Source of the DNA: Terriglobia bacterium
Lineage (GTDB): Bacteria; Acidobacteriota; UBA6911
Assembly: GCA_020072565.1 (NCBI GenBank)
Contig: JAIQGI010000019.1
Span: 124,001-188,000, forward strand
Reading direction: 5' to 3'
DNA: 64,000 nucleotides
The notes under the pieces: generated by a model
Told to the model about the DNA's origin: nothing
Databases searched by the model: none
Seen by the model: only the letters and a program-made list of their open reading frames with translations
Part shown: positions 1 to 64,000 of the stretch, one piece after another
How positions within the stretch are numbered: position 1 is the stretch's first letter
How the letters are laid out: each line of letters starts with the position of its first letter
Made by a program: the position numbers and the translations under genes

Positions 1-254
1 CTTTCCGCATTTACAAGGAACTGAGGGACAGCAAGAACGTAACCGAGTCCAAGTGTGAGCGGCAGCTATTGGAGAGATTGCGCAAGTTGGACCGCAACGA
101 GTTTGCGCAGCGGACCAAGGGGCTCCTTACCAAGGATGAGATCGACGGGGTGATGGCGCGCCGGGACAAGATCGTGGCGATTTATGAGGGCCTCATTGCC
201 AAAAAGGGCGAGAAGGAAGTGCTGTACGATGATCCCATCGCCAAGAAGCAGTAG
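1..254 (+). CDS. C-terminal end of an unrecognised protein (cut by window edge)
   Basis: The reading frame is open from base 3 to a TAG stop at 252-254, with no stop before the window edge, so this is the tail of a gene that starts outside. About 83 residues are visible. They are highly charged, rich in Lys, Arg, Glu and Asp, and end in DDPIAKKQ. They look soluble and helical, with no cysteines beyond one and no membrane segment. I do not recognise the family. A TTG at 69 could be proposed as a start, but the upstream codons have the same composition, so a partial gene is the better reading. Confidence 0.5.
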   Translation, partial: FRIYKELRDSKNVTESKCERQLLERLRKLDRNEFAQRTKGLLTKDEIDGVMARRDKIVAIYEGLIAKKGEKEVLYDDPIAKKQ

Positions 255-376
255 ACGGAAGCGCCGTAACAGCCCTGGCGGGGATTGCACCGGATTTTCC
301 CGGACAGTCCTCAGCGGCCTCGTTTCTGTTTTCCCGGGGGGATCATGTCGGCTGTCAAGAGGTCAGCTATGGGGGG

Positions 377-967
377 ATGGCGGCCGAGCTTGAATACGGA
401 CGCAAGCATCCCGAATCGCGCTGGAAGATGCCAGGCCGCTGGTATCGGCCGGATTTGCCGTCCGGAACACCGCTGGTGACAATCCTGATGCTCGACAGCA
501 ATCGAGACACGCTCACGAAGGAGCAGTGGCAGGCTCATATCCGATGGATGGATGAAGAACTCGCCAAGCCGTGCAAGACCGCCTGGACGCTCTCTTTTCG
601 GCACCATCCGCTTTTCAGCGATGGCCGCCACGGCGACAGCACGGCGATGCAGACGGCCTGGGGAGCAATCCTGAAAAAATACAACGTCGATTTATATCTC
701 AGCGGACACGATCACGTCTTGCAGCACCTGCAGATGCCGGGCCGGCCGACCGCATTCGTCATCAGCGGCGGCGGAGGCGATAACACGAATCGTCCGGTCA
801 ATGGCAACCGCGGCCGGTTCGTGCGCGCGACCCACGGTTTTGCTGCCCTGCAATTCGGCACGCAATCGGTGAAGGTGAGCCTGCACGTATTCGAGCGCGA
901 TCGCACCGGTGCGATCCGCATCCTCAATACGACGCCGGGTTCCGGGCCATCCAAGGTTGCCGGATGA
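377..967 (+). pseudogene. 5'-truncated metallophosphoesterase (acid phosphatase-like) remnant
   Basis: The translation matches the second half of a calcineurin-like metallophosphoesterase of the tartrate-resistant acid phosphatase type. It has a YR.D strand, a substrate-side FRHHPLFS segment and the metal-binding SGHDH motif followed by a glycine-rich strand. The first half, with the DxH and GDxxD motifs and an intact GNHD box, is missing. In the same frame just upstream (341-376) a degraded GDH..G stretch may be what is left of GNHD. Without the N-terminal metal ligands the product cannot be an active enzyme. There is no good ribosome binding site before the ATG at 377. It lies in a run of decayed genes. 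Confidence 0.6.
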
Positions 968-1006
968 ACGAGGGGACATGGCGGTTTTCGATCGACGCAG
1001 CCGCGC

Positions 1007-1265
1007 TCATTTCTTTCCGGCGGGGACGAGCCGTTTGAGTTCTTCGAACCAGTTTACAACGACATGGATCTGGTTGACGGGCGGCGCTTCCTTCTCCTGC
1101 TTCATTTCCGAAGCCACGAAGCGTTTACCGTCAGGTTCGTAGCCTTCAGTGGATCGCCCTCAAATCGGTTCTGCCCGAAATCAAAAAGCACGCGGGGCTT
1201 CCCTGCAAGGAGGTTCGGTTCAGTAGTTATCTCGACAACCATGAGCAACGTGGATTCGCCTGGCG
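1007..1265 (-). pseudogene. Frameshifted tail of a TolB/WD40-type beta-propeller protein
   Basis: On the minus strand, one frame reads LLMVVEITTEPNLLAGKP then RVLFDF. A second frame, entered by a shift near 1150-1170, reads EPDGKRFVASE and ends VVVNWFEELKRLVPAGKK followed by a stop at 1007-1009. These are the last blades and the characteristic tail of TolB/WD40-like proteins, often kinase-associated, that are common in Acidobacteriota. The two halves are in different frames and the rest of the gene is absent, because the upp gene starts at 1280. It is therefore a remnant, not a working gene. Confidence 0.55.
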
Positions 1266-1279
1266 AAGAAGGAGAAAAA

Positions 1280-1906
1280 ATGAATGTGACCGTCTTGAAC
1301 AATCCGGTGGTCCGCCTGCAACTCAGGGAACTGCGCGACCGCAATACTCAGCGGAACCGGTTTTGTGAACTCATAGAACTGATCACTACATTTCTGATCT
1401 ACGAAGCGGCAGCCGACCTGCCGACGAAAGAGATTCCGGTCTTGACGCCTACAGGCGAGGAAGCCGCATGCATCGTCCCGCAGGGCAAGATCGGGCTGGT
1501 ACCCATTCTCCGAGCCGGGATCGGCATGGCGAGCGCGGCTTCGAGGATACTGCCCAGCGCCTCGGTTTTTTTTCTTGGTTATGCGCGCAACGAAGTCACG
1601 TTGCAGCCCGAGGCTTACTATGAAAAATATCCCGAGGCGATCCGGCTCGTTGATGTCTGTTATGTTCTCGACGTCATGCTCGCCACAGGCGGTTCCGCAG
1701 CCGCAGCGATGCGCTTCCTAAAAAGCCTGGCCATCAAGGACATCCGCCTCCTGGCCGTGATTGCCGCACCCGAGGGGGTCAATTACCTGAACTCCGTGCA
1801 TCCGGACGTGCCCGTCATCGTCGCCACCCTGGACAGATGCCTGAATTCACGAGGCTACATCCTTCCCGGCCTGGGTGATGCCGGCGACCGGCAGTTCGGC
1901 ACGTAG
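1280..1906 (+). CDS. upp: Uracil phosphoribosyltransferase
   Basis: This cytoplasmic pyrimidine-salvage enzyme makes UMP from uracil and PRPP. The 208-residue length is normal for the family. Visible features are the GLVPILRAGIGM segment near residue 75, a PRPP-loop region reading LDVMLATGGSAAAA near residue 135, and the C-terminal uracil-binding GYILPGLGDAGDRQFGT. The PRPP loop normally reads DPMLATGGS; here Val replaces the Pro, a mild change. The start at 1280 is chosen because AAGGAG lies five bases upstream; the open frame extends to 1064 but that part overlaps the decayed gene before it. Confidence 0.93.
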   Translation: MNVTVLNNPVVRLQLRELRDRNTQRNRFCELIELITTFLIYEAAADLPTKEIPVLTPTGEEAACIVPQGKIGLVPILRAGIGMASAASRILPSASVFFLGYARNEVTLQPEAYYEKYPEAIRLVDVCYVLDVMLATGGSAAAAMRFLKSLAIKDIRLLAVIAAPEGVNYLNSVHPDVPVIVATLDRCLNSRGYILPGLGDAGDRQFGT

Positions 1907-1995
1907 CCGCGTGCCGAAGGGGCTGCCTGAATGATCCAATGCGCCGAGATGCCGGGAAGACGCCAGGGCACCTGTCCTATTCGGCGCTTTCGTTT

Positions 1996-3336
1996 CTATG
2001 CTCTCCTGCGTGCAGGCGACCGGAAGTAGTAGAGTGCGGAAATCAGCAGCAGCCACGGGACCCCGGCGAGCCAGGCGACATTCATGCCGGGGAGAAAACC
2101 CATGGTGACCGACACGGCCAGGAGTATGCAGATGCCCGCGATCGAGAGATAAGGCGTGGCTGCCTTCCGGAAACGCACGTGCGTTGCAAGAATGATCGTC
2201 CAGCAAAAAATGGCGCCGAAAAGCGCAATCCCGAGCATATAGACATAGGCCGTATCCGCGAACAGCTGATAGATCAACGCCGCGATGCCCAGCCCGGCGC
2301 CTGAGATCAGTACTGCGTTTCTGGGTACGCCGCGCGGGGAAAGCCGGCCCAGCGCTGCCGGAGCCTGGCCCGACCGGGCCAGCGAAAAAAGCATGCGGGA
2401 GGCAGTGTAGAGGTTCGCATTGATGCTGGTGAGCGCGGCCGTCAGTACGACGAGGTTCATCAGGCCCGCAGCACCGGGTATTCCGATCTTCTGGTACACG
2501 AGCACAAAGGGACTTTCGCTGATGCCGGTCTGATTCCAGGGGACGATGCCGACCAGAACCGTCATGCTGCCGACATAGAACAGCGCAAGCCGCACCATGA
2601 TGCGCCGCAGGGCCCGGGGAACGGTCCTCTCGGGATCCTTGGCTTCGCCCGAGCCGACTGCTGCCGCCTCCAGGCCGAAGAAGCTGAACACCGCCATGGT
2701 CACCGCAGCCCAAACGCCTGCCATGCCATGCGGGAAGAACCCGCCTTGGGCGGCATAGGCTTCAAATCCCCGGCGCTGCACCCCGATGCCGCCAAAGAGC
2801 ACGACGCCGGCCACAAGCAGAAAGCAGATGGCCAGAACCTTGATCAGCGAAAACCAGTATTCGGCTTCTCCAAAGCTGCCGACGTTCAGGACATTCGCGG
2901 CGAGAAGAACGAGCGAGAATCCAACGATCCAGACCCAGGAGGGAGTGCCCGGCAGCCAGTAGCGGCAGTAGATGGCCACGGCGACGATCTGGCCCCCGAT
3001 GGCGATGATCTGGGCCACGCTGTAAGTATAGCGCGTAACCAGGCCTGCCCACGGGCCGAGATAATGCTCGGCATACACTCCAAATGAGCCCGCCGTCGGG
3101 TGTGCCACCGTCATCTCGGAGAGCGCCAGCATGACGAAATAAGTGATCAGGGCGCCGATGACATAGGAGAGGATGACGCCGGCCCCCGCCATTTGGACCG
3201 AAATCCCGCTTCCGAGGAAGAGCCCGGTGCCGATCGCCTGCCCGATGGCAATCATGCCGAGCAGCCGCACCGACAGCTCGCGTTTCAGCCCCGCTTCCTT
3301 CTCCTCGAATTTGCCTTCGACAAACGGCGCCGTCAT
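1996..3336 (-). CDS. APC-family amino acid permease
   Basis: A 446-residue inner-membrane protein with about twelve hydrophobic segments. The first helix carries the APC substrate-binding signature IAIGQAIGTGLFLGSG near residue 30, and the segment FFGLEAAAVGSGEAKDPERTVPRAL near residue 215 is the conserved helix 6 and loop of amino acid:cation symporters. Specificity cannot be read from sequence; the nearest style is the aromatic/branched amino acid (AroP/CycA) group. GGGAGG precedes the ATG. It lies 107 bases downstream of the AOR start region on the same strand side, so it could be co-transcribed with that operon or stand alone. Confidence 0.85.
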   Translation of the reverse strand: MTAPFVEGKFEEKEAGLKRELSVRLLGMIAIGQAIGTGLFLGSGISVQMAGAGVILSYVIGALITYFVMLALSEMTVAHPTAGSFGVYAEHYLGPWAGLVTRYTYSVAQIIAIGGQIVAVAIYCRYWLPGTPSWVWIVGFSLVLLAANVLNVGSFGEAEYWFSLIKVLAICFLLVAGVVLFGGIGVQRRGFEAYAAQGGFFPHGMAGVWAAVTMAVFSFFGLEAAAVGSGEAKDPERTVPRALRRIMVRLALFYVGSMTVLVGIVPWNQTGISESPFVLVYQKIGIPGAAGLMNLVVLTAALTSINANLYTASRMLFSLARSGQAPAALGRLSPRGVPRNAVLISGAGLGIAALIYQLFADTAYVYMLGIALFGAIFCWTIILATHVRFRKAATPYLSIAGICILLAVSVTMGFLPGMNVAWLAGVPWLLLISALYYFRSPARRRA

Positions 3337-3443
3337 GGCCTCCCGCCTTTCATCAGTTCGGTGACATGTTATCCCTTTCCCGGTTCTCGATCGTCAGCGA
3401 GGCCCGCCCGGGGATGTGGATGGACTGGGGGACGGGTAGCCTC

Positions 3444-5225
3444 TCACCGGATATCCCAACCCTTTTCCTTGTAGTAGTCCTTGACCAGTTTCTGGATATC
3501 GATCGTAGTGCCTTTGGATGGGCCATCCGGGATTGGGTGGTGGAGGAAACGGGGAGGAAGCGTGTCGTCTTCGGGGCGCAGGCCTTCGCGCAGGTTGAAT
3601 TCCCGCTCGACTTGGCTGACATGCGAGCAGACTTCCAGGAGCTCGCGGGGCGCGATCTCCCTGCCGAGCAGGCCGGAGTAAGCGTCGGCAGCCAGGTCGA
3701 AGTCGACGACATCCATGCAGCAGGAAATGTTCTTGCAGATCGTGATGCTGTCCGAGAGGAGTCCCAGGTGCTCGGCGTATTTGACCAGAGCCCCTTTCCC
3801 TTCATCTTTGAGTCGGTGGGCCGCTTCCCGGTAGCCTACCCGCCGCAGCGCGAGATCTTCATCATCTGACAGCTCGATCATGGGCTCGCCCCGATAATGA
3901 TCACCGCCCCGGGAGTTGACGGCGTTCGTCAGGGCGTATCCCTTGATGCCGCGAGGATCGGCAGAAAAGAGTTCCAGACCCTTCACCTCCGCCGTCAGTT
4001 TGCGGGCAGCAGCGCCGAACTGCGCGGCTGCGCGCTTCGTACCCTCGGCAAGCAGATTACCGATGCCCTGCCGCTGCGCGATCATCTCGGGAAGCCGCAG
4101 CAACGCCTCGCGCGAGCCCCAGGAAAGGTCGATGCCGTCGACGTCGGCGTCGCAGATCACCCCTTCCTGCCGGCATTCCATCAGCCAGGCAATCACCTCG
4201 CCCGCGCTGATACAGTCGATCCCGAGCCGGTTCACCGCATTCGAGACGCCGACTGCAAGCTCCAGATCCGAGTTGCCGCACTTGACGGTGAAGGCCGCCA
4301 GGGCTTCGTACTCAGGGCCTTCGCCTTCGCCGTACAGCGTATAGTTGTACCGGGAGCAGAAAACACTGCAGTTGTAGCACGACTTCGCCTTTACCACATG
4401 GTCCCGGCGCAGGGCTTTGGCGTTGACCTTTTCGAGATCCGCGAAGACGGTGCTGCGATAATGGTAGGCGGGGAGGACCCCCATTCCGGCCAGCGAATCC
4501 ATGATGCGGGTCGTCCCGTACTTGCGACGCGGCTCGAACTCGCGGTGCCCTTCTAGGTTCGACTGCAGCCGCGCGCAGGCCTTCCTGAACCGTTCCGGGT
4601 CGGCGGGTTTGACCGGCCTGTCGCCGTGCACGACGATGGCCTTGAGCTTTTTCGATCCCATCACGGCGCCCATACCTGTCCGGCCCGCCGCGCGCGCCAG
4701 GTTGCATGAGATGATCGCATAGCGGACGAGATTCTCCCCGGCCGGCCCAATGGCGGCAACCTGCAGGTCGGGATCGCGCAGCTCCCGGCGCAATTGCACC
4801 GTGGTCTCGGTGATATCCATTCCCATGAGATGGGCGGCATCCCTGATCTCGACCCGGTCGTTGTCGACGAACAGATAGACCCAGCGGTCCGAAGCGCCCG
4901 TGAAAACGATCTGATCGTGGCCTGCCCAGCGCATTTCAGGAGCGAAGAATCCCCGTGCCCCGGAGTCGCCCAGGTAACCTGTCAGAGGGCTCTTGGCACT
5001 GGCGATAAATCGGCACGTGGCAATCAGCTCACTCCCAGTGAGCGGCCCCACAGAGATGCACAGGATGTTTTCCGGCCCCAGCGGGTCAATGCCCGACTTC
5101 AGTTCCCGCAGCAGGGTGATGCTGTTCCAGGTCCTGCCGCCAATCCCGTTCTCGGGCGTATCGCCGCGCCGAAACTGATGATGCGTCAGGTCCACACGCA
5201 GGCAGTTCCCACGACAAATGCTCAT
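3444..5225 (-). CDS. Aldehyde ferredoxin oxidoreductase (tungsten/molybdenum bis-pterin enzyme)
   Basis: 593 residues, close to the usual AOR length of about 600. Features in order: the N-terminal AOR fold with GGRTWNSITLL, the pterin-binding stretch GPLTGSE..., the GAVMGSKKLKAIVVHG segment near residue 210, and the CYNCSVFC motif (Cys-x2-Cys-x3-Cys) near residue 290 that binds the 4Fe-4S cluster. AOR enzymes oxidise aldehydes to acids and reduce ferredoxin in the cytoplasm. The ATG at 5225 overlaps the ferredoxin stop in an ATGA, implying translational coupling. A longer open frame to 5417 overlaps the ferredoxin gene and is not used. The substrate is unknown. Confidence 0.9.
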   Translation of the reverse strand: MSICRGNCLRVDLTHHQFRRGDTPENGIGGRTWNSITLLRELKSGIDPLGPENILCISVGPLTGSELIATCRFIASAKSPLTGYLGDSGARGFFAPEMRWAGHDQIVFTGASDRWVYLFVDNDRVEIRDAAHLMGMDITETTVQLRRELRDPDLQVAAIGPAGENLVRYAIISCNLARAAGRTGMGAVMGSKKLKAIVVHGDRPVKPADPERFRKACARLQSNLEGHREFEPRRKYGTTRIMDSLAGMGVLPAYHYRSTVFADLEKVNAKALRRDHVVKAKSCYNCSVFCSRYNYTLYGEGEGPEYEALAAFTVKCGNSDLELAVGVSNAVNRLGIDCISAGEVIAWLMECRQEGVICDADVDGIDLSWGSREALLRLPEMIAQRQGIGNLLAEGTKRAAAQFGAAARKLTAEVKGLELFSADPRGIKGYALTNAVNSRGGDHYRGEPMIELSDDEDLALRRVGYREAAHRLKDEGKGALVKYAEHLGLLSDSITICKNISCCMDVVDFDLAADAYSGLLGREIAPRELLEVCSHVSQVEREFNLREGLRPEDDTLPPRFLHHPIPDGPSKGTTIDIQKLVKDYYKEKGWDIR

Positions 5226-5740
5226 GAATCGACCCTCGCGCCGTTTTTCCAGCTTGCACGGAGCGGTTCCCCTTGCGCGCCCACATAGCCGGCGCGCCTC
5301 TGATTGGGATTCCCCGTCGACAATAGGAATGCTTTCAGCGGGATCTCCCTGTAAGCCTCCAGATAAGAAAGGGCTCGGCTGGGACATGCATCCACGCAGG
5401 CAACAGCGCCGCCGCACAAGTCGCAGAAAAGCGGACGGTCTTCATAAAAGCCGACCGCGCCGATCGGGCATGCCTCAGCGCAGGTCTTGCAGGTGTCGCA
5501 CCGTTCGGCATCCAGAAGGATCTCGCCCTGGGCCCCGACCGACAGCGCATCTGCAGGACATGCCAGGCAGGGCTTCTCGGCGCAGCTCAGGCAGGCAACC
5601 GCCATGTCTATGCCGGTCTCTTCCAGCTTGGCCACGCGGATGCGCGCCAGAACAGGAGAGACCGCGCCGAAGTGAAACGAGCTGCAGGTTACCTCGCACA
5701 TCCTGCAACCCACGCACCTCTTGATGTCGCATTCAATCAT
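5222..5740 (-). CDS. Four-cluster ferredoxin-type electron carrier, AOR partner
   Basis: 172 residues with four cysteine groups, CVGCRMCEVTC, CLSCAEKPCLAC, CDTCKTCAEAC and CDLCGGAVACVDAC, so it probably holds four 4Fe-4S clusters, like HycB/DmsB-type subunits. No Tat or Sec signal is present, which fits a cytoplasmic partner. It begins seven bases after the TIGR04076 gene stop and ends in an ATGA overlap with the AOR gene. It should carry electrons away from AOR to a membrane or soluble acceptor. Confidence 0.88.
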   Translation of the reverse strand: MIECDIKRCVGCRMCEVTCSSFHFGAVSPVLARIRVAKLEETGIDMAVACLSCAEKPCLACPADALSVGAQGEILLDAERCDTCKTCAEACPIGAVGFYEDRPLFCDLCGGAVACVDACPSRALSYLEAYREIPLKAFLLSTGNPNQRRAGYVGAQGEPLRASWKNGARVDS

Positions 5741-5747
5741 CGCAGCT

Positions 5748-6383
5748 TCATTCCATCGGATCGATGCGCAGAATTACGTTGCCTGCCGGGTCAGGACATA
5801 GCACCCGGCGGTCCTCCCTCAACCAGTCGTTCTTCTGCAGGGCGCGCTGTTTGGCCGGCAGCAACGGAAGGGCGGCCTGCAGAGCATAGAGACAGAAATG
5901 ACGGCCGGGCGGGATGTAGAGCCTCCCGCCGCGCAGCGTGAAATGGTGGCCCGGTTTCATTCGTGATGTGCAGTGGCCCTCGACCGATTCCACTTCAATC
6001 CGCAGTTGTTTCAGTCCGTCTTCGGAGGGACCGCTATCGATCTCATCCTTTGTTTTCGCACCCGCTCCGACTTCCGGAGTCATTTCGGAGTCTCTGTCGA
6101 GTCTGCGGGTCCGCTCAATCCTGAAGACCACGCGCCCCTTCGGGTCGGGACACTGCGCGTGATGCACCCGCCACATCCAGTCCTCGTCCTCCTTGTCAGC
6201 AATCTCCCTCTCCTTCGGTGTAATCAGGGGCATCAGGCTCTGCAGAGCCCACAGGCAGATGTAGCCCCCTTCCGGAATCTGAATGTCACCGTCGCTCACC
6301 GTGAAGTAATCGCCCCGCTTCATGGGCGGATCGGCCGTGCACTCCCCCATCACTTTACTGACGGTTATCTTGAGCTCGTACAC
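5748..6383 (-). CDS. Tandem TIGR04076-type protein, first gene of the AOR operon
   Basis: 211 residues made of two copies of one module. The first (about residues 1-95) reads LKITVSKVMGEC, then a glycine-Cys-Leu-Trp/Ala-Leu stretch (GGYICLWALQSLMPLI) and CPDPKGRVVFRIER. The second (about 125-211) repeats this with LRIEVESVEGHC, RHFCLYALQAALPLL and CPDPAGNVILRID. The three Cys-centred blocks are those of the TIGR04076 family, whose role is not known. A charged linker with MTPEVGAGAKTKDE joins the copies. The start codon is GTG at 6383, with GGGGG nine bases upstream. It leads the operon, seven bases before the ferredoxin, so a role in AOR maturation or electron transfer is plausible but unproven. 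Confidence 0.75.
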   Translation of the reverse strand: MYELKITVSKVMGECTADPPMKRGDYFTVSDGDIQIPEGGYICLWALQSLMPLITPKEREIADKEDEDWMWRVHHAQCPDPKGRVVFRIERTRRLDRDSEMTPEVGAGAKTKDEIDSGPSEDGLKQLRIEVESVEGHCTSRMKPGHHFTLRGGRLYIPPGRHFCLYALQAALPLLPAKQRALQKNDWLREDRRVLCPDPAGNVILRIDPME

Positions 6384-6664
6384 TGAATGCCCCCAAATAT
6401 CTTCGCGATGATCAATCGCATGATGGCTCCATGCAAAACTGTCGTGCCAGCTCCGAGCATCCCAGGATTCTCTGCGCCAACAAGCCCGCTACCGCCCGGC
6501 TTCTTAGTGCACAAGGTGGATGAGGAATATTGATCAAACAATATAAGAAGGAAATGTCGACAAAAGCAAGGAACTTTCTGTCACCTCTGCGAGTGAGACT
6601 GGAAACCTCCTGCAGGTGCGATCGGCAACGAAAGATTTTCCTTGACAACCAGTGCACTATTTTA

Positions 6665-6692
6665 CTAGTGTATTATTTGAATATTACACTAG
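6665..6692. promoter_or_regulatory. Perfect 8-bp inverted repeat, probable operator of the GntR gene
   Basis: The arms CTAGTGTA (6665-6672) and TACACTAG (6685-6692) are perfect reverse complements with a 12-base AT-rich spacer, and end ten bases before the GntR start at 6703. A TTGACA hexamer lies at 6642-6647, and a second small palindrome AGTGCACT at 6651-6658. YtrA-type GntR repressors bind dyads with AGTGTA/TACACT half-sites near their own promoters, so autoregulation is a fair inference. Confidence 0.7.
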
Positions 6693-6702
6693 GACAAAAG
6701 GA

Positions 6703-7083
6703 ATGACATTTCACATTAATCCGTCGGACCCAACACCGTTATACGCGCAATTGGAGCGCGCGATCCGGCTGGGGATCGCCACAGGCCGATTGCAGCCGGA
6801 CACGCAGCTGCCCACGGTGCGCCAGTTGGCTGTCGATCTGCGCATCAATGCCAATACCGTCGCCAAGGTCTATCGGGATCTGGAGCGCGCCGGGCTTGTC
6901 GAGACCCGGCGGGGAGTAGGGACTTTCATCAAGGCTCCCCCACCCGCCGCGATGCCGGTCAAGGAGCGTGAGCGGCTATTGAGGAGCCTTGCCGACCGTT
7001 TTATGGCGGAAGTTGCCATGCAGGGGTTCAGTGTTGACGAATTGCTGATCCATATCAAGGGAAGGCTTTCGAAAGGAGAATGA
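6703..7083 (+). CDS. YtrA-type GntR transcriptional regulator
   Basis: 126 residues. The N-terminal winged helix (residues 8-75) has the GntR signature: PLYAQLERAIRLGI, LPTVRQLAVDLRINANTVAKVYRDLERAGLVETRRGVGTF. The short C-terminal tail of about 45 residues with no large ligand-binding domain is typical of the YtrA subgroup, which usually controls adjacent transporter or membrane-stress genes. The start at 6703 follows AGGACAAAAGGA; the frame opens earlier at 6652 but that part runs through the operator. The stop overlaps the next start as ATGA. Confidence 0.88.
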   Translation: MTFHINPSDPTPLYAQLERAIRLGIATGRLQPDTQLPTVRQLAVDLRINANTVAKVYRDLERAGLVETRRGVGTFIKAPPPAAMPVKERERLLRSLADRFMAEVAMQGFSVDELLIHIKGRLSKGE

Positions 7084-8039
7084 AGCTTATGCCAGCGATG
7101 ACTCAGAAATTTTACTCACAGCGAGACTCGGCGCCCCGGCTGAATGTCATTGCAGTCCTGATTTTTCTGGTTGTGATCCTGGCGGGGCTCGGGATCGCCA
7201 TCTACGTTAACAACCCTGTCTACGCCGTCGCGGCAGTCCTGTTGGCTTTCCTGCTGGCGCGGGCGCCGCAGATCGCCAAGCAGTGGGAGCGGGCGATTGT
7301 GCTGCGCCTGGGCAAATACCATCTCCGGCAGGGCCCGGGATTGTTTTGGATCGTGCCCTTCATCGACACGATCTCCGCCTGGATCGATCAGCGAACCATT
7401 ACCACGAGCTTCGCCGCCGAGCAGACCTTGACTTCCGACACGGTGCCGGTGAATGTGGATGCGGTGCTGTTCTGGATGGTATATGACCCTGAGAAGGCAG
7501 CGCTGGAGGTGCAGAACTACATGCAGGCCGTCAGCTGGGCTGCGCAGACGGCGCTGCGCGATATCATAGGCCGGACGTCGCTGACAGATCTGCTGCGGGG
7601 CAGGGAGCGCATCGAAGAAGAACTCCAGAAGCTCATTGATGAACGTTCCAATCCATGGGGCATCACGGTCCAGTCGGTCGAGATGCGCGACGTTGTCATC
7701 CCCGAGGCCCTGCAGGACGCGATGTCCCGCGAGGCCCAGGCCGCCCGGGAAAAGCAGGCCCGCGTCATCCTGGGCGAGGCGGAGCGGGATATCGCCCACC
7801 TCTTCAATGAAGCGTCGCGTTCGTACCAGGAGAACCCGACGGCGCTGCACCTGCGAGCCATGAACATGCTCTACGAAGGCTTGAAAGAAAAGGGCGCCCT
7901 GATGCTGGTTCCGAGCACAGCCGTGGAGTCGATGGGGATGGGCGGCCTGCTGGGTGCAGCTGCCCTGCGCCAAACCCAGCTGTCTGAGAAAAAGGAAGGC
8001 GCGCCCTCTTCGGCCGCAGCATCAGCAACGACTTCCTGA
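7080..8039 (+). CDS. SPFH/band 7 (stomatin-like slipin) membrane protein
   Basis: 319 residues. Two adjacent hydrophobic segments near residues 22-65 anchor the protein. The SPFH domain follows: QWERAIVLRLGKYHLRQGPGLFWIVPFID, then TSDTVPVNVDAVLFW and the coiled-coil region with REAQAAREKQARVILGEAE near residue 220. The C-terminal oligomerisation stretch ends in a Ser/Ala-rich tail. Slipins scaffold membrane microdomains and are often partnered by an NfeD protease-like protein; no nfeD gene is seen here. Its ATG overlaps the GntR stop, so the regulator and this protein are translated together. GAAAGGAG serves as binding site. Confidence 0.9.
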   Translation: MKLMPAMTQKFYSQRDSAPRLNVIAVLIFLVVILAGLGIAIYVNNPVYAVAAVLLAFLLARAPQIAKQWERAIVLRLGKYHLRQGPGLFWIVPFIDTISAWIDQRTITTSFAAEQTLTSDTVPVNVDAVLFWMVYDPEKAALEVQNYMQAVSWAAQTALRDIIGRTSLTDLLRGRERIEEELQKLIDERSNPWGITVQSVEMRDVVIPEALQDAMSREAQAAREKQARVILGEAERDIAHLFNEASRSYQENPTALHLRAMNMLYEGLKEKGALMLVPSTAVESMGMGGLLGAAALRQTQLSEKKEGAPSSAAASATTS

Positions 8040-8192
8040 GTATCTACGCGCCCAGACTGCCAAAGTGCCCATGCGGCCACGGCCTCCCGACCGCCGGCCA
8101 CTTGGGCGTGGGGCGGCATGCTGCAGCCCTCATCAATGATCGGCAGCGTGCGAAGCCGGAAGAAGCCCGAAGTGCCTGCAGCGCAAAAAGGG

Positions 8193-9596
8193 CTAGACTT
8201 CAAGACCCAGGTACTGGCGGGCATTCTGGTAGCAGATGTTCCGTACCATGGAACCGATCAGTGCCTCGTCATCGGGCAGCTCTCCCTTCTGGATATCTGT
8301 GCCCAGCAAGTTGCACAGGACCCGGCGGAAATATTCATGGCGCGGGTAGGACATGAAGGAGCGCGAGTCGGTTAGCATCCCGACGAAACGCGCCAGCAGG
8401 CCCGAGTTCGACAGGGCATTGAGCTGCCATTCGATGCCTTCCTTCTGATCGAGAAACCACCAGCCACTGCCGAACTGGATCTTGCCGGCGATCGATCCGT
8501 CCTGGAAGTTGCCGATCATGGTGGCGAACGCATAATTGTCGGAAGGGTTGAGGTTGTAGATGATCGTCTTCGGCAGAGCGTTTTCCTGGTCCAGCCGATC
8601 CAGGTAAGCACCGAGTGCATTGGCCTGCGGCCGGTCGCCGATGGAATCATAGCCGGTGTCGGGGCCGAGCTCCTTCATGCGGCGGGTGTTGCTGTTGCGC
8701 CGTGCACCCAGGTGCAGCTGCTTGGTCCAGCCCCTTTCCGCGTCCAGGCGGCCGAAATAGAGCATCATATACGCCGCGAAGCGCGACTGCTCCTGCAGCG
8801 TGGCGGGCTTGCCGCCGCGCACTTTGGCGAAGATACCGGCTGCGCTGCGCTCGGACGGGAAATCGGCATAACATCCGGCCAGGCCGTGATCGGAGAGACG
8901 GCAGCCCAGCTGGTGGAAATAATCGTGCCTTCGGCGCAGTGCGGCAAGAAAATCGCCGAGGCCGGCGATGTGGGTGTTGCCGGCTGCCGCCAGCCGGTCC
9001 ACCCACGCGTTGAACTCGTTGGGCTGGTGTACATTCAGCGACTTGTCAGGACGGAACGCGGGATAGACCTTTGCCTCCAACCCCAACGCGGCCATGTTCC
9101 TGTGATGGCCCAGATCATCCGTGGGATCGTCAGTCGTACACAGTGCCCTGACCCGGAACTTCTTCAGAATCCCCTGGGCATGCATCTCGGGGGTTGCCAG
9201 CAACGCGTTGGCGCGTTCCCAGATGCCGGCCGCGCTGCGCTCGTCCAGCAGCTGCTCGATGCCGAAGTAGCGTTTCAGCTCCAGGTGCGTCCAGTGGTAG
9301 AGCGGGTTGCGCAGCGTGTGCGGGACCGTGCACGCCCAGGCCATGAATTTTTCGAAGTGCGGTTCATCGCCGGTGCAGTAGCGCTCCGGTATGCCGTTGG
9401 CGCGCATGGCGCGCCACTTGTAGTGATCCCCCTCCAGCCAGATTTCGAACAGATCCCGGAAAGCCCGGTTCCCCGCGATGTCCCCGGGGGAGAGATGGCA
9501 ATGGAAATCGAGGATCGGCTGGTCGGCCGCGTACTTGTGATACAAACGCCTGGCACTTTCCGTCTGCAGAAGAAAATCATCATGGATGAAGGCCAT
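8193..9596 (-). CDS. uxaC: Glucuronate/galacturonate isomerase
   Basis: 467 residues, the usual size. This amidohydrolase-fold enzyme converts D-glucuronate to D-fructuronate and D-galacturonate to D-tagaturonate. The family metal motif FHCHLSPGDI lies near residue 30. Further conserved blocks are DHYKWRAMRANGI, CTTDDPTDDL near residue 160, and the C-terminal ARFVGMLTDSRSFMSYPRHEYFRR. The start at 9596 has AAAGGA six bases upstream; the open frame runs further but overlaps the control region. It is divergent from the SDR gene, with the shared repeat motif between them, and catalyses the first internal step of the pathway in this block. Confidence 0.96.
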   Translation of the reverse strand: MAFIHDDFLLQTESARRLYHKYAADQPILDFHCHLSPGDIAGNRAFRDLFEIWLEGDHYKWRAMRANGIPERYCTGDEPHFEKFMAWACTVPHTLRNPLYHWTHLELKRYFGIEQLLDERSAAGIWERANALLATPEMHAQGILKKFRVRALCTTDDPTDDLGHHRNMAALGLEAKVYPAFRPDKSLNVHQPNEFNAWVDRLAAAGNTHIAGLGDFLAALRRRHDYFHQLGCRLSDHGLAGCYADFPSERSAAGIFAKVRGGKPATLQEQSRFAAYMMLYFGRLDAERGWTKQLHLGARRNSNTRRMKELGPDTGYDSIGDRPQANALGAYLDRLDQENALPKTIIYNLNPSDNYAFATMIGNFQDGSIAGKIQFGSGWWFLDQKEGIEWQLNALSNSGLLARFVGMLTDSRSFMSYPRHEYFRRVLCNLLGTDIQKGELPDDEALIGSMVRNICYQNARQYLGLEV

Positions 9597-9712
9597 ATCG
9601 GGTCCTTTCTGCCGCTCAAAGGGAGGGGGTCGGGTCTGCGCCGGCACTATGCTACGGCATCGCCTGCCTGCAGGCAACCGCCTTTGCGCTGGTTTCAACA
9701 AATAAAACAAGA

Positions 9713-9744
9713 TTGTATTTGACAAAACGGCCCGCTCCGTGTTC
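9713..9744. promoter_or_regulatory. Shared control motif, copy 1 (between uxaC and the SDR gene)
   Basis: TTGTATTTGACAAAA at 9713-9727 is repeated exactly at 21277-21291 in the other divergent uronate promoter region. Both copies are followed 7-8 bases later by TCCGTGTTC (here 9736-9744). The core is a TTGT-N5-ACAA dyad. A further imperfect dyad with CAAATA and TATTTG arms surrounds this copy. The embedded TTGACA has no convincing -10 partner at the right distance, so an operator for one of the IclR proteins is more likely than a plain promoter. Confidence 0.6.
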
Positions 9745-9851
9745 TTTTTTGGATGTCTGCGAACCATTCAGGTGCGCTCGAGGAGCCGGCCCGCGGCGGC
9801 GCGCCGGGAAATTCGCCTTCTGCACCACGAAACTTGCACACGGACGGGAAC

Positions 9852-10700
9852 ATGATTCAGACGCCGATGAGTCTCGAAAAGCTGTTGCGGTGGTACGACT
9901 TCACGGGGCAGACGGTGGCAATCACGGGGGGCACGGGCGTTCTCGGCAGCGAAATCGCCTGCGCACTGGCCACCTGTGGCGCCCGGCTGGCCATCCTTGA
10001 CCTGCGCCTCGAACCGGGTCAGGCCCTTCTGGAGCGCATGGGCAGGCACGCGGAGAATGCCGCGCTGTTCCACGTGGACGTTTTGAAGATCGAGAGCGTG
10101 CGCAAGGCGGCCGCGGACGTGCTTGCCCGGTTCGGGAGGGTGGACTGCCTGATCAACGCTGCCGGCGGCAACCAGCCGCAGGCCACTACGAGCCCCGAGC
10201 TGAAGTTCTTCGACCTTCCCACCGAAGCCCTGCGCTGGGTCTTCGACCTGAACGTCATCGGCACGATCCTTCCCTGCCAAGTCTTCGGCAAGATCATGGC
10301 GGACCACGGCAGCGGCGTCATTCTGAATGTGTCCTCGATGAACGCCTTCCGCCCGCTGACCCGCATACCGGCCTACTCGGCGGCGAAGGCCGGCGTGAGC
10401 AACTTCACCCAATGGCTCGCGGTGCATATGGCTCATGAATATTCACCGCGCATTCGCGTCAACGCCATTGCTCCCGGCTTCTTCCTGACGGATCAGAACC
10501 GCTTCCTGCTCAAGGACCGCGAGACCGGCGAACTGACCTCGCGCGGCAAGTCGATCCTCGCGCATACTCCCATGGCGCGGTTTGGAGATCCGGAAGACCT
10601 GCTCGGTGCCGTGCTCTGGCTGCTTTCACCGGCATCGGCGTTCGTAACCGGCACGATCGTGCCGATCGACGGCGGTTTTTCCGCCTACAGCGGTGTCTGA
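9852..10700 (+). CDS. SDR oxidoreductase, probable D-mannonate oxidoreductase (fructuronate reductase)
   Basis: 282 residues, cytoplasmic. The nucleotide-binding GGTGVLGSE lies near residue 24, the NAAGG motif near 103, and the catalytic YSAAKAG near 177. The SDR family includes mannonate oxidoreductases that replace the classical UxuB/UxaB long-chain enzymes in several phyla. The location, divergent from uxaC and upstream of the IclR, transporter and KDG kinase genes, supports reduction of fructuronate to mannonate. The start at 9852 has GGGAA in front; the open frame to 9753 includes an upstream low-complexity stretch. A gluconate- or KDG-type SDR is the alternative. Confidence 0.85.
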   Translation: MIQTPMSLEKLLRWYDFTGQTVAITGGTGVLGSEIACALATCGARLAILDLRLEPGQALLERMGRHAENAALFHVDVLKIESVRKAAADVLARFGRVDCLINAAGGNQPQATTSPELKFFDLPTEALRWVFDLNVIGTILPCQVFGKIMADHGSGVILNVSSMNAFRPLTRIPAYSAAKAGVSNFTQWLAVHMAHEYSPRIRVNAIAPGFFLTDQNRFLLKDRETGELTSRGKSILAHTPMARFGDPEDLLGAVLWLLSPASAFVTGTIVPIDGGFSAYSGV

Positions 10701-10724
10701 ACTGATGCGGATCGCGGCACACCC

Positions 10725-11528
10725 ATGAAGCTGCCACGCACCACCATCGGAAAATATAAGGTCGAGGCGGTTGCCAAGGCGCTGGACGTCCTGGAGGTAT
10801 TCAGCGGTTCGGAGGAGCTTGCCCTCAACGAGATCTGCCGCCGTGTGGGATTGAGCAAGAGCCGCACGTTCCGCCTGCTCCACACGCTTGCGGAGCGCGG
10901 CTATATCGACCGATGCGCCGACGGGTCGCGCTATCGGCTCGGCGCGAAGCTGTTCGAGCGCGCATCCAACCTGCGCCGCGATCTCAAGCAGCTGGCCCAG
11001 CCCTTCATGCGGAGGCTGCACGAGCGTTTCAACGAGACCGTGAACCTGGGCGTACTCAGCGACGAGGAAGTGCTCTACATTGACATCCTGGAAACTTCCC
11101 GCCCCTTCCGGATGACGGCTACCGTCGGCTGCCGGATGCCCGCCTCGTTGACTGCAATGGGCAAGGCAATGCTGGCCCGGCTGCCGCGGGAGAACCCCGG
11201 AGCGCCGGATGCCAGGCCGGCCTCCGGGCTGCACCGGTCGCAGAGGCGGATGCTGAAGCAGGAACTGGCCAGGGTGCGGAGGCGCGGCTACGCGGTCGAC
11301 AACGAGCAGAATGAGCGGGGCGTCGCGTGCATCGGGGCAGCGATCCTCGATGCTGCGGGCAGACCGGTGGCGGCATTGAGCGTGTCGGGGCCCGCCTACC
11401 GGATCCTCGCAGAGAAGAAGAACCTCGCTCCGGGGGTCGTAGCCGCCTGTCGCGGCATCTCTCAGAGTCTCGGCTTCTCTGCCGGCGCCGGCATGGCCAA
11501 GCCGAAGTCATTGGGATCTTTGGGTTAG
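10725..11528 (+). CDS. IclR-family regulator
   Basis: 267 residues. A winged helix-turn-helix occupies residues 12-75 (LALNEICRRVGLSKSRTFRLLHTLAERGYI), followed by the effector domain from about residue 85 to 250 with the conserved FNETVNLGVL and GVACIGAAILD strands. KdgR, which senses KDG in enterobacteria, belongs to this family. It starts 24 bases after the SDR gene on the same strand, so it probably belongs to the uronate operon and controls it. It is a paralogue of the IclR at 18974-19762, at modest similarity by eye. Confidence 0.88.
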   Translation: MKLPRTTIGKYKVEAVAKALDVLEVFSGSEELALNEICRRVGLSKSRTFRLLHTLAERGYIDRCADGSRYRLGAKLFERASNLRRDLKQLAQPFMRRLHERFNETVNLGVLSDEEVLYIDILETSRPFRMTATVGCRMPASLTAMGKAMLARLPRENPGAPDARPASGLHRSQRRMLKQELARVRRRGYAVDNEQNERGVACIGAAILDAAGRPVAALSVSGPAYRILAEKKNLAPGVVAACRGISQSLGFSAGAGMAKPKSLGSLG

Positions 11529-11699
11529 ATCCGAATTTGCGGAGGCTTCTCGTCAAAAACCCGAGTTGTGCCGGTCCTGCCCCGGGCGGCGTCCATCGGA
11601 TGATCCTTATGCCGTGCGCCATATCCGCCCGGTCATGGGCCACCATGGAGCGCAGTATCTGGAAGCCTTTCGATCTCATTCGCAGCGGAGGATATCACT

Positions 11700-13334
11700 T
11701 TGAGCAAGGTGAAGATGGAGGCCGTCGAATTGGGTGAAGCTGCCGCACCAGACACTCTGGGCCAAATCGGGCGCTACCGATGGACGATTTGCGCGCTGTT
11801 GTTTCTTGCGACGACGATCAATTACATGGATCGCAGCATCCTGGGTGTACTGGGTCCGACCCTTCAATACAAGGTTTTCAACTGGTCGGATAAGGACTAC
11901 GCCACCATCAACATCGCCTTCAAAACCGCGTACGCAATCGGCATGCTCGCCATGGGGGCGATCATAGACCGGCTGGGCACCAAAATCGGCTACACGCTCT
12001 CGATAGGCATCTGGAGCGTCTTCGGCATGCTGCATGCGGCGGTGCGCCCCGCATTCAGCCTGCTCGGTTTCTCGTTCGCCAGGTTTGGCCTCGGATTAGG
12101 CGAGTCCGGCAATTTCCCCGCCGCGATCAAAACGGTCGGCGAGTGGTTTCCGAAAAAGGAGCGCGCCTTCGCCACCGGCATATTCAACGCTGGCTCGAAC
12201 GTCGGCGCCATTCTTGCGCCCCTCATAATCCCGCTCGTGGTGTTGCCCGACGGCACAAACTGGCAATTCGCCTTCCTCACGACAGGCGTGTTCAGCGCGA
12301 TATGGATCGTGGCCTGGCTGAAGCTTTCCGGGCGTCCCGAAACCCATCCCCGGCTCTCGAGACGGGAATTGGCCTTCATCAACAGCGATTCGATTGCCGA
12401 AGCACCCACCGAGAAGGTGTCGTGGTTGAAGGTGCTCCCCCTGCGGGAAACCTGGGCTTTTAGCACGGCCAAAATCGCCGATGCCGTCTGGTGGTTTTAC
12501 CTCTTCTGGGGCGGGAAATTCCTCTACGACCAGTTCGGCCTGAATATCAAGAGCGTGGCGCTGCCTCTGGTGACCATTTATGTCCTCGCCGACGGAGGGA
12601 GCATCGCAGGCGGGTGGATGTCATCCCATTTCATCAAGAAAGGCTGGCCCGTAAACCGCGCGCGCAAGGTCACTCTCCTTATCTGCTCTCTTTGCATCAT
12701 GCCCGTGATGTTGGTCACTCAACTCGGCACCCGGTTCAAGGTGGATCAGGCTTTCTTCGAACGGCTCGGGAGGGCCACCCTTACCAAGGAAAACATTGTC
12801 ACCTTGGGCGGCCGGCCGAGAGTAGAGAAGGTCGAAGAGCCTGTGCCGTTGGAAGCGAAGAATGCGTTGCGCGCCCTCTCCGGCAACAGCTATGCCTCCG
12901 CCAAGGAGTATGTCCATGCGCTCGGCGGCGTGCTCACACCCGAGCAGGCAAGGCAGATGGAGCCGGTGCTCATAAATTGCGCCCGCTCCGACCAGTTCTA
13001 CTGGATCGCCGTATTGCTGATCGCACTTGCGGCAGGAGCTCATCAGGCCTGGTCGGCCAACATATTCACTCTGGTTTCCGACGTTTTTCCGAAAAAGGCC
13101 ACTGCATCCGTCACGGGCATCGGAGGCATGGTCGGCGCGGTGGCCGGCATTCTGGCGGATTACAAACTCGGCCAGGTGCTCACATCGAGCGGGCCCGCGG
13201 GCTACTTCTTCGCGTTTATGATTGCAGGTTCCGCTTACCTGATACTCCTCGGCGGGGTCCATCTGCTCATGCCGAAGATGACGCCGCTCGACGCGAACCT
13301 GCGGCACGCAGTGAGCCAGGCGGGCGAGCAATGA
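11700..13334 (+). CDS. MFS hexuronate transporter (ExuT-like) with a long loop insert
   Basis: 544 residues, twelve predicted helices. The ExuT-type start RWTICALLFLATTINYMDRSILGVLGP and the helix 4-5 region GLGESGNFPAAIKTVGEWFPKKERA are clear, as is AAGAHQAWSANIFTLVSDVFPKKA later. These match anion:cation symporters for uronates and aldonates. The start is TTG at 11700 because GGAGG lies eight bases upstream; an ATG at 11715 is the alternative. Between residues about 345 and 430 there is an extra hydrophilic segment of some 85 residues, making it about 100 residues longer than ExuT. It precedes the KDG kinase by 45 bases. Confidence 0.92.
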   Translation: MSKVKMEAVELGEAAAPDTLGQIGRYRWTICALLFLATTINYMDRSILGVLGPTLQYKVFNWSDKDYATINIAFKTAYAIGMLAMGAIIDRLGTKIGYTLSIGIWSVFGMLHAAVRPAFSLLGFSFARFGLGLGESGNFPAAIKTVGEWFPKKERAFATGIFNAGSNVGAILAPLIIPLVVLPDGTNWQFAFLTTGVFSAIWIVAWLKLSGRPETHPRLSRRELAFINSDSIAEAPTEKVSWLKVLPLRETWAFSTAKIADAVWWFYLFWGGKFLYDQFGLNIKSVALPLVTIYVLADGGSIAGGWMSSHFIKKGWPVNRARKVTLLICSLCIMPVMLVTQLGTRFKVDQAFFERLGRATLTKENIVTLGGRPRVEKVEEPVPLEAKNALRALSGNSYASAKEYVHALGGVLTPEQARQMEPVLINCARSDQFYWIAVLLIALAAGAHQAWSANIFTLVSDVFPKKATASVTGIGGMVGAVAGILADYKLGQVLTSSGPAGYFFAFMIAGSAYLILLGGVHLLMPKMTPLDANLRHAVSQAGEQ

Positions 13335-13379
13335 AAAGCGGACGGTCCTCCTTTCCCCGCTGACAACGAGGGCAAGCCA

Positions 13380-14474
13380 ATGTTGCAGATTCGACCCAAA
13401 GCCGAGTGTAAGTGGGATCTGGTCAGCCTGGGCGAGGTCATGCTCCGGCTGGATCCCGGCGATGACCGGATTCATACCACTCGCCGCTTCCGTGCCTGGG
13501 AGGGTGGAGGCGAATACAACGTGGCCCGCGGCCTGAAGCGCTGCTTCGGCCTCGACACCGCGGTCGTCACCGCGTTCGCCGACAATCCGGTCGGGCGCCT
13601 CATCCAGGACCTGATCTACCAGGGCGGCGTCGATCAGACACACGTCCAGTGGGTGCCCTACGATGGCGTCGGGCGCATGGTGCGCAACGGGCTCAACTTC
13701 ACCGAGCGCGGGTTCGGACTGCGCGCCCCTCTCGGTTGCTCGGACCGCGGCCACACGGCGGCTTCGCAAATCAAGCCCGGGGATTTCGACTGGGATCGGA
13801 TTTTCTCCCGGGAGGGCGCGCGCTGGTTTCACACCGGCGGCATATTTGCGGCGTTGTCCGAAATGGCTCCCCTGGCCGCCGCCGAAGCGATGCAGGCGGC
13901 CCGGCACCACGGCGTCGTTGTTTCGTACGATCTCAACTACCGCGAATCGCTTTGGAAGGCGATCGGCGGGCAGAAGCGCGCGCAGGAAGTCAACCGCGAA
14001 CTGGCATCGTTCGTGGATGTCATGCTTGGCAACGAAGAGGACTTCACTGCGGCCATGGGCTTCGCCGTGGAGGGCCTTGACCAAAACCTGTCGAAACTCG
14101 ACCCGAAAAACTTCCGGCGTATGATCGAAAGGGTCATCCTGCAATATCCCAACCTCAGGGTCGTCGCCACCACGCTGAGGAACTCCAGGACGGCGACGGT
14201 CAACGACTGGGGGGCGATCTGTTATTGCGACGGCGAGACCTATTGCGCAACCAACCGTGAATACCTGGAGATTTACGACCGCGTCGGCGGGGGAGACTCA
14301 TTTGCCTCCGGCCTGATCTACGGCTTCCTGACGGGCCGGGACCCGCAGTGGGCAGTTGAGTGCGGGGCGGCCCACGGCGCCCTTGCCATGACGACCCCGG
14401 GCGACACGACCATGGTAACCGTGGCGGAAGTGGAACGGGTCATGAAGGGCGCCAGCGCCCGTGTTGCCCGTTGA
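13380..14474 (+). CDS. kdgK: 2-keto-3-deoxygluconate kinase (PfkB family)
   Basis: 364 residues. This ribokinase-fold enzyme phosphorylates KDG at C6 to give KDPG. Visible are the N-terminal LGEVMLRLDPGDDRI, the sugar-binding GGGEYNVARGL, the SYDLNYRESLW strand, and the catalytic GGGDSFASGLIYG near residue 303 with the anion-hole Gly and base Asp. The start at 13380 follows GAGGGCAAGCCA. It lies between the uronate transporter and the polygalacturonase gene. A second, damaged copy of the family lies at 23486-24489. Confidence 0.92.
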   Translation: MLQIRPKAECKWDLVSLGEVMLRLDPGDDRIHTTRRFRAWEGGGEYNVARGLKRCFGLDTAVVTAFADNPVGRLIQDLIYQGGVDQTHVQWVPYDGVGRMVRNGLNFTERGFGLRAPLGCSDRGHTAASQIKPGDFDWDRIFSREGARWFHTGGIFAALSEMAPLAAAEAMQAARHHGVVVSYDLNYRESLWKAIGGQKRAQEVNRELASFVDVMLGNEEDFTAAMGFAVEGLDQNLSKLDPKNFRRMIERVILQYPNLRVVATTLRNSRTATVNDWGAICYCDGETYCATNREYLEIYDRVGGGDSFASGLIYGFLTGRDPQWAVECGAAHGALAMTTPGDTTMVTVAEVERVMKGASARVAR

Positions 14475-14549
14475 AGCACTGAGAGCCGAGTTAATAGTGA
14501 AAAATAATTTCCCCATGCACTTCAATCGTTCATGAAATGGAGGACTGGA

Positions 14550-16166
14550 ATGCTGAGCGAAAACAGCGTACGCCGTGAGTTTATCAAGCGATTCGCAGCC
14601 GGCGCGGCAATGTCATTGCCGGTTATGGCTTCGGCCGGGGAAGCAACGGCGGCGATGCGGCAGAAGCCCTCCGCCCGCGCGCTCCTCTCGCTCAACGTCG
14701 CGGACTTCGGCGCCGCCGGCGACGGGAAGACGCTCTGCACCGCAAGCATCCAGAAAGCAGTGGATGCCTGCGCGCAGGCAGGCGGCGCCAAAGTGGTTTT
14801 CCCCGCCGGCAGATATCTCACCGGCCCGATCTTTCTGAAAAGCAACGTCCACGTGGAAATCCCGGCCGGTGTGACCTTGCTCGGGAGCGTGGACTTCGGA
14901 AGAGTACCCTCGATTGCCGGACGTTGGGAAGGTATCGACCGCACGGTCTACGCCTCGATGTTCACCGGCCTCGACCTGGAAAACATCTCCATTACCGGCC
15001 GCGGGGTCATCGATGGCCAGGGGGATGCGTGGTGGAAGGCGTTCCGGGTCGTTACCGACCTGAGGAGAAAGCTCGGGCTCGCAGAGCGCGAGCCGGAAAA
15101 TCCTCCCGGCTCCCCGCTTAACTGGGCGCGCCCACGCATGATCAACCTCTATCGCTGCAAGAACGTGTTGATCGGCGGCCTGACCGTGATGAATTCGCCG
15201 GCATGGAACATTCACCCGGTGTTGTGCGACAACATCGTCATCGACCAGGTGACGATCATGGCCCCCGAGGAGGCGCCTAACACTGACGGCATCGACCCGG
15301 ATTCGTGCCGGAACATGCGCATTTCAAACTGCTACATCAGCGTGGGGGATGACTGCATCACGCTCAAGTCCGGATATAAATTCCAGAAGTCGGGGAAAAA
15401 CATCCCCAGCGAAAACATTGCCATCACCAACTGCATATTCGCCCGCGGCCATGGGGGCGTGGGGATCGGCAGCGAAACCTCCGGCGGCGTACGCAACGTG
15501 ACCGTCAGCAACTGCATCTGCGAAGGCACAGATCGCGGGCTGCGATTCAAGACCGCCAGAAGCCGCGGCAACATTGTGGAAAACTTCCGCGCGCAGAATG
15601 TGGTCATGCGCGGCGTCGGCGACGCCATTTCGGTCACCATGCTATACAACGCCAGTGACCCCCGCACGCCGCAACCCATCGACGAAGGTACGCCCACATT
15701 CCGCAACATCCACCTGAGCGACATCACCGCAAGCGATGTCAAGCGCGCGGTGCTCATCGAGGGGTTGCCTGAAATGCCGATCCAGGGGCTGAGCATCAGC
15801 AACTTCGTGGTCAACGGCGCAGGCACGGGTATCTCCTGTTCGAACGTCGCCGGCATGACCTTCGACAATGTCACGATCCATGCGGAGAAAGGACCGGCCC
15901 TGGACGTTGCCAATGTCCGCCGCCTGGAGGTCTATCGATTCGCCGATCGCAATCCCAAAAAGGACCAGCCGGTCATTCGCCTGGAAAACGTTGACGATGG
16001 ACTCATTCAATCCTGCAAAGCGACCGAAGGCACAGGCACATTCCTCGAATTGAAGGGTGGCAATGTCAGGGAGATTAGCTTGATCGCCAACCGGCTCACT
16101 CACGCATCGAAGGAAGTGGCCTTTGTGGCCGGCGCGCCGGAATCCGCCGTCATCAGACGCCTGTAA
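14550..16166 (+). CDS. Polygalacturonase-like glycoside hydrolase, family GH28
   Basis: 538 residues, exported. A twin-arginine-like start (SVRREFIKRF) leads a hydrophobic stretch ending near an Ala-Ser-Ala site at about residue 33. The right-handed beta-helix carries the GH28 catalytic signature: NTDGIDPDSC near residue 248, GDDCITLKSG near residue 267, GHGGVGIGSET near 304, and DRGLRFKT near 330. The aspartates of NTDG and GDD and the GHG histidine are all present, so it should be active on pectin-type galacturonan chains, probably exo-acting. GGAGG six bases upstream selects the start at 14550. The last 14 bases overlap the convergent aldolase gene. Confidence 0.93.
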   Translation: MLSENSVRREFIKRFAAGAAMSLPVMASAGEATAAMRQKPSARALLSLNVADFGAAGDGKTLCTASIQKAVDACAQAGGAKVVFPAGRYLTGPIFLKSNVHVEIPAGVTLLGSVDFGRVPSIAGRWEGIDRTVYASMFTGLDLENISITGRGVIDGQGDAWWKAFRVVTDLRRKLGLAEREPENPPGSPLNWARPRMINLYRCKNVLIGGLTVMNSPAWNIHPVLCDNIVIDQVTIMAPEEAPNTDGIDPDSCRNMRISNCYISVGDDCITLKSGYKFQKSGKNIPSENIAITNCIFARGHGGVGIGSETSGGVRNVTVSNCICEGTDRGLRFKTARSRGNIVENFRAQNVVMRGVGDAISVTMLYNASDPRTPQPIDEGTPTFRNIHLSDITASDVKRAVLIEGLPEMPIQGLSISNFVVNGAGTGISCSNVAGMTFDNVTIHAEKGPALDVANVRRLEVYRFADRNPKKDQPVIRLENVDDGLIQSCKATEGTGTFLELKGGNVREISLIANRLTHASKEVAFVAGAPESAVIRRL

Positions 16167-16827
16167 AACCCTGTTGAGTCTGAATCGCAGCCGAAGCCAC
16201 GGCCGCGACGGTCAAATCCTCGATCCGGCGCCAGTCTCCGGCGGCGATCAGTCTCTTTTCCACCATCCAGGACCCGCCGATCGCGACTACGGACGGCCGC
16301 TCCAGGTACGACTGCATATTGCTCATGTTGATGCCGCCGGTCGGGATAAACCGTACGCCCGTATGGCTGTAAGGGCCCTCCAGAGCCTTGAGCATCGCCA
16401 CACCGCCCGCCTGCTCGGCGGGAAAAAACTTGAGTGTGCGGCAAGACATGCTCAGGGCGTTTTCCACCTCCGAAGGGGTCATCACACCGGGCACCATTTC
16501 CAAGCCTGCCTGCCGGGCGCTTTCCACAACACGGGGATTCAGTCCCGGCGCCACGGCAAAACGGGCGCCGCTCTCCGCCGCCCTGCGAACCTGATCCGCA
16601 TCCAGCAGTGTGCCGGCCCCCAACAGCATCTCTGGGAACCGCTCCGCGATTCTGCGAATGCATTGCACGGCCGCTGCGGTGCGGAAGGTGATCTCCATGA
16701 CATCCAGGCCGGCTCTGAGCAGGGTTTCCGCCAGCGGTTCCGACAGCTTTTCGTCATCCAGCACGACCACGGGGACAATGTGCCTGCGTGCTATCCGTTC
16801 CAGAACACTCACGCTCGCCTCGCCCAT
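16153..16827 (-). CDS. eda: KDPG aldolase (2-keto-3-deoxy-6-phosphogluconate aldolase)
   Basis: 224 residues, the size of a class I KDPG/KHG aldolase. It splits KDPG into pyruvate and glyceraldehyde-3-phosphate. Motifs: IVPVVVLDDEK at the N terminus, GAGTLLDADQVRRA near residue 68, PGVMTPSEVENAL near residue 110, the Schiff-base lysine in TLKFFPAEQAGG near residue 132, and FIPTGGINMSNM. It lies eleven bases after kduD, with GAGGCAGG before its ATG, and is the last gene of the operon read from the DUF4861 gene. Confidence 0.94.
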   Translation of the reverse strand: MGEASVSVLERIARRHIVPVVVLDDEKLSEPLAETLLRAGLDVMEITFRTAAAVQCIRRIAERFPEMLLGAGTLLDADQVRRAAESGARFAVAPGLNPRVVESARQAGLEMVPGVMTPSEVENALSMSCRTLKFFPAEQAGGVAMLKALEGPYSHTGVRFIPTGGINMSNMQSYLERPSVVAIGGSWMVEKRLIAAGDWRRIEDLTVAAVASAAIQTQQGFTGV

Positions 16828-16837
16828 TTCGCCTGCC

Positions 16838-17602
16838 TCAACGCGCCAGCCAACCGCCGTCCACTGCCACCGTGTATCCGTTGATATAGTCCGATGCTTT
16901 CGAAGCCAGGAACACGACGATGCCCTGGAGATCTTCCGGCTTGCCCCAGCGCCCCATCGGTATGCGCTCCAGGATCGCCTTATTCCGTTCCGGGTCCTCG
17001 CGCAGCGCCTTGGTGTTGTCGGTCGCCATATAGCCGGGCGCGATGGCGTTGGCGTTGATCCCAAGGGGTCCCAATTCACAGGCCAGCAGCCGCGTGAGAC
17101 CCATCACGGCGCTCTTGGAGGAAGTGTACGATGGCACGCGGATCCCGCCCTGGAAGGACAGCATCGACGCTATGTTGATGATCTTGCCATAGCCCTGCTT
17201 GACCATCACGCGGGCCGCCGCCTGGCTGAGGAGGAACAGGGCCCTGATGTTGACGTTCATGACATCGTCCCAGTCCTTTTCGGTAAACTCCAGGAACGGA
17301 GCACGGCGGATGATCCCTGCGTTGTTGACGAGGATATCGAGCCTGCCGAAGGCCGATAAGGCCTTCTCGACCAGCATAGGTGCAGCGCCCGGCGCAGCCA
17401 GGTCTGCCTCCAGCGCCAGGCACTTCCGGCCCAGTTTCTGAATGCCGGCCCGCGTCTCGGCTCCGTCTGCCACATCAGCGGCAACCACATCGGCCCCTGC
17501 GCCGGCCAGCGCCAGCGCCATGGCCTGCCCGAGACCGCGCGCTGCTCCCGTCACGAGAGCCGCCTTCCCATCCAACCGGAACTCATCCAATATCGCGCTC
17601 AT
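16838..17602 (-). CDS. kduD: 2-dehydro-3-deoxy-D-gluconate 5-dehydrogenase (SDR)
   Basis: 254 residues, very close to enteric KduD length. It reduces 2,5-diketo-3-deoxygluconate to KDG in the unsaturated-uronate branch of pectin breakdown. The NAD site TGAARGLGQAMA is at residue 18, NNAGIIRRAPFLEF at about 92, IINIASMLSFQGGIRVPSYTSSKSAVMGLTR holds the Ser and the catalytic Tyr-x3-Lys near residue 160, and the C terminus reads TVAVDGGWLAR. The IIRR after NNAG is typical of KduD rather than of generic SDRs. The isomerase KduI that would supply it is not in the window. Confidence 0.93.
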   Translation of the reverse strand: MSAILDEFRLDGKAALVTGAARGLGQAMALALAGAGADVVAADVADGAETRAGIQKLGRKCLALEADLAAPGAAPMLVEKALSAFGRLDILVNNAGIIRRAPFLEFTEKDWDDVMNVNIRALFLLSQAAARVMVKQGYGKIINIASMLSFQGGIRVPSYTSSKSAVMGLTRLLACELGPLGINANAIAPGYMATDNTKALREDPERNKAILERIPMGRWGKPEDLQGIVVFLASKASDYINGYTVAVDGGWLAR

Positions 17603-17667
17603 GCACTTACCTCCCGTCTTCGCGACCGAGGCGCTTTGGAATATGGCAGAGACTCATTCCTGCGGCT

Positions 17668-18840
17668 TCACTTGGGGGAAATCGAGACTTTTATGGGAGA
17701 TTGCAGTCCTCTTGCGAATCTCTGAAGATACGTTTCCCATTCGCTCACATTTGCAAAATCTCCGCTCTTGTCCCAGCCAAAGCCCGCGTAATAGGCTGCC
17801 GGATGGCCCGCGGAAACCTTTGCGATGACCAGGCAGTTGCCGCCTGCTTCCGTGATATCGACGAGCGCGCTCGGATCCAGGACGATGCCGCATCCCAGGT
17901 TGCCGGCCTTGCCTTTCTGCAGCGGCTCCCAAGTGCGCAGCCATCCTTCCTTCCGGTTGGATTGGACGGCCGCCTCTCCGAAGTTCTTGATCCCGATCGC
18001 GCAGGCGATCGGGCTGTCCGGCACCGACTTGTAGAAGCTTTCGAAGCGATCGAGATTCTGTCCGGCGTCCAGAGTCACGCGTTTGATCTCGGAGACCTTG
18101 CGTCCGTTCACATCCCATGGAGCGTACGTCAGCTCAAACACCACACGGATCGGGCCGTTGGCGATCACTCTGCTGTCTATGAAATTGCGCGACACAAAGA
18201 GCTTCCCGTTCTCCCAGATGCCACTGCCTCCGCAGCCGCGGCTTGTCCCGGCGGAGTAGAAGTCGGCTCCTTCGCCATTATCGGCGTGGTAGTTGTCCAT
18301 CATGTACCAGTCGTTGATGATCAACCGCCGCACCCGCTTGGTCCATACGTCCACAGCACTGCTGGTCAACGGTTCCGCCTGCCAGGTTTCCAGGGCCTTG
18401 CCGTACATGCGGTGAGCGATGCGATCGTTTTCCCAGGCGAAATCATCGTAGCGCTCGCGCACGAAACGGCCATAGGCCTTGAATTGCTCTTTGGACGGGA
18501 GTCTCGGATCCCCGGCTTTCAGGATGAAAGACCTTGCCTCCCCAGCCTTGAAATCGGACTGGAAAAGAAACCGGTCCATGGTGCCGTCCCCATCCATGTC
18601 AATGGCCTGGCTCGTGAGCTCCCGTCCCGATCCCGCATCGGTGACATGGATGTTCTTCCAGTCGGTGACGGTTACGAATTTGGAGATATCTCTCATGGAG
18701 AGAACGATCGTCTCGCTGGGGCGGGCAAGTTCCAGTTCGTTTATGGCTCTGACGATAAGTGCATTGCTTTGGGAAAAATCGGTCTCAGGCTGCAGAACGA
18801 AAATGGAAAGGACCAGGAGAAATCCAGCCATTCTCTTCAT
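17668..18840 (-). CDS. Secreted DUF4861-type protein of the pectin operon
   Basis: 390 residues. A Sec signal peptide (MKRMAGFLLVLSIFVLQ) is cut near residue 22. The body matches the DUF4861 style seen in pectin and rhamnogalacturonan loci: a beta-rich protein with an FLFQSDFKAGEARSF repeat-like strand, the GRFVRERYDDFAWENDRIAHRMYG block near residue 130, and WYMMDNYHADNGEGADFYSAG near residue 185. Its biochemical role has not been settled as far as I know; a lyase or a binding function is possible. AGAGGGA precedes the ATG. The gene begins the DUF4861-kduD-eda operon. Confidence 0.75.
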   Translation of the reverse strand: MKRMAGFLLVLSIFVLQPETDFSQSNALIVRAINELELARPSETIVLSMRDISKFVTVTDWKNIHVTDAGSGRELTSQAIDMDGDGTMDRFLFQSDFKAGEARSFILKAGDPRLPSKEQFKAYGRFVRERYDDFAWENDRIAHRMYGKALETWQAEPLTSSAVDVWTKRVRRLIINDWYMMDNYHADNGEGADFYSAGTSRGCGGSGIWENGKLFVSRNFIDSRVIANGPIRVVFELTYAPWDVNGRKVSEIKRVTLDAGQNLDRFESFYKSVPDSPIACAIGIKNFGEAAVQSNRKEGWLRTWEPLQKGKAGNLGCGIVLDPSALVDITEAGGNCLVIAKVSAGHPAAYYAGFGWDKSGDFANVSEWETYLQRFARGLQSPIKVSISPK

Positions 18841-18973
18841 GAATTGTCCCTCTTTCGCTGTCAGCCGCACCCCGGATCCAGCGCCAGGGCTCCCAGGCTG
18901 TGAGAAATGCAATTGCTTACATCGATTTTCAGCGTCTCGACGATAAGGCTGCAGGCTTGAGCTCTCCCGGGTC

Positions 18974-19762
18974 TCAGGAATGCGAGGCCAACGAGGGAGT
19001 GGTCAGGACTCGTGAGATGCCCCGGCATGCCTCGACCAGTTCGGCCGCAAGGGCGCGAGCCCGGGTCATGTCCATGCGGAAGACCGGTGCGGAAATGCTG
19101 AGCGCGGCCACGATGCGGCCTCCCACGCCGACGATCGGCGCGCCCAGGCAGCGCCCGTCCGCCTCGTTTTCCTCGTTGTCCATAGCGTAGCCTTGCCTGC
19201 GCACCAACTCCAGCTCGCTCGCCAACGCCTGCTTGCTCACGATCGTCCGCGGCGTCAGCCGCGGCAGTCCCTGGATACGGATGAGGCGACGCACCTCCTT
19301 TTCCGGCAGGCCGCTCAGCAGCACCTTGCCCAGGGCGGTGGAATGGAAATAGCGACGGTTCCCTACCTTGGAGGACATGCGGATCGACTGGGGGCTCTCC
19401 ACGGTGCTGATAACCACAACCTCAGCCCCGTCGAGAACACCCAGATTCACGGTCTCCCGGCTCGAATCAACGAGCCGTACCATGACGGGCTGTGCCGCAC
19501 GCAGCAGTGCCTGTTCTTCCGACTCGTCCTGCTGCAGATCAAACAGCTTCCGGGCGACGAGGTAGTGCCCGGCCGGGTTGCGCGCGATGTATCCACGGCC
19601 TTCAAGCGTCGCCATGATGCGATACGCGGTCGGCTTCGGCAGGCCCAGGGCACGGGCCAGGTCGGTGAGCGCGAGACCGGAACGGCTTTCGCGGATGGTT
19701 TCCAGGATGTCGAGGGTCTTGTGCAGAACGAGTATGCCTTGACGTCTTTTGGGTTCTCTCAT
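18974..19762 (-). CDS. IclR-family regulator (second copy in the uronate block)
   Basis: 262 residues. The helix-turn-helix is at about residues 20-70 (LALTDLARALGLPKPTAYRIMATLEGRGYI) and the effector domain runs to residue 250, with SSRETVNLGVLDGAEVVVIS and a GAPIVGVGGRIVAALSIS strand near the ligand pocket. The ATG at 19762 has a weak binding site, and the frame continues upstream without a better start. It lies downstream of the tagaturonate epimerase gene on the same strand and upstream of the DUF4861 operon, so it could control either. Confidence 0.87.
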   Translation of the reverse strand: MREPKRRQGILVLHKTLDILETIRESRSGLALTDLARALGLPKPTAYRIMATLEGRGYIARNPAGHYLVARKLFDLQQDESEEQALLRAAQPVMVRLVDSSRETVNLGVLDGAEVVVISTVESPQSIRMSSKVGNRRYFHSTALGKVLLSGLPEKEVRRLIRIQGLPRLTPRTIVSKQALASELELVRRQGYAMDNEENEADGRCLGAPIVGVGGRIVAALSISAPVFRMDMTRARALAAELVEACRGISRVLTTPSLASHS

Positions 19763-19917
19763 CGTTTCGCATTCTACAACATAACGTTTCACTTTGCGAT
19801 CAAGAATCTGCGTCGAACGGACGTCAACTCCGGTGATAATCGCACAATCCACTCGTGGCGGCGTATTTTGTGATCCGTGAAATCCGGGACTGCCTCTGCA
19901 TGTGGGTCTTTGCCTGG

Positions 19918-21222
19918 TCACCGGCCGGGAAAGAGCAGCCTCAGGTGGCGTTCGTACAAGTTGGCGGTCACGTTGCGCGCGATCGTGTCTTCGCAGGCGT
20001 CCAGCATCCTGAGGTAACGGTCGCCCAGACTGGCTGCGGTCTTATAGGCGACATGAAGCATCTGCCGGAGGTGTGGGTTGAAGTCCGGACATTTCCGGTC
20101 GTGGCGGAGCGCCGCGGTGAACTGCGCAGATGACCACGAATTCACCTGTTGTGGAAAAGGAAGCCTGGTCGCATCGATATCGATGACGGCCGCATAGGGT
20201 GCGCACAGTTCCTCCCGGCGGGCGTATGCCTGAGCATAGATCTCCTTCGCCATCTCGAGACCTCCCCCGCCCGCCTCAGCCAGGCCGATCACCTCCTCCA
20301 GCCATGTCGTACCAGCAGTCTTCACGTGGACGCCGATGTCGAAATCGCGCAGAGCGCGGCAGATCGCAGGGTACAGGGAGAACTTGTCACTGCCCGAGTG
20401 GACGCTCAGCTTCAGATTGCCGGGCAGATGATAGCAGCGCACTGCATGGCCAATGACTGCAATGTCGCTGCGAAACTCGGCTTCGAACCTGGCGGCATCT
20501 CCCACATAATCGACACCTTTGTTGAATCGACCGGTAAACTTGGGCGCAATCGCCTGCAGCGGGACTTGCTCGTCGGCAAGCGCAGCCAGGATCACGAGCA
20601 GTTCCGACGGCGACTGGGGAGAGTCGGTCTCATCCATTGAGACCTCGGTGACAAACTGCCCTTTGCCCCTGGCGGCCTCGATGCGGCGATAGATCCGGCC
20701 GGCCTCTTTGACCGCGAACAGGTAATTGCCTGCGGTTTGCGCGGTTGCGGTACGGGAGATATGCAGGGCGGTATCGAATTCGGGGAGACTGACGGGTTTC
20801 AGGAGTTCGGGATGTCGCTTCAGAAACCTGTCGATTTCATCAGCGGGCGCGAGCCGGCCTATGGCTGACGCGACATCAAGGGTGTAGTAATCGCTGGACT
20901 CGAGAAAACCATCCACGGTTTCCAGCGTGATATGATCGGCGTCGACGTAAAAGGGCCTGGTCCAGCCGAGTTTGTACACGGCGGCTTCGGCTGCCCTGCG
21001 GACGTCCCCCGGCCTGGATCCCACATTCATGTGCTCCCGGTTCGATTTGTTCCAGACCGGGATCACATCGATTCCGTCTCGTGCAGCCAACATACAGGCA
21101 CGCAGCTGCGCCCCGGCCTGATGCGCAAAGCGGTCACCGATGCCGATCGAATACTTCCCTATGCGAAGAGTCTGCACAGCGGATTGCAGTGGTGTATCGG
21201 ACTTCTCAGACGGAATTGGCAT
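19918..21222 (-). CDS. uxaE: Tagaturonate epimerase (UxaE-like)
   Basis: 434 residues. The sequence resembles the UxaE family, which interconverts D-tagaturonate and D-fructuronate at C4 in Thermotoga-like pathways and avoids the separate tagaturonate route through altronate. Conserved-looking blocks are SIGIGDRFAHQAGAQLRA near residue 25, FYVDADHITLETVDGF near 90, FVTEVSMDETDSPQSPSELL near 190, RCYHLPGNLKLSVHSGSDKFSLYP near 260 and GVHVKTAGTTWLEE near 300. The paired His/Asp/Glu residues would suit metal binding. GGGGGTG precedes the ATG. It is divergent from the isomerase gene at 21436, with the shared control motif between them. Confidence 0.82.
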   Translation of the reverse strand: MPIPSEKSDTPLQSAVQTLRIGKYSIGIGDRFAHQAGAQLRACMLAARDGIDVIPVWNKSNREHMNVGSRPGDVRRAAEAAVYKLGWTRPFYVDADHITLETVDGFLESSDYYTLDVASAIGRLAPADEIDRFLKRHPELLKPVSLPEFDTALHISRTATAQTAGNYLFAVKEAGRIYRRIEAARGKGQFVTEVSMDETDSPQSPSELLVILAALADEQVPLQAIAPKFTGRFNKGVDYVGDAARFEAEFRSDIAVIGHAVRCYHLPGNLKLSVHSGSDKFSLYPAICRALRDFDIGVHVKTAGTTWLEEVIGLAEAGGGGLEMAKEIYAQAYARREELCAPYAAVIDIDATRLPFPQQVNSWSSAQFTAALRHDRKCPDFNPHLRQMLHVAYKTAASLGDRYLRMLDACEDTIARNVTANLYERHLRLLFPGR

Positions 21223-21276
21223 GATGTCGCACCCCCGGATCGCGCTATGCTATATGTTTTGATCCATGAAGCCAAT

Positions 21277-21307
21277 TTGTATTTGACAAAAGGCAGCTTC
21301 CGTGTTC
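21277..21307. promoter_or_regulatory. Shared control motif, copy 2 (between uxaE and the isomerase gene)
   Basis: TTGTATTTGACAAAA at 21277-21291 is identical to the copy at 9713-9727 and is followed by TCCGTGTTC at 21299-21307. It lies about 60 bases from the uxaE start and 150 from the start of the gene at 21436. The TTTGT-N5-ACAAA arms form a short dyad. The conservation across two promoter regions of one pathway supports a regulator site. Confidence 0.6.
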
Positions 21308-21435
21308 AAAAATCAAAGCACAGAGACCGCCACGACTGCGAAGAGTTTGACGTATCATGCGGGCGGGCTTCGTGGTTGGCATCTCGGGCTCCATTCCAAA
21401 GCATGCCACGATCGTCGTTCTTTCAGGAGTGTTCC

Positions 21436-22398
21436 ATGTGGTCCGAAACCTCACGAAGGAATTTTCTAGCGGGCCTGGGCGCTGCCATCGCGGCATCGGC
21501 GATGCCGGCCCGAGGACTGCCGGCATCCGGTCCGTTCAAGATTTCGATTCTCAGCGACGAAATCAGCCAGGACCTGGGCCGCGCTCTCGAGGTGGCCGCG
21601 CGCGAGTTCGGCCTCGGCTGGATCGAGCTGCGCGAGCTGTGGAACAAGAACGTTCTGCGCCTCGACGCGAAAGAAGTGGGTGAGGCGCGGCGGCTTCTCG
21701 AACGCTACCGGCTGCGCGTGAGTGCCATTGCCTCCCCGCTCTTCAAGGTGGACTGGCCCGGAGCCCCGGTCTCGAAATACAGCCCGCGGCGCGACCAGTT
21801 CAGCGCCGACTTTACGTTCGAGCAGCAGGACGAAGTGCTGGAGCGTGCCCTCGAGCTGGCCCGCACCTTCACTACCGACCGTGTGCGCTGCTTCGATTTC
21901 TGGAGGCTCGAAGATCCGGCGCTCTACCGCGCAGGCATGGACGATAAACTCCGCGAGGCAGCGCGAAAAGCCGGCAGGCGCAAGGTCACCCTCGTGCTTG
22001 AAAACGAGTATGCCTGCAACACCGCAACCGGCGGGGAGGCCGCACGTACGCTCGACGCGGTCCGATCACCTTACCTGAAGCTCACCTGGGACCCTGGAAA
22101 CGCCGCGTTTCGCGGCGAGACTCCCTACCCGGACGGCTACGCCCGCCTGCCCAAGGACCGGATCGGCCACGTGCACTGCAAAGACGTCGTGCGCAAGCCC
22201 GATGGCACGTGCGAGTGGGCCGCAATGGGGCAGGGCCTGATCGATTTCGTGGGACAGTTCCGCGCGCTGAGGCGTGACGGCTACCGGAACGCGGTCACAC
22301 TGGAAACCCACTGGCGCGGCGCGGGGACACCCGAGGCGTCTTCCAGGCAATGCTGGGCCGGCATGAAGAATCAGCTCCTCCAGGCCGGCGCACTGTAG
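21436..22398 (+). CDS. Exported sugar phosphate isomerase/epimerase-type TIM-barrel protein
   Basis: 320 residues. A Tat-type signal (SRRNFLAGLGAAIAASAMPA) occupies the first 28 residues. The rest is an AP-endonuclease-2/xylose isomerase-like barrel: ISILSDEISQDLGRAL, the VTLVLENEYACNTATG strand with a metal-type Glu near residue 192, LKLTWDPGNAAF with Asp near 218, and IGHVHCKDVV with His near 250. These metal ligands suggest a working isomerase or epimerase, but the substrate is not known. AGGAG precedes the ATG at 21436. It is the first gene of a pair with the hydrolase at 22472 and is read away from uxaE. Confidence 0.83.
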   Translation: MWSETSRRNFLAGLGAAIAASAMPARGLPASGPFKISILSDEISQDLGRALEVAAREFGLGWIELRELWNKNVLRLDAKEVGEARRLLERYRLRVSAIASPLFKVDWPGAPVSKYSPRRDQFSADFTFEQQDEVLERALELARTFTTDRVRCFDFWRLEDPALYRAGMDDKLREAARKAGRRKVTLVLENEYACNTATGGEAARTLDAVRSPYLKLTWDPGNAAFRGETPYPDGYARLPKDRIGHVHCKDVVRKPDGTCEWAAMGQGLIDFVGQFRALRRDGYRNAVTLETHWRGAGTPEASSRQCWAGMKNQLLQAGAL

Positions 22399-22471
22399 CG
22401 CCGACCCGGCCGCTCCGCGTGCCGGCATTCGTTTTGAAGCTCGTGACATTCCACTTACATGGGAGGCGTCC

Positions 22472-23419
22472 ATGTCCGTGAGCATGAAAGCCCCTGTCTG
22501 CACTGCCGCGCTCGCGGCTCTCTACTGGTTCGCCATCGCCGTGATCTCCGAATTGGCCGTTTCAGCCTCTTCCGCCCCCGCGCAGGAGACCCTTGCCTTG
22601 TGGCCGAAGGTTGCTCCCGGAGAAAGAGGCGACATCGGCTCAGAGCGGGTGATGACGCCGCCCGGCGGAGGCGACGTGGCAGGCAAAAGCGTATTGCGCA
22701 TCACCAACGTCACGAAACCGACCATCACCGTGTTCCGGCCTCCGAAAAATCGGGATGTCGGCGCGGCTGTCCTGGTGTGCCCGGGAGGCGGCTACAGTCG
22801 CCTGGCGTACGATCTCGAAGGCAGCGAGATCTGCGAGTGGCTCAACTCCGTCGGCCTGACCGGAGTGCTGCTCAAGTATCGCGTGCCGATGCGCACGGGA
22901 CTGGAGCAATACACGGCTGCGTTGCAGGACGCCCAGCGCGCGCTTGGGATGGTGCGCCACCGCGCCAAGGAGTGGGGTATCAGCCGGCAGCGAGTCGGCA
23001 TCGTGGGTTTCTCCGCGGGCGGGCATCTCTCGGCAGCAGCCAGCACCAATTTCAACCAACGCACGTACGATCCGGTGGATGAAGCCGACCAGGAGAGTTG
23101 CCGCCCGGATTTTGCGCTGCTGATTTACCCCGCCTATCTCACGGTGCCGAAAGAGGGCGACAGGCTCGCGCCCGAGTTGCGGGTCGGCAAAAACACGCCA
23201 CCGACGCTGCTGATACAAACGGAGGACGACGGCGAACGTGTCGAATCCAGTCTGTTCTACTATCTTGCGTTGAAGCAGGCCGGCGTGCAGGCGGAGATGC
23301 ACCTCTATGCCACAGGCGGCCATGGCTACGGCTTGAGGCCATCCCAGCACAGCGTGAGCATGTGGCCCAGACGTGCCGAGGAGTGGTTGCGAACCATCGG
23401 TGTGCTTCCCAAAAAGTGA
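22472..23419 (+). CDS. Secreted alpha/beta hydrolase, acetyl-esterase-like
   Basis: 315 residues with an N-terminal signal (APVCTAALAALYWFAIAV). The alpha/beta hydrolase core shows VLVCPGGGYSRLAYDLEG with the oxyanion GGG, the nucleophile elbow GFSAGGHLSAAAS near residue 188, an acidic region with LLIQTEDDGERVESS near residue 250, and GGHGYGLRPS with the catalytic His near 290. This pattern is that of the BD-FAE/xylan or pectin acetylesterase-like group, which often accompanies GH28. GGGAGG precedes the start at 22472. It is 73 bases after the isomerase gene. Deacetylation of pectin is a fair guess. Confidence 0.82.
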   Translation: MSVSMKAPVCTAALAALYWFAIAVISELAVSASSAPAQETLALWPKVAPGERGDIGSERVMTPPGGGDVAGKSVLRITNVTKPTITVFRPPKNRDVGAAVLVCPGGGYSRLAYDLEGSEICEWLNSVGLTGVLLKYRVPMRTGLEQYTAALQDAQRALGMVRHRAKEWGISRQRVGIVGFSAGGHLSAAASTNFNQRTYDPVDEADQESCRPDFALLIYPAYLTVPKEGDRLAPELRVGKNTPPTLLIQTEDDGERVESSLFYYLALKQAGVQAEMHLYATGGHGYGLRPSQHSVSMWPRRAEEWLRTIGVLPKK

Positions 23420-23485
23420 TCCTGACCTCACCGCCACTGAACGCGGATACCCCTCAGCATGTATCTGCGTCCTGCCGCGGCGGCT

Positions 23486-24489
23486 TCAGCGCTGGATGCG
23501 CGCCGAGCCGCCGCGGGCGAACGCGCGCACCTGCTCCACGGTTGCCATGGTCGTGTCCCCGGGGAAGGTGGTAAGGAGCGCGCCGTGAGCCCAGCCCAGC
23601 CTGACCGCCTCCTCGGGCGTCTCGCCAGTGAGCAGGCCATAAAAAAATCCGGACGCGAACCCGTCTCCGCCGCCTACGCGATCGAGCACGTCCAATTCGC
23701 AGGTCGGAGAGGCGTAGGTTGCGCCGTTGATCCAGGCTACTGCGCCCCAGCTGTGCCGGCTTGTCGAATGGACCTCACGCAGGGTTGTGGCGACGATTTT
23801 CACCTGCGGATGCTTCCTGACCACGCCGTCGATCATTCCGATGAAGGCGGCAGGGTCGAGTTTGGACTTTGCGGCAACCTCGGGCCCCGGAATGCCCAGG
23901 CTTTTCTGCAGGTCTTCCTCGTTGCCGACCAGGACGTCGACGTTGCGGACGATGCGCTCGACAACTTCGACGGCGCGCCCCTGGCCGCCCCAGATGTTCC
24001 AGAGCTTCTCCCTGAAGTTCAGGTCGAAGGAGACTATGGCCCCGGCAGCCTTGGCGGCTTTCATGCCTTCGATGATGACCTCACCGGTGGTTTCCGAAAG
24101 CGCCGCGAAGATGCCGCCGCTGTGAAACCAGCGCACGCCTCCGGCGCAGATGGATTTCCAGTCGAAGTCGCCTGGCCGGAGTTGGGCTGCCGCTTCATGA
24201 GCCCGGTTATAAAAGACGACGGGGGCACGTACACCGTGGCCGCGGTCGCTGTAGACAGTGGCCATGTTAGGACCATTGACGCCATTGTGATCGCCGTCAC
24301 GATTCCCGTATTCAAACGGAAGCAGTCTGCCAGGTTGGCGGCCACGTTGTACTCACCTCCGCTGACATGGATCCGGCACTCCTGGGCCTTGCGAAACGGG
24401 ATGATCCCAGGATCCAGCCGATGCACCAGGGCGCCCAGAGAGACAAAGTCCAGCGCTCCCGCCTGATGCATGTCGAGCCCATATTTCAT
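23486..24489 (-). pseudogene. Second KDG kinase-like PfkB gene, broken by an internal deletion
   Basis: The N-terminal frame starts at 24489 behind a strong AAAGGAGG and gives FVSLGALVHRLDPGIIPF and HVSGGEYNVAANLADCFRLN, then GIVTAI. Homology resumes in another frame at about 24290 with HNGVNGPNMATVYSDRGHGV, then SFDLNFREKLW and the catalytic GGGDGFASGFFYGLL, ending at 23486. Lined up with the intact kdgK at 13380, about 28 residues (near 85 bases, not a multiple of three) are missing at 24287-24292, where GATCAC can be read in either frame. The deletion breaks the frame, so no full kinase is made. An assembly error is the alternative. Confidence 0.8.
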
Positions 24490-24548
24490 TTCCCGCCTCC
24501 TTTCGCTTGAGTCTTCAGGCGCTGCACCGAGCACGTCCCGGAGTGCCG

Positions 24549-25952
24549 CTACCACTCGGTATGAAAGACGCCTGGTTTGTCCACGCGGCGGTAGGTGTGC
24601 GCACCAAAATAATCGCGCTGCGCCTGCGTCAGGTTAGCCGGCAGGCGTTCGCTGCGATAGGCGTCGAAATATGACAGCGACGCGCTCAGAGCCAGCACGG
24701 GAATGCCCAGTCCGACGGCGGTCTGGACGAAAGCGCGCCAGGCCTGCTGGCGCCGCTCGATGGCGTCGCGGAAGGTCTCGTCCAGCAGCAGGTTGACAAG
24801 CGCCGGATTGCGCCGGAAGGCCGCCATGATGTCGCCGAGCAGGCTGGCACGGATAATGCAGCCCGCGCGCCAGATTTTCGCGATATCGGCCGGCTGAAGC
24901 CCGTAGCCGTATTCCTCCGACGCCAGGCGCAGCAGGCCGAGACCCTGCGCGTAGGAAGTGATCTTGCTCGCGTAGAGCGCATCGCGCGCCGCGTCGATCA
25001 ACCACTGCGGATCGCCTGCGTACTTCGGTGCCGGCCCATGGAGCAGTCGGCTGGCGGCCATGCGTTGCGGTTTGAGCGCCGAAATGATGCGGCTTTCAAC
25101 GGCCGCATTGATAGTGGGGATCGGGGCGCCGATGTCGAGCGCATTCTGGCTGGCCCATTTGCCGGTCCCCTTCTGCTGCGCCTCGTCGAGGATGACGTCC
25201 ACCATCGGTCGGCCGGTTTCCGGGTCGATTTTAGCCAACACCTCGGCGGTGATTTCGATCAGGTAGGACTTCAGCTCCCCCAGATTCCACCCGGTGAACA
25301 CGTCGCGGAGCTGCTGAGCCGACAGCCCGAGGCCCCGTGACAGGACATCGTAGGTCTCGGCGATCAGCTGCATGTCGCCGTATTCGATCCCGTTGTGCAC
25401 CATCTTCACATAATGGCCCGCGCCGCCCGGGCCCATATACTCCACGCACGGCTCCCCATCGTCGGCCTTGGCAGCAATGGCGCGCAGGATCGGGGCGAGT
25501 GCTTCCCAGGCGTCCCGCTGTCCGCCCGGCATGATGCTCGGTCCCCAGAGCGCCCCCTGCTCTCCGCCGGATATGCCCGCACCGATGTACTGGAATCCTT
25601 CGGCCGCGAGCTGCTTGCTCCTGCGCTCGGTGTCGAGGAAAAGCGAGTTCCCGCCGTCAATCAGGATGTCCCCGGCCTCGAGGTGCTCCTTGAGATGAGT
25701 GATGGCGCTGTCGACCGCAGGTCCGGCAGGGACCATCATCAGCACGCGGCGCGGCTTCTTCAACAGGGTCATCAGCCTGTCAGGCAATTCGGCCAGCGTC
25801 ACCTCCCTACCCGCCGCCGGCCCGCTCACAAAAGCCTTTGCCTTGCCTGCGTCGAGATCGTAGCCCGCGATGCGGAAACCGTTACGCTCCATGTTGAGAG
25901 CCAGGTTGCTTCCCATCACGCCCAAACCGACCACGCCGATGTCACATTGCAT
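24549..25952 (-). CDS. gnd: 6-phosphogluconate dehydrogenase, decarboxylating
   Basis: 467 residues, the usual length. It oxidises 6-phosphogluconate to ribulose-5-phosphate with release of CO2. Motifs: the NADP site IGVVGLGVMGSNLALNMERNGF, MVPAGPAVDSAI near residue 78, DGGNSLFLDTERR near 103, the active-site YMGPGGAGHYVKMVHNGIEYGDMQLIAE near 182 with the catalytic Lys and Glu, and the tail FGAHTYRRVDKPGVFHTEW. The start at 25952 has GAGGAG eight bases upstream; the open frame before it is not coding-like. It lies between the LarA homologue and the broken kinase on one strand. Confidence 0.96.
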   Translation of the reverse strand: MQCDIGVVGLGVMGSNLALNMERNGFRIAGYDLDAGKAKAFVSGPAAGREVTLAELPDRLMTLLKKPRRVLMMVPAGPAVDSAITHLKEHLEAGDILIDGGNSLFLDTERRSKQLAAEGFQYIGAGISGGEQGALWGPSIMPGGQRDAWEALAPILRAIAAKADDGEPCVEYMGPGGAGHYVKMVHNGIEYGDMQLIAETYDVLSRGLGLSAQQLRDVFTGWNLGELKSYLIEITAEVLAKIDPETGRPMVDVILDEAQQKGTGKWASQNALDIGAPIPTINAAVESRIISALKPQRMAASRLLHGPAPKYAGDPQWLIDAARDALYASKITSYAQGLGLLRLASEEYGYGLQPADIAKIWRAGCIIRASLLGDIMAAFRRNPALVNLLLDETFRDAIERRQQAWRAFVQTAVGLGIPVLALSASLSYFDAYRSERLPANLTQAQRDYFGAHTYRRVDKPGVFHTEW

Positions 25953-26086
25953 GCTTGCGCTCCTCAGTGTGCCGTAACCGCATCCGCTCGGCGGTCGACG
26001 AATGGAAATGATCCGGTCCACCGACGGGTCGTTTCAACAGGCGCACACCAAAGAAATCCATCCACCACCAATCCAAAACACCAGCC

Positions 26087-27421
26087 TCAACCATCCTCAT
26101 GTGCCATTCGCCCTTCGTCATTCTTTTTGAGGCGGTAGAGCATTTCTCCGGCGCGGGGAACGACAACCACGCCCTCGCTCTCGCGGCCTGCCCACTCTTC
26201 GATCCGGATGCCGGCAGGGTTCAGATAGCCGAGATTGATACGCCGGCACCGTTCTTCGGGGATTCCGGTGGCCAGCGTCACCTGGATGCGCGGCGTCTCA
26301 ATGCAGGTGGACGGGTTATAGCTCCCCAGTCCCTTGACGTGGGTCGAGTGCGCAAGGACACCGCCGGGGTAGCGTTCAAACCGCTGCCAATGAGCCAGAA
26401 AGTAGTCCCGGCAGTGGTAGCCTACCTCGTCGATTATGCTGCCGTGCGTGTAGCTGACCTCGGTGATGTGGGGCGCATAAATGACGACCTCTCCGCCGTC
26501 GGCCACGGCCGGTTCGAGCTTGTACATGCCCTTCGCCGCCGTCCAGAGATCGTCGTACATCTCGGGCATAATCGACAATACCCGGCGGAACGGCCGTTCG
26601 ACGTAAACGATGTGCGTGCGGGCCGAAAGATCTGCGGCCGCGCGCCACGCGTGCTGCGACGGGCCGAAGTAGAGTCCTCTCATCCCGCCATGGGTGACGA
26701 CGAGCGCGAGACAGGCGACAGGGCGATCGATCAGCGCGGCCGCACGATCAATGACGGCACGAACCGGTGTGAAGCTCGTGCCGATCACGTGATAGTTGGT
26801 AATGATGGCACCGAGCCAGTGCGTGAAGTTAATGATCTCGGAGCCGGCGATGCCGGGGAAGAGGTACTTGTTGCCGCCGGAAAAACCAACCACTTCATGG
26901 GGAAACACCGGCCCGCAAATCAGGATCTGGTCGTAGTTGAAGATCAGCTTGTTGAGCGAAACGATCACATCACGCTCGAGCAGGCCGCCGCTGAGATTCC
27001 GGATCTCCGCTGCCGGGATGGTACCGAGCGTCGCGAATGTGTCGGGATCTTCCCAGCGGTGGTTGAAGATCCGGCTGCGACCGGCCTGCCCGTCAGCGAC
27101 TTGCCGCCCGATCAGACGGCTGAGCTGGGCATCAGACATGGGTTGATGAGTCCCGAGCGCGACGAGGTAGTCGAGCGCGGCCACACGGGATCCGGCTTCC
27201 GCCTCGAGAATATCAACCATCAACGGCAACGGCATTGTCCGCGTGCCATCCGGGATGATGACCAGCAGGCGCCTGTCGTGGAGCGCCAGCGAAGACAGGC
27301 CCTGTCGAACCAGGCTCCGGACTTCTCCCTGCTTCAAGTAGCGGTCGCACGATCCCAGGCCCAAGACCCCGGAGGGAGGATGATCAGTCGGGGAGGAGTT
27401 TGCCGCAGGGTCACAATTCAT
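26087..27421 (-). CDS. LarA-like nickel-dependent 2-hydroxyacid racemase/epimerase (DUF2088)
   Basis: 444 residues. The N-terminal domain shows LLVIIPDGTRTMPLP near residue 52 and LVALGTHQPMSDAQL near 85, which is the LarA signature with a cofactor-contacting His. The second domain shows CGPVFPHEVVGFSGGNKYLFPGIAGSEIINFTHW near residues 170-205, holding the His and Lys positions that carry the nickel-pincer nucleotide in LarA and the later His. The known family includes lactate, malate and aldonate (D-gluconate C2) racemases or epimerases. The lar maturation genes are not in the window. It heads a run with gnd and the broken kinase, so an aldonate is the likely substrate. CGGAG lies some 12 bases before the ATG. 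Confidence 0.85.
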   Translation of the reverse strand: MNCDPAANSSPTDHPPSGVLGLGSCDRYLKQGEVRSLVRQGLSSLALHDRRLLVIIPDGTRTMPLPLMVDILEAEAGSRVAALDYLVALGTHQPMSDAQLSRLIGRQVADGQAGRSRIFNHRWEDPDTFATLGTIPAAEIRNLSGGLLERDVIVSLNKLIFNYDQILICGPVFPHEVVGFSGGNKYLFPGIAGSEIINFTHWLGAIITNYHVIGTSFTPVRAVIDRAAALIDRPVACLALVVTHGGMRGLYFGPSQHAWRAAADLSARTHIVYVERPFRRVLSIMPEMYDDLWTAAKGMYKLEPAVADGGEVVIYAPHITEVSYTHGSIIDEVGYHCRDYFLAHWQRFERYPGGVLAHSTHVKGLGSYNPSTCIETPRIQVTLATGIPEERCRRINLGYLNPAGIRIEEWAGRESEGVVVVPRAGEMLYRLKKNDEGRMAHEDG

Positions 27422-27783
27422 AGGTATAGCCGCTCCGATGCCTAAAGGTCATACCATTTATCGCGGACAGGTTGCAACCGCAGATGCACCCGGACCGACC
27501 GGGATGCACGCCGACCCTCGTGTTTGCGGCCTCTGCATTCTCTGCGTTGAGGCGTTGCGGATATTCCGCACCGTGTCTTTCGAGGCTGCTTCCCGTTTTT
27601 GAGGAGCTGCATTCGGAGGGCAGAGCAGAGGGTGACGGCGTTCAGCATCGAGTAACAGTCCTTCGAGCCCGTCCGGCACACGTCCGGTCATCTATTTTTC
27701 CGCGTGCAACCGCGCCCAACTCCGGGTTAGATATGGTATACCTCTCAGCCGTCAATCATCACCTGCTCCTGAGGAGGGTTTGG
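27422..27783. other. Divergent intergenic region before the LarA-like and GH38-like genes
   Basis: No gene is supported in these 362 bases. The palindrome GGTATACC lies at 27735-27742, and AAATGGTATGACC can be read on the minus strand at about 27449-27461; both resemble half-sites of the UxuR/ExuR operator type, but no such regulator is seen here. GAGGAGG at 27775-27781 is the binding site for the downstream gene. Confidence 0.45.
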
Positions 27784-30700
27784 ATGAATTACCGCGCATG
27801 TCACGTCTGGACGTTGATTCTTGTCTGCACGGCTCTCTCGTCGAGTGGCTGCGCCCGCAAGAGCGAAATGAACCGCATCGTGATCAACGTCACCCAGGCC
27901 GGGACCGCAGCGACCTACATCAACGGCTACCGCAAGGCATTAAGCGGACAAGTGCTGGCATACCATTCCTCCCATCCGGATGCGGATTCCGCGCTGCTGG
28001 CCCGGGCCAACAAAGAAGCGCCCACGATCAGCTGGGAAACGGATCCCGTCCCTGCCGCGGCCGAGGGGGACTACTACCAGCTGGTCTGGCTCGCGGGGCT
28101 CGAACGGGAAGGATGGCCGGGCAGGGAAGCACACACATTCGACTTCTATGTCAATGGCGATCGATGGTTCACCTTCAAAAACCTGAAGGACGCCAATGCC
28201 GGGAAATGGAAAGTCGCCGGGGAACGCGGCGCCGAACTGTCGTTCGAGGCAACGATCGTGGATAGAGCCGGGGACCTCTTCGGCTATATGTTCCTGCGGA
28301 TTCCGAGGAGCGAAGTCAAACCGGGTGCGCCGTTGACTCTGCAGGTAACCGGAAGGGACGCGAACAGCCTCGACTGGTACATGACTTTGCAGTACAGCTT
28401 CCAGTTCAATCCGAGTGTGCGCGCCGAGCCGGCGCTCACCCAGAACGGAACCGAGCCCAAGCGGCTTCTCCGGCTGAGCTTCGACAACCTGCAGGAAGGC
28501 CGGACCATCGAAGTCAGCGCCGAGGGCATGGAAGCGATCCGGCAGCCTCTCAACATCGGTGCCAACACCCTCTACCTGTCCATCCCGGCGATCACGCCCA
28601 TACGCGAAATCCCGGTAGTGATCAGCATCAACGGCCAAATCATCCAACGGTTGCCCCTGTGGCTGCGGCCGGTCAACAGACGCGAGATTTACCTTCTTTC
28701 TTACTCGCACAACGACATCGGTTACACGGATATTCAGCCGGTCATCGAAAAGAAACAGTGGGCAAACCTCGACGAGGCCTTGCGGATCATCAAGCAAACC
28801 CGGAGCTATCCGTATGAAGCGCGCTACAAGTGGAACCTCGAAGTCATGTGGCCGCTCGAAGGCTACTTGAAACAGGCTTCCGAGCAGAAATGCCAGGAGG
28901 TCATTCAAGCCGTGCGTGAAGGCGATATCGGACTGAATGCCCTCTATGCCAACGTGCTGACCGGGCTTGCCAATGCGGCCGAGATGAGTCACTTCACCGA
29001 CTATGCGCGCCGCTTTGCGGAGCAGTACGGCATCCCCGTTACCACCGCCCTTGTTTCCGACATCCCAGGTTTCAGCTGGGGCATCGTGCCCGCGCTGGCG
29101 CACAGCGGGGTGAAATTTTTCGCCAGCGCCCCGAACTCCGGCGACCGCATCGGCTTTGTCCTCAAGCAGTGGGGTGACAAGCCCTTCTATTGGACGTCCC
29201 AGTCAGGCGCAGAGAAGGTGCTGATGTGGGTGGCGGGCGCGAGCTATGCGAGCTTTCACGAAGGGGACCTGGCGAGACTCGGAGACGAAAAGGTGCTGAA
29301 GCTCACGAGGAAGCTGGATGAGGACGGTTATCCCTATGAGATTCTCCAGCTCCCCTACACCATAGGCGGCGACAACGGCCCCCCCGACGCCAACCTTTCC
29401 GATTTTGTCAGGAAATGGAACGAGCGCTACGCCTCGCCGCGGCTCATCATCGCCACGCACGCGCAGATGTTCGCGGAATTCGAAAGGCGCTACGGCTCAG
29501 GCCTCCCGGTCTTTAAAGGAGACTTCACTCCGTACTGGGAGGACGGAGCCGCGTCTACGGCTGCCGAAACCGCGTTGAGTCGCCGCGCGGCCGACCGCCT
29601 CATCCAGGGCGAGGCGCTCTGGGCCATCGCCGCGCCCGCCTCCTATCCGGAGCGGGAATATCAGGCAGCCTGGCGAAACGTGGTGCTGTGGGACGAACAC
29701 ACCTGGGGAGCCCATAACAGCGTCTCCGATCCTGATCTTCCTTCCGTACAGGAACAGTGGCGGATCAAGCGCCAGTTTGCGCTCGATGCCGAGAGCATGT
29801 CGCAGGCTCTGCTCGCTCGACTGTGCGCTCCGCCTCCGAGCCCGCTGCGCGAGATTGCGGTCGACGTTTACAACACCAATTCCTGGCCGCGCACCGACAT
29901 TGTGCTGCTATCGCGCCAACAGAGCGCCGCCGGAGACGCGGTGGTCGACGGAAGTGGAGCAGCCGTCCGATCCCAGCGCCTCTCTACCGGCGAGCTCGCT
30001 GTATTGCTCGAAAATGTTCCTCCTCTTTCTGCCAGGCGGATCTTCATCCGGCCGGGAAAGGCGGGCAACCGGGGCAACTGCAGGGCAACTGCCGGAACAC
30101 TGGCCAACTCCCTGCTTTCGCTGTCCATCGATTCCAGGTACGGCACGATTGAGAGCCTCACGTGGGGGGAGAAGAAACTGGAGCTGGTGGATCGTGCCAA
30201 GGGCCCGGGCCTCAATCAGTACCTGTACGTGCCTGGCAAAGACGCGCTCCAGGCGCGACAACTCGCCGCCGTCAAAGTGAGAGTGACGGAGAGCGGCAAT
30301 CTCGTCGCCTCCCTGCTTGTTGAAGCGCAAGCGCCGGGGGCCAGGAAGTATGCCGCAGAGTATCGCGTCATCGATGGCATCGCCCGCGTGGACATCATCA
30401 ACCGGATCGACAAGCTGGCAGTGCGCACGAAAGAAGCCGTCCACATCGCGTTTCCGTTCCTGGTCCCGGGCGGACAGTTGCGCTACGATGTCGCAGACGG
30501 CATCGTGCGGCCCGAATCGGACCAGTTGCCGGGCGCATGCAAAAACTTCTTTTCGGTTCAGAGCTGGGTCGATATATCCAACAGCGACCATGGCGTTACC
30601 TGGACCACCGCCGACGCTCCCCTGATCGAGATCGGCACCATCACGGCAGAGCACCCGTGGGCTCAATCGGCCCAATCATCACCTGTGATCTATTCCTACG

Positions 30701-31134
30701 CGATGAACAATTATTGGCACACGAACTACAAGGCCGACCAGGAAGGGCCGGTGACCTTCCGATTTTCGTTATTTCCCCATGCCGGCTTCCGGCCGGAGGA
30801 ATCTGCCCGCATCGGCAGAGAAGCCAGAGAACCCCTGGTCGTTCTGCCTGCCGACACGGCGGCGCCACCCCCGCCGTCGTTGCTCCGCGTCAGGCCCGCG
30901 CAGGTCCTGGTTTCGTCGCTTGAGCCTCTCGCGGGCGGCCAGGCGTGGCTTATCTATTTGTACAATCCGACGGCCACAGCCCAAGGAGCCACACTGGAGT
31001 GGAACCGAACTCCTGCCGTTACCATACGCCTGAGCGACAGTGCCGGGAAAGCCGGCGCAAAGGTCAGCGGCAACCTGAAAATCGCGCCATGGGGTAGCGC
31101 AATTGTGCGGGTCGACAAGGAGCGGAGCCGGTAA
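27784..31134 (+). CDS. GH38-like alpha-mannosidase-family lipoprotein
   Basis: 1116 residues. A lipoprotein signal (residues 1-22) ends in the lipobox SSSGC, so the protein is exported and lipid-anchored. Residues about 25-300 form beta-rich domains. The GH38-type catalytic domain starts at YLLSYSHNDIGYTD near residue 308 with the conserved His-x-Asp pair, and continues with ALVSDIPGFSWGIVPALAHSGVKFF and VLMWVAGASYASF. A jelly-roll C-terminal part runs to residue 1116. It resembles the DUF5054/GH38-like group of Acidobacteriota and Bacteroidota. GAGGAGG three bases upstream of the ATG selects 27784 over earlier in-frame codons. The natural substrate is unknown. Confidence 0.8.
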   Translation: MNYRACHVWTLILVCTALSSSGCARKSEMNRIVINVTQAGTAATYINGYRKALSGQVLAYHSSHPDADSALLARANKEAPTISWETDPVPAAAEGDYYQLVWLAGLEREGWPGREAHTFDFYVNGDRWFTFKNLKDANAGKWKVAGERGAELSFEATIVDRAGDLFGYMFLRIPRSEVKPGAPLTLQVTGRDANSLDWYMTLQYSFQFNPSVRAEPALTQNGTEPKRLLRLSFDNLQEGRTIEVSAEGMEAIRQPLNIGANTLYLSIPAITPIREIPVVISINGQIIQRLPLWLRPVNRREIYLLSYSHNDIGYTDIQPVIEKKQWANLDEALRIIKQTRSYPYEARYKWNLEVMWPLEGYLKQASEQKCQEVIQAVREGDIGLNALYANVLTGLANAAEMSHFTDYARRFAEQYGIPVTTALVSDIPGFSWGIVPALAHSGVKFFASAPNSGDRIGFVLKQWGDKPFYWTSQSGAEKVLMWVAGASYASFHEGDLARLGDEKVLKLTRKLDEDGYPYEILQLPYTIGGDNGPPDANLSDFVRKWNERYASPRLIIATHAQMFAEFERRYGSGLPVFKGDFTPYWEDGAASTAAETALSRRAADRLIQGEALWAIAAPASYPEREYQAAWRNVVLWDEHTWGAHNSVSDPDLPSVQEQWRIKRQFALDAESMSQALLARLCAPPPSPLREIAVDVYNTNSWPRTDIVLLSRQQSAAGDAVVDGSGAAVRSQRLSTGELAVLLENVPPLSARRIFIRPGKAGNRGNCRATAGTLANSLLSLSIDSRYGTIESLTWGEKKLELVDRAKGPGLNQYLYVPGKDALQARQLAAVKVRVTESGNLVASLLVEAQAPGARKYAAEYRVIDGIARVDIINRIDKLAVRTKEAVHIAFPFLVPGGQLRYDVADGIVRPESDQLPGACKNFFSVQSWVDISNSDHGVTWTTADAPLIEIGTITAEHPWAQSAQSSPVIYSYAMNNYWHTNYKADQEGPVTFRFSLFPHAGFRPEESARIGREAREPLVVLPADTAAPPPPSLLRVRPAQVLVSSLEPLAGGQAWLIYLYNPTATAQGATLEWNRTPAVTIRLSDSAGKAGAKVSGNLKIAPWGSAIVRVDKERSR

Positions 31135-31268
31135 ATCCGCACTATGGTATTCGTGGAAGCGGCCCGCGAGGACGGCAGCCACTCAGGCATACGACGGCAT
31201 GATCCTGCTTTTCCGCTTGCATGAAACGCGGCGTCGTGCGGCCGCCTTTCAAAGCGATTTCGGCGCGC

Positions 31269-34187
31269 TTAGGGGACGGTGGCGGCGCGGACGACGGACT
31301 CTATGGTAATGGCAACCACTGCGGAGCCGTAGTCAAGGTCGATGTTCGCCATGGTGTCGTGGCTGTCGTGGTAGCCGGCGCGGTTGATGTCGTAGTTTTC
31401 CATAAAAAGCACCACCGGGATACCAACGTCGGAGAAAATCTGACCGTCGGTGTTGTAGAGAGTGCTCCTTGAGTCATATGGCAACCGCACCTCTCCGTGA
31501 AGAACGGGATGCTCCGCGATCCTGGGGATCGTGTTGCCGTCGGCGCTGCGGCACCCGCGCCCGCGACCCCTTCTTGAGGCGCGCCGGTTCCACATTCCGG
31601 TGAGGCTGTTCCAGGCTTCATTGGCGCGATGAGCCCGATAGGCAAGGCGGAGCGACTCGGCCCCGGCGCCCGGGGCAATCTGGAAGATATCCCGGGCGTG
31701 GTCGTTGTTGTGGGCGACCATGTCGAGAACATACACGCCCTGTACCTGCACCCGCGACAGATCGCGGCTGCGTCCTCCGGCGAGATGGATCTTCAACGTC
31801 CCTTCGACCAGTTGACGGCATAGCTGCCGCGCACCCATGCAGTCGGAGGGAAACTCCTCCCCGGTAAGGTGAACCAGCCAGACGTCACAGCCCAGGTTGC
31901 CCGCACAGCTCAAGCGGCACAACACCGGCGCAGCCAGCATAAGGGCGGCGGTCGCGGAGTGATTGTCATCGGCCCCGGCAGCCGCGATCCGGGCGCCTGA
32001 ACCACCGCGCGCCTTGTCGTATACGTCCTCCATGTAGGCCGTGTCGTAGTGGTCGGCCATGATTACAGCCCTGCGGCGATCCCGACCCGGAATGACCACC
32101 AGCAGGTTCCGCTCATGTGTGCGCTCCTGCTGGTTGCTGAGCCAACCGCCCGACCAATCAAAATCGAAGTCGGTCTTCCATCGGAACGGGAGCTCTCCCA
32201 CAAGGATTTTCCCTCCCAAACCGCAGGCAGACACCACCTGCGCATAGTGCGCGAGCAAGTAGTCTCCGAGGGCTTCCAGATCGCGGTGATGATGATGGAG
32301 CATCTTGAGCGTGACCGGATCGCGCACGCAGTCGGCGTTGCACTTATTGACAAACGCGCCTGCAGCCAGCTTCCGGATCGTATTCCAATATCTGGTCTCG
32401 AAAGACCTGTTCGCCGTGTAGCCATAGGTTAGTGAATCAACCGGCGCCTTGGGTGCGCTCACAATCGATGGCGACGCTTGCGTTTCGAGCAGTCGGCCGA
32501 TTTCCGCGGCAAGCCGCCGGCCCCTCACTGGCTCGGTTGCACGCACGGAGAGTGATTCCAGCCAGTCATCGAGCGACTCATACTTGCCCAGCGTCAGCAG
32601 CCGGTGCGCAAAGGTGCGGGGCAGAGGATGCATTCCGACCGACGCCGCGACATCAAAAAGCTTGCGCACGTTCTGGGCAGTCTGGTGCGGATGCCGGTCA
32701 TCCGGCGACTGCTCGAAAAGCTGCGACGCAGCCAGGTGATTCTCGCGCTCCAGAAGACGCGGCCAGAGTTCGACCGGACGTTCCTTAGTGAGCCGATCCG
32801 TGCGGTAAGCTGTCAAAAATCCCGGGGGCCAATCCTGGAGCAATACCGGCTCCCCGGTTGCAGGCGACTGGTATGCAACCAACGGGCGATGCCAGTAGAC
32901 CTCATGCAGGCCGACACGCATCGCCGGAAACTGAAACCGGTAGCCGAACATGCCGCCCGCACTCACGACCTGAAAGGCCCGGCGAATCTCCGCGGAAGCG
33001 GCGTGGGGGCCGTCAAGAAGGAGATGGTAGTCGTGCGTCCAGATCTGGGCATTGCGTGCCATCGGCTTGCCGTAGAGTTCTACGTCATCCGGTCGGGCGC
33101 TGAAGAGGACGTGCGCCAGTTTGTCTTCGCGCGCCAGCACGGCAGTTTCGTCTTCGTGGCGGTGCACACGCGCCCAGCGATGAGTCCTGATATAAGTGTT
33201 CCGGAAAGGAGCATGAAGGTCACCGGATTCGGATTGCCCGGATCCCGGTTCGTGGAGCCAGCCCGACTGCGGGATGCGCAATCCCTGCGGACCCTCATGA
33301 CGCGAAACGGAGTGGAGCAACGGTATCTGGAGCGCGAGCGGAAGCTCCCGTTGCAGCTGCAGATATGCGGGCGCTCCCCAAAACAACAAACTGCCGGGGA
33401 AAGGCAACAGGTGAAGCCTGCCTTCGAGATAGGCACCGCGCACGGGGGGCGGCAGCTTGCTGAAGGGCGTAAAGGTCAGCATGTAGTGCACACCGTCCAG
33501 CGACTGTCCGGCAGTCCACAGGTAGGGCGACGTCCAGCTTGGATGCGGGTCATCGCTTGCCGGTGCGTGATCCCCAATCAGAATGCGAAATCCGGCGCGA
33601 TATAACTCACCCGAAGAAGTGAGGGGCGCGCCGTAAACTTCACCGACCAACTTGCAGATGAAACCCAACGCATGTTCTTCCGGCAGTTCGCTTCCCGGCG
33701 AGGTGTAGAATCCTCTCCAGAAAGCCCGGGAGGGCCCCTGTTCACTGCCGCCGAAAAGGGTCCAGCGTACGCGGCCCTTGTCGTCCTGCGACCGCGACAG
33801 CGCCAGCGGCAGGATGATGACGAATCGTTCGTGGGCCAGCGCCCCTGCATGGCGGGCAAGCTCTTCGGGCCAATAGGGATTGTCGAGCAGCTTGATTCTG
33901 GAAATCCCGTGCGCCGGTTCGCCGCGGGCAAGATGCACCAGCACCTTCAGGATCTGCTGAGCCACGGAGTGCAATCCCGGCACGAGTTGGAAGGCTTCTT
34001 CATACTCCGTTACCGGCCAGCCCCAAGGATCCTCCTCGGCGAAAAAACCGCTGTCCCGGCGCGTGTATGGACTGAACCCCAGGCGCGGCGGGGGCATGAA
34101 CTCCGAGTACGCTTCGATCGGAAAGTTACCTTTCCCTGCAAATTTGTCTGCATTGAGAAGTAGTCGTTTCCATCCCTGGATGGGCAT
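31269..34187 (-). CDS. Large protein with a C-terminal M28 zinc peptidase domain
   Basis: 972 residues with no signal peptide or obvious membrane segment. The last 300 residues match M28 aminopeptidases. The ligand set is complete: the His and Asp in ADHYDTAY (about residue 693), GADDNHSATAALM (about 718), the Glu pair in TGEEFPSDCMGA (about 755), the Asp in VLDMVAHNN (about 800) and the His in AGYHDSHDTMANID (about 945). The first 650 residues are not recognised; they contain GWKRLLLNADKF, a DPWGWPVTEYEEAFQLVPG block and many Trp, Tyr and His residues. It lies 83 bases after the small gene at 34271 and is the last gene of the sigma-factor run. GAGG lies upstream of the ATG. Confidence 0.72.
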   Translation of the reverse strand: MPIQGWKRLLLNADKFAGKGNFPIEAYSEFMPPPRLGFSPYTRRDSGFFAEEDPWGWPVTEYEEAFQLVPGLHSVAQQILKVLVHLARGEPAHGISRIKLLDNPYWPEELARHAGALAHERFVIILPLALSRSQDDKGRVRWTLFGGSEQGPSRAFWRGFYTSPGSELPEEHALGFICKLVGEVYGAPLTSSGELYRAGFRILIGDHAPASDDPHPSWTSPYLWTAGQSLDGVHYMLTFTPFSKLPPPVRGAYLEGRLHLLPFPGSLLFWGAPAYLQLQRELPLALQIPLLHSVSRHEGPQGLRIPQSGWLHEPGSGQSESGDLHAPFRNTYIRTHRWARVHRHEDETAVLAREDKLAHVLFSARPDDVELYGKPMARNAQIWTHDYHLLLDGPHAASAEIRRAFQVVSAGGMFGYRFQFPAMRVGLHEVYWHRPLVAYQSPATGEPVLLQDWPPGFLTAYRTDRLTKERPVELWPRLLERENHLAASQLFEQSPDDRHPHQTAQNVRKLFDVAASVGMHPLPRTFAHRLLTLGKYESLDDWLESLSVRATEPVRGRRLAAEIGRLLETQASPSIVSAPKAPVDSLTYGYTANRSFETRYWNTIRKLAAGAFVNKCNADCVRDPVTLKMLHHHHRDLEALGDYLLAHYAQVVSACGLGGKILVGELPFRWKTDFDFDWSGGWLSNQQERTHERNLLVVIPGRDRRRAVIMADHYDTAYMEDVYDKARGGSGARIAAAGADDNHSATAALMLAAPVLCRLSCAGNLGCDVWLVHLTGEEFPSDCMGARQLCRQLVEGTLKIHLAGGRSRDLSRVQVQGVYVLDMVAHNNDHARDIFQIAPGAGAESLRLAYRAHRANEAWNSLTGMWNRRASRRGRGRGCRSADGNTIPRIAEHPVLHGEVRLPYDSRSTLYNTDGQIFSDVGIPVVLFMENYDINRAGYHDSHDTMANIDLDYGSAVVAITIESVVRAATVP

Positions 34188-34270
34188 ACAGGAACCTCAA
34201 AATGAGTGACAAGTCATAGTGATGAGGACCAAACTGGCAGCTGCTGGCATTTGCGGCCACTCATGACTCA

Positions 34271-34501
34271 TCACTGCTGTTTAAGCCGTTCCAGGACGGC
34301 CCGGACGGTTGTGCTCAAACCGGCGGGATTGAGCGCACGCTCGATGAGGCGGCTCTCCAGCTGACGCGCGCACGCAGCCTCCCGGTCTTCTGGCGAGAGG
34401 TCCCACCAGGCCGGCGACGGCAGGATGCGGCCCCAGGCATTGCGTTCCCGGAAAGCGGAGGCAGCCTGCTCGATCAATAGGCCTCCCGGATCGACGGTCA
34501 T
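34271..34501 (-). CDS. Small protein coupled to the ECF sigma factor gene
   Basis: 76 residues beginning MTVDPGGLLIEQ and containing SPAWWDLSPEDREAACARQLE. It is acidic to neutral and probably all-helical, with no Cys/His zinc pair and no membrane segment. The start at 34501 forms an ATGA with the sigma-factor stop, so translation is coupled; a longer frame to 34543 overlaps the sigma gene. I do not recognise the family. The position suggests an anti-sigma or adaptor role, which remains inference. Confidence 0.6.
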   Translation of the reverse strand: MTVDPGGLLIEQAASAFRERNAWGRILPSPAWWDLSPEDREAACARQLESRLIERALNPAGLSTTVRAVLERLKQQ

Positions 34502-35076
34502 GACAGGACCTCCTCGAGGCGCACTCCACGCCTCTCCAGGCAAGCTCGAAGCAGCCTGCGTGCCCGGACGATGTTTTGAAGAAAGGTGTTCACCTTCATG
34601 CGCAGGGTCCGCGCAAGTTCGCGATCCGGAAGGACTCCCTCGCGCACACGAGCCGACAGCGCCTTCTGAGCCTGCCTGGGCAAGCGCCCCATACAGTCCT
34701 GGATAGCGCGGGCCAGGGCAGGATCGGGCGGATCAGGCTCGACACGTCCTTCGGGCAGGCTATCCAGAGAATCCAGGTCGACAAACCGGTCCTGGCGGCA
34801 CCTCCGGATTTCCTCGAAAGCTACATTGCGCGCCACCGCAAAGGCGAACTTGACCGCGGCGTTGGGTCCTTCCAGCAGCCGCTGACGGTCATCGGCCACA
34901 AGCCACATGCGCACGAACGTCTCCTGGAGCACGACTTCCACGTCGGCAGCGCGGGCATAGCGCTGCAGGCTGCGGCGTAAGGGGATTTCTACCATCCCCA
35001 TCCACTCCGCAAAGGCCTCCCGATCCCCCGACCGGGCACGTCGAAACGCCTCGTCTGCACGCTCCATATTCGTCAT
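34498..35076 (-). CDS. Sigma-70 family (ECF-type) RNA polymerase sigma factor
   Basis: 192 residues. Region 2 (residues about 10-75) includes DVEVVLQETFVRMW and FAFAVARNVAFEEIRRCR, which contact core polymerase and the -10 element. Region 4 (about 115-175) reads MGRLPRQAQKALSARVREGV, then LPDRELARTLRMKVNTFLQNIVRARRLL, a helix-turn-helix for the -35 element. An acidic linker with two Asp/Glu/Pro runs separates them. AAGGGGA precedes the ATG at 35076; a TTG one codon earlier is possible. It begins 36 bases after the VIT/vWA gene ends and overlaps the 76-residue gene. Confidence 0.85.
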   Translation of the reverse strand: MTNMERADEAFRRARSGDREAFAEWMGMVEIPLRRSLQRYARAADVEVVLQETFVRMWLVADDRQRLLEGPNAAVKFAFAVARNVAFEEIRRCRQDRFVDLDSLDSLPEGRVEPDPPDPALARAIQDCMGRLPRQAQKALSARVREGVLPDRELARTLRMKVNTFLQNIVRARRLLRACLERRGVRLEEVLS

Positions 35077-35112
35077 CAAGTAATCCCCTTAAGAGCAGTC
35101 TGCGCGCTTGAC

Positions 35113-37512
35113 TTACGGCCCGAGCATGATGTGCAAATTGACCTCTCCGGCTCCGGGCTCGGTCCAAGTGAGCTGCGCCTCGCCGTGAAGCCAGCTGTAC
35201 TGATCCTCAAGCTTCAGAGCCATGCGGACCGTGAGCCCCAAATGATGCGGTCCCGGCGGGCTGCTTTCCTGGCCGACCAGCGTTGCGTCACGGACCGTAC
35301 CGTCGCCGAAGGATACACGCACCATGGCGCCGTCATCCGGAAGCAGGAATCCCGCTGTGGGCACTTCGAACTCGAAAATCAGGATCGGACCGTCTACCCG
35401 CAAGACGCGTGCCTCGAATATTTCCAGCAGGGCGGGCTCACCCTTTCCTTCGGGTAGATAGCGCTCCACATCCTCCCATTGCTGGCTGGGAGCGAGTTCG
35501 TGACTTTCATCCTTCTCCTCACGATCCTCCGTACCATAGCCAAAGGCTTTTTCGAAGAGCCCCAAACTCGGCATTGCCCTGTATATCCTTGGCACTGCCG
35601 GCGGGGCATATGCGGCCGCCCTGATCGACGGCAACAACCCGACTCCTTCGGCCGAAACCTCGGCTGGGACTTCCACGGCTAACCGCTCGCGGCGGCGCGG
35701 GTCCTTGGGATCGACCGTCGGGTCCTCGGAAATCGCAATCAGGCTTGTCTTCCGGCTGGCGATGCCGTGGCGCAGCCCGAGAGCCTCGATCCTCGCTTCA
35801 AACGCCGCGGCTTCCCGGCCTTTGACAGCTGCCAGCTGCAGTTCGAGATCCTCGATTGCCTCCCGCCCGTACAATGCGCCAAGTGGGAGAACGGTCTGAT
35901 TTAACGCACTGGGGATCATGTCAGCAGTCAGCTCTGCCTCTTTGACCCCGGGAATTTCAACTCGGCGGGTCCAGGACCCCGAATGGTCCATTAGCCTCCC
36001 CTGGATCTCCAAACTTCCGCCGGCAATAGAGATCTCGGCCAGAAGCACCTGAGGCTGCCCCTCCAGGACATCTTGTGGTCGTGCGGGCGCCAACGCGACC
36101 AGGGCCGATCCTTTCACTTCCAGGTCGGTCAGTACCGGCCGGACCGTGGCCTGCAGGAGGCGGCGCGAGGCGGCGCGGGCGTCGTCGTCATCTCCAACCA
36201 GAATCTCGACACCTCTGCCGGCACGGGCGGCGCCGCGGGTGAGGGTCCGGTTGGGTGCGGCCCCGATGCCGACGGCATGAAGCCGGGCGCCTGGAACCAG
36301 CCGGCGCAGCACTTCGCCGATCACCTCGCCCTCAAACCCGATATATCCATCGGAGAGGAGGATAACCTGCCGCTGCGAGTCGCGCCGCAGCGGCGCCAGC
36401 GCTGCAATAATGGCCTGGGCCATCTCCGTCGCCCCCCCGGCCTCGAGCCTGCCGAGCAAATCCAGGGCGCGCCGGATGTTTTTGTCGTTTGCCTCCACCG
36501 GGTGGGGAACGAGACGCTCGACGCCGCCGGCGAATGCCAGGATTTCGAACCGGTCGCCGGGGTCGAGGCTGCGCAGCAGTTCTTCCGCCACAATCTTCGC
36601 CCGGTCGAGGGGACGTCCCGACATCGAGCCGCTGGCATCGATGAGGAGGGTCAGGTCGCGGGAGAAGCCTTTGGGAACGGCCGCAGGAGGTGTCAGAGTG
36701 AGCAGAATGTAGCGGCCGTCGTCGCAGGGAAGCCCTCTTCCTTCCACGAAGCGCACGCCAACCTCCTGTTGGGTGGCGCACCAGCGGATCACCAGATCAC
36801 GGTCGAGCTTCATTTCGTCCCGCAAGGCAATACGAACGCCGCCCTGGTGGTCTTCGAGATCGATTACCTGACCGGGTGCGTGAGGATGGAGCAAAGCGGC
36901 AGAACCATCCGCTACGAAGAGGCTTGCCACCAGCCGTACCGGCGTGCCCTCGCCGGCAGCGCGGTCGACATCAAGATTAGCAGCATCGGGAACCCGGCCC
37001 GGAGCACCTTCGTAGCGCACGTCGGGAACCGTTGGGAACCGGTACTCCCACCGTGCCGGCATTTCCCCGACGGCAGGCAGAAACACCAGTGGCTGCAGCA
37101 CCTCGATCTCCACCTCCGCTGTTTCCCCCGGCGGGAGGCAGCCGAGCTTCTGCGTGAAGGTGTCGGCGCGCTCCTGCTCAAGCAGGGCGGCGGTCCGCCC
37201 ATCGAGCAGGGCCTTGCGGTATGCCTCCTGCGCCTCCGCGCGCCGCTTTACTTCGCCCCGGATCATCCGCTTCCCGAGGCGGATCGTATAGCCGATCACG
37301 GCGCCGTTCGCCGGCAGCGGCAGCGTGTAGAGCACCTCCAGCGGCTCATGGTAGGGATTGTCGTAAGTCTGGGCGAAGGTTGTGGCCGCGACGCCCCCCT
37401 CCGCGCGCGCTTCAGCCCGTGCGGATTTCAAGGGATATGTGCGGCCATCCACGGAAACCAGTCCAGCGGTGCGGGTCATATAAGTGCCGGTCACTGCGCT
37501 TGCATTTGCCAT
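35113..37512 (-). CDS. VIT- and vWA-domain protein (inter-alpha-trypsin inhibitor-like)
   Basis: 799 residues, no signal peptide. A VIT domain occupies about residues 15-130 (FAQTYDNPYHEPLEVLYTLPLPANGAVIGYTIRLG, then RAEAQEAYRKAL). A von Willebrand type A domain follows at about 285-450 with the metal-adhesion motif DASGSMSGRPL near residue 295 and later LSDGYIGFEGEV. A third beta-rich region of about 120 residues ends the protein. VIT/vWA proteins bind or sense partner proteins through divalent metal. The RBS AGGAGG is best spaced from the ATG at 37512; an ATG at 37518 abuts it. It is the first gene of the run with the sigma factor. Confidence 0.86.
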   Translation of the reverse strand: MANASAVTGTYMTRTAGLVSVDGRTYPLKSARAEARAEGGVAATTFAQTYDNPYHEPLEVLYTLPLPANGAVIGYTIRLGKRMIRGEVKRRAEAQEAYRKALLDGRTAALLEQERADTFTQKLGCLPPGETAEVEIEVLQPLVFLPAVGEMPARWEYRFPTVPDVRYEGAPGRVPDAANLDVDRAAGEGTPVRLVASLFVADGSAALLHPHAPGQVIDLEDHQGGVRIALRDEMKLDRDLVIRWCATQQEVGVRFVEGRGLPCDDGRYILLTLTPPAAVPKGFSRDLTLLIDASGSMSGRPLDRAKIVAEELLRSLDPGDRFEILAFAGGVERLVPHPVEANDKNIRRALDLLGRLEAGGATEMAQAIIAALAPLRRDSQRQVILLSDGYIGFEGEVIGEVLRRLVPGARLHAVGIGAAPNRTLTRGAARAGRGVEILVGDDDDARAASRRLLQATVRPVLTDLEVKGSALVALAPARPQDVLEGQPQVLLAEISIAGGSLEIQGRLMDHSGSWTRRVEIPGVKEAELTADMIPSALNQTVLPLGALYGREAIEDLELQLAAVKGREAAAFEARIEALGLRHGIASRKTSLIAISEDPTVDPKDPRRRERLAVEVPAEVSAEGVGLLPSIRAAAYAPPAVPRIYRAMPSLGLFEKAFGYGTEDREEKDESHELAPSQQWEDVERYLPEGKGEPALLEIFEARVLRVDGPILIFEFEVPTAGFLLPDDGAMVRVSFGDGTVRDATLVGQESSPPGPHHLGLTVRMALKLEDQYSWLHGEAQLTWTEPGAGEVNLHIMLGP

Positions 37513-37940
37513 ATCCATCCTCCTGTTACCTGGATATGACCCGGAAGGAGCTTTTGGTGACAAAGATTCCACTGCCGGCTCAAAATAAAAGGACGTCCGG
37601 CAAACCATTACTACCATGGATTTGAACAAGGCCACCGAGGAAATTGTCGCCTGCGGCGTGGGCACATCCGAAAAGTCTCCACGCTGAGATCGCGGAGACT
37701 GCGGAACATTGATGGGTCTTGAACCCTGATTTGTCGATCTCTGCAAGCAAAGCTGCTGAACCACCAAATACGCCAAGCGCATGAAAGAGGTGTTCGTATA
37801 TTTCGTGGTTGTTGATTTGGCTGTGGCTGCTTTTTTTCAGCGCGGTTCTTGGCGTCTTGGCGGTCGTGTTTATAGGCGTTGATCTGGGTCGATCCGGGGC
37901 TTTAGAATGATCCCCATATCTTAAGAGGAGGGAGCCCGCG
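37513..37940. other. Divergent intergenic region, VIT/vWA versus M3 peptidase
   Basis: 428 bases with no supported gene. It holds a copy of the dispersed palindromic repeat (37759-37830) and a GGCGTCTTGGCGG stretch just after it, common in such repeats. Promoters for the two flanking genes should lie here but none is clear by eye. Confidence 0.5.
37759..37830. repeat. Dispersed palindromic repeat, copy 1
   Basis: AACCACCAAATACGCCAA at the left and GTATATTTCGTGGTTG at the right pair as an inverted repeat around a loop, followed by TGATTTGGCTGTGGCTGC. The copy at 41273-41352 has the same layout with AACCACGAAATACGCGAA, then GTATTTCGTGGTTG, then TGATACGGCTGCGGCTCC. Two copies within 4 kb, both in intergenic DNA, point to a REP- or MITE-like family. 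The extension TTCTTGGCGTCTTGGCGG (37845-37862) is a common companion. Confidence 0.65.
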
Positions 37941-40070
37941 ATGTACTATCATTTGAGGTGCATTATTGTGTTGATGGCAATGATGAACTGCGTTACGTTC
38001 GGTGCGGCTGATCAAAATATAGCTGCCGACAAGAACAATCCGTTTTTCGCACCTTACACCACTCCCCTCAACACCCCGCCGTTCAACCTGATCAAGAACG
38101 AGCACTTCCTGCCGGCCATCAAGGAAGGCATCCGGCGGCAGCAGGCCGAAATCGATGCCATCGTCAACAATCCGGCCGCTCCTGCGTTTGCCAACACCCT
38201 GGGAGCGTTTGATGCCAGTGGGCAGCTCCTGTCTGAAGTAAACGCGGTTTTCAGCGCGATGCAGGGCGCAGACACTACGCCTGAGATCCAGAACATCGCA
38301 AAAGAGGTTGCGCCGCTTGCGGCGGCCCACAGCGACAACATCCGGTTGAACGAAAAACTCTTCGCACGGGTGAAGGCTGTTTACGATCAGCGAGCCAGGC
38401 TGAAGCTCACCCCGGAGGAGCAGTTTCTGCTTGAAAACACCTACCGCGACTTTGTGCGCGGGGGCGCGCTGCTGAACGAAAAACAGAAAGCCCGGCTCCG
38501 TGAACTGAACCAGCAGCTGGCGATGCTGTCGCTCAAGTTCGGCGACAACCTGCTGGCCGAGACCAACGACATCAAGCTGGTCCTCGAAAGCAGCAATGAC
38601 CTGGCTGGTCTGCCTCCCTCGGTCCGGGCGATGGCCGAGGAAACGGCCCGCCAGCAGAAGATGCCCGGCAAGTGGGTCTTCACGGTGCAGGTGCCGAGCA
38701 TGACCCCCTTCCTCCAGTATTCGACAAGGCGCGATCTGCGTGAAAAGTTGTATCGCGGTTACATCATGCGCGGCGACCGCGGCAACGAGCGCGACAACAA
38801 GGACATCGTCCGCCAGATCGTCAACCTGCGCAGCGAGAAGGCGAAGCTGCTCGGATATCCCACTCATGCCGCGTTCGTCGTGGAAACCAACATGGCCAGG
38901 ACACCCAAGGCCGTGGATGACTTCCTCATGAGACTGTGGACCCCGGCGATAGCGCGTTCCAAGAGTGAGGTGGCCGATATGCAGGCCATCATTGACCGCG
39001 AAGGCGGCAAATTCAAGCTCGCCCCGTGGGACTGGTGGTATTACGCCGAGAAGGTGCGCCAGGAAAAGTACGCACTGGACGATGCCGCCCTGCGCCCCTA
39101 TTTTAAACTCGAGAATGTGCGCCAGGGCATCTTCACGCTGTGCGAGAAACTTTACGGCCTCAAGTTCACCGAACGGAGCGACATTCCTGTTTACAATCCG
39201 GAAGTCCAGGTGTTCGAGGTGCGCGAAGCCGGCGGCAGTTACGTGGGGGTTTTGTACATGGATTTCCACCCCCGTCCGGGCAAACGCGGCGGCGCCTGGT
39301 CAAGTGCGTTCCGGCGGGAATACTACGACAAGGGCAAGCGTGTGGCGCCCCTCTCCACCATTACCTGCAATTTCACGCGCCCTACGGCCAACGCTCCCTC
39401 GCTGCTCAGCGTGGACGAGGCGAAGACCTTCGCCCACGAATTCGGGCATACGCTGGCGACTCTGCTCTCGGACTGCACGTTCCGCGGCCGCACAGTACCA
39501 CGAGATGCGGTCGAGCTCCCCTCACAGATCATGGAGAACTGGATGCTGGAGCCGGAGTTGCTCACCACCTATGCCAGGCATTACCAGACCGGCGCCGTCA
39601 TTCCGGCCGAACTCGTCAAGAACCTCGAGAACAGCAGCCTCTTCAACCAGGGCTTCGAGACTGTGGAATACCTTGCGGCTTCGCTTCTCGATATGAAATG
39701 GCACGAGCTGGCCGCGCCTCAGCCCGACGTGGATGTAGACAAATTTGAAACCCAGGCCATGACCGGCATCGGCCTCATCCCTGAGATTACGCCCCGCTAC
39801 CGGAGCACGTATTTCAACCACATCTTCAACGGCGGCTATTCGGCCGGATATTACGTTTACATCTGGGCCGCGCAGCTGGATGCCGACGCCTTCGAAGCCT
39901 TCAGGGAGAAGGGTCTGTTCGATAAGGCGACAGCGACCGCATTCCGCAAAAGCGTGCTCGAAAAGTACGGCGCCCTCGATCTCATGACTCAGTACAAGGC
40001 GTTCCGCGGCGCCGAGCCCAAGATCGAACCGCTGCTGAAACGCCGCGGCCTGCTGGATATCAAGAAGTAG
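37941..40070 (+). CDS. M3-family oligopeptidase (peptidyl-dipeptidase Dcp-like), exported
   Basis: 709 residues with an N-terminal signal-like stretch (IIVLMAMMNCVTFGAA). The catalytic zinc motif FAHEFGHTLATL lies near residue 497, with the downstream Glu in NWMLEPELL near residue 531. The fold blocks WDWWYYAEKVRQEKYALDDAALRPYF near residue 360 and GYSAGYYVYIWAAQLDADAF near residue 632 are typical of M3 Dcp/OpdA enzymes. It should cleave dipeptides from C termini of oligopeptides, in the periplasm. GAGGAGGGAGC precedes the ATG. Confidence 0.93.
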   Translation: MYYHLRCIIVLMAMMNCVTFGAADQNIAADKNNPFFAPYTTPLNTPPFNLIKNEHFLPAIKEGIRRQQAEIDAIVNNPAAPAFANTLGAFDASGQLLSEVNAVFSAMQGADTTPEIQNIAKEVAPLAAAHSDNIRLNEKLFARVKAVYDQRARLKLTPEEQFLLENTYRDFVRGGALLNEKQKARLRELNQQLAMLSLKFGDNLLAETNDIKLVLESSNDLAGLPPSVRAMAEETARQQKMPGKWVFTVQVPSMTPFLQYSTRRDLREKLYRGYIMRGDRGNERDNKDIVRQIVNLRSEKAKLLGYPTHAAFVVETNMARTPKAVDDFLMRLWTPAIARSKSEVADMQAIIDREGGKFKLAPWDWWYYAEKVRQEKYALDDAALRPYFKLENVRQGIFTLCEKLYGLKFTERSDIPVYNPEVQVFEVREAGGSYVGVLYMDFHPRPGKRGGAWSSAFRREYYDKGKRVAPLSTITCNFTRPTANAPSLLSVDEAKTFAHEFGHTLATLLSDCTFRGRTVPRDAVELPSQIMENWMLEPELLTTYARHYQTGAVIPAELVKNLENSSLFNQGFETVEYLAASLLDMKWHELAAPQPDVDVDKFETQAMTGIGLIPEITPRYRSTYFNHIFNGGYSAGYYVYIWAAQLDADAFEAFREKGLFDKATATAFRKSVLEKYGALDLMTQYKAFRGAEPKIEPLLKRRGLLDIKK

Positions 40071-40160
40071 ATAATCAGGGGACTCGCGATCCGCACCACA
40101 TCCATCGATGGAGAAGTTTAAGGAAACTTTTGCGAGACTTGAGGGTTAGGTCCTAAAGAG

Positions 40161-40541
40161 ATGGGGATTTGGCTCATGCGGGGAGGCCTGGTTGTCTCGA
40201 TAACGCTCATGACTCTCCTCGCGGGGTGCGGCGGCAAAAGCAGTTCCGGCAGCGTTTCCCCTGCAGCTCCTGTCGTCCTATTAGCCCTACAATTCATGGT
40301 TGCCTTTATTTGCGGAACTTGTGGGAGAGGATCGTGTCTAATCAGGGAAATCCTGACCGGAGGTATCCACCATGACCGGACTCAGATTGATTGTCAGCCT
40401 CGCAGCGATTGTTGCGCTTCTGGCCCGGTCCGGCGGCTTTGCCGCATCCTGCTCTACCCTTTTGGCCTGCGCGCCGGCCGCGGCGCAGGTGGATCAGGGC
40501 GCCCCTCGGCAGGGCGTTCAAGTTTTATTCGGTTTCCATAA
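40161..40541 (+). pseudogene. Lipoprotein N-terminal fragment, probably a gene remnant
   Basis: Residues 1-35 are a bacterial lipoprotein signal (LVVSITLMTLLAGC then GGKSSSGSVSPAAP), of the kind that begins many beta-propeller and quinoprotein lipoproteins in Acidobacteriota. After about residue 45 the translation turns cysteine- and arginine-rich and runs out of frame through the start of the tonB-like gene, stopping at 40541. No mature domain remains, so it is most likely a truncated gene. A real small lipoprotein is the less likely alternative. Confidence 0.45.
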
Positions 40542-41175
40542 TGCCAACCTGCAGGAAGCTCTGCCTGAATTTGGCCGCTTGCTGGATCTGGGTTCGGTCC
40601 GGGTTGATCCAGAAGTCAGAGGGACTCTGACCATTGAAAGCTCGAGCCCTGTGTCAAGGGAGGATGCATTCCAGCTGTTTCTCAGGGTTCTGCGCGACCA
40701 CAAGGCGGTGCTGGTTCAAACGACGGAACCGACGAAGATCTATACGGTCGTACCCGCTGCGCAAGGCCTCCCGCGGCATTCCGAACTGGTTACGGATCTG
40801 CCGCCGGCATTTCCCGGCCCGTATTCCAGCACGGTTCCTGGCGTCGAGAGCCCGACACGCGAACCTCTGCGCGTCGGCGGCAACATCCAGGAATTGAAGC
40901 TCATCAAGAAGGTCGCGCCGGTTTACCCTGAACCGGCCACGCGGATGCGCGTTGCCCGACCTCTCCTGCTGCGGGTGCTGCTGAACGAACTGGGAGAAGT
41001 GGCGAACGTCAGGATTTACGGTGGAGGCCATCCGCTGCTTCAACTGCCGGCCGTGGAAGCAGTAAAGCAGTGGCGTTATTCCCCGACCTACGTGAATGGT
41101 GAAGCTGTCCCGGTGATTACGACCGTAAGGATAGATTTCGACCCGCGAAACCCGCAGCGTCTACCGTCCCACTGA
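40372..41175 (+). CDS. Exported protein with STN and TonB C-terminal domains
   Basis: 267 residues with a Sec signal (LRLIVSLAAIVALLAR...). Residues about 48-122 form a secretin/TonB short N-terminal (STN) domain: LFGFHNANLQEALPEFGRLL, LTIESSSPVSREDAFQLFLRVLRDHK and IYTVVP. Residues about 175-262 form a TonB C-terminal domain: KKVAPVYPEPATRMRVARPLLLRVLLNELGEVANVRIYGG and VEAVKQWRYSPTYVNGEAVPVITTVRIDF. GGAGGTATCCACC precedes the ATG. A lone energy transducer would need ExbB/D, which are not in the window; the STN domain could interact with a secretin or receptor. Confidence 0.82.
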   Translation: MTGLRLIVSLAAIVALLARSGGFAASCSTLLACAPAAAQVDQGAPRQGVQVLFGFHNANLQEALPEFGRLLDLGSVRVDPEVRGTLTIESSSPVSREDAFQLFLRVLRDHKAVLVQTTEPTKIYTVVPAAQGLPRHSELVTDLPPAFPGPYSSTVPGVESPTREPLRVGGNIQELKLIKKVAPVYPEPATRMRVARPLLLRVLLNELGEVANVRIYGGGHPLLQLPAVEAVKQWRYSPTYVNGEAVPVITTVRIDFDPRNPQRLPSH

Positions 41176-41272
41176 TATCTCCTGAGGGCAACTTTTGCCG
41201 GAGACCTCCGGGATCCGGGGGTTGCGAAGTTTTTCCCGTCTTTCTGACAGAATGGGTCAAGTCACTCTATAG

Positions 41273-41352
41273 AACCACGAAATACGCGAAACCCACGATA
41301 AAGAATTTTTGGGTTTTGTGTATTTCGTGGTTGCTGATACGGCTGCGGCTCC
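41273..41352. repeat. Dispersed palindromic repeat, copy 2
   Basis: A 24-base left arm starting AACCACGAAATACGCGAA and a right arm ending GTGTATTTCGTGGTT pair almost fully (about 22 of 24 bases) around a loop of about 12 bases. It lies between two convergent genes and could also end transcription from both sides. Its sequence layout matches the copy at 37759-37830. Confidence 0.7.
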
Positions 41353-41401
41353 GGGACCATGCTAAGATTATCCGCGGTTTCCTTTGCATGTGCCCGGCGG
41401 C

Positions 41402-42607
41402 TCAATGAACTGCCAGCAGGATCTCGGCACGGCGGTTTTCTTTGCGCCCGGCCTCAGTCTTGATATCGCCGACAGTGCTGGCACCGCCATCCGTAGCCGT
41501 GATCCGGGACGCATCGATCCCTTTGCTCACCAGGTAATCCGCTATCGCCTGTGCCCGCTTCTGACCCAGCCCTTTGACCCTCGCCTCGCGTCTGGAACCA
41601 TCCGTATAGCCGGCCACCGAGGCGCGCAGTTGCGGATCATTCTTCATCTGCACGGCAACGCTATCGAGGATTGCCTTGGCAACATTGTTCGGGCGGAACT
41701 GGTTCTCCGCAAAGCCCGAAACGTTGATCTTCTGGCTTACGTTTACAGTCATGGTACAGGACGCCCTGCCGCCGCGACCATTGTCCACCGTTGCCGTCAC
41801 AGTGTAGGTGCCGGCATTCAGACCGGCCGCGTCGAAAGAAGCGCTCTGCCCCGAACCGCTGACCGTGCCCCCCGTAGCACTCCAGGTAACCGTGGGCGTG
41901 GCCCTTTCCGCGACTGCCCGCACTGTAAGCTGGGCTTTGTTGCCCGATTCGATGTCCACGGTCGGCGTCTGGCACTGGATCGTGGGCGGTGGAATCGGTA
42001 TTTCGCGAACCGTGACGTTGCTTGAGCAGGACGCCGTGAACTTGCCGGTGTTCACGGTCACGCCTATTGTGTAATTGCCCGGCTGCCTCCCTTCCGAACC
42101 AAACGTGAAGGTCGAGCTGCCGGCAGCCTGGGCCTGTCCGTTGATTGTCCAGGAATACGTCAGCGGCGATCCGTCCGGACTGGCGGCAGTGGCACGCACG
42201 GTAGCCGTCTCCCCGACCATGATTGATGCCGGCGATACGGAACAGGAGACCGTCGGCGGCAGGTATTTCTTGTTTACTGTGATGTCAGCCGAGCATGGAA
42301 CACTATGCTTGTACTTGTCCGACACAGTGACGGTGACCGTGTACTTCCCGGGTTGCACGCCCGTGGCATCAAACGTAGCCGTATCGCCCGTTCCGGTCAA
42401 TTTGCCGCCGGTCGAGGTCCATGCGTAGTTTACAGTCGCCTTTTTGCTGGGGAGCGTCACGGTGGCGCGCACAGTCGCTCTTTCATCCTGAATGATTTGC
42501 TGGGGCGAAAATGCGCAAGTCACCGTGGGCGGCCGTTTGTGACAGCCAATGGAAGGCAGCAATATCATGATAGTTGCCGCAACAGCACTTGCATGCTTGT
42601 ATCTCAT
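41402..42607 (-). CDS. Ig-like domain lipoprotein with OmpA C-terminal domain
   Basis: 401 residues. A lipoprotein signal (AATIMILLPSIGC) has its lipobox at residue 22. Three Ig-like or PKD-like repeats follow at about 28-112, 114-198 and 200-290, each with a YTVTVTV-type strand and paired cysteines. The OmpA peptidoglycan-binding domain is at about 295-401 (FRPNNVAKAILDSVAVQM, VAGYTDGSRREARVKGLGQKRAQAIADYLVSKGID). It should anchor the outer membrane to the cell wall. GAGGGG precedes the ATG. Confidence 0.88.
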   Translation of the reverse strand: MRYKHASAVAATIMILLPSIGCHKRPPTVTCAFSPQQIIQDERATVRATVTLPSKKATVNYAWTSTGGKLTGTGDTATFDATGVQPGKYTVTVTVSDKYKHSVPCSADITVNKKYLPPTVSCSVSPASIMVGETATVRATAASPDGSPLTYSWTINGQAQAAGSSTFTFGSEGRQPGNYTIGVTVNTGKFTASCSSNVTVREIPIPPPTIQCQTPTVDIESGNKAQLTVRAVAERATPTVTWSATGGTVSGSGQSASFDAAGLNAGTYTVTATVDNGRGGRASCTMTVNVSQKINVSGFAENQFRPNNVAKAILDSVAVQMKNDPQLRASVAGYTDGSRREARVKGLGQKRAQAIADYLVSKGIDASRITATDGGASTVGDIKTEAGRKENRRAEILLAVH

Positions 42608-42793
42608 AACCCCTCATCCCCCAAAAGTATATTAACAGGCTGCACAGAATCTGGCACATGAAGGAGCGCATTGGAGGTGCCAGAACAGTTGTGTGAGAAC
42701 GAAAACCCATCACCGCATACACGACCCGGAAACCTCTCCAGTGTAACTCTCATAAATTCAGTAGTCAAACCGATCCCGATGCCGTTTCCGATG

Positions 42794-43582
42794 TCAAGCA
42801 GTGATGTCTTCGTTTTTCTTGCCCATTGCGACAACCGTCAGACCGAATGGCAGAGACATCTGCGTGATCAAGGAAGCCTCACTGCTGAGAATTCGAGCGA
42901 AAAGCCGATTCATCCAATGAAATGAGATGGCCAGGTCTGACGCCTCCCGCGGGGGGAACAGTAGTTCGCTCCAGCGCTTCACTACCGCCAGGGGCATCAG
43001 CCACATGTTGGCGTAACTGAGGAATTTGCACTGCCAACCGTTCTTTTCCAGAAGGCGGCGCACCTCATCCCTGGTATAGCGGTGCTGAATGTCTACGGCC
43101 CGGTCGTGGGCCCCGCGCAGCCAGGGACAGGCCGGCAGCCGCAGCAGCACCAGCCCTCCCGGCTTCAGTACGCGTCCCAACTCCGACCAGGCTCTGGCTT
43201 CCTCCTCCCCCGGCAGCGTGCAAAGAACATCGAAAGAAGTAACCAGGTCAAAGAAATTGGATGGGAAGGGCAATTCGGCGATGGAGCCCCTTGTAAGGAG
43301 AGGGATTCCGCGCCCTTGACAATAGTGAAGAGCCCAGCGGGAGAGGTCGATCCCGAAAACCCGGCCGTACGCGCTCAGGTACCGGAAGCAGCCGCCCGTT
43401 CCGCACCCTGCGTCCAGGATTTTCAATTCCCGGGTGGGGCCAAGACACTTTTCTATCACTCGCCGGCTGATTTGTTCCATGCCCCGGTACCACCAGAGAC
43501 TTTGCTCGGCCTCGTACATCAACCGGTATTCCTCTGGCTTCAACTCAGCCTCCCGGCTTTCCGAGCTGGAACAGGCAGGCAA
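42794..43582 (-). CDS. Class I SAM-dependent methyltransferase
   Basis: 262 residues. The SAM-binding motif ILDAGCGTGGCF lies near residue 55, the acidic GIDLS near 77, and LGRVLKPGGLVLLRLPACPWL near residue 136 forms the later motifs. The N-terminal LKPEEYRLMYEAEQSLWWYRGM block is typical of a methyltransferase group in exopolysaccharide and lipid glycan loci. The start is TTG at 43582 (CAA on the plus strand); an ATG at 43519 would lose the EEYRLMYEAE block. It starts 18 bases after the kinase gene. The substrate is unknown. Confidence 0.85.
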   Translation of the reverse strand: MPACSSSESREAELKPEEYRLMYEAEQSLWWYRGMEQISRRVIEKCLGPTRELKILDAGCGTGGCFRYLSAYGRVFGIDLSRWALHYCQGRGIPLLTRGSIAELPFPSNFFDLVTSFDVLCTLPGEEEARAWSELGRVLKPGGLVLLRLPACPWLRGAHDRAVDIQHRYTRDEVRRLLEKNGWQCKFLSYANMWLMPLAVVKRWSELLFPPREASDLAISFHWMNRLFARILSSEASLITQMSLPFGLTVVAMGKKNEDITA

Positions 43583-43600
43583 AACGATCCAGCGTGTCCG

Positions 43601-44803
43601 TCAGGATCGGCTTGCGGCTTCACGCACCACAGGCGCTGTCAGGACGAACCGGCTTCCATGGCCGGGTGCGCTCTGGATCTCCAGCTTGCCCCCGATCAGG
43701 TCGAGCCGTTCACAGATGCTGAACAGCCCGAACCCTCCGCCGGTTTCGCCCGCCAGTTTAAGGCCGGCCGGATCAAATCCCGTTCCATCGTCACAGACCG
43801 TGATCTGCAGAGTACGGCCCTCGGTCTGGCGCAACGTCAGCGTCACCGAATTGACGCGTGCGTGTTTGACTGCGTTGAACAGCAATTCGCGGACGGATTC
43901 GAACAGCAGGACTTTCACATCGTCTGCGACGGGAGGGATGCCCGTTTCCGCTCTCATGTTGACGGCCAGTCCATGCTTGTCGGCCATCCATCGAGCCAAC
44001 CATTCGAGGCCCGCCGGCAGCCCCAGATCATGCAGTACCGGAGGGCTCAGCTCTGCGGTCAGCGAACGGGTGGCGCTGATCGATTCGCCGAGCAGATTCT
44101 CAATTTCCTTCGCAGCCTGCTTCACCGGTCCGTCAGCCGTCATTTCCAGCATCGACACACGCAGATTCGCCGCCACCAGCAGTTGTTGGAGATGATCATG
44201 CAGGATCTGAGCCATCCGCCGGCGTTCGCGCTGCTCGGCCAGGGTCAGCTCTCCGGCCAGGGCCCGCAGTTGGCTGGCGCGGACACTTAGCTGATCCTCG
44301 GCCTGCTTCCGCTGCCGGACTTCTTCCTGGAGCGATTGGACCGTCGCGGCGAGTTCTGCCGTCCGTTGCTGAATCTTTTCTTCGAGCTGGTCATGCGCCA
44401 ACTGCAGCTCGCGCAGAACCCGCTGCCGTTCGATCGCATAACGAGCGGCGCGCGAGATGTTCTCCGCCGAGGTCTTTCCTTTGATGAGGTAGTCCTGCGC
44501 GCCGGCGCGCAGGCTCTCCAGGCCCAGTTGTGCGTCCTCGAGGCCTGTCAATACGACGATGGGCAAATCGTGAAACGCAACTTGCGCGCGCCGGACCGTC
44601 TCCAGCCCGTCGCTTTCGGTCAGGCTCAGATCCAGAAAGACGACGGCAATCTGCCCGCCGGCGGCGAGCTGCCGTCCCGCGGCCAGATCGCCGCAGGTTG
44701 CGATCTCGAAGGTGCCTGCAGCCCCGGCCAGCTGTTCCTGGAATAGTGCAGCATCAGCCGGATTGTCCTCAATCAGCAATATCTTCTGAGTGGTCTTCTT
44801 CAT
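43601..44803 (-). CDS. Response regulator-histidine kinase (HisKA_3) fusion
   Basis: 400 residues. The N-terminal receiver (about 5-125) has [13 protein letters not shown], the phospho-accepting Asp in VVFLDLSL and the Lys in QDYLIKG. A coiled coil (about 130-205, [20 protein letters not shown]) leads to a NarL-type kinase module: [22 protein letters not shown] near residue 205, [10 protein letters not shown] near 305, CDDGTGFDP and [13 protein letters not shown]. It probably relays between a sensor and a response output and needs a partner for signal input. The ATG at 44803 is chosen because the frame upstream belongs to a kinase relic. Confidence 0.87.
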
Positions 44804-44860
44804 TATCGGGGATTCCCTGTGCGAAGGCGGCAATCCGCTTAACAATTTCCTGGAGCTTCC

Positions 44861-45007
44861 TGAAAGGGAGAAGCAAAAGGTAGAGCCTTCTCCAGCTTCC
44901 GATTCTACCCAGATATGACCACCATTTTGTACCACGATCTTCTTACACATCGCCAGCCCGTTGCCTGTTCCAGGATATTTTTCACTTACGCGCAGCCACT
45001 GGAAGAA
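44861..45007 (-). pseudogene. Relic of a histidine kinase C-terminal ATPase domain
   Basis: The minus-strand frame reads [20 protein letters not shown], then [20 protein letters not shown] and STFCFSL. This is the G2-box end of a HATPase domain. It matches the neighbouring kinase at 45149-45988, which has RRLHPRGEYPGTGIGLAICK and the later IVERHGGRIWVES. No N-terminal kinase part precedes it. It is therefore a leftover of a duplicated kinase, in frame with the downstream kinase by chance or fusion. Confidence 0.75.
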
Positions 45008-45148
45008 CCAAGGTGCGTTGCCGGCTTCGGTTCGTGGGCCGGCATCGAGGCCGTTAGCCGTTGCGCTGAGAGTGCCGATGCCCACTGCCAGGGCCAACAT
45101 TGCCCGGATCATGTATTTGACACTGTCACTTGCAGCGGGGTGTGTTGC

Positions 45149-45988
45149 TCATGGCGATGGCAGCGTGAAGTGGAAAGTTGATCCGACACCCGGCTGCGAC
45201 TCAACCCAGATCCGACCGCCGTGGCGCTCCACGATCCGCTTGCAGATGGCCAGGCCGATGCCGGTGCCGGGGTATTCCCCGCGCGGGTGCAGGCGCCGGA
45301 AGATCTGGAAGACGCGTTCGTGCTGGTCCGGAGCGATGCCGATGCCGTTGTCACGCACCGAAATGACCCACCGGCCCCTGCGTCGCTCCGCGCCGACGTG
45401 GATCTCGCAGGGCTGGTTCGCCTTGCGAAACTTGATCGCATTCCCGATCAAATTCTGAAAGAGCTGCGTTAACTGGGTCTCATCGCCGGAAACGGTCGGC
45501 AGACTGTCGTGCGTAATCGTGGCGCCCGCCTCTCTGATGCTGGTCCGAAGGTTCGCCAGGGCAGCCGAAAGAGGTCCACTCGCGTCGGTGGGCCCAAATT
45601 CGCGCCTGCGCCGATCCACGCGGCTATAGGCCAGGAGGTCATTGATCAGGTCGGACATCCGGTTGGCGCTGTCCACGGCGTAGCCAATATATTCCCTGGC
45701 CTTGCCATCCAGCTGCGCTCCAAATCGTTCCAGCAGCAGATCGAGGAATCCGCTGATATTCCGGAGCGGCTCCTGGAGGTCGTGGCTGGCAGCATAGACG
45801 AACTGCCCGAGGTCCTTGTTGGATCGTTGAAGTTCTTCCTTGATCGCGGCCAATTGCTCGTTCGCCTGGGGCAGTTCCTCCTGCTCACGGATGGCGCGGA
45901 TGGTCTCTTCGGCCTCTGCCAGCCGGGCCTGCAATTCCTCGTTCTCCTGCTGCAACTGCTGCCTAGTCTTTGTTCTTGCCTTGCCCAT
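45149..45988 (-). CDS. Sensor histidine kinase (HisKA type)
   Basis: 279 residues. A coiled coil (residues 5-62, LQQENEELQARLAEAEETI) precedes the HisKA domain with the phospho-accepting His in YAASHDLQEPLRNISGFLDL near residue 70. The ATPase domain (about 170-279) has NLIGNAIKFRK, VRDNGIGIAP, FQIFRRLHPRGEYPGTGIGLAICK and ends in GVGSTFHFTLPSP. No separate sensor domain or membrane segment is present, so signal input must come from the coiled coil or from another protein. AAGGA precedes the ATG. A relic of the same domain lies just beyond its stop. Confidence 0.88.
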   Translation of the reverse strand: MGKARTKTRQQLQQENEELQARLAEAEETIRAIREQEELPQANEQLAAIKEELQRSNKDLGQFVYAASHDLQEPLRNISGFLDLLLERFGAQLDGKAREYIGYAVDSANRMSDLINDLLAYSRVDRRRREFGPTDASGPLSAALANLRTSIREAGATITHDSLPTVSGDETQLTQLFQNLIGNAIKFRKANQPCEIHVGAERRRGRWVISVRDNGIGIAPDQHERVFQIFRRLHPRGEYPGTGIGLAICKRIVERHGGRIWVESQPGVGSTFHFTLPSP

Positions 45989-45991
45989 GGA

Positions 45992-46141
45992 TCAATTCCT
46001 TGGCTGCAATTCCAATCCCAACAGGATCCTGACCCTGTCGGCCATGTCGCCGAACGGGCGACGCAGGGGCAGCGGCAAGTTCCTGATCCGCGCCGTGGGA
46101 CCCTTCTGCAGTGAAAGCCCGCCCATGCTTTTCCTGGCCAT
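45992..46141 (-). CDS. Possible 49-residue protein before the histidine kinase gene
   Basis: This basic peptide begins MARKSMGGLSLQKGPTARI and ends three bases before the kinase ATG. AGAGGA lies ten bases upstream of its ATG. The close spacing and the binding site suggest a leader or small partner of the kinase, but no family is recognised and the length is near chance level. Confidence 0.3.
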   Translation of the reverse strand: MARKSMGGLSLQKGPTARIRNLPLPLRRPFGDMADRVRILLGLELQPRN

Positions 46142-46544
46142 GTCTTTCATTCCTCTTCTTTTGCGATGCATGAATTCCGGCGGCGCGCTGGGGGAGACGC
46201 ACCGGAGACCAGAGCATCTGCTGCCGCCCTTGTATCCCATGGCGGAGCTGGTTTCGTTGCCGGATGAAGGTATATTTCGACGTTCAGATTCCAGTCGCCA
46301 GCTTATAAGAATGACCGAATAATTGTCAAGTCAGGCGGGCAATTGCAAATGGCCTGCGACCTCTGCTCTGAAAAATTACAGGAGGTCCGGCACCATTCCC
46401 CTCCAAGTGTCGAACCTGACCTTGATCAACGCAGGATGATCATAGGGGACTCGACCGATCATGACACGGTATTCCGCCGAAACCTGCCCCCTTAGGGATT
46501 CCGGACGACAGGATATTCCGGCGTTCGGATGATGACCCGGCACT
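46142..46544. other. Intergenic region between the kinase and GH27 genes
   Basis: About 400 bases with no convincing gene. A minus-strand open frame (46376-46639) overlaps the alpha-galactosidase end; its last part, which includes RVMIGRVPYDHPALIKVRFD, looks protein-like but has no start signal and no recognised match. It could be another remnant. Confidence 0.4.
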
Positions 46545-48839
46545 TCATTGTGTGAGCTTCCATAACACGACGCCGTGGGCGGGGACACGGGCTGGGATCG
46601 TTCTTTTGAACTCGCCGGTGTTCCGTTGACGCCACACATCTCTGGCCCTGACTGGAGCCGTGTACCCCAACTTGCCGAGATCGAGTGCGTAATCCTTCGG
46701 CCCCTCGCTGAGGTTGAAGATCCCGACGGCCCGGCCTCCGTCTGCCAGTTCCTTTACCCAGACCTGGATCGCATCCTCGGTGATTTTCGGGACCGCCTGC
46801 CTGCCTAGGGGATCCTGGTCGAGTGCGAGCACTTCGTCGTTGGTCAGCAGATTCAGCGTGAAGTCGTCCAATCGTTCGAGGTCGCAGCCGATGAGCAGCG
46901 GGGCGGAGAGCAGGCACCAGAGGCTGATGTGGGTGTACTGCTCATCGGGTGTCAGACGCGTCGGATGGAGGCTGGGCCCCCAGCCGACCCAGCCGACAAC
47001 GAGCATGTCCGGGTCATTCCAGCGTCCGGGCCCTGCGAACGTCGCATTCTCCGTTTGGCTGAAACCGATGCTCTTCAAACTCTCCCAGGTGTCGGTGATA
47101 TCCTCGGTGGTGCGCCACAGGTTGCCACCGGCCTCGGCACCCCACTCCCATACTTTTCCCATGCCATACTGGCACAGGCTGTAGATGATGTCCCTGTCGA
47201 TCTGGTCGAGGTGGCGGCGCATCAGTTGATAGGGCTTCATCAGCTCGGCCCGCGAGTTGTCCCTGGCAATCTTGTCGTACGAGCACCAGTCGTATTTCAG
47301 GTAATCGATCCCCCAGGCCGCCCAGCTGCGCGCATCGTTGCCTTCGTGCTGATATGTGGCGGCGTAACCGCCGCACGTCAGCGGGCCAGGTGAGCTGTAG
47401 ATCCCGAATTTGAGGCCAAGCGCATGGATTCTGTCACCGAGCGCCTTCATGTCCGGGAACCTCTCGTTCGCGATGATGTCGCCGTTTGCCTTGCGTTTCG
47501 GAGCCGGTGAATCGCCCTTGATCTCCCACCCATCGTCGACATTTATGTAAGTCCAGCCATGGTTCTGAAAACCTTTGTTTTTAAACGTCTGCGCGCTGGC
47601 CAGGACCTTGTTCTGGTCGACGGTCAGGCCCCAGGCGTTCCAGCTGTTCCAGCCCATAGGCGGAGTCAGCGCAATGCGGTCGCCTATGACCATGGTAAGC
47701 ACGCGCTCCGTCTTTCCAAGGGCGTTCTCCGCAGCGAGCACGACTCTGTACTCGCCACGGACCGAGGTGCGGCCGCTGATGATGCCGGTGGCTGGGTCGA
47801 GCGTGAGGCCTGCGGGCAATCCCTTGGCGCCATACGTCAGCGGGCGTTTGCCGGTGGCCGCAACGGCGTGCAGAAACGGACGGCCCGGCCGCGCACCGAC
47901 GATGCCCGCACCGTTGATTTTCGGCTCCTCGGAGGGAGCAGGCGTCAAGATGTAGGGCACTTCCTCCTGCCAGGCCGACTTTTCTCCCGTAGGCTCATAG
48001 GTGAACGTACACTCCATTTGTGCGGGGTGATCCGTCGAGGCCATTTTTATCGTGAAATCCCGGCTGGCATTCGGCCGGAGCCGCACGAGCGTTTCGCTCT
48101 TTGACAGTTCCCGGCCGGACAACTTGTCCGTTGCGCGCATCACGAACCGACCTTCAAGCGTGTGTGCAGCCGATGTGTTCCGGATGGAAAACTTCTTTAG
48201 GATCTCCCGGCCCTCATAGACAAAGGGCTGTGCCACCCTGTCGGAGGCCAGGTAGTCAGGGAAGGCGACCATGCGCAGCGACCCATCCCCCGTGTACATG
48301 CCGCCCAGGCCGCCGGCATCGAAAACCCGAACGGCGATTACATTTTCCTTGTCCCAAAGAATGCGCGGATCGTTCGGCGGTATGACGTAGATGCGTTCCT
48401 TGTCGTAGAGGTTCGTGTCCGCCTTGGTATAGGAGTCATCGAGCGGCGTGTCGGCAGGAACCGTCATCCCATTGATTCCCAACACGCGGCCGTTGAGGAA
48501 CGACTGGTCGAAATTGTTGATCTTGCCCAGAAAGATCCGCAGCCCGTCTTTGAGATAGGAACTCTTAGTCAGGCTCGAGGGTATGACAACGCGGAGCCTG
48601 TACCAGGCAAAACCGTCGAGCTTGTCATACCCTTGGGAATCCCAATTCTGATCGACGCGGATCGAAACCCACCTGGAATCGTCGTATTCGGGTCTGGCGT
48701 ATTGCGGATTGTCGCCGGTCATGAACCGCCAGCCGTCGCGGAGAACGGTGACTTCCTGCTTCTGAGGGACACGCTGACAGGCGGGGAAGAATAACGCCAT
48801 CGAGATGCTCAATACGGAAAGGACAGAACTCTTATGCAC
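46545..48839 (-). CDS. Lipoprotein alpha-galactosidase, family GH27
   Basis: 764 residues. A lipoprotein signal ends in the lipobox FFPAC. Residues about 25-180 form a galactose-binding-like beta domain (VTVLRDGWRFMTGD, GFAWYRLRVVIPSS), and an NPCBM/NEW3-like beta region follows. A short putative-Ig module with YGAKGLPAGLTLDPATGIISG leads to the GH27 barrel from about residue 400: LTPPMGWNSWNAWG, GWTYINVDDGWE, the nucleophile in IDYLKYDWCSYDK near residue 520 and the acid/base region SQTENATFAGPGRWNDPDMLVVG. The start is GTG at 48839, six bases after GAGGAGG; an ATG upstream lies before that site. It should release alpha-galactosyl groups outside the cytoplasm. Confidence 0.92.
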   Translation of the reverse strand: MHKSSVLSVLSISMALFFPACQRVPQKQEVTVLRDGWRFMTGDNPQYARPEYDDSRWVSIRVDQNWDSQGYDKLDGFAWYRLRVVIPSSLTKSSYLKDGLRIFLGKINNFDQSFLNGRVLGINGMTVPADTPLDDSYTKADTNLYDKERIYVIPPNDPRILWDKENVIAVRVFDAGGLGGMYTGDGSLRMVAFPDYLASDRVAQPFVYEGREILKKFSIRNTSAAHTLEGRFVMRATDKLSGRELSKSETLVRLRPNASRDFTIKMASTDHPAQMECTFTYEPTGEKSAWQEEVPYILTPAPSEEPKINGAGIVGARPGRPFLHAVAATGKRPLTYGAKGLPAGLTLDPATGIISGRTSVRGEYRVVLAAENALGKTERVLTMVIGDRIALTPPMGWNSWNAWGLTVDQNKVLASAQTFKNKGFQNHGWTYINVDDGWEIKGDSPAPKRKANGDIIANERFPDMKALGDRIHALGLKFGIYSSPGPLTCGGYAATYQHEGNDARSWAAWGIDYLKYDWCSYDKIARDNSRAELMKPYQLMRRHLDQIDRDIIYSLCQYGMGKVWEWGAEAGGNLWRTTEDITDTWESLKSIGFSQTENATFAGPGRWNDPDMLVVGWVGWGPSLHPTRLTPDEQYTHISLWCLLSAPLLIGCDLERLDDFTLNLLTNDEVLALDQDPLGRQAVPKITEDAIQVWVKELADGGRAVGIFNLSEGPKDYALDLGKLGYTAPVRARDVWRQRNTGEFKRTIPARVPAHGVVLWKLTQ

Positions 48840-48952
48840 GCAAGACCTCCTCGAGACAAAGGGAGTGCGCATGGTACGGACAAGATACGCGGATTTTACA
48901 GCAAAAATTGGATTTTGAGGGCGTCGCCCCGTAGAAAGGAAAAGACGCTTCG

Positions 48953-49933
48953 CTATCCGATCCGCTCAATCACCATCAGGGTCAGGTCATCTCCGCCCGG
49001 CACACCGGAACGAAACTCATCAGCTCTTGCCATGAAAGAACGCACCATTGCGCGCGCCGAGAGTGCCTGCTGCGCCTTTGCCAACTCGATCAGCGGCTGG
49101 ACTCCGAACTCCACGCCCGCTTTGTTTTGTGCCTCGGAAAGACCGTCGGTGAAGAGCACGAGACGATCGCCTTTGGCCAGCCGGACTGTGTCGGATGCGA
49201 ACTCCTCACCGCAAAACATGCCGAGCGGCAGGCCGGTGGGATCGATGCTTCTGACTTCTGATGCGCGCACCATGAGAGGGGGCAGGTGTCCGGCGTTGCA
49301 GAGCTCCACATCACCGTGTTTTCCGGCCTTTCCGCATACCAGCGTGGCGTATTGGCTGGCCAGGGTGCTTTCGCAGAAGACCCGGCTGGCGCGCTCGACC
49401 ATCTGGACCAGAGGCAGCCCCACGCCGATCAGGGCGCGAAACAGCGCGTGCAGGTGGGCCATGAGCATGGAGGCGGGGACCCCCTTGCCTGAGACATCGC
49501 CCAGCATGAAGTAGAGACTCCCTTCCTCGGTGGTCACCAGGTCGCAATAGTCCCCACTGACCGGGCCTGCCGGTTCGTAGTGGTACGCCGCCTGCCAACC
49601 CGCGTGAGCGATGTCCTGCGGCGGCAGCAGGCGCGATTGGATGCTCGCAGCCAGTTCCAGATCTTCTTCAAGAGCCCTGCGCTGGGGAGGCGTGAGATGA
49701 TCGAGGCAGAATCGTGTCAGGGGATCCGTCATGAGCCTGTCTGCCTCGATCGAGTCATGACAGGTTTCACAGAGCCCGAAAGTCCCTTCATCCATCCGGG
49801 ACAAGGCCGCGTCCACCTCATCCAGCAGCCCGGCCAGGTAGGCGCTTTCGGAAGCGGTGGACATGGCGTCCTGAAGCCTGTGCCGGCGGGTTGTCAGTTG
49901 CGTGCGTAAAACACTTTCGAGATGGGTAGCCAT
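48953..49933 (-). CDS. SpoIIE-type PP2C phosphatase with an N-terminal DksA-like finger
   Basis: 326 residues, cytoplasmic. Residues about 1-85 copy the DksA/TraR pattern: a coiled coil, ALSRMDEGTFGLCETCHDSI, then RFCLDHL. The finger has Cys-x2-Cys and Cys-x2-His in place of the usual fourth Cys. Residues about 90-326 are the phosphatase: ELAASIQSRLLPPQ, PAGPVSGDYCDLV, YFMLGDVSGKGVPASM, CNAGHLPPLMVRA, LFTDGLSEAQNKAG and GDDLTLMVIER. All the metal-binding aspartates are present. Such enzymes act on anti-sigma antagonists in partner-switching systems. AGGAGCAGG precedes the ATG. Confidence 0.86.
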   Translation of the reverse strand: MATHLESVLRTQLTTRRHRLQDAMSTASESAYLAGLLDEVDAALSRMDEGTFGLCETCHDSIEADRLMTDPLTRFCLDHLTPPQRRALEEDLELAASIQSRLLPPQDIAHAGWQAAYHYEPAGPVSGDYCDLVTTEEGSLYFMLGDVSGKGVPASMLMAHLHALFRALIGVGLPLVQMVERASRVFCESTLASQYATLVCGKAGKHGDVELCNAGHLPPLMVRASEVRSIDPTGLPLGMFCGEEFASDTVRLAKGDRLVLFTDGLSEAQNKAGVEFGVQPLIELAKAQQALSARAMVRSFMARADEFRSGVPGGDDLTLMVIERIG

Positions 49934-49957
49934 ACAGCCTGCTCCTGCATAGCGTCT

Positions 49958-50071
49958 CTATTCCATGGCACCTGCTGTCCTCTCGGGTGGTTTCAACTCG
50001 AGTTTCAGCAGCAGCCTCAGGAACAAGATTACATGAAACGCCAGCATCAGCAAGAACCCGATCAGGATCAA
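49958..50071 (-). CDS. Possible 37-residue single-helix membrane protein
   Basis: The frame starts at a TTG (50069-50071) that overlaps the stop of the S9 peptidase as TTGA, with GAGGGAG about ten bases upstream. It encodes LILIGFLLMLAFHVILFLRL, a strong transmembrane helix, then LLLKLELKPPERTAGAME. Translational coupling of this kind favours a real small protein, but the non-ATG start and the short length keep it tentative. It could help anchor the peptidase. Confidence 0.4.
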   Translation of the reverse strand: MILIGFLLMLAFHVILFLRLLLKLELKPPERTAGAME

Positions 50072-52617
50072 CGTCTCAGGTCTCCCTCGAAGAGTTTCAG
50101 AATCCGCTTGTACTCGTCGGCCCAGCTCGTCTCCTCGGTGAAACTGTGATTTTCCACCGGGAAGGGCGCGACCTCCCAGTTTTCCTTGCGCAGCTCGATG
50201 AGGCGCTGGATCAGCCGGACGGTGTCCTGGAAGAACACGTTCGTGTCCACCATGCCGTGGCAAATGAGCAGGTGGCCTTTCAGGCCGTCGGCAAAATAGA
50301 TGGGCGAGCTGCGCTTGTAAGCCTCCAGATCACTCTGAGGCATATTGAGGATCTGGGCTGTGTAACCATGGTTATAATGCGCCCAGTCGGTCACGGGCCG
50401 AAGCGCCGCGCCGGCAGCGAAGACATCCCGGGTCGTGAACAGCGCCATGAGCGTCAAAAATCCGCCGTAGCTGCCGCCGTAGAGACCGATGCGTTTCGGA
50501 TCGACCTTCTCCGTCACCACCAGGTATTTCGCGCCGTCGACGATGTCGTCGAGATCCTTGCCGCCCATGTGCTCGTAAATGGCCGTGCGCCAGTCACGGC
50601 CGTAGCCGGAACTTGCTCGATAGTCGGGATCGAGGACGACATAACCGCGCGAGGCGAGCAGGTTGTTAAACATGAACTCGCGATAGTAGCTCGATGACCA
50701 GTACTTATGGGCATTCTGCAGGTACCCGGCGCCGTGCACAAAGATGACGGCGGGGCGCCGCGGGTCGCGTTTAGCGCCGATCATCTCCGGGGTGAAGAGC
50801 CGTGCATATACTTCGGCGCCGTCGCGCGCCTTGTAGATGATGACTTTGGGATCAATCCACTTGAAGGCACGCCACTCATCCGTGGGCGTGGTCGTCACCT
50901 GCTTTGCCTGAGCGCCGGGTGTGAACGGCATTACGTATAGTTCGGGCGGCTTGGTGCTGTAAGAATAAATGATCGCGAGCGATTTTTCGTCGGGCGATAC
51001 CGTCGCCTCGTTCGATCCGGTCATGGTCGTGATGCGCGTCGCCGGCCCGCCGTCGACGGACATCGTGTAGAAGTGGCGCTCGCCGGGGTGAACTTCATTC
51101 GAGGTAAAAAATATCTTCGTTCGATCGCTCGAGAGCCGCGCGCTTTCGACTTCCCACTTACCCGACGTCAATTGCTTTGCGGATGGCTGGGCCGCGGTGA
51201 CGTCCAACGAGTAGATATGCATCCAGCCGTCTTTCTCCGACATGAACAGGAAGCGCTTGTTGTCGGGCAGCCATGCGATGCCACCGCCGCCGAAGCCACC
51301 GCCGCCGCCCGTGCCGGTCGCCACCGACCCTTCCCGAAGCCACGCGTCGTCATGAGCGTTGTCGAGCACCGAGGCTTTGCCTGTTGCGGGATCGATGGTG
51401 ACGAACCAGCGATCTTTGTAATCCTGCGACCGCACGGTGACGACGGCATGGCTGCCGTCGTCGGACCATTCGGGCGTGCTCCAGTTGAGAATCCGGGGTA
51501 CGGGCGCATCGCCCGGTTTTATCGGCCGTTCGTTGCCGGCAAAGGCCGAGGCGTCGGCCCAGGAGGTCTTGTTCTGCTTGAGGTCGAGAATGGCAAGCCC
51601 CCTGCGCCCCTGGGAATCGCCCACATTCGAGCGGCCGGGGATCATTTCCGGGTACGCAGACTCAGTGACGTAGCTCGGCACATCCTGGGCGCGCGCCGGG
51701 ATCTCCGGGCGTTCGCTCACTCCGAAATACACGTAGTTTTCGTCGGTGGACAGCTGCAAATCGGTTACGCTCTGACGCGCAGACGGCTGGAAGCGCGCGA
51801 TCGGTTCGGGCGGGGGACCGGCCTGGCCGCCAGGGCCGCCCCGCCGTCCGGCGCCCCCGCCGCCACGGCCGCCCTGCTGGCGCACCTCGGCCTGTCGCTT
51901 GAGATATTCGATCAGGTTCTGTTCTTCCTGGCGGAGCAGCCGCTGCGATTCGGTCAGCGCCTGATCACCGCCGCCGCGCCCGCCCTGTGCGCCGCCGCGC
52001 TGACCCGCCGTCACCCCGCGCGCTCCGGCGGCCGCGGCTGCGGGCGTTTCCGACGGCGGCGCCGCGACATCCGTCAGCTGCACTTCAGCCGGCGAGCTGG
52101 CCGCGCCGTCCAGAGCCATCAAAAACAGGTTGCCGTCGCGCATGAACGTAACCGCGGTATCATTGCGCGCCCAGCGCGGATTGGACTCGATGCTTGCCGT
52201 CTTCATCAATTGCCGGCGCGTGTTGGCCGCGACGTCAAGGATCACGATGTTGCCGCCCTCGGCCATGAGCATCCGACGCTTGGCCCGATCCAGGCGCCCG
52301 GTGGGTACGGCGAGCTGCCGGACCTCGTCGGCGCTGAGCTGACGGAGGTCAGCACCGTCCCGTGTGACTGAATATGTCTGGGCGCGATCCTCGTTCGGTT
52401 TCTGCCAGGAAAAGTAAATCTTTGAGGAGTCCGGCGCCCAGCGCACGGCACTCGGCGCGGAACCGACGAGCTTCGGGCCGCGCATGATGCTGTCGACCGA
52501 CAGGGTGAAGGGAGACGGCGCCGCGGCCGCGGGCTGCTGGGGGGCCGTCTGCTGGGCGGTGACCATCAAGGTGCCGGTGGCACAGATAAGAACGAGCACG
52601 GTCAGAATTCGGCGCAT
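50068..52617 (-). CDS. Secreted prolyl oligopeptidase-family (S9, DPP IV-like) peptidase
   Basis: 849 residues. A signal peptide (ILTVLVLICATGTLMVTAQ) is followed by a beta-propeller domain to about residue 585 with WAPDSSKIYFSW-type blades, and a C-terminal alpha/beta hydrolase domain with the nucleophile GLYGGSYGGFLTLMAL near residue 718, the Asp in HGMVDTNVFFQD near 795 and the His in VENHSF near 825. Residues about 175-270 are an unusual Arg/Gly/Ala/Gln-rich insert (RGGAQGGRGGGD and GGRGGGGAGRRGGPGG) in the propeller. Start at 52617 behind AGAGGG. It should release N-terminal dipeptides from peptides. Confidence 0.9.
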   Translation of the reverse strand: MRRILTVLVLICATGTLMVTAQQTAPQQPAAAAPSPFTLSVDSIMRGPKLVGSAPSAVRWAPDSSKIYFSWQKPNEDRAQTYSVTRDGADLRQLSADEVRQLAVPTGRLDRAKRRMLMAEGGNIVILDVAANTRRQLMKTASIESNPRWARNDTAVTFMRDGNLFLMALDGAASSPAEVQLTDVAAPPSETPAAAAAGARGVTAGQRGGAQGGRGGGDQALTESQRLLRQEEQNLIEYLKRQAEVRQQGGRGGGGAGRRGGPGGQAGPPPEPIARFQPSARQSVTDLQLSTDENYVYFGVSERPEIPARAQDVPSYVTESAYPEMIPGRSNVGDSQGRRGLAILDLKQNKTSWADASAFAGNERPIKPGDAPVPRILNWSTPEWSDDGSHAVVTVRSQDYKDRWFVTIDPATGKASVLDNAHDDAWLREGSVATGTGGGGGFGGGGIAWLPDNKRFLFMSEKDGWMHIYSLDVTAAQPSAKQLTSGKWEVESARLSSDRTKIFFTSNEVHPGERHFYTMSVDGGPATRITTMTGSNEATVSPDEKSLAIIYSYSTKPPELYVMPFTPGAQAKQVTTTPTDEWRAFKWIDPKVIIYKARDGAEVYARLFTPEMIGAKRDPRRPAVIFVHGAGYLQNAHKYWSSSYYREFMFNNLLASRGYVVLDPDYRASSGYGRDWRTAIYEHMGGKDLDDIVDGAKYLVVTEKVDPKRIGLYGGSYGGFLTLMALFTTRDVFAAGAALRPVTDWAHYNHGYTAQILNMPQSDLEAYKRSSPIYFADGLKGHLLICHGMVDTNVFFQDTVRLIQRLIELRKENWEVAPFPVENHSFTEETSWADEYKRILKLFEGDLRR

Positions 52618-52824
52618 GGATTGTACCCTCTGAAGCCGGCCGGGCGGTCTTGCGGCTGCAACGCCCGTCGAACTTCCGGAAACGGGACGCACGCGTCCCG
52701 GAAATGCGACGCGTATCGGAGCCACGGGCCGCGGCACTGCATGGCATAATTTGATCGAGCCGCTCCCGTCACGCGCCGTCCGCGTCTGAATCCAAATGTC
52801 TGTGCGCAAGTTTATAGGACACTC

Positions 52825-52843
52825 CCTCTTGCGGCACAAGAGG
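52825..52843. terminator. Short hairpin between the S9 peptidase and DUF-type genes
   Basis: CCTCTTG (52825-52831) and CAAGAGG (52837-52843) pair around a five-base loop, downstream of the minus-strand gene that ends at 52898. There is no T-run after it, so its action as a terminator is weakly supported. Confidence 0.3.
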
Positions 52844-52897
52844 AAAGGTCCGGTGACTGGGTCGTCAGCCGGCAATGGGTACCCTGAATGGTAGTCG

Positions 52898-53608
52898 TTA
52901 CTTCTTCGTGAGTACCAAAGCGAAGGATGAGCCGCCCTGAGACCACTCACCGGTCAGGGTTTTCGCATCTTCACTCAGCTTGCCGTTGTATTCGGCGGGA
53001 ATGAGTTTCACACTGATCTTGATGGAATTCTCGCTTGCCGAGATCATGCTGATTGGTATTCCAACCGCCCCCTGATCCGGGCTGTCAAGACTACCCGCGG
53101 CAGAATCTTCTTTGTTTGCAAGATTGAAAACGAGACGAACCGAACCCATAGGGCTGTCCAGTTTCCCTTCCCATTTGCCGGTGAACTTCTCCGGAATTGC
53201 CGGAATCTTAGCCGGCACGACAACCTTGGCCGCACCGGTTCTTTTCAAAGAAAAGGCGGTGCTGCTGCCGGCTTGGGAGAATTCCCCCGAAAGGGTAGAG
53301 CCGTCCGCAGACAGCTTCCCTTTAAACATCGGATCGCCCTGACCTCCGGAAAGCCCAAAAGTGACGGAGTCGCCCGATACCGATATGTCGCGCAGGGGCA
53401 GGTCTTTCACCCCCTGCTCCGGCATGTCAATGTCGCCGATCCAGGTACCCTTGGCATCCCGATCGAGGTCCAGAATCACCTTCAATTCTCCGGTAGGGAT
53501 GGTGATGCTGCCTTCCCAGTGGCCTGCGGGACTCACTTTCGTCTGCGCGCCGGATAGAACCGAAAAAACAAACAGCAAACCAAAGCAGAAAAAGCCGAGA
53601 CGATTCAC
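52898..53608 (-). CDS. Secreted protein of two tandem beta-sandwich repeats
   Basis: 236 residues with a Sec signal (LGFFCFGLLFVFSVLSG). Two copies of one module follow. Copy 1 (about 25-125) has GHWEGSITIPTGELKVILDL and copy 2 (about 142-234) has GKWEGKLDSPMGSVRLVFNL; each then has a strand with GSLDSPDQG- or DIDMPEQG-like text and ends in a FSLKRT- or FALVLTKK-like strand. The module is often found in front of alpha/beta hydrolases in Acidobacteriota; here it stands alone. I do not know its function. It lies downstream of the S9 peptidase promoter region on the same strand side. Confidence 0.7.
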   Translation of the reverse strand: MNRLGFFCFGLLFVFSVLSGAQTKVSPAGHWEGSITIPTGELKVILDLDRDAKGTWIGDIDMPEQGVKDLPLRDISVSGDSVTFGLSGGQGDPMFKGKLSADGSTLSGEFSQAGSSTAFSLKRTGAAKVVVPAKIPAIPEKFTGKWEGKLDSPMGSVRLVFNLANKEDSAAGSLDSPDQGAVGIPISMISASENSIKISVKLIPAEYNGKLSEDAKTLTGEWSQGGSSFALVLTKK

Positions 53609-53764
53609 GGCACCCTCCCCTGTTGATGGATCCCTATCATCTTGGTACGAATTACCTGCCTGCTCAAAAAAACAGTTTCATCCACATGCCGCGTGCGATA
53701 CAAGTCGAAATTGGGGAGATGATATTATTTCAGTGCTGGAACCTCATCCCGGTATGGAGGACCA

Positions 53765-55108
53765 ATGCACAGTCGCACACTGATTTGCGTCTTCAGCCTC
53801 ATCCTGGTCTCTGGTCCCGTCGTTCTTGCCCGGCAAGCGGGCGCTGTCACGCCCGCATCCCCCGTGGCGCCGTTTGACGTCAAGGCCGCCGTTGACGCGT
53901 ACCTGGCGGGCGTGCCGGCCGACGCGCGTGCGCGCTCGGACGCTTACTTCGAGGGTGGCTACTGGCTCATGTTGTGGGATTATCTGTGCGGGGCCGGCGT
54001 GGCGCTGATCCTGCTCGGCACACGCCTCTCCGCGAAAATGCGGGACTCCGCCGAACGGATCACGCGCTTCAAACCGCTCCAGACCGCTATCTACTGGACT
54101 GAGTTCCTGATCATTACCACCGTGCTGACTTTTCCGCTGACGGTTTACGAGGGTTTCTTCCGTGAACGCAAGTACGGCTTGATGAACCAGACGTTCGCGG
54201 ACTGGTTCGGCGACTCCGCAAAGCAACTGCTGGTCAGCCTGATCCTCGTCGGCGTCCTCGTGACTGCGCTGTTCGGCATTGTGCGCCGGCTGCCGCGCAC
54301 CTGGTGGATCTGGGGCTCCATAGTGTCAATCGTGTTTCTGATGTTTTCGATCCTCATTTCTCCCGTCTGCATTGCGCCTCTCACCAACACCTACACCAGG
54401 CTGCAGGACGAGCGCGTGCGCCAGCCGATCCTTTCCATGGCGCGTGCCAACGGCATTCCCGCCACTGACGTCTGGGAAGTCGACGCATCCCGGCAGTCAA
54501 ACCGGGTCAGCGCCAATGTCAGTGGATTCCTGGACACTGAGCGGATCACCCTCAACGACAACCTGTTGAAACGCTGCACGCTGCCTGAGATCGAGACCGT
54601 CATGGGCCACGAAATGGGTCACTATGTCCTGAATCATATTTACAAGGACATAATGTTCTTCGGCATCGTGGCACTGGTTTTCTTTGCGTTTCTGCGTTGG
54701 TCCCTCGACTGGTCGCTGGCGCGTTGGGGGCAAAGGTGGGGCGTTCGGGGTGTTGGTGACACTGCGGTGCTGCCTCTGGTTGTGCTGCTGGGATCGATTT
54801 TCTTCTTTGTGATGACCCCGGTGAACAATTCGTGGGTACGGGTGCAGGAGTATGAAGCCGACATCTTCGGTCTCAATGCCGCCCGTCAACCCGACGCGGA
54901 GGCCAGGGTCGACCTGATGCTTGGCGAATATCGCAAGCTCGATCCGGGACGGTTGGAGGAAATCCTGTTCTACGACCATCCCAGCGGGCGCACGCGCATC
55001 ACCGCCGCAATGAGATGGAAGGCGGAGCACCTGGCAGAGCTGCAGGGGGCGCCCGGAGCACCGGCCCGGGAGGCAAGACCGTTGTCGCCGGGCGTTGCGG
55101 GCAAGTGA
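53765..55108 (+). CDS. M48-family zinc peptidase (Ste24/CAAX prenyl protease-like)
   Basis: 447 residues with a signal peptide and several membrane segments (about 75-100, 115-140, 155-180, 190-215). The Zn motif VMGHEMGHYVLNH is near residue 281, and the third ligand Glu in QEYEADIFGLNAAR near 361. The catalytic domain faces the membrane; CAAX-type M48 enzymes act on membrane protein quality control in bacteria. GGAGGACC precedes the ATG. It ends six bases before the convergent thioredoxin-like gene. Confidence 0.9.
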   Translation: MHSRTLICVFSLILVSGPVVLARQAGAVTPASPVAPFDVKAAVDAYLAGVPADARARSDAYFEGGYWLMLWDYLCGAGVALILLGTRLSAKMRDSAERITRFKPLQTAIYWTEFLIITTVLTFPLTVYEGFFRERKYGLMNQTFADWFGDSAKQLLVSLILVGVLVTALFGIVRRLPRTWWIWGSIVSIVFLMFSILISPVCIAPLTNTYTRLQDERVRQPILSMARANGIPATDVWEVDASRQSNRVSANVSGFLDTERITLNDNLLKRCTLPEIETVMGHEMGHYVLNHIYKDIMFFGIVALVFFAFLRWSLDWSLARWGQRWGVRGVGDTAVLPLVVLLGSIFFFVMTPVNNSWVRVQEYEADIFGLNAARQPDAEARVDLMLGEYRKLDPGRLEEILFYDHPSGRTRITAAMRWKAEHLAELQGAPGAPAREARPLSPGVAGK

Positions 55109-55113
55109 TTGCG

Positions 55114-55590
55114 CTATTTAAACACGATATCCATGATGTCTTCCAGCAGGCCGGTCTTGGGTTTTTCCACGATGCGGCCGATCTCTTCGCCGTCCCGATA
55201 GAAAATGAAGCTCGGCACACGTTCCACTTTCATCTCTTCGACGTAATACTTGACGTCTTTGTTCGCCTTCCTCGGCACCCCGAAGTATCGGACCGGCACT
55301 TCGGTTCCCAGACGATCGAGAATCTTGATGAACAGAGGCACATTGTTGCGTGAGTCGGGACACCAGAGCCCCAGGTAGACATCGATCTTCATGTCGGCCC
55401 CGAGCTTTGTCTTCAACGCGTCCACCATGTCCGCCGCCGGTTCATACTTATCGTATTTGTCCTGCCACTCCTGGCCGGCGGCGAAGATCTTCTCCCTGGT
55501 GAGCTCTTCCGGCGCTTGCCTGCCGGCCAGAACAAACGGAATCAAAAGCGCGGCGCCTGTGGCCAAAGCAATAAACAGACTTCGTCGCAT
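55114..55590 (-). CDS. Secreted thioredoxin-like protein with one active-site Cys
   Basis: 158 residues. A signal peptide (LFIALATGAALLIPFVLA) leads to a thioredoxin fold: VYLGLWCPDSRNNVPLF near residue 75 is the active-site region, then a VPRKANKDVKYYV segment and VERVPSFIFYRDGEEIGRI with the cis-Pro. The motif reads Cys-Pro-Asp-Ser, so the second redox Cys is missing; a disulfide reductase role is therefore doubtful, though a glutathione or mixed-disulfide role is possible. GGGAGG precedes the ATG. Confidence 0.8.
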   Translation of the reverse strand: MRRSLFIALATGAALLIPFVLAGRQAPEELTREKIFAAGQEWQDKYDKYEPAADMVDALKTKLGADMKIDVYLGLWCPDSRNNVPLFIKILDRLGTEVPVRYFGVPRKANKDVKYYVEEMKVERVPSFIFYRDGEEIGRIVEKPKTGLLEDIMDIVFK

Positions 55591-55755
55591 TCGTTACCTC
55601 CCGTTCAAGAGCTGGTGCCAGAATACCCATTTCCCTGATTCATGTCCAACATTGCGCTGGCTCCGCGCGGATCGCCGCGGAGGAGAATTTCAGATCGACC
55701 CTGAGAAGGCCGCCCTCCTGCAGTAGGACAGGAACAGACATCCTGTCGCTCACTT

Positions 55756-56598
55756 CTACAGTGAAGCCAGGACACCCCTCACGTAGCCGATCGACTCAGC
55801 TGCGCCGGGGAGGGGATCCTTCTCGTCCTTTTCGTACTCGAGGCTTACAGTGCCGGCATAACCGGTCTTGATCAACGCGCGCAAAAAAGCCGGGATGTCG
55901 ATGACACCCCGCCCCATCTCGCAGGTCTCGCCTCTCTCATTGGCCGCGGTGACGTCCTTGATGTGGACATCGATGAGCCGGTCCGCGAAGCGCACGGCGT
56001 CCGCCGCTGGATCGATTCCCGATCGCTTCGCGTGTCCGGCGTCGATGCACAAGCCGATGCGGCGGTCGAGGCCCTGGATCTTCTGATAGGCGCTCTCGGG
56101 AGTTGGGTAGATTTTATCCGTCGGACCGTGGTTGTGGATGGCGACGCGGATATCATAGTTTCCGACAAGGGTGTTCACGAGCGGAAGGAGTTCGTGGTTC
56201 GGGACACCGACGATGATACCCATTCCTGCAGCTTTGGCATAATCGAAGGCCTGCCGCGCTTCCGCTTCATTCTGCATGTAGATGACGCCGCCGGCATACA
56301 GATCGAGACCGGAGGCCTTTACCTTGGCGACTGCGGCCCGGATTTCGTCCGCCTCTGCCTCCAACGGCAGGTGGAAACTCTTCAAGGAAATCCTCTTGAG
56401 GCTGAGCCTCCTGGTCATAGCCAGGGTTCCGTCGAGCCCGAAGGCCCGAAACGTATACGAGGCCATGCCGAGTTCGAACTTCGGTGCCGTGGTTTTACGC
56501 TGCGGTGCCTGGCGCATCGGGAGCGCCTCCGCGGCCCACCCTGCACCCAGTCCCATCCCGGTGACTTGGAAAAACGCTCTGCGAGTGGTCTTTTGCAT
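55756..56598 (-). CDS. Exported TIM-barrel sugar isomerase/epimerase
   Basis: About 280 residues from the start at 56598. A Tat-type signal (TTRRAFFQVTGMGLGAGWAAE) leads to an AP-endonuclease-2-like barrel: ASYTFRAFGLDG near residue 50, AIHNHGPTDKIYPTPESAY near residue 160 with paired His, IGLCIDAGHAKRSGIDP and LIDVHIKDVTAANERGE near 200-235, and VSLEYEKDEKDPLPG near 265. The metal-site residues are conserved. The start is uncertain: GAGG is well spaced for 56598, but an ATG at 56673 forms an ATGA with the oxidoreductase stop and would add 25 residues. It is in an operon with that oxidoreductase. Confidence 0.85.
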   Translation of the reverse strand: MQKTTRRAFFQVTGMGLGAGWAAEALPMRQAPQRKTTAPKFELGMASYTFRAFGLDGTLAMTRRLSLKRISLKSFHLPLEAEADEIRAAVAKVKASGLDLYAGGVIYMQNEAEARQAFDYAKAAGMGIIVGVPNHELLPLVNTLVGNYDIRVAIHNHGPTDKIYPTPESAYQKIQGLDRRIGLCIDAGHAKRSGIDPAADAVRFADRLIDVHIKDVTAANERGETCEMGRGVIDIPAFLRALIKTGYAGTVSLEYEKDEKDPLPGAAESIGYVRGVLASL

Positions 56599-56669
56599 GG
56601 GACGCCTCGTCATGGGAGATTGTTTCCCCATCCTCCGGCCGCGCGCGACATCGTGCCGGACCGTGTCCG

Positions 56670-58019
56670 TCATGCCGTCGGCAGAACCCAGGGCTTCCGA
56701 TATTGGCGGCTCACGAGGGCCTGAGCCTCGGCGTCACCGGAAATATTCTCGGTTGCCGGGTCCCACTTGACATAGCGCCGCAACCGGACGGCAATGTTGC
56801 CGAGATGGGGAGCGGTGATGGATTTGTGGCCGATCTCGACGTCCGCCGTGGGTATCTTCCGCGTCTTGAGACACTCGACGAAATTCTTCACATGTTCGAG
56901 GTGGAAGTCGCCGCCGACAAGCTGGCGTGGTGTCGGCATCATGCGGAAGACGCGCTCGGGCTGCTTGAATCGGTCAGTCTCGGCATAAACCTCCCAGCCG
57001 CCGCGGTCGACGACGAGAATGCCGTTTTCGCCATGGAACTCGCAGCCGTGCTCGCGCTGCCATGGCCCGATGCCGCAGCCAATCATGTGCTCCCACACAA
57101 GAGAGAAGCTCGGGAACTCGATGATGGACTGTTGCGTGTCGGGCGTTTCGCGAATGTCGTTGGGGAAGCCGAACTTGCCGCCGATGGCCATCGCGCCCCG
57201 GGGTTCCTCGCCCATGGCCCACATGACAACGTCGACCATGTGGGCACCCCAGTCTGTCTGCAGTCCGCCCGAATAGTCCCAAATCCAGCGGAAGTTGTGA
57301 TGGACGCGCATCCGGTTGTAGGGACGCTGGGGCGCCGGGCCGAGCCACATGTCGTAATAGAGTTCGGGCGGCGGCGGCTCGTCGGGCGGGAAGCCGATAT
57401 CGCCTTTCCAGTCGAGGTAGGCCCAGGCGCGCACCATCCGGATTTTGCCAAGCTTGCCGCCCTTCACAAACGCCACGGCGTCCTTGAAGTGGCCGGCGCT
57501 GCGCTGCTGCGTGCCGACGTCGACGACCCGCTTGTGCTTGCGGGCCGCCGTCACCATGGCCCTCCCCTCCGCGATCGTCGTGGCCAGAGGCTTCTCGACG
57601 TAGACATCCTTCCCTGCCTGGCAGGCCAGGATCGTTGCCAGCGCGTGCCAGTGGTCGGGAGTGGCTACGATGACAGCGTCGATATCCTTGCGGTCGAGGA
57701 TTTGGCGGAAATCCTTGTAGCCGTCGGGATTCTTCCCGCGGGCATCCGCGACCATCTTGACGCCCTCGGCCATGTGCTTGTCGTCGACATCTGCGATGGC
57801 AGGGCAATCGACTGCGGGAAGCTTCAGGAAGGCACCGAGATCGGCTTTGCCCTGCCCACCGCTGCCGATCAGGGCAACGCGGATCTTGTCGCTCGGGGCC
57901 GCCTGTTTCTGCCGCCCATCGAGAACCGCTGCCGTTCCCAGGCCGGCCACGGCCGCGGTCGCCGCCGCAGTCGTCCTGGCGGTGTTCCCCAGGAACCTGC
58001 GTCTCGTCATTCTATTCAT
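56670..58019 (-). CDS. Exported Gfo/Idh/MocA-family oxidoreductase
   Basis: 449 residues. A Tat signal with MTRRRFLGNTARTT and an Ala-rich h-region covers residues 1-40. The NAD(P) domain shows RVALIGSGGQGKADLG near 46 and VIVATPDHWHALATIL near 115, then DVYVEKPLATTIAEG near 137. The second domain has YLDWKGDIGFPP and DWGAHMVDVVMWAMG near 255. The exported form resembles glucose-fructose-type oxidoreductases that keep a tightly bound cofactor. GGAGGAGG precedes the ATG at 58019. The gene stops as the isomerase gene begins, so they share an operon and probably a sugar substrate. Confidence 0.9.
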   Translation of the reverse strand: MNRMTRRRFLGNTARTTAAATAAVAGLGTAAVLDGRQKQAAPSDKIRVALIGSGGQGKADLGAFLKLPAVDCPAIADVDDKHMAEGVKMVADARGKNPDGYKDFRQILDRKDIDAVIVATPDHWHALATILACQAGKDVYVEKPLATTIAEGRAMVTAARKHKRVVDVGTQQRSAGHFKDAVAFVKGGKLGKIRMVRAWAYLDWKGDIGFPPDEPPPPELYYDMWLGPAPQRPYNRMRVHHNFRWIWDYSGGLQTDWGAHMVDVVMWAMGEEPRGAMAIGGKFGFPNDIRETPDTQQSIIEFPSFSLVWEHMIGCGIGPWQREHGCEFHGENGILVVDRGGWEVYAETDRFKQPERVFRMMPTPRQLVGGDFHLEHVKNFVECLKTRKIPTADVEIGHKSITAPHLGNIAVRLRRYVKWDPATENISGDAEAQALVSRQYRKPWVLPTA

Positions 58020-58303
58020 AACGGGCCTCCTCCAAGCAGGATGGAAGGAAAGATGTCCATATATACACCAGATGGTTGGGGACGGACCATCGATAATTCG
58101 AGCTTGCGTGCGCCAGGTCAGTCTGGAACTGGGCGAAAGTAGAAATAGCCAGTGGAAGGAATGCGATCCGTGCTGGATAAAAGAGCGTGCTCCTGCAGCA
58201 GTTTCCCGGCTTCATGAACAAGCTTCCAGTCTTGGGAAAGTCACCAATGTCCTCGATCCAGCCGGGATCTCTGCGCAGTTATGCCGGATTCCACCGAAGA
58301 TCC

Positions 58304-60073
58304 TCAGCGAGTGGCAGCAGGCATTGACTCTGTTCCTCGCGCCGGTTCTTGTCCGCCGCGGCGCAAACGCGGAGAGAGAATCAGCACGCATCCATACACG
58401 GCGAGAGCGAGGAAAAGTGTTGCCGGACGTGAGCGCGAAAAATCCTGCAGCAGGATCTTCAAGCCGGTTACGGCGAGAACCGGATAGACCAGCCAGCCCC
58501 ACTCCGCAAAACGTTTGCTTCTGCCTCCCCAGGCAAGCAGGAGAGCGGAAAGAGCGAGAACCACAGTCCTCACCGTTGCCAGAATTCCCGCTTCCGCGCC
58601 GCCTTCCGGCAGACCTCCCAACATGCGGGCGGCCAGGGATACCACCATTCCGCCGAAGCCGCCCAGGAATACAAACGTGACGATGAGGTTCTGGACCTGA
58701 TACCAGCCTCGTCCGATGTTGGCCTGCATGCGCAGGGGCAGGCTCTCATTGAGTACTGCACCTGCAAGAATGATCAGAAAGGCGATGCTGGGATTGGCGC
58801 CGACCGTGCTCGGGGCGCCCGCGAACGCGGTTCCAAAGTAAGAGAAGAATCCGCCGGCCACACTGGCTGCGATCACACAGATCGTTGAGTGCAGAACCAG
58901 GGCGAAGCTGGAGGTGCGCCATCCCAGCCACTTGATCAGCACTGCCAGAAAGACGTACCCCAGGCTGAGTGCCGCCCCGCTCATGAGGAGGCCGCTGCCG
59001 GTCATGGTGAACAGCAAGGCCAGTGAAGTATAGAAATAGAAATTCCTGCTATGGCCGTCTCTTCTGTCCACGAAGGCGAAGGCCACCGCATAGGTAGCCA
59101 CTCCGAGCAGGAGTCCGGCACTCCCCAGAATGGAGCTCCCGAAGCCCGTGTTTCGCGTAATCGAAACCGCTCCGACAAAACCGAGCAGAAAGGCCGCAAT
59201 CACCTGGACGACTTCAAAGGGTATGACGTTGCGCGCCCGCACGATCGTCCGGATGGCGATATTGGCCAAGTACAGGCCAAGCAGGAGGAGTTGGACCGTC
59301 AGTACCACGGCCAAAGATTCCCGAGGGTGCGGTTGGAGCGCGCGAAAGGTGAGAGCGAACACGGCCAGGTCGGCGCCAAGGGCGACCGGCCAGCGCAGGC
59401 CGCGCCACTCCAACTGATAGCCCAGCCAGAGAGTAACCAATCCCAGCAGGATCAAGAAGCAGGCGCCGGCAACGAACGCTTCCATGTTGAACATCACTGC
59501 TACTGTAGTTGCCAGGGATCCGAGGGTCACGAACCAAGCCAGCGTTTCGAAGCGGCGCCTGCAGGCAATAATCATGCCTGCGGCGGTAATGGCGCCCAGC
59601 AGCCAGGTGTGCCAGGGCGGCTGCAATATATGGAACCGCGTCACCGCCTCCCAGACAAGCGGGAAGGCCGTGAGCGAGGCGGCGATTCCGTGAAATGCGC
59701 AGCTCCACCACAGACCTCGTCCGGCCGCATGATCTGCGGCTCCCAGCCACAGCAGAGCGTAAACCAGCCCCAGAAATATCCCCAGGGAAGGGGAGAGCGT
59801 GCCGGCTTCCGTCAGAGCTCGCAGGAAGTAGGCGCCGGCCATCACCAGAAACAATCTTCCAACCAGGGAAAGAACGCCCGTATTCCCCACCCATTCGTAG
59901 TTCTGCGGCATTGGGGAAACTGCCGGGGACGCCAGCCTGTCTTTTTCAGCCGCCTCCTCCGTGGCCTCTGAAGTACTCTGCCTCTCCAGCAGAGCGAGGC
60001 GTCCTTCCAGGTCACGAAGCTTCTGCACAAGCTCCCGCATTTCGTATTCCAACTTGCCAATGCGTTCGTCCAT
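58304..60073 (-). CDS. DUF2339-type polytopic membrane protein
   Basis: 589 residues. A short N-terminal coiled coil (residues 1-40, IGKLEYEMRELVQKLRDLEG) precedes about eighteen hydrophobic helices from residue 70 to 585, with little loop sequence, starting GVLSLVGRLFLVMAGAYFL. This is the DUF2339 layout. The function is not established; a role in membrane lipids or transport is a guess. The start at 60073 has GAGG five bases upstream; the open frame to 60676 has non-coding composition and is left out. Confidence 0.78.
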   Translation of the reverse strand: MDERIGKLEYEMRELVQKLRDLEGRLALLERQSTSEATEEAAEKDRLASPAVSPMPQNYEWVGNTGVLSLVGRLFLVMAGAYFLRALTEAGTLSPSLGIFLGLVYALLWLGAADHAAGRGLWWSCAFHGIAASLTAFPLVWEAVTRFHILQPPWHTWLLGAITAAGMIIACRRRFETLAWFVTLGSLATTVAVMFNMEAFVAGACFLILLGLVTLWLGYQLEWRGLRWPVALGADLAVFALTFRALQPHPRESLAVVLTVQLLLLGLYLANIAIRTIVRARNVIPFEVVQVIAAFLLGFVGAVSITRNTGFGSSILGSAGLLLGVATYAVAFAFVDRRDGHSRNFYFYTSLALLFTMTGSGLLMSGAALSLGYVFLAVLIKWLGWRTSSFALVLHSTICVIAASVAGGFFSYFGTAFAGAPSTVGANPSIAFLIILAGAVLNESLPLRMQANIGRGWYQVQNLIVTFVFLGGFGGMVVSLAARMLGGLPEGGAEAGILATVRTVVLALSALLLAWGGRSKRFAEWGWLVYPVLAVTGLKILLQDFSRSRPATLFLALAVYGCVLILSPRLRRGGQEPARGTESMPAATR

Positions 60074-60853
60074 GGGTACCTCAAACCATCCTCGCCCGGA
60101 GGCCGCCGACATCAATTGCGCGCCAGCTTCCCCGGCGCGGCCACAGGTCCACTTAGGCGCGAGCGCCGGGCGGGCAGATGCAAGGCGCCGCGACGCAAGC
60201 GATGTGGTGACATTATCGAGGAGCGGCACCGCCGCAGCTGCCCGCCCGCCGTCGCGCCCCTGGGGGCTGAGGGCCGCAGCAATGCGGGTCTGCTGTTCTG
60301 TGACAGACCTCAAACACGCGCACTCCTGTGATGGCAACAAAACCACCAAGCTTGCATTCAAGCCAGATTCCCGAGCTGCGAATGAAATTGGCATCATTGT
60401 AGCCGAGGTAGCCTCTGGCGCGCAACGTTTCGCCTGGGCAGACTGTTTGTTGTTCCCTGCCATTGAGACACTGGGATCGCCGCCGCATGCACAAGCGCAA
60501 GATGGATTGCGGTTGCGACTGCCAAAGCGATGTTGATACCAGCTCCGATAGTGGCTGCAGCCATCCCCGTTCGGTATCGGATTCGGAATCGCCGTCGCAG
60601 CAGCAATTTCTTCTCCAGGCAGCCGGGATATCAAGGGACGCCAGACAAACGGCCGGTTGCAGCGTGTTTCTGCCACTCCCTGAATGGCAATTGTTTGATC
60701 AGGGATCTATTGCGGAGCTGGGCCTTTGCATGATATGTAATGCCCTCGGGTTGTGATTCTGATATCCGAATCCACAAAAAACTCAAAAGATCACGCCGAA
60801 AGCGCCGGAATCTTGTGAGTAGCTCCTCGCGTGGGGTAAAAAAAGGAGTGTGA
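60074..60853. other. Intergenic region before the cytochrome operon
   Basis: 780 bases between divergent genes. The frames are open but their composition (many Arg, Ser, Cys, no motif) does not look like protein, and I see no RNA gene or repeat. It may hold the promoters of both flanking operons; AAGGAGTGTGA before 60854 is the binding site of the first downstream gene. Confidence 0.5.
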
Positions 60854-61594
60854 ATGAAACAATTTGTCAACAAACCGCCCGATGCGCTGGTCCGGGTGAT
60901 GGTTGTCTTTGTCGTATTTGTAGGCGGTGCGGTCTTGGTGAGGTATCTTCTTCCGGCCTCGCTCAAGGACAAAAGCCTTCATGTCAAGGCCACGGTCGAC
61001 CAGGAAATGGCGAAGCCGATTCACTACGTGGGATCCGATGTCTGCGCGGCATGCCATGAGGAGTACAACCTCAAGAAATCAGGCTACCACGCCGGCCTGT
61101 CATGTGAAACCTGCCATGGCCCGGCCAAAAAGCATGCCGACAACCCGACGGAGGTAAAGCCGGAGGCGCCGCGCATGCGGGAGTTCTGCACGCTCTGCCA
61201 TGCTTATGACCGCTCCAGGCCGACCGGTTTCCCCCAAATCAATTTTGCGGTGCACAACCCCATGAAACCGTGCATTTCATGCCACAATCCGCATGACCCG
61301 AAGCCGCCCAGTGTGCCGCAGGAGTGCGAGGCCTGCCACGGCGAGATTGCACGCACCAAGGCGGTCTCCCCGCACGTGCTGCTCGCATGCACCACTTGCC
61401 ACACCGTTCCGGACGGGCACAAGGTCACGCCCAGGGCGATACGCGCGGCGATTCCCGGCGGCAGAGATTTCTGCGGCAAATGTCACGCGAAGGGCTCCAG
61501 CAATAAGGAGACGCCCAAGATCGACATTGACACTCATGGCGGACGATACCTTTGCTGGCAATGCCATTATCCGCACATGCCGGAGGTGAAGTAG
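60854..61594 (+). CDS. Membrane-anchored octaheme c-type cytochrome
   Basis: 246 residues. A single N-terminal membrane helix (VVFVVFVGGAVLVRYLL) is followed by eight CXXCH sites: CAACH, CETCH, CTLCH, CISCH, CEACH, CTTCH, CGKCH and CWQCH, so eight c-type hemes are expected on the periplasmic side. Spaced histidines, some with CXXCH, would give bis-His ligation. It is of the cytochrome c3/NapC-related multiheme group. The FeS gene follows after one base and the NrfD gene after that, so it probably carries electrons from the quinone module to a periplasmic acceptor. Confidence 0.9.
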   Translation: MKQFVNKPPDALVRVMVVFVVFVGGAVLVRYLLPASLKDKSLHVKATVDQEMAKPIHYVGSDVCAACHEEYNLKKSGYHAGLSCETCHGPAKKHADNPTEVKPEAPRMREFCTLCHAYDRSRPTGFPQINFAVHNPMKPCISCHNPHDPKPPSVPQECEACHGEIARTKAVSPHVLLACTTCHTVPDGHKVTPRAIRAAIPGGRDFCGKCHAKGSSNKETPKIDIDTHGGRYLCWQCHYPHMPEVK

Positions 61595-61595
61595 G

Positions 61596-62351
61596 ATGGA
61601 CAGAAACGACATGGATCGAAGAACATTCGCCGAGAAGCTCATCTCCTTCCTCTTGGTCCCATTGGGAGGGGCAGCGCTCTTCAGAGTGGCCGTGGCAGAA
61701 GACGCAAAATACAATCCGGCCGATCACTACTACGGAATGGGAATCCAGACCGACAAATGCATCGGTTGCGGCAGGTGTGTGCAGGCCTGCAAAGAAGAAA
61801 ACGAAGTTCCCAAGGAGCCTTTTTTCTTCAGGACGTGGGTGGAAAGATACTTCATCAAGTCAAATAACGAGGCGATCGTTCAGAATTTAGATGAGAGGCT
61901 CGTAACGAGCAGTCAGCCGGGACCCGACGTTGATGTGGTGCGCAGCTTCTTCGTCCCGAAGCTCTGCAATCAATGCGATAGCCCTCCTTGTGTGCAGGTA
62001 TGTCCGGTGGCCGCGACCTTCAAGACGACGGAAGGTGTCATTCTGGTGGACAATGATCGCTGCCTGGGCTGCCGGTACTGCATCCAGGCATGCCCGTACG
62101 GCGCCAGGTATCTGCACCCTGTCCGGAAAACGGCCGACAAGTGCACCTTCTGTTATCACCGAATCACCAAAGACCTGTCTCCGGCGTGCGTGGAGGTTTG
62201 TCCGACCCAGGCAAGAGTATTCGGCGATCTGAAAATCAAAGCCAGCCCGCTCACGCGCTTCAAGCGCATGAATAAGCTTCAGCGCCTGAAGCCGTCGCTG
62301 AACACTGAGCCGAAAGTTTTCTACGCAAACCTGGATGGAGAAGTAAGATGA
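61596..62351 (+). CDS. Four-cluster FeS subunit, NrfC/HybA-like
   Basis: 251 residues. A twin-arginine-like signal region (DRRTFAEKLISFLLVPLGGA) precedes the ferredoxin domain. Cysteine groups CIGCGRCVQAC, CNQCDSPPCVQVC, CLGCRYCIQAC and CTFCYHRI..CVEVC would hold four 4Fe-4S clusters. Such subunits link an NrfD-type membrane quinone protein to a multiheme cytochrome or molybdoenzyme. GGAGGTG precedes the ATG, and the stop overlaps the NrfD start as ATGA. Confidence 0.92.
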   Translation: MDRNDMDRRTFAEKLISFLLVPLGGAALFRVAVAEDAKYNPADHYYGMGIQTDKCIGCGRCVQACKEENEVPKEPFFFRTWVERYFIKSNNEAIVQNLDERLVTSSQPGPDVDVVRSFFVPKLCNQCDSPPCVQVCPVAATFKTTEGVILVDNDRCLGCRYCIQACPYGARYLHPVRKTADKCTFCYHRITKDLSPACVEVCPTQARVFGDLKIKASPLTRFKRMNKLQRLKPSLNTEPKVFYANLDGEVR

Positions 62352-63565
62352 ATCAAGCGGCTATCGACACCTTGTACGAACTCTTGAAGCAGGTGACCGG
62401 ATTTATCTATCCGAACGAGGTCGAAGTCCACTGGTCCATATTGATTGTGATTTACCCGTACCTGACCGGGTTGGTGGCCGGGGCGTTCATCCTCGCTTCG
62501 CTCGTCAAAGTATTCAACGTGAAAGAAGTACAGGCGGTCTACCGCCTTGCGCTCCTGACGGCACTGGCATTTCTTCTGATTGCGCCGCTCCCTTTGCTTC
62601 TGCATCTGGGGCACCCGGAGCGGGCCTACGAGATCTTCCTGAATCCCAACTTCAGCTCCGCCATGGCCATGTTCGGATTTGTTTACGCGTGGTACCTGAT
62701 GGTGGTGCTGGTGCTGGAGATCTGGTTCGCCTATCGCAAGGATCTCATCGAATGGGCGCAGCATGAAACCTTTCCGATGCGCTGGATCCATAGAATCATG
62801 GCCTTGTTCTCCAGCGATCTGAGCCCGCGGGCGCTCGAGTTCGACCGCAAGCTGATGAAGGCGATCACCATCATAGGCATCCCTTCGGCCTTCCTGCTCC
62901 ACGGCTATGTCGGATTCATCTTCGGTTCGATCAAGGCGAATCCCTGGTGGAGCAGCGTGCTGATGCCGATCGTTTTTTTGTTCTCCGCCATCGTTTCGGG
63001 CATCGCGCTGGTGATCTTGCTTTACATGATCATCCTCCCCCTGAGGGGAGAAAAAATCGACATGCAGTGCCTGGACCGAATGTCCTCTTTCCTGTTTTAC
63101 TCGGTGATCGTCGATTTTTCGTTGGAATGTCTCGACTTTATCCACCGGCTCTACGAGAGCGAGGAGTCCATCCGGATCCTGAGCGAGCTGGTAATGAACA
63201 AGCTCTTCGTCAGCCTGGCCATCATCCAGGTGCTTCTTGGGATGCTCCTGCCGCTCGGGATCATGGTTTGCATCAAGCTTTTCAAGTTCGATGCCGAGCT
63301 CAGAAAACTCTTGTATTTCCTTTCCGTGATCCTGATTCAGCTGGGCATCTTCGCTACGCGGTGGAATGTAGTGATCGGCGGACAGATGTTTTCCAAGAGC
63401 TTCCGGGGCTTGACGACCTACAAGATGGAAATCGGCGGGATCGAAGGTCTTCTCATGACCCTGGCGTTGCTGGTTCTGCCGCTGCTGGTGCTCACGATCC
63501 TCGTAAAGCTGCTTCCCCCGTGGGGCGATGCTCCGAAAACCAGTCTGGAGCAGGCAAAGGGCTGA
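62348..63565 (+). CDS. NrfD-type quinone-interacting membrane subunit
   Basis: 405 residues with about ten transmembrane helices spread from residue 35 to 395. The sequence resembles the NrfD/PsrC/HybB group: GHPERAYEIFLNPNFSSAMAMFGFVYAWYLM near residue 85, ITIIGIPSAFLLHGYVGFIFGSIKANPWWSS near residue 175. Subunits of this type bind menaquinone or ubiquinone and pass electrons to the FeS partner. No heme or metal motif is needed. It ends the cytochrome-FeS-NrfD operon; no catalytic subunit follows it. Confidence 0.9.
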   Translation: MNQAAIDTLYELLKQVTGFIYPNEVEVHWSILIVIYPYLTGLVAGAFILASLVKVFNVKEVQAVYRLALLTALAFLLIAPLPLLLHLGHPERAYEIFLNPNFSSAMAMFGFVYAWYLMVVLVLEIWFAYRKDLIEWAQHETFPMRWIHRIMALFSSDLSPRALEFDRKLMKAITIIGIPSAFLLHGYVGFIFGSIKANPWWSSVLMPIVFLFSAIVSGIALVILLYMIILPLRGEKIDMQCLDRMSSFLFYSVIVDFSLECLDFIHRLYESEESIRILSELVMNKLFVSLAIIQVLLGMLLPLGIMVCIKLFKFDAELRKLLYFLSVILIQLGIFATRWNVVIGGQMFSKSFRGLTTYKMEIGGIEGLLMTLALLVLPLLVLTILVKLLPPWGDAPKTSLEQAKG

Positions 63566-63648
63566 ATCAAGGCCGGGGCGGCGCCGAAATCGCGATGGTC
63601 GGAATTGCAGTCGTCATCGGCACCTGACACTGCAAATGGCTGCGGATT

Positions 63649-64000
63649 TTATCGTGGTCCGGCGCCAATTCTAAGCACTACGATGGTACGATCATCGCGA
63701 GGCTGGCTGCGGGGGCCGTCCTTTCCGGCGTGAACCTCGATGGCTTTCACGATGTCTCCCGCGATTCGCTCCGCGGTGAAGGACGCGCACGCCTCGCCCA
63801 GCTGTGCGATCAGCCGCCTGAGGCCGAATTCCTCGTCGAGCGCGTTGGTTTGTTCGTGGATGCCGTCGGAGCAAAAGACCACAAAGTCGCCGGGTTGCAG
63901 ACGCAGGCACACCGACTCGTAGGTGGAGTCGGGGAGGAGGCCGAGCGGCACTCCGGCGACATCAACCGTCTCCACGCGATTGTCGCGCACCAGAAACGGC
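63649..64000 (-). CDS. SpoIIE-type PP2C phosphatase, C-terminal part (cut by window edge)
   Basis: The frame runs to the window end without a start. The visible 117 residues are the end of a PP2C-like regulator of sigma factor activity: PFLVRDNRVETVDVAGVPLGLLPDSTYE, GDFVVFCSDGIHEQTNALDEEFG near the metal site, and DDRTIVVLRIGAG near the stop. It is the second such phosphatase in the window, after the one at 48953-49933. Confidence 0.85.
   Translation of the reverse strand, partial: PFLVRDNRVETVDVAGVPLGLLPDSTYESVCLRLQPGDFVVFCSDGIHEQTNALDEEFGLRRLIAQLGEACASFTAERIAGDIVKAIEVHAGKDGPRSQPRDDRTIVVLRIGAGPR

Follow-up and report, generated by a model that had tools for sequence, protein, structure and literature searches.

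The closest described system is that of Thermotoga maritima, where the regulation of a gnd-uxaRED-gntEK operon has been described (PMC3750489). A route from D-mannonate through D-gluconate to Gnd was proposed for this organism, and noted in Acidobacterium and Terriglobus, by Rodionova 2012 as cited in PMC6978723. The epimerase activity of GntE was assayed in 2020, in a work that also gives the NPN-binding and catalytic residues in LarA numbering (D72, R75, H108, H174, K184, H200 and K298) and the signature of groups 18-20, an E-V/S loop plus a W in helix 11 (PMC7583248). The KM of GntE enzymes for D-mannonate is high, between 9 and 120 mM (PMC7583248, PMC11770544). In Lactobacillus suebicus, a mannonate kinase/6-phosphomannonate 2-epimerase route likewise joins mannonate to 6-phosphogluconate and Gnd, in the opposite order of phosphorylation and epimerisation to that proposed below.

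Since both the T. maritima operon and the activity of GntE were described earlier, the route from mannonate to Gnd is not new. The part that looks new is a PfkB-type kinase that holds the gluconate-kinase position in many relatives and is broken by a 79-bp deletion here.

The hexuronate locus and its relatives

The window, a stretch of 64,000 nucleotides, comes from a soil bacterium of the Terriglobia and carries a pectin-sugar (hexuronate) gene block (Table 1). The LarA-like gene, gnd and the disrupted PfkB kinase (PfkB2) form a run on the minus strand within this locus, and the coordinates confirm the arrangement reported by the initial annotation. As for gnd, it scores 644 bits on its family model against a cut-off of 426.7; its open reading frame spans 24549-26021, with the ATG at 25952 as the likely true start (MQCDIGVVGLGVMG).

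Table 1. Coordinates of the hexuronate-related features in the window
Feature	Position	Strand	Evidence
UxaC glucuronate/galacturonate isomerase	8193..9767	-	Pfam UxaC, E 6.9e-196
SDR D-mannonate oxidoreductase (fructuronate reductase)	9753..10700	+	NF006132, 359.7 bits vs cut-off 281
Intact PfkB paralogue (PfkB1), likely KDG kinase of the locus	13380..14474	+	2AFB, 220 bits
KDPG/KHG aldolase, start codon not certain	16153..16836	-	PF01081, 223 bits; TIGR01182, 247 bits vs 156
Second SDR, immediately preceding the aldolase; of uncertain substrate	16838..17602	-	Pfam adh_short_C2
UxaE-family tagaturonate/fructuronate epimerase	19918..21222	-	Pfam UxaE, E 2e-49; clusters with UxaE of relatives
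PfkB-family sugar-acid kinase (PfkB2), disrupted	23486..24489	-	Alignment with intact orthologues L021 and L022
6-Phosphogluconate dehydrogenase (gnd), decarboxylating, NADP type	24549..25952	-	TIGR00873
LarA-superfamily epimerase, GntE-like (predicted D-mannonate/D-gluconate 2-epimerase)	26087..27421	-	Lar_N, 4NAR similarity, residues

The window shares with T. maritima the epimerase family, its active-site residues and the company of gnd, UxaE and further hexuronate genes. On the contrary, the T. maritima operon has the gluconokinase gene gntK where the window has the broken PfkB-family kinase, with no recognisable gluconokinase in the gene set. The window also differs in its reductase, which is an SDR, and in its regulators, which are of the IclR type. 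The intact PfkB1 and the KDPG aldolase had been overlooked by the initial annotation.

We compared 80 homologous public loci. The most frequent neighbour is an orthologue of the D-mannonate oxidoreductase SDR (49 loci), followed by gnd (34), UxaC (23) and UxaE (21), with UxaC or UxaE in 37. The SDR of the window is 57-75% identical to most neighbour SDRs of relatives and 42-47% in cyanobacteria. In relatives it stands directly upstream of the larA-like gene; in the window the two are 16 kb apart. That gnd accompanies this larA clade in 34 loci, and is the next gene downstream in 25 of them, indicates that their linkage is not due to chance. Two loci (L082 and L092) contain UxaC, SDR, LarA, Gnd and PfkB2 together, five genes for five steps. 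Nostocales loci have a true GntK (TIGR01313, 155 bits vs 113.75) beside UxaC, SDR and LarA, and MIOX in 7 out of 9.

The LarA-like epimerase and its cofactor genes

The LarA-like gene encodes 444 aminoacids with a Lar_N domain (PF09861, 77 bits, E 1.2e-21). Among solved structures, the best match by phmmer is 4NAR, the GntE2 of T. maritima (E 4.7e-66, 228 bits), at 33% identity, a level that does not fix the substrate. Scores fall to 140-143 bits for a group-18-like family and 64-69 bits for LarA. A model of the protein aligns to 4NAR in Foldseek with TM-scores of 0.85/0.89 and 2.4 Å over 428 columns, and all LarA structures were matched, in keeping with a LarA fold.

In terms of the active site, the NPN-binding and catalytic residues are D58, R61, H92, H175, K185, H201 and K297, none of which varies among the 81 clade members. 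The histidines and lysines among them, which had been reported as retained, are all present. The hexonate signature (E176, V177 and W293) is likewise fixed in 81/81. No lar maturation gene had been seen in the window, and their absence from the genome would have spoken against an NPN-dependent enzyme. A genome search finds larB (281 bits), larC (462 bits) and larE (321 bits) outside the window, all exceeding their cut-offs, so this objection falls away.

The domain and fold, the NPN residues and the presence of larB, larC and larE place the protein in the LarA superfamily. A proven GntE is its nearest characterised relative and the signature of groups 18-20 is present; we infer that it is most likely a mannonate to gluconate 2-epimerase. 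Groups 18 and 19 (the putative hexonate epimerase NF052594 and GntE1 of C. glutamicum) share the E, V, W signature and the NPN site with it. On the group-18 model NF052594 the protein reaches 176.6 bits, below the curated cut-off of 500, unlike a group-18 member from its own bacterial family (635 bits); GntE2 itself scores 188. A tree with GntE2, group 18 and the clade has long branches and does not fix the deep order.

A disrupted PfkB kinase next to gnd

The C-terminal part of PfkB2 (23486-24265, minus strand) matches Pfam PfkB with E 1e-14. The N-terminal part lies in a different frame, from 24489 down to about 24290, behind a good Shine-Dalgarno sequence. Alignment with the intact orthologues of L021 and L022 reveals one deletion, a clean loss of 79 bp at 24290/24289, which shifts the frame and leaves this copy without the intact catalytic frame of a KDG kinase. 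The remainder is free of stops and shares 87% identity with L022, and no second, intact copy was found in the genome. Given one deletion, the lack of stops elsewhere and this identity, PfkB2 appears to be either a gene that broke recently or the product of a faulty assembly, and not an old relic. The initial annotation was right in calling the kinase broken, while its "relic" does not hold as to age, and the gene is probably the own kinase of the gluconate branch, not a stray KDG kinase. An assembly or sequencing error, with the operon intact in the living organism, is the less likely source of the disruption; the absence of further damage and the identity to L022 would suit it, but a real recent deletion would also give a clean 79-bp loss without evident repeat.

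Intact PfkB2 orthologues are found near the larA-like gene in 14 loci (L021, L022, L029, L034, L082, L092 and others), with gnd in 12 of them. These 14 loci gave no hit to KDPG aldolase and none to UxuA/ManD, and thus lack the company of a KDG pathway (dehydratase and KDPG aldolase); GntK or an FGGY kinase is never alongside. Across all 80 loci, KdgA matches are confined to L030 and L086, the latter with the sole ManD match; neither is a PfkB2 locus. A tree-controlled test of the association between PfkB2 and gnd could draw on no more than 2 pairs and lacks power.

We regard the PfkB2 orthologues as candidate PfkB-type gluconate (or mannonate) kinases. It is about an even bet that the family represents a new class of aldonate kinase, acting on gluconate or mannonate, which is not homologous to GntK and FGGY kinases and takes their place in the nickel-epimerase hexuronate pathway of Acidobacteriota, Chloroflexota and Gemmatimonadota. 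If so, similarity would mislabel its members as KDG kinases, and a PfkB kinase group resembling KDG kinase would gain a testable name. A limited literature search, which is not proof of absence, found no report of a PfkB gluconokinase.

It is doubtful that PfkB2 is instead an ordinary KDG kinase linked by chance, with the gluconate branch served by a distant or promiscuous kinase. Its nearest solved relative is indeed the KDG kinase of T. maritima, also of the PfkB family (2AFB, 169 bits), to which intact orthologues align over the full length, and the alignment suggests that Arg residues of the aldonate site of KDG kinases are retained. However, PfkB1 of the same window, which shares about 47% identity with the intact orthologues of PfkB2, matches 2AFB more closely and shares the locus with the KDPG aldolase, whereas PfkB2 accompanies gnd and the epimerase without aldolase or dehydratase.

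A PPi-dependent phosphofructokinase was considered as a fourth occupant of the kinase slot and rejected. Its best relatives are PPi-PFKs (3k2q and 3hno); 10 loci have it together with gnd and none together with PfkB2, and a downstream pentose-phosphate role is likelier. Mutual exclusivity of the kinases was also set aside as proof: no overlap was observed where shuffling would lead one to expect 5.3, and 2 of 5000 shuffles gave so low a value, but the count includes PPi-PFK and is confounded by lineages.

The proposed route and the substrate of the epimerase

The search for a gluconate kinase, of which none had been seen in the window, retrieved no recognised gluconokinase from the genome: TIGR01313 has no match, and the best TIGR01314 score is 118 bits against a cut-off of 648, with the two best proteins scoring higher as xylulokinase. 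The idea of an outlet independent of mannonate dehydratase survives in part. Canonical UxuA and UxaA (altronate dehydratase) gave no hit in the genome search, but UxuA-like and ManD-like proteins, with Tat-like signals, are present elsewhere in the genome, so the absence is only partly demonstrated.

In the proposed route, UxaC and UxaE would yield D-fructuronate, which the SDR at 9753-10700 would reduce to D-mannonate. Inversion at C2 by the NPN (nickel)-dependent GntE-like enzyme would then give D-gluconate, a kinase would convert this to 6-phosphogluconate, and Gnd would release ribulose 5-phosphate, CO2 and NADPH. In the Acidobacteriota and Chloroflexota of the clade the kinase would most likely be PfkB2, encoded beside gnd. 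In the genome of the window, the branch may be served by PfkB1 or by an unrecognised kinase, or be idle, or the 79 bases may have been lost in assembly.

The run would thus form the lower end of the hexuronate pathway; the steps from mannonate through gluconate to Gnd had been put forward by the initial annotation. We consider this the best reading and a probable one, on the basis of the similarity to 4NAR, the invariant residues with the hexonate signature, the lar genes and the neighbours in 80 loci. The modest identity to GntE2, the high KM of GntE enzymes for D-mannonate, the 16 kb between SDR and larA, the broken kinase and the similarity of PfkB2 to KDG kinase 2AFB weigh against it. If true, a route known from one hyperthermophile would occur widely among soil Acidobacteriota, Chloroflexota, cyanobacteria and Planctomycetota. 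Uronates derived from pectin or inositol would then yield pentose phosphate and NADPH with no need for a mannonate dehydratase.

An improbable alternative is that PfkB or another kinase phosphorylates mannonate first and that the LarA-like enzyme acts on 6-phosphomannonate, giving 6-phosphogluconate. Exactly such an order was measured in L. suebicus extracts, with genes not assigned (PMC6978723), and the poor KM of GntE enzymes for free mannonate would agree with it. Against it, free mannonate is a substrate of the nearest relative, GntE2 (PMC7583248), and a canonical gluconokinase is paired with the enzyme in the Nostocales loci. The clade offers mesophilic enzymes on which free and phosphorylated mannonate could be measured as the true substrate, with a bearing on the genes of the L. 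suebicus pathway.

Lastly, it is slightly less probable still that the enzyme epimerises another uronate-derived acid (e.g. altronate, gulonate or an aldarate) and that gnd reflects a general pentose-phosphate demand. In its favour, the KM of GntE1 (group 19) for mannonate amounts to 120 mM, and the authors of that work suspect a different substrate (PMC7583248). Against it, the genome search gave no altronate dehydratase, cyanobacteria have a gluconokinase in this place, and no gene accompanies the enzyme more often than that of D-mannonate oxidoreductase.

Predicted epimerase, gnd and kinase on one strand

The source genome (7.46 Mb, 98% complete) has its nearest relatives in Acidobacteriota, judged by the LarA-like protein, and the window lies within its contig C19. 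The initial annotation correctly placed and described the run formed by this gene, gnd and a broken kinase.

By far the nearest solved structure to the LarA-like protein is 4NAR (E 4.7e-66), with LarA weakly similar (E 1e-8). 4NAR is T. maritima GntE2, with D-mannonate/D-gluconate epimerisation shown (PMC7583248). The AlphaFold2 model (pLDDT 89.9, pTM 0.88) matches 4NAR (TM 0.85/0.89, 2.4 A) above every LarA and Mar structure. Seven residues for catalysis or the nickel-pincer cofactor are unchanged in 81/81 members of its clade of close homologues, as is the hexonate signature (E-V and W). The protein falls outside the curated LarA homologue group 18, scoring 177 bits where the cut-off is 500; GntE2 itself reaches 188 bits on that model, and the tree is compatible with GntE2 joining either this clade or group 18 first.

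The earlier proposal that mannonate is turned into gluconate, feeding Gnd, is supported, but its logic was already published. Rodionova 2012, as related in PMC6978723, predicted the pathway for T. maritima and pointed out homologues in Acidobacterium and Terriglobus. T. maritima has a co-regulated set, aldH-pelB-gnd-uxaRED-gntEK (PMC3750489), epimerase activity was measured (PMC7583248, PMC11770544), and measurements in L. suebicus, with no genes assigned, revealed a variant via 6-phosphomannonate (PMC6978723). Compared to the T. maritima type, the window adds a member with a probably non-homologous kinase, broken in this genome. With the pathway known, this kinase is the interesting remainder.

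Features in the source genome
Feature	Position	Strand	Remark
LarA-family gene	26087-27421	-	first in transcription order; Pfam Lar_N
gnd	24549-25952	-	second in transcription order
PfkB2 (PfkB kinase)	23486-24489	-	third in transcription order; split over two frames
PfkB1 (paralogue)	13380-14474	+	intact
SDR	9753-10700	+	above D-mannonate oxidoreductase cut-off
KDPG aldolase	16153-16836	-	inside window
Single-strand run	16153-21222	-	UxaE, IclR regulator, DUF4861 protein, SDR, KDPG aldolase
Aldehyde ferredoxin oxidoreductase	3444-5417	-	AFOR_N + AFOR_C
Second LarA homologue (L001)	853-2106	-	contig C17

Neighbourhoods in relatives

Scanning GTDB genomes yielded at least 587 larA-like loci; the best 80 (53-78% identical), to which all counts here refer, span Acidobacteriota, Chloroflexota, Cyanobacteriota, Planctomycetota, Gemmatimonadota, Rhodothermota and others. 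Orthologues of the window SDR lie nearby in 49/80, UxaC in 23, UxaE in 21 and either one in 37. The co-occurrence with gnd, a comparison the initial annotation had suggested, is seen in 34/80, immediately downstream in 25. Counts from ORF clustering deviate slightly because of other thresholds.

Sugar kinases are PfkB2 orthologues (14/80), GntK (9/80) and FGGY (4/80), with no two together in any of the 80. At 12 of the 14 PfkB2 loci gnd is present (Fisher p 0.0006, uncorrected for descent, the tree-based control having too few independent pairs; p 0.007 for full-flank loci alone). Two loci, L082 and L092, contain UxaC-SDR-LarA-Gnd-PfkB2, one gene for each of the five steps that lead from glucuronate to ribulose 5-phosphate.

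All nine GntK loci are from Nostocales, with GntK, LacI regulator, UxaC, SDR and LarA. Since the same pathway occurs there with a textbook gluconokinase, gluconate is the likely epimerase product. Myo-inositol oxygenase is found in seven of the nine (L075, L083, L087, L088, L091, L093, L095), an apparent inositol to 6-phosphogluconate route in cyanobacteria.

A HAD-like hydrolase (PF13419) adjoins larA-like in 17 of the 80, mainly immediately upstream; nine of these also have a PPi-dependent phosphofructokinase near gnd (L042, L052, L057, L058, L060, L063, L066, L078, L081).

Kinase function and damage

Intact PfkB2 belongs to the PfkB family, with KDG kinase 2AFB as nearest solved relative (169 bits). 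PfkB1 is nearer to 2AFB (220 bits) and shares its locus with KDPG aldolase. Among the best 80 loci, aldolase matches occur in L030 and L086 only and a ManD match in L086 only, neither being a PfkB2 locus. On the simplest reading, PfkB1 would phosphorylate KDG and PfkB2 would serve the epimerase branch as its aldonate kinase, KDG and gluconate specificity being inseparable by sequence.

PfkB2 lacks 79 bp at 24290/24289 when set against relatives L021 and L022, and this one deletion breaks the gene. The remainder is kept (87% identity to L022), so this is either a recent loss or an assembly artefact. The genome has no second PfkB2 copy, PfkB1 being its sole other PfkB match. As in the window, where no gluconate kinase had been noticed, the genome has no recognised gluconokinase: no GntK-type enzyme was found, and FGGY matches score far under the gluconokinase cut-off, the top two being xylulokinase-like. 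Lacking both a functional PfkB2 and any such enzyme, the organism must rely on PfkB1 or an unrecognised kinase; alternatively the branch is idle, or the 79-bp loss is an assembly artefact.

Cofactor maturation and other sugar-acid genes

The larB, larC and larE genes, proposed as a genome check, were all found above cut-off, on three contigs other than C19. The second LarA homologue is lactate-racemase-like (435 bits, slightly below the 460 cut-off), so the lar genes by themselves are no proof that the LarA-like enzyme gets loaded.

The genome yielded no altronate dehydratase. For UxuA the sole match is a partly similar homologue (115 bits, cut-off 191), and ManD has a match at 412 bits (cut-off 550); both proteins carry a Tat-like signal. 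At about 99-111 kb of contig C5, proteins that bear Tat-like signal sequences and are UxuA-like or of the enolase superfamily cluster together (L101, L106, L107, L110, L112), probably exported sugar-acid dehydratase homologues.

Within the window, no function is known for the DUF4861 protein, and the aldehyde ferredoxin oxidoreductase is of a kind that is usually a tungsten enzyme.

What the first reader, a model, noticed from the sequence alone, without database searches (positions are those of the whole stretch)
31269..37512. VIT/vWA - ECF sigma - small protein - M28 protease operon
Seen: four minus-strand genes with gaps of 36 bases, an ATGA overlap and 83 bases. The combination of a metal-dependent adhesion/vWA protein, a sigma factor, an unknown 76-residue protein coupled to it, and a large protein with a protease domain is not a standard ECF locus, which usually has a membrane anti-sigma factor. 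Inference: a signalling system in which the vWA protein or the protease replaces the usual membrane sensor, and the small protein acts as anti-sigma.
Basis: partly seen in the sequence, partly recalled or inferred. Interest (0 to 1): 0.7.

Follow-up and report, generated by a model that had tools for sequence, protein, structure and literature searches.

The report
Self-regulating VIT/vWA–sigma–small-protein gene trio
Three of the four genes form a compact switch that recurs in several bacterial phyla, in which a sigma factor appears to turn on mainly its own operon, made of a von Willebrand-type protein, the sigma factor and a tiny protein that may restrain it; the neighbouring protease is not part of it.

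Summary
VIT/vWA, ECF sigma and ~75-aa protein recur in that order across loci from Acidobacteriota, Myxococcota, Eisenbacteria, Planctomycetota and Gemmatimonadota. In a search made with the small protein alone, 29 of 29 Myxococcota hits had the sigma gene directly upstream, and 28 of 29 the VIT/vWA gene by profile. No other neighbour is shared across the lineages. The M28 protease lies elsewhere in the sister genome.

Upstream of the VIT/vWA start is a sigma-type promoter: TGTCAC, 16-17 bases, then RTCATA, GACWTR or CGTTG (window 37562-37535). A pattern fixed on the first 15 loci was met by 20 of 24 held-out loci (shuffles 0.1). In the window's genome the exact form occurs once, at this operon; in the sister genome twice, at its two trios. 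So the sigma factor probably drives mainly its own operon.

The small protein is soluble, helical, without the zinc anti-sigma motif and without a convincing known fold; anti-sigma is the best guess, untested. The VIT/vWA protein is cytosolic, or tail-anchored in 16 of 58 loci. Binding, signal and output remain unknown.

The parts
37535..37562 (-). predicted ECF promoter of the operon: TGTCAC (37562-37557), 16 bases, GTCATA (37540-37535)
   Evidence: conserved box upstream of all 17 first-set operons, held-out test 20 of 24, only exact match in genome G000
35113..37512 (-). VIT/vWA protein, 799 aa: VIT, beta sandwich, vWA with DASGS metal-site motif (292-296), helical hairpin, disordered linker ~628-692, C-terminal beta domain ~696-796; no signal peptide or TM
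34498..35079 (-). ECF sigma factor (sigma2 and sigma4, no C-terminal extension); family motif NTFLQN(I/V)xRAR in region 4
34271..34501 (-). 76-aa soluble helical protein, putative anti-sigma (or sigma cofactor), ATGA overlap with sigma
   Evidence: sigma adjacent in 29 of 29 Myxococcota hits found with the small protein alone
31269..34187 (-). 972-aa protein with C-terminal M28 peptidase domain; downstream neighbour, NOT part of the conserved unit

Best explanation
The unit is a three-gene, autoregulated ECF sigma module. Shown by sequence: VIT/vWA, sigma and small protein are inherited together in fixed order across phyla, and the operon starts with a promoter-like element that is conserved along with this sigma family and is nearly unique in each genome examined. 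Inferred: the sigma factor recognises that element and drives mainly its own operon, so the regulated product is the VIT/vWA protein itself. [quoted passage not shown] Inferred, weaker: the cytosolic or tail-anchored VIT/vWA protein, through its metal-dependent vWA face or its C-terminal domain, senses a ligand or partner and shifts sigma between the small protein and RNA polymerase. The M28 protease is an unrelated neighbour.
For: Order: all 11 small-protein loci at E<1e-13 in 10 of 396 genomes of the own phylum carry sigma or its remnant directly upstream and VIT/vWA (some cut by contig ends). A sigma-seeded scan gave 21 close relatives, 21 of 21 with the small gene downstream and 19 of 21 with VIT/vWA by profile; 8 distant ECFs had neither. 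Search with the small protein alone: Myxococcota 29 of 377 genomes, sigma adjacent 29 of 29, VIT/vWA 28 of 29. The only other neighbour shared by more than two loci is one family at scattered positions in 3. Promoter: TGTCAC in 13 of 15 non-redundant upstream regions (shuffles 0.66, max 3); held out 20 of 24 for the fixed bipartite pattern (0.095, max 2). Near-unique target: TGTCAC-N16-RTCATA once in G000 and twice in G001, at their trios; 26 of 27 one-mismatch sites inspected lie inside ORFs. Close precedent: ECF41 factors use TGTCACA-n16-CGTC and detectably drive only their neighbouring gene (PMC3426412, passages). Small protein: AF2 pLDDT 87.2, no TM, no HxxxCxxC in 21 of 21.
Against: No binding, transcription or knock-out data. 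Sigma scores below every curated cut-off, although its region 2 and 4 motifs are conserved in 10 of 10. The small protein matches no anti-sigma family, so that role rests on position, coupling and solubility. Co-inheritance (Mantel r 0.60-0.72) does not show contact. The strict pattern could miss divergent targets: one-mismatch sites are about twice the reversed-pattern control (32 against 15 in G000), and some other genomes have one or two further exact sites. 3 of 24 held-out operons lack the box where sought and a fourth (L221) has it with a changed -10.
Confidence: 0.6

Rival explanations
1. Same autoregulated trio, but the small protein is a positive partner of sigma (activator, stabiliser or RNA polymerase adaptor), not an anti-sigma factor; activity is set by transcription or by the VIT/vWA protein.
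For: The small protein matches no known anti-sigma family and lacks the ZAS motif; it stays intact in two loci where sigma is truncated (L037, L217).
Against: Soluble anti-sigma factors are commonly encoded directly downstream of their sigma factor (recalled); loci that lost sigma but kept the small gene would not need an activator.
Confidence: 0.22
2. The VIT/vWA protein is only the effector (for example a scaffold on membrane or cytosolic partners) and takes no part in sensing; sigma and small protein are its private expression switch.
For: It is the first gene after the promoter and the main detectable target; its C-terminus varies between a soluble beta domain and a membrane tail while sigma and small protein stay constant.
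Against: The strict one-to-one linkage suggests more than expression control; ECF modules usually encode their sensor nearby (recalled).
Confidence: 0.35
3. One reading: a four-gene pathway in which the M28 protease or a membrane/surface vWA protein is the sensor and releases sigma by proteolysis.
For: Four co-directional genes in the window.
Against: Protease relatives in only 3 of 40 genomes searched (own genome included), in G001 on a separate contig away from both trios; no protease relative at the other trio loci examined; no signal peptide on the VIT/vWA protein.
Confidence: 0.03

Closest known systems
ECF41 sigma factors (Wecke et al. 2012, PMC3426412, passages read)
   Same: -35 element TGTCAC, ~16-base spacer, CGT-type -10 in many members; detectable target confined to the sigma factor's own locus
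   Different: ECF41 factors carry a C-terminal regulatory extension and sit beside carboxymuconolactone decarboxylase, oxidoreductase or epimerase genes; here there is no extension, a separate small protein and a VIT/vWA gene
[quoted passage not shown] NepR; class II CnrY), reviewed in PMC8999054 (two sections read, one in part) and PMC7406223 (passages)
   Same: ECF sigma with a small soluble protein encoded next to it
   Different: no zinc motif; no Pfam match to any anti-sigma family; a VIT/vWA gene in the operon; no two-component system among shared neighbours
ITIH heavy chains / PARP4 VIT-vWA proteins
   Same: VIT, beta sandwich and vWA, then further strands and helices (PARP4 sequence 1.1e-45; ITIH1 6fpy Foldseek 1.6e-31)
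   Different: bacterial, cytosolic or tail-anchored, own C-terminal domain, encoded with a sigma factor
ArnB / ArnAB of Sulfolobus (vWA regulator; role recalled)
   Same: vWA plus beta-sandwich protein of similar fold (8s05, Foldseek 1.5e-12; VIA Z 21.5, rmsd 8.1 over 323 residues)
   Different: works with an FHA protein in archaea (recalled), no sigma factor

Membership tests
ECF sigma factor | sigma2 and sigma4 only, ~190 aa | tested here: met
   193 aa; NCBIfam sigma70-ECF 2.9e-6 and TIGR02989 5.4e-17, both below cut-off; among 10 members Pfam region 2 in 7 and region 4 in 5 at E<=0.01; conserved DxExxxQE and region-4 motif
ECF sigma factor | own promoter of two-box type upstream of its operon | tested here: met
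   activity itself not testable here
canonical ECF/anti-sigma pair | membrane-bound anti-sigma factor encoded beside sigma | tested here: not met
   small proteins at 26 loci have maximum 19-residue hydropathy below 1; no other shared neighbour
ZAS zinc anti-sigma factor | HxxxCxxC motif | tested here: not met
   0 of 21 small proteins
anti-sigma factor (any class) | binds and inhibits the cognate sigma | not testable with these tools
   complex prediction and binding not available
ECF41 | C-terminal regulatory extension after sigma4 | tested here: not met
   region 4 match ends at residue 177 of 193; most members 183-199 aa
ECF41 | promoter TGTCACA-n16-CGTC and own locus as sole target | tested here: inconclusive
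   same -35, related -10 (CGTTG in many Myxococcota and Planctomycetota members; GTCATA in the window); own operon the only exact site in G000; transcription not tested
marine proteobacterial sortase target protein TIGR03788 | reaches the equivalog cut-off and is exported | tested here: not met
   299.2 bits against cut-off 551.65; no N-terminal hydrophobic segment
VIT/vWA protein (ITIH/PARP4-like) | VIT plus vWA with intact metal-site motif | tested here: met
   Pfam VIT and VWA; D292, S294, S296, T362 and D388 invariant in 16 of 16; fold match
FF domain (small protein) | FF fold | tested here: inconclusive
   weak profile hits to TCERG1 FF domains, best E 0.0043; VIA Z 2.5, rmsd 6.8; Foldseek best E 1.4 to an unrelated chain

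The most novel reading that the evidence does not exclude
A new class of bacterial signalling module: a VIT/vWA protein (cytosolic or tail-anchored) acts as metal- or ligand-dependent sensor that captures or releases a previously undescribed ~75-aa helical anti-sigma protein from an ECF sigma factor, whose regulon is essentially its own operon, giving a self-limiting or bistable switch spread across at least five phyla.
Probability: 0.35. Interest if true: 0.85.

Novelty: new variant of a known kind. Interest (0 to 1): 0.7.

Why it matters
ECF sigma factors are a main route of bacterial signalling, and many groups lack a known regulator. This trio supplies an unnamed small protein family that accompanies one sigma family nearly without exception, a clear promoter to test it with, and a bacterial setting for the VIT/vWA fold known from human ITIH and PARP4, whose cytosolic role in bacteria is obscure. 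A regulon that seems confined to one operon makes a clean system in which sensor, switch and output can be assayed together.

Tried and rejected
Four-gene operon rejected: protease not conserved with the trio. VIT/vWA scan of genome contigs gave no relative; the sigma alignment worked. FF-domain lead for the small protein not borne out by fold. Wider regulon: one-mismatch sites exceed the reversed control about twofold, but 26 of the 27 inspected (of 50 listed, three of them exact) lie inside ORFs; the one outside is L159; a strict match in G005 is inside an ORF. The first -10 patterns were set after seeing the sequences, so only one search is a held-out test; there 3 of 27 fetched regions were dropped (L220, L233 start not reached, L245 no vWA found). 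Weak small-protein hits (E 0.001-0.01) in 10 further genomes were dropped as chance. L218 is a 27-residue match without sigma and was dropped. L087/L215 show no VIT/vWA in the 477 bases before sigma. The three strong VIT/vWA paralogues examined in the own genome (L038-L040) have no sigma or small relative beside them. Literature: searches gave no paper on this combination; the library holds open-licence papers only, and the 2021 ECF reclassification (recalled) is not held, so a numbered ECF group may already contain these sigma factors. Review PMC8999054 (section 2 and sections 3-3.4 read) names conserved partners of orphan ECF groups but no vWA; PMC8103513 and PMC7406223 were searched for Willebrand/VWA without a hit.

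Full report
Observation. The four ORFs, gaps and the ATGA overlap are as described. Pfam confirms VIT and vWA, M28 (residues 694-829 of 972) and weak sigma regions; the 76-aa protein has no family. The window lies in G000:C19. The same-genus genome G001 has contigs whose lengths (11475, 15857) equal those of named records of an Acidobacteria MAG, CTSoil_012, found, so the host is an acidobacterium.

Which genes belong together. With VIT/vWA as query, G001 has two trios (C162 and C384) and G005 one. A profile of four small proteins against 396 genomes of the phylum gave 11 loci in 10 genomes at E<1e-13; ten weaker genomes (E 0.001-0.01) were set aside. All 11 carry sigma directly upstream (in G005 only its region 4, fused to a shortened vWA) and VIT/vWA, in some cut by contig ends. 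A sigma-seeded scan of genome contigs gave 29 loci: 21 close relatives with the small gene downstream in 21 of 21 and VIT/vWA by profile in 19 of 21, and 8 distant ECFs with neither. Of the two misses, L100 has a vWA-type C-terminal ORF upstream (L180, with the same C-terminal sequence, matches the later profile), and L087 has only 477 bases upstream, with nothing recognisable. Record titles name Acidobacteria, Myxococcota, Eisenbacteria, Gemmatimonadales and Planctomycetota. Six of the 21 repeat loci already held.

Synteny found with the small protein alone. Searching with the small profile: Myxococcota 29 of 377 genomes, Planctomycetota 7 of 392, Gemmatimonadota 1 of 346, Eisenbacteria 6 of 47 including one 27-residue fragment (phylum inferred from the title of the centre locus). 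Some of these genomes had also supplied seed sequences (for example G396, G398, G399, G400, G402-G405). In the 29 Myxococcota loci sigma is adjacent in 29 and VIT/vWA in 28 by profile; the remaining one, L197, has an upstream ORF cut by the contig start that ends in a transmembrane segment. Of the other 14 loci, 11 are full trios, L215 lacks a visible vWA (same C-terminal ORF and gap as L087), L217 has lost nearly all of vWA and sigma, and L218 is the fragment.

What does not belong. Comparing ORFs of 110 aa or more around 26 loci, no family outside the trio is shared by more than three loci, and pairs are mostly close relatives. The protease has relatives in 3 of 40 genomes searched, own included; in G001 it is on contig C320, away from both trios and without TGTCA in the 400 bases upstream.

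Promoter. Upstream of the VIT/vWA start a TGTCAC-like box stands 50-126 bases before the start codon in 17 of 17 first-set loci (starts chosen by RBS and homology). In 15 non-redundant regions TGTCAC is the commonest 6-mer (13 of 15; in shuffles this word averages 0.66, maximum 3; the best of any word in 50 shuffles was 11). A second box follows 16-17 bases later: GTCATA or ATCATA in the window's genus, GACAT-like in others, CGTTG in the rest (CGTGA in L097). The bipartite pattern written from these was then applied unchanged to 24 new loci, mostly Myxococcota: 20 of 24 match, shuffles 0.095, maximum 2; one more (L221) has the first box with CATTG instead of CGTTG.

Targets. TGTCAC-N16-RTCATA occurs exactly once in G000 (this operon) and twice in G001 (its two trios); the single G005 match is inside an ORF. 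With one mismatch there are 32 sites in G000 and 18 in G001 against 15 and 7 for the reversed control, exact sites included; of 27 inspected, 26 lie inside ORFs. In five genomes with the CGTTG form, only the operon site has the TGTCAY variant; in two close Myxococcales the operon itself has CGTCAC among 10 and 4 matches; the other matches start with CGTCA and look like background, though above the reversed control. For the GACWTR form, three of six genomes have one site and the others two, two and three. So the sigma factor seems devoted mainly to its own operon, as reported for ECF41, whose -35 is also TGTCACA (PMC3426412, passages).

Proteins. VIT/vWA: AF2 mean pLDDT 78.7; nearest are PARP4 by sequence and ITIH1 by fold. 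Its vWA metal-site residues are invariant in 16 of 16. No signal peptide is seen. In 58 rows examined (including at least four duplicate pairs) the ORF before sigma ends in a hydrophobic segment in 16 and not in 42, the window among the latter; for a few rows (for example L084, L087, L090, L183, L189, L215) the ORF picked is doubtful. Small protein: pLDDT 87.2, helices 5-14, 30-34, 37-57, 64-75; no Foldseek match at E<=0.001; no ZAS motif in 21 of 21. Trio distances correlate (r 0.60, 0.72, 0.68; 16 loci), which shows joint inheritance only.

Mechanism. The best reading is an autoregulated ECF module with a soluble anti-sigma candidate and a VIT/vWA product that may also be the sensor. The trio and the promoter element are shown by sequence; sigma acting on that promoter is strongly inferred; anti-sigma is plausible (about 0.55); sensing by VIT/vWA is open (about 0.4).

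Literature. Searches found no description of this combination; the main ECF reclassification paper is not in the library, so novelty of the sigma group as such cannot be claimed.

Noticed in passing
L037 1-1975 (G005) and L217 200-1800 (G1516): Two loci keep the small gene while sigma is truncated: in L037 the vWA ORF is fused in frame to sigma region 4, in L217 the start of vWA stands next to the end of sigma. Real deletions or assembly collapses.
   Followed up: partly
L089, L099, L181, L190, L193, L196, L197, L200, L201, L204, L205, L207-L211: In these trios the VIT/vWA protein ends in a transmembrane tail instead of the soluble beta domain (Planctomycetota and some Myxococcota).
   Followed up: partly
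window 31269-34187: The M28 protein has roughly 690 N-terminal residues without any Pfam match; 52-55% identical relatives in G001 and G016.
   Followed up: no
window 37941-40070 and L035 7994-10327: An M3 family peptidase gene stands divergent from the trio in both genomes of the genus, so this edge of the locus looks orthologous.
   Followed up: no
L035 and L036 (G001): One genome carries two trios with nearly the same promoter, raising the question of cross-talk or insulation.
   Followed up: no
L219-L244 upstream regions: Beyond the -10 CGTTG box many promoters share a GAA or GAC about 10 bases further on, perhaps near the transcription start.
   Followed up: no
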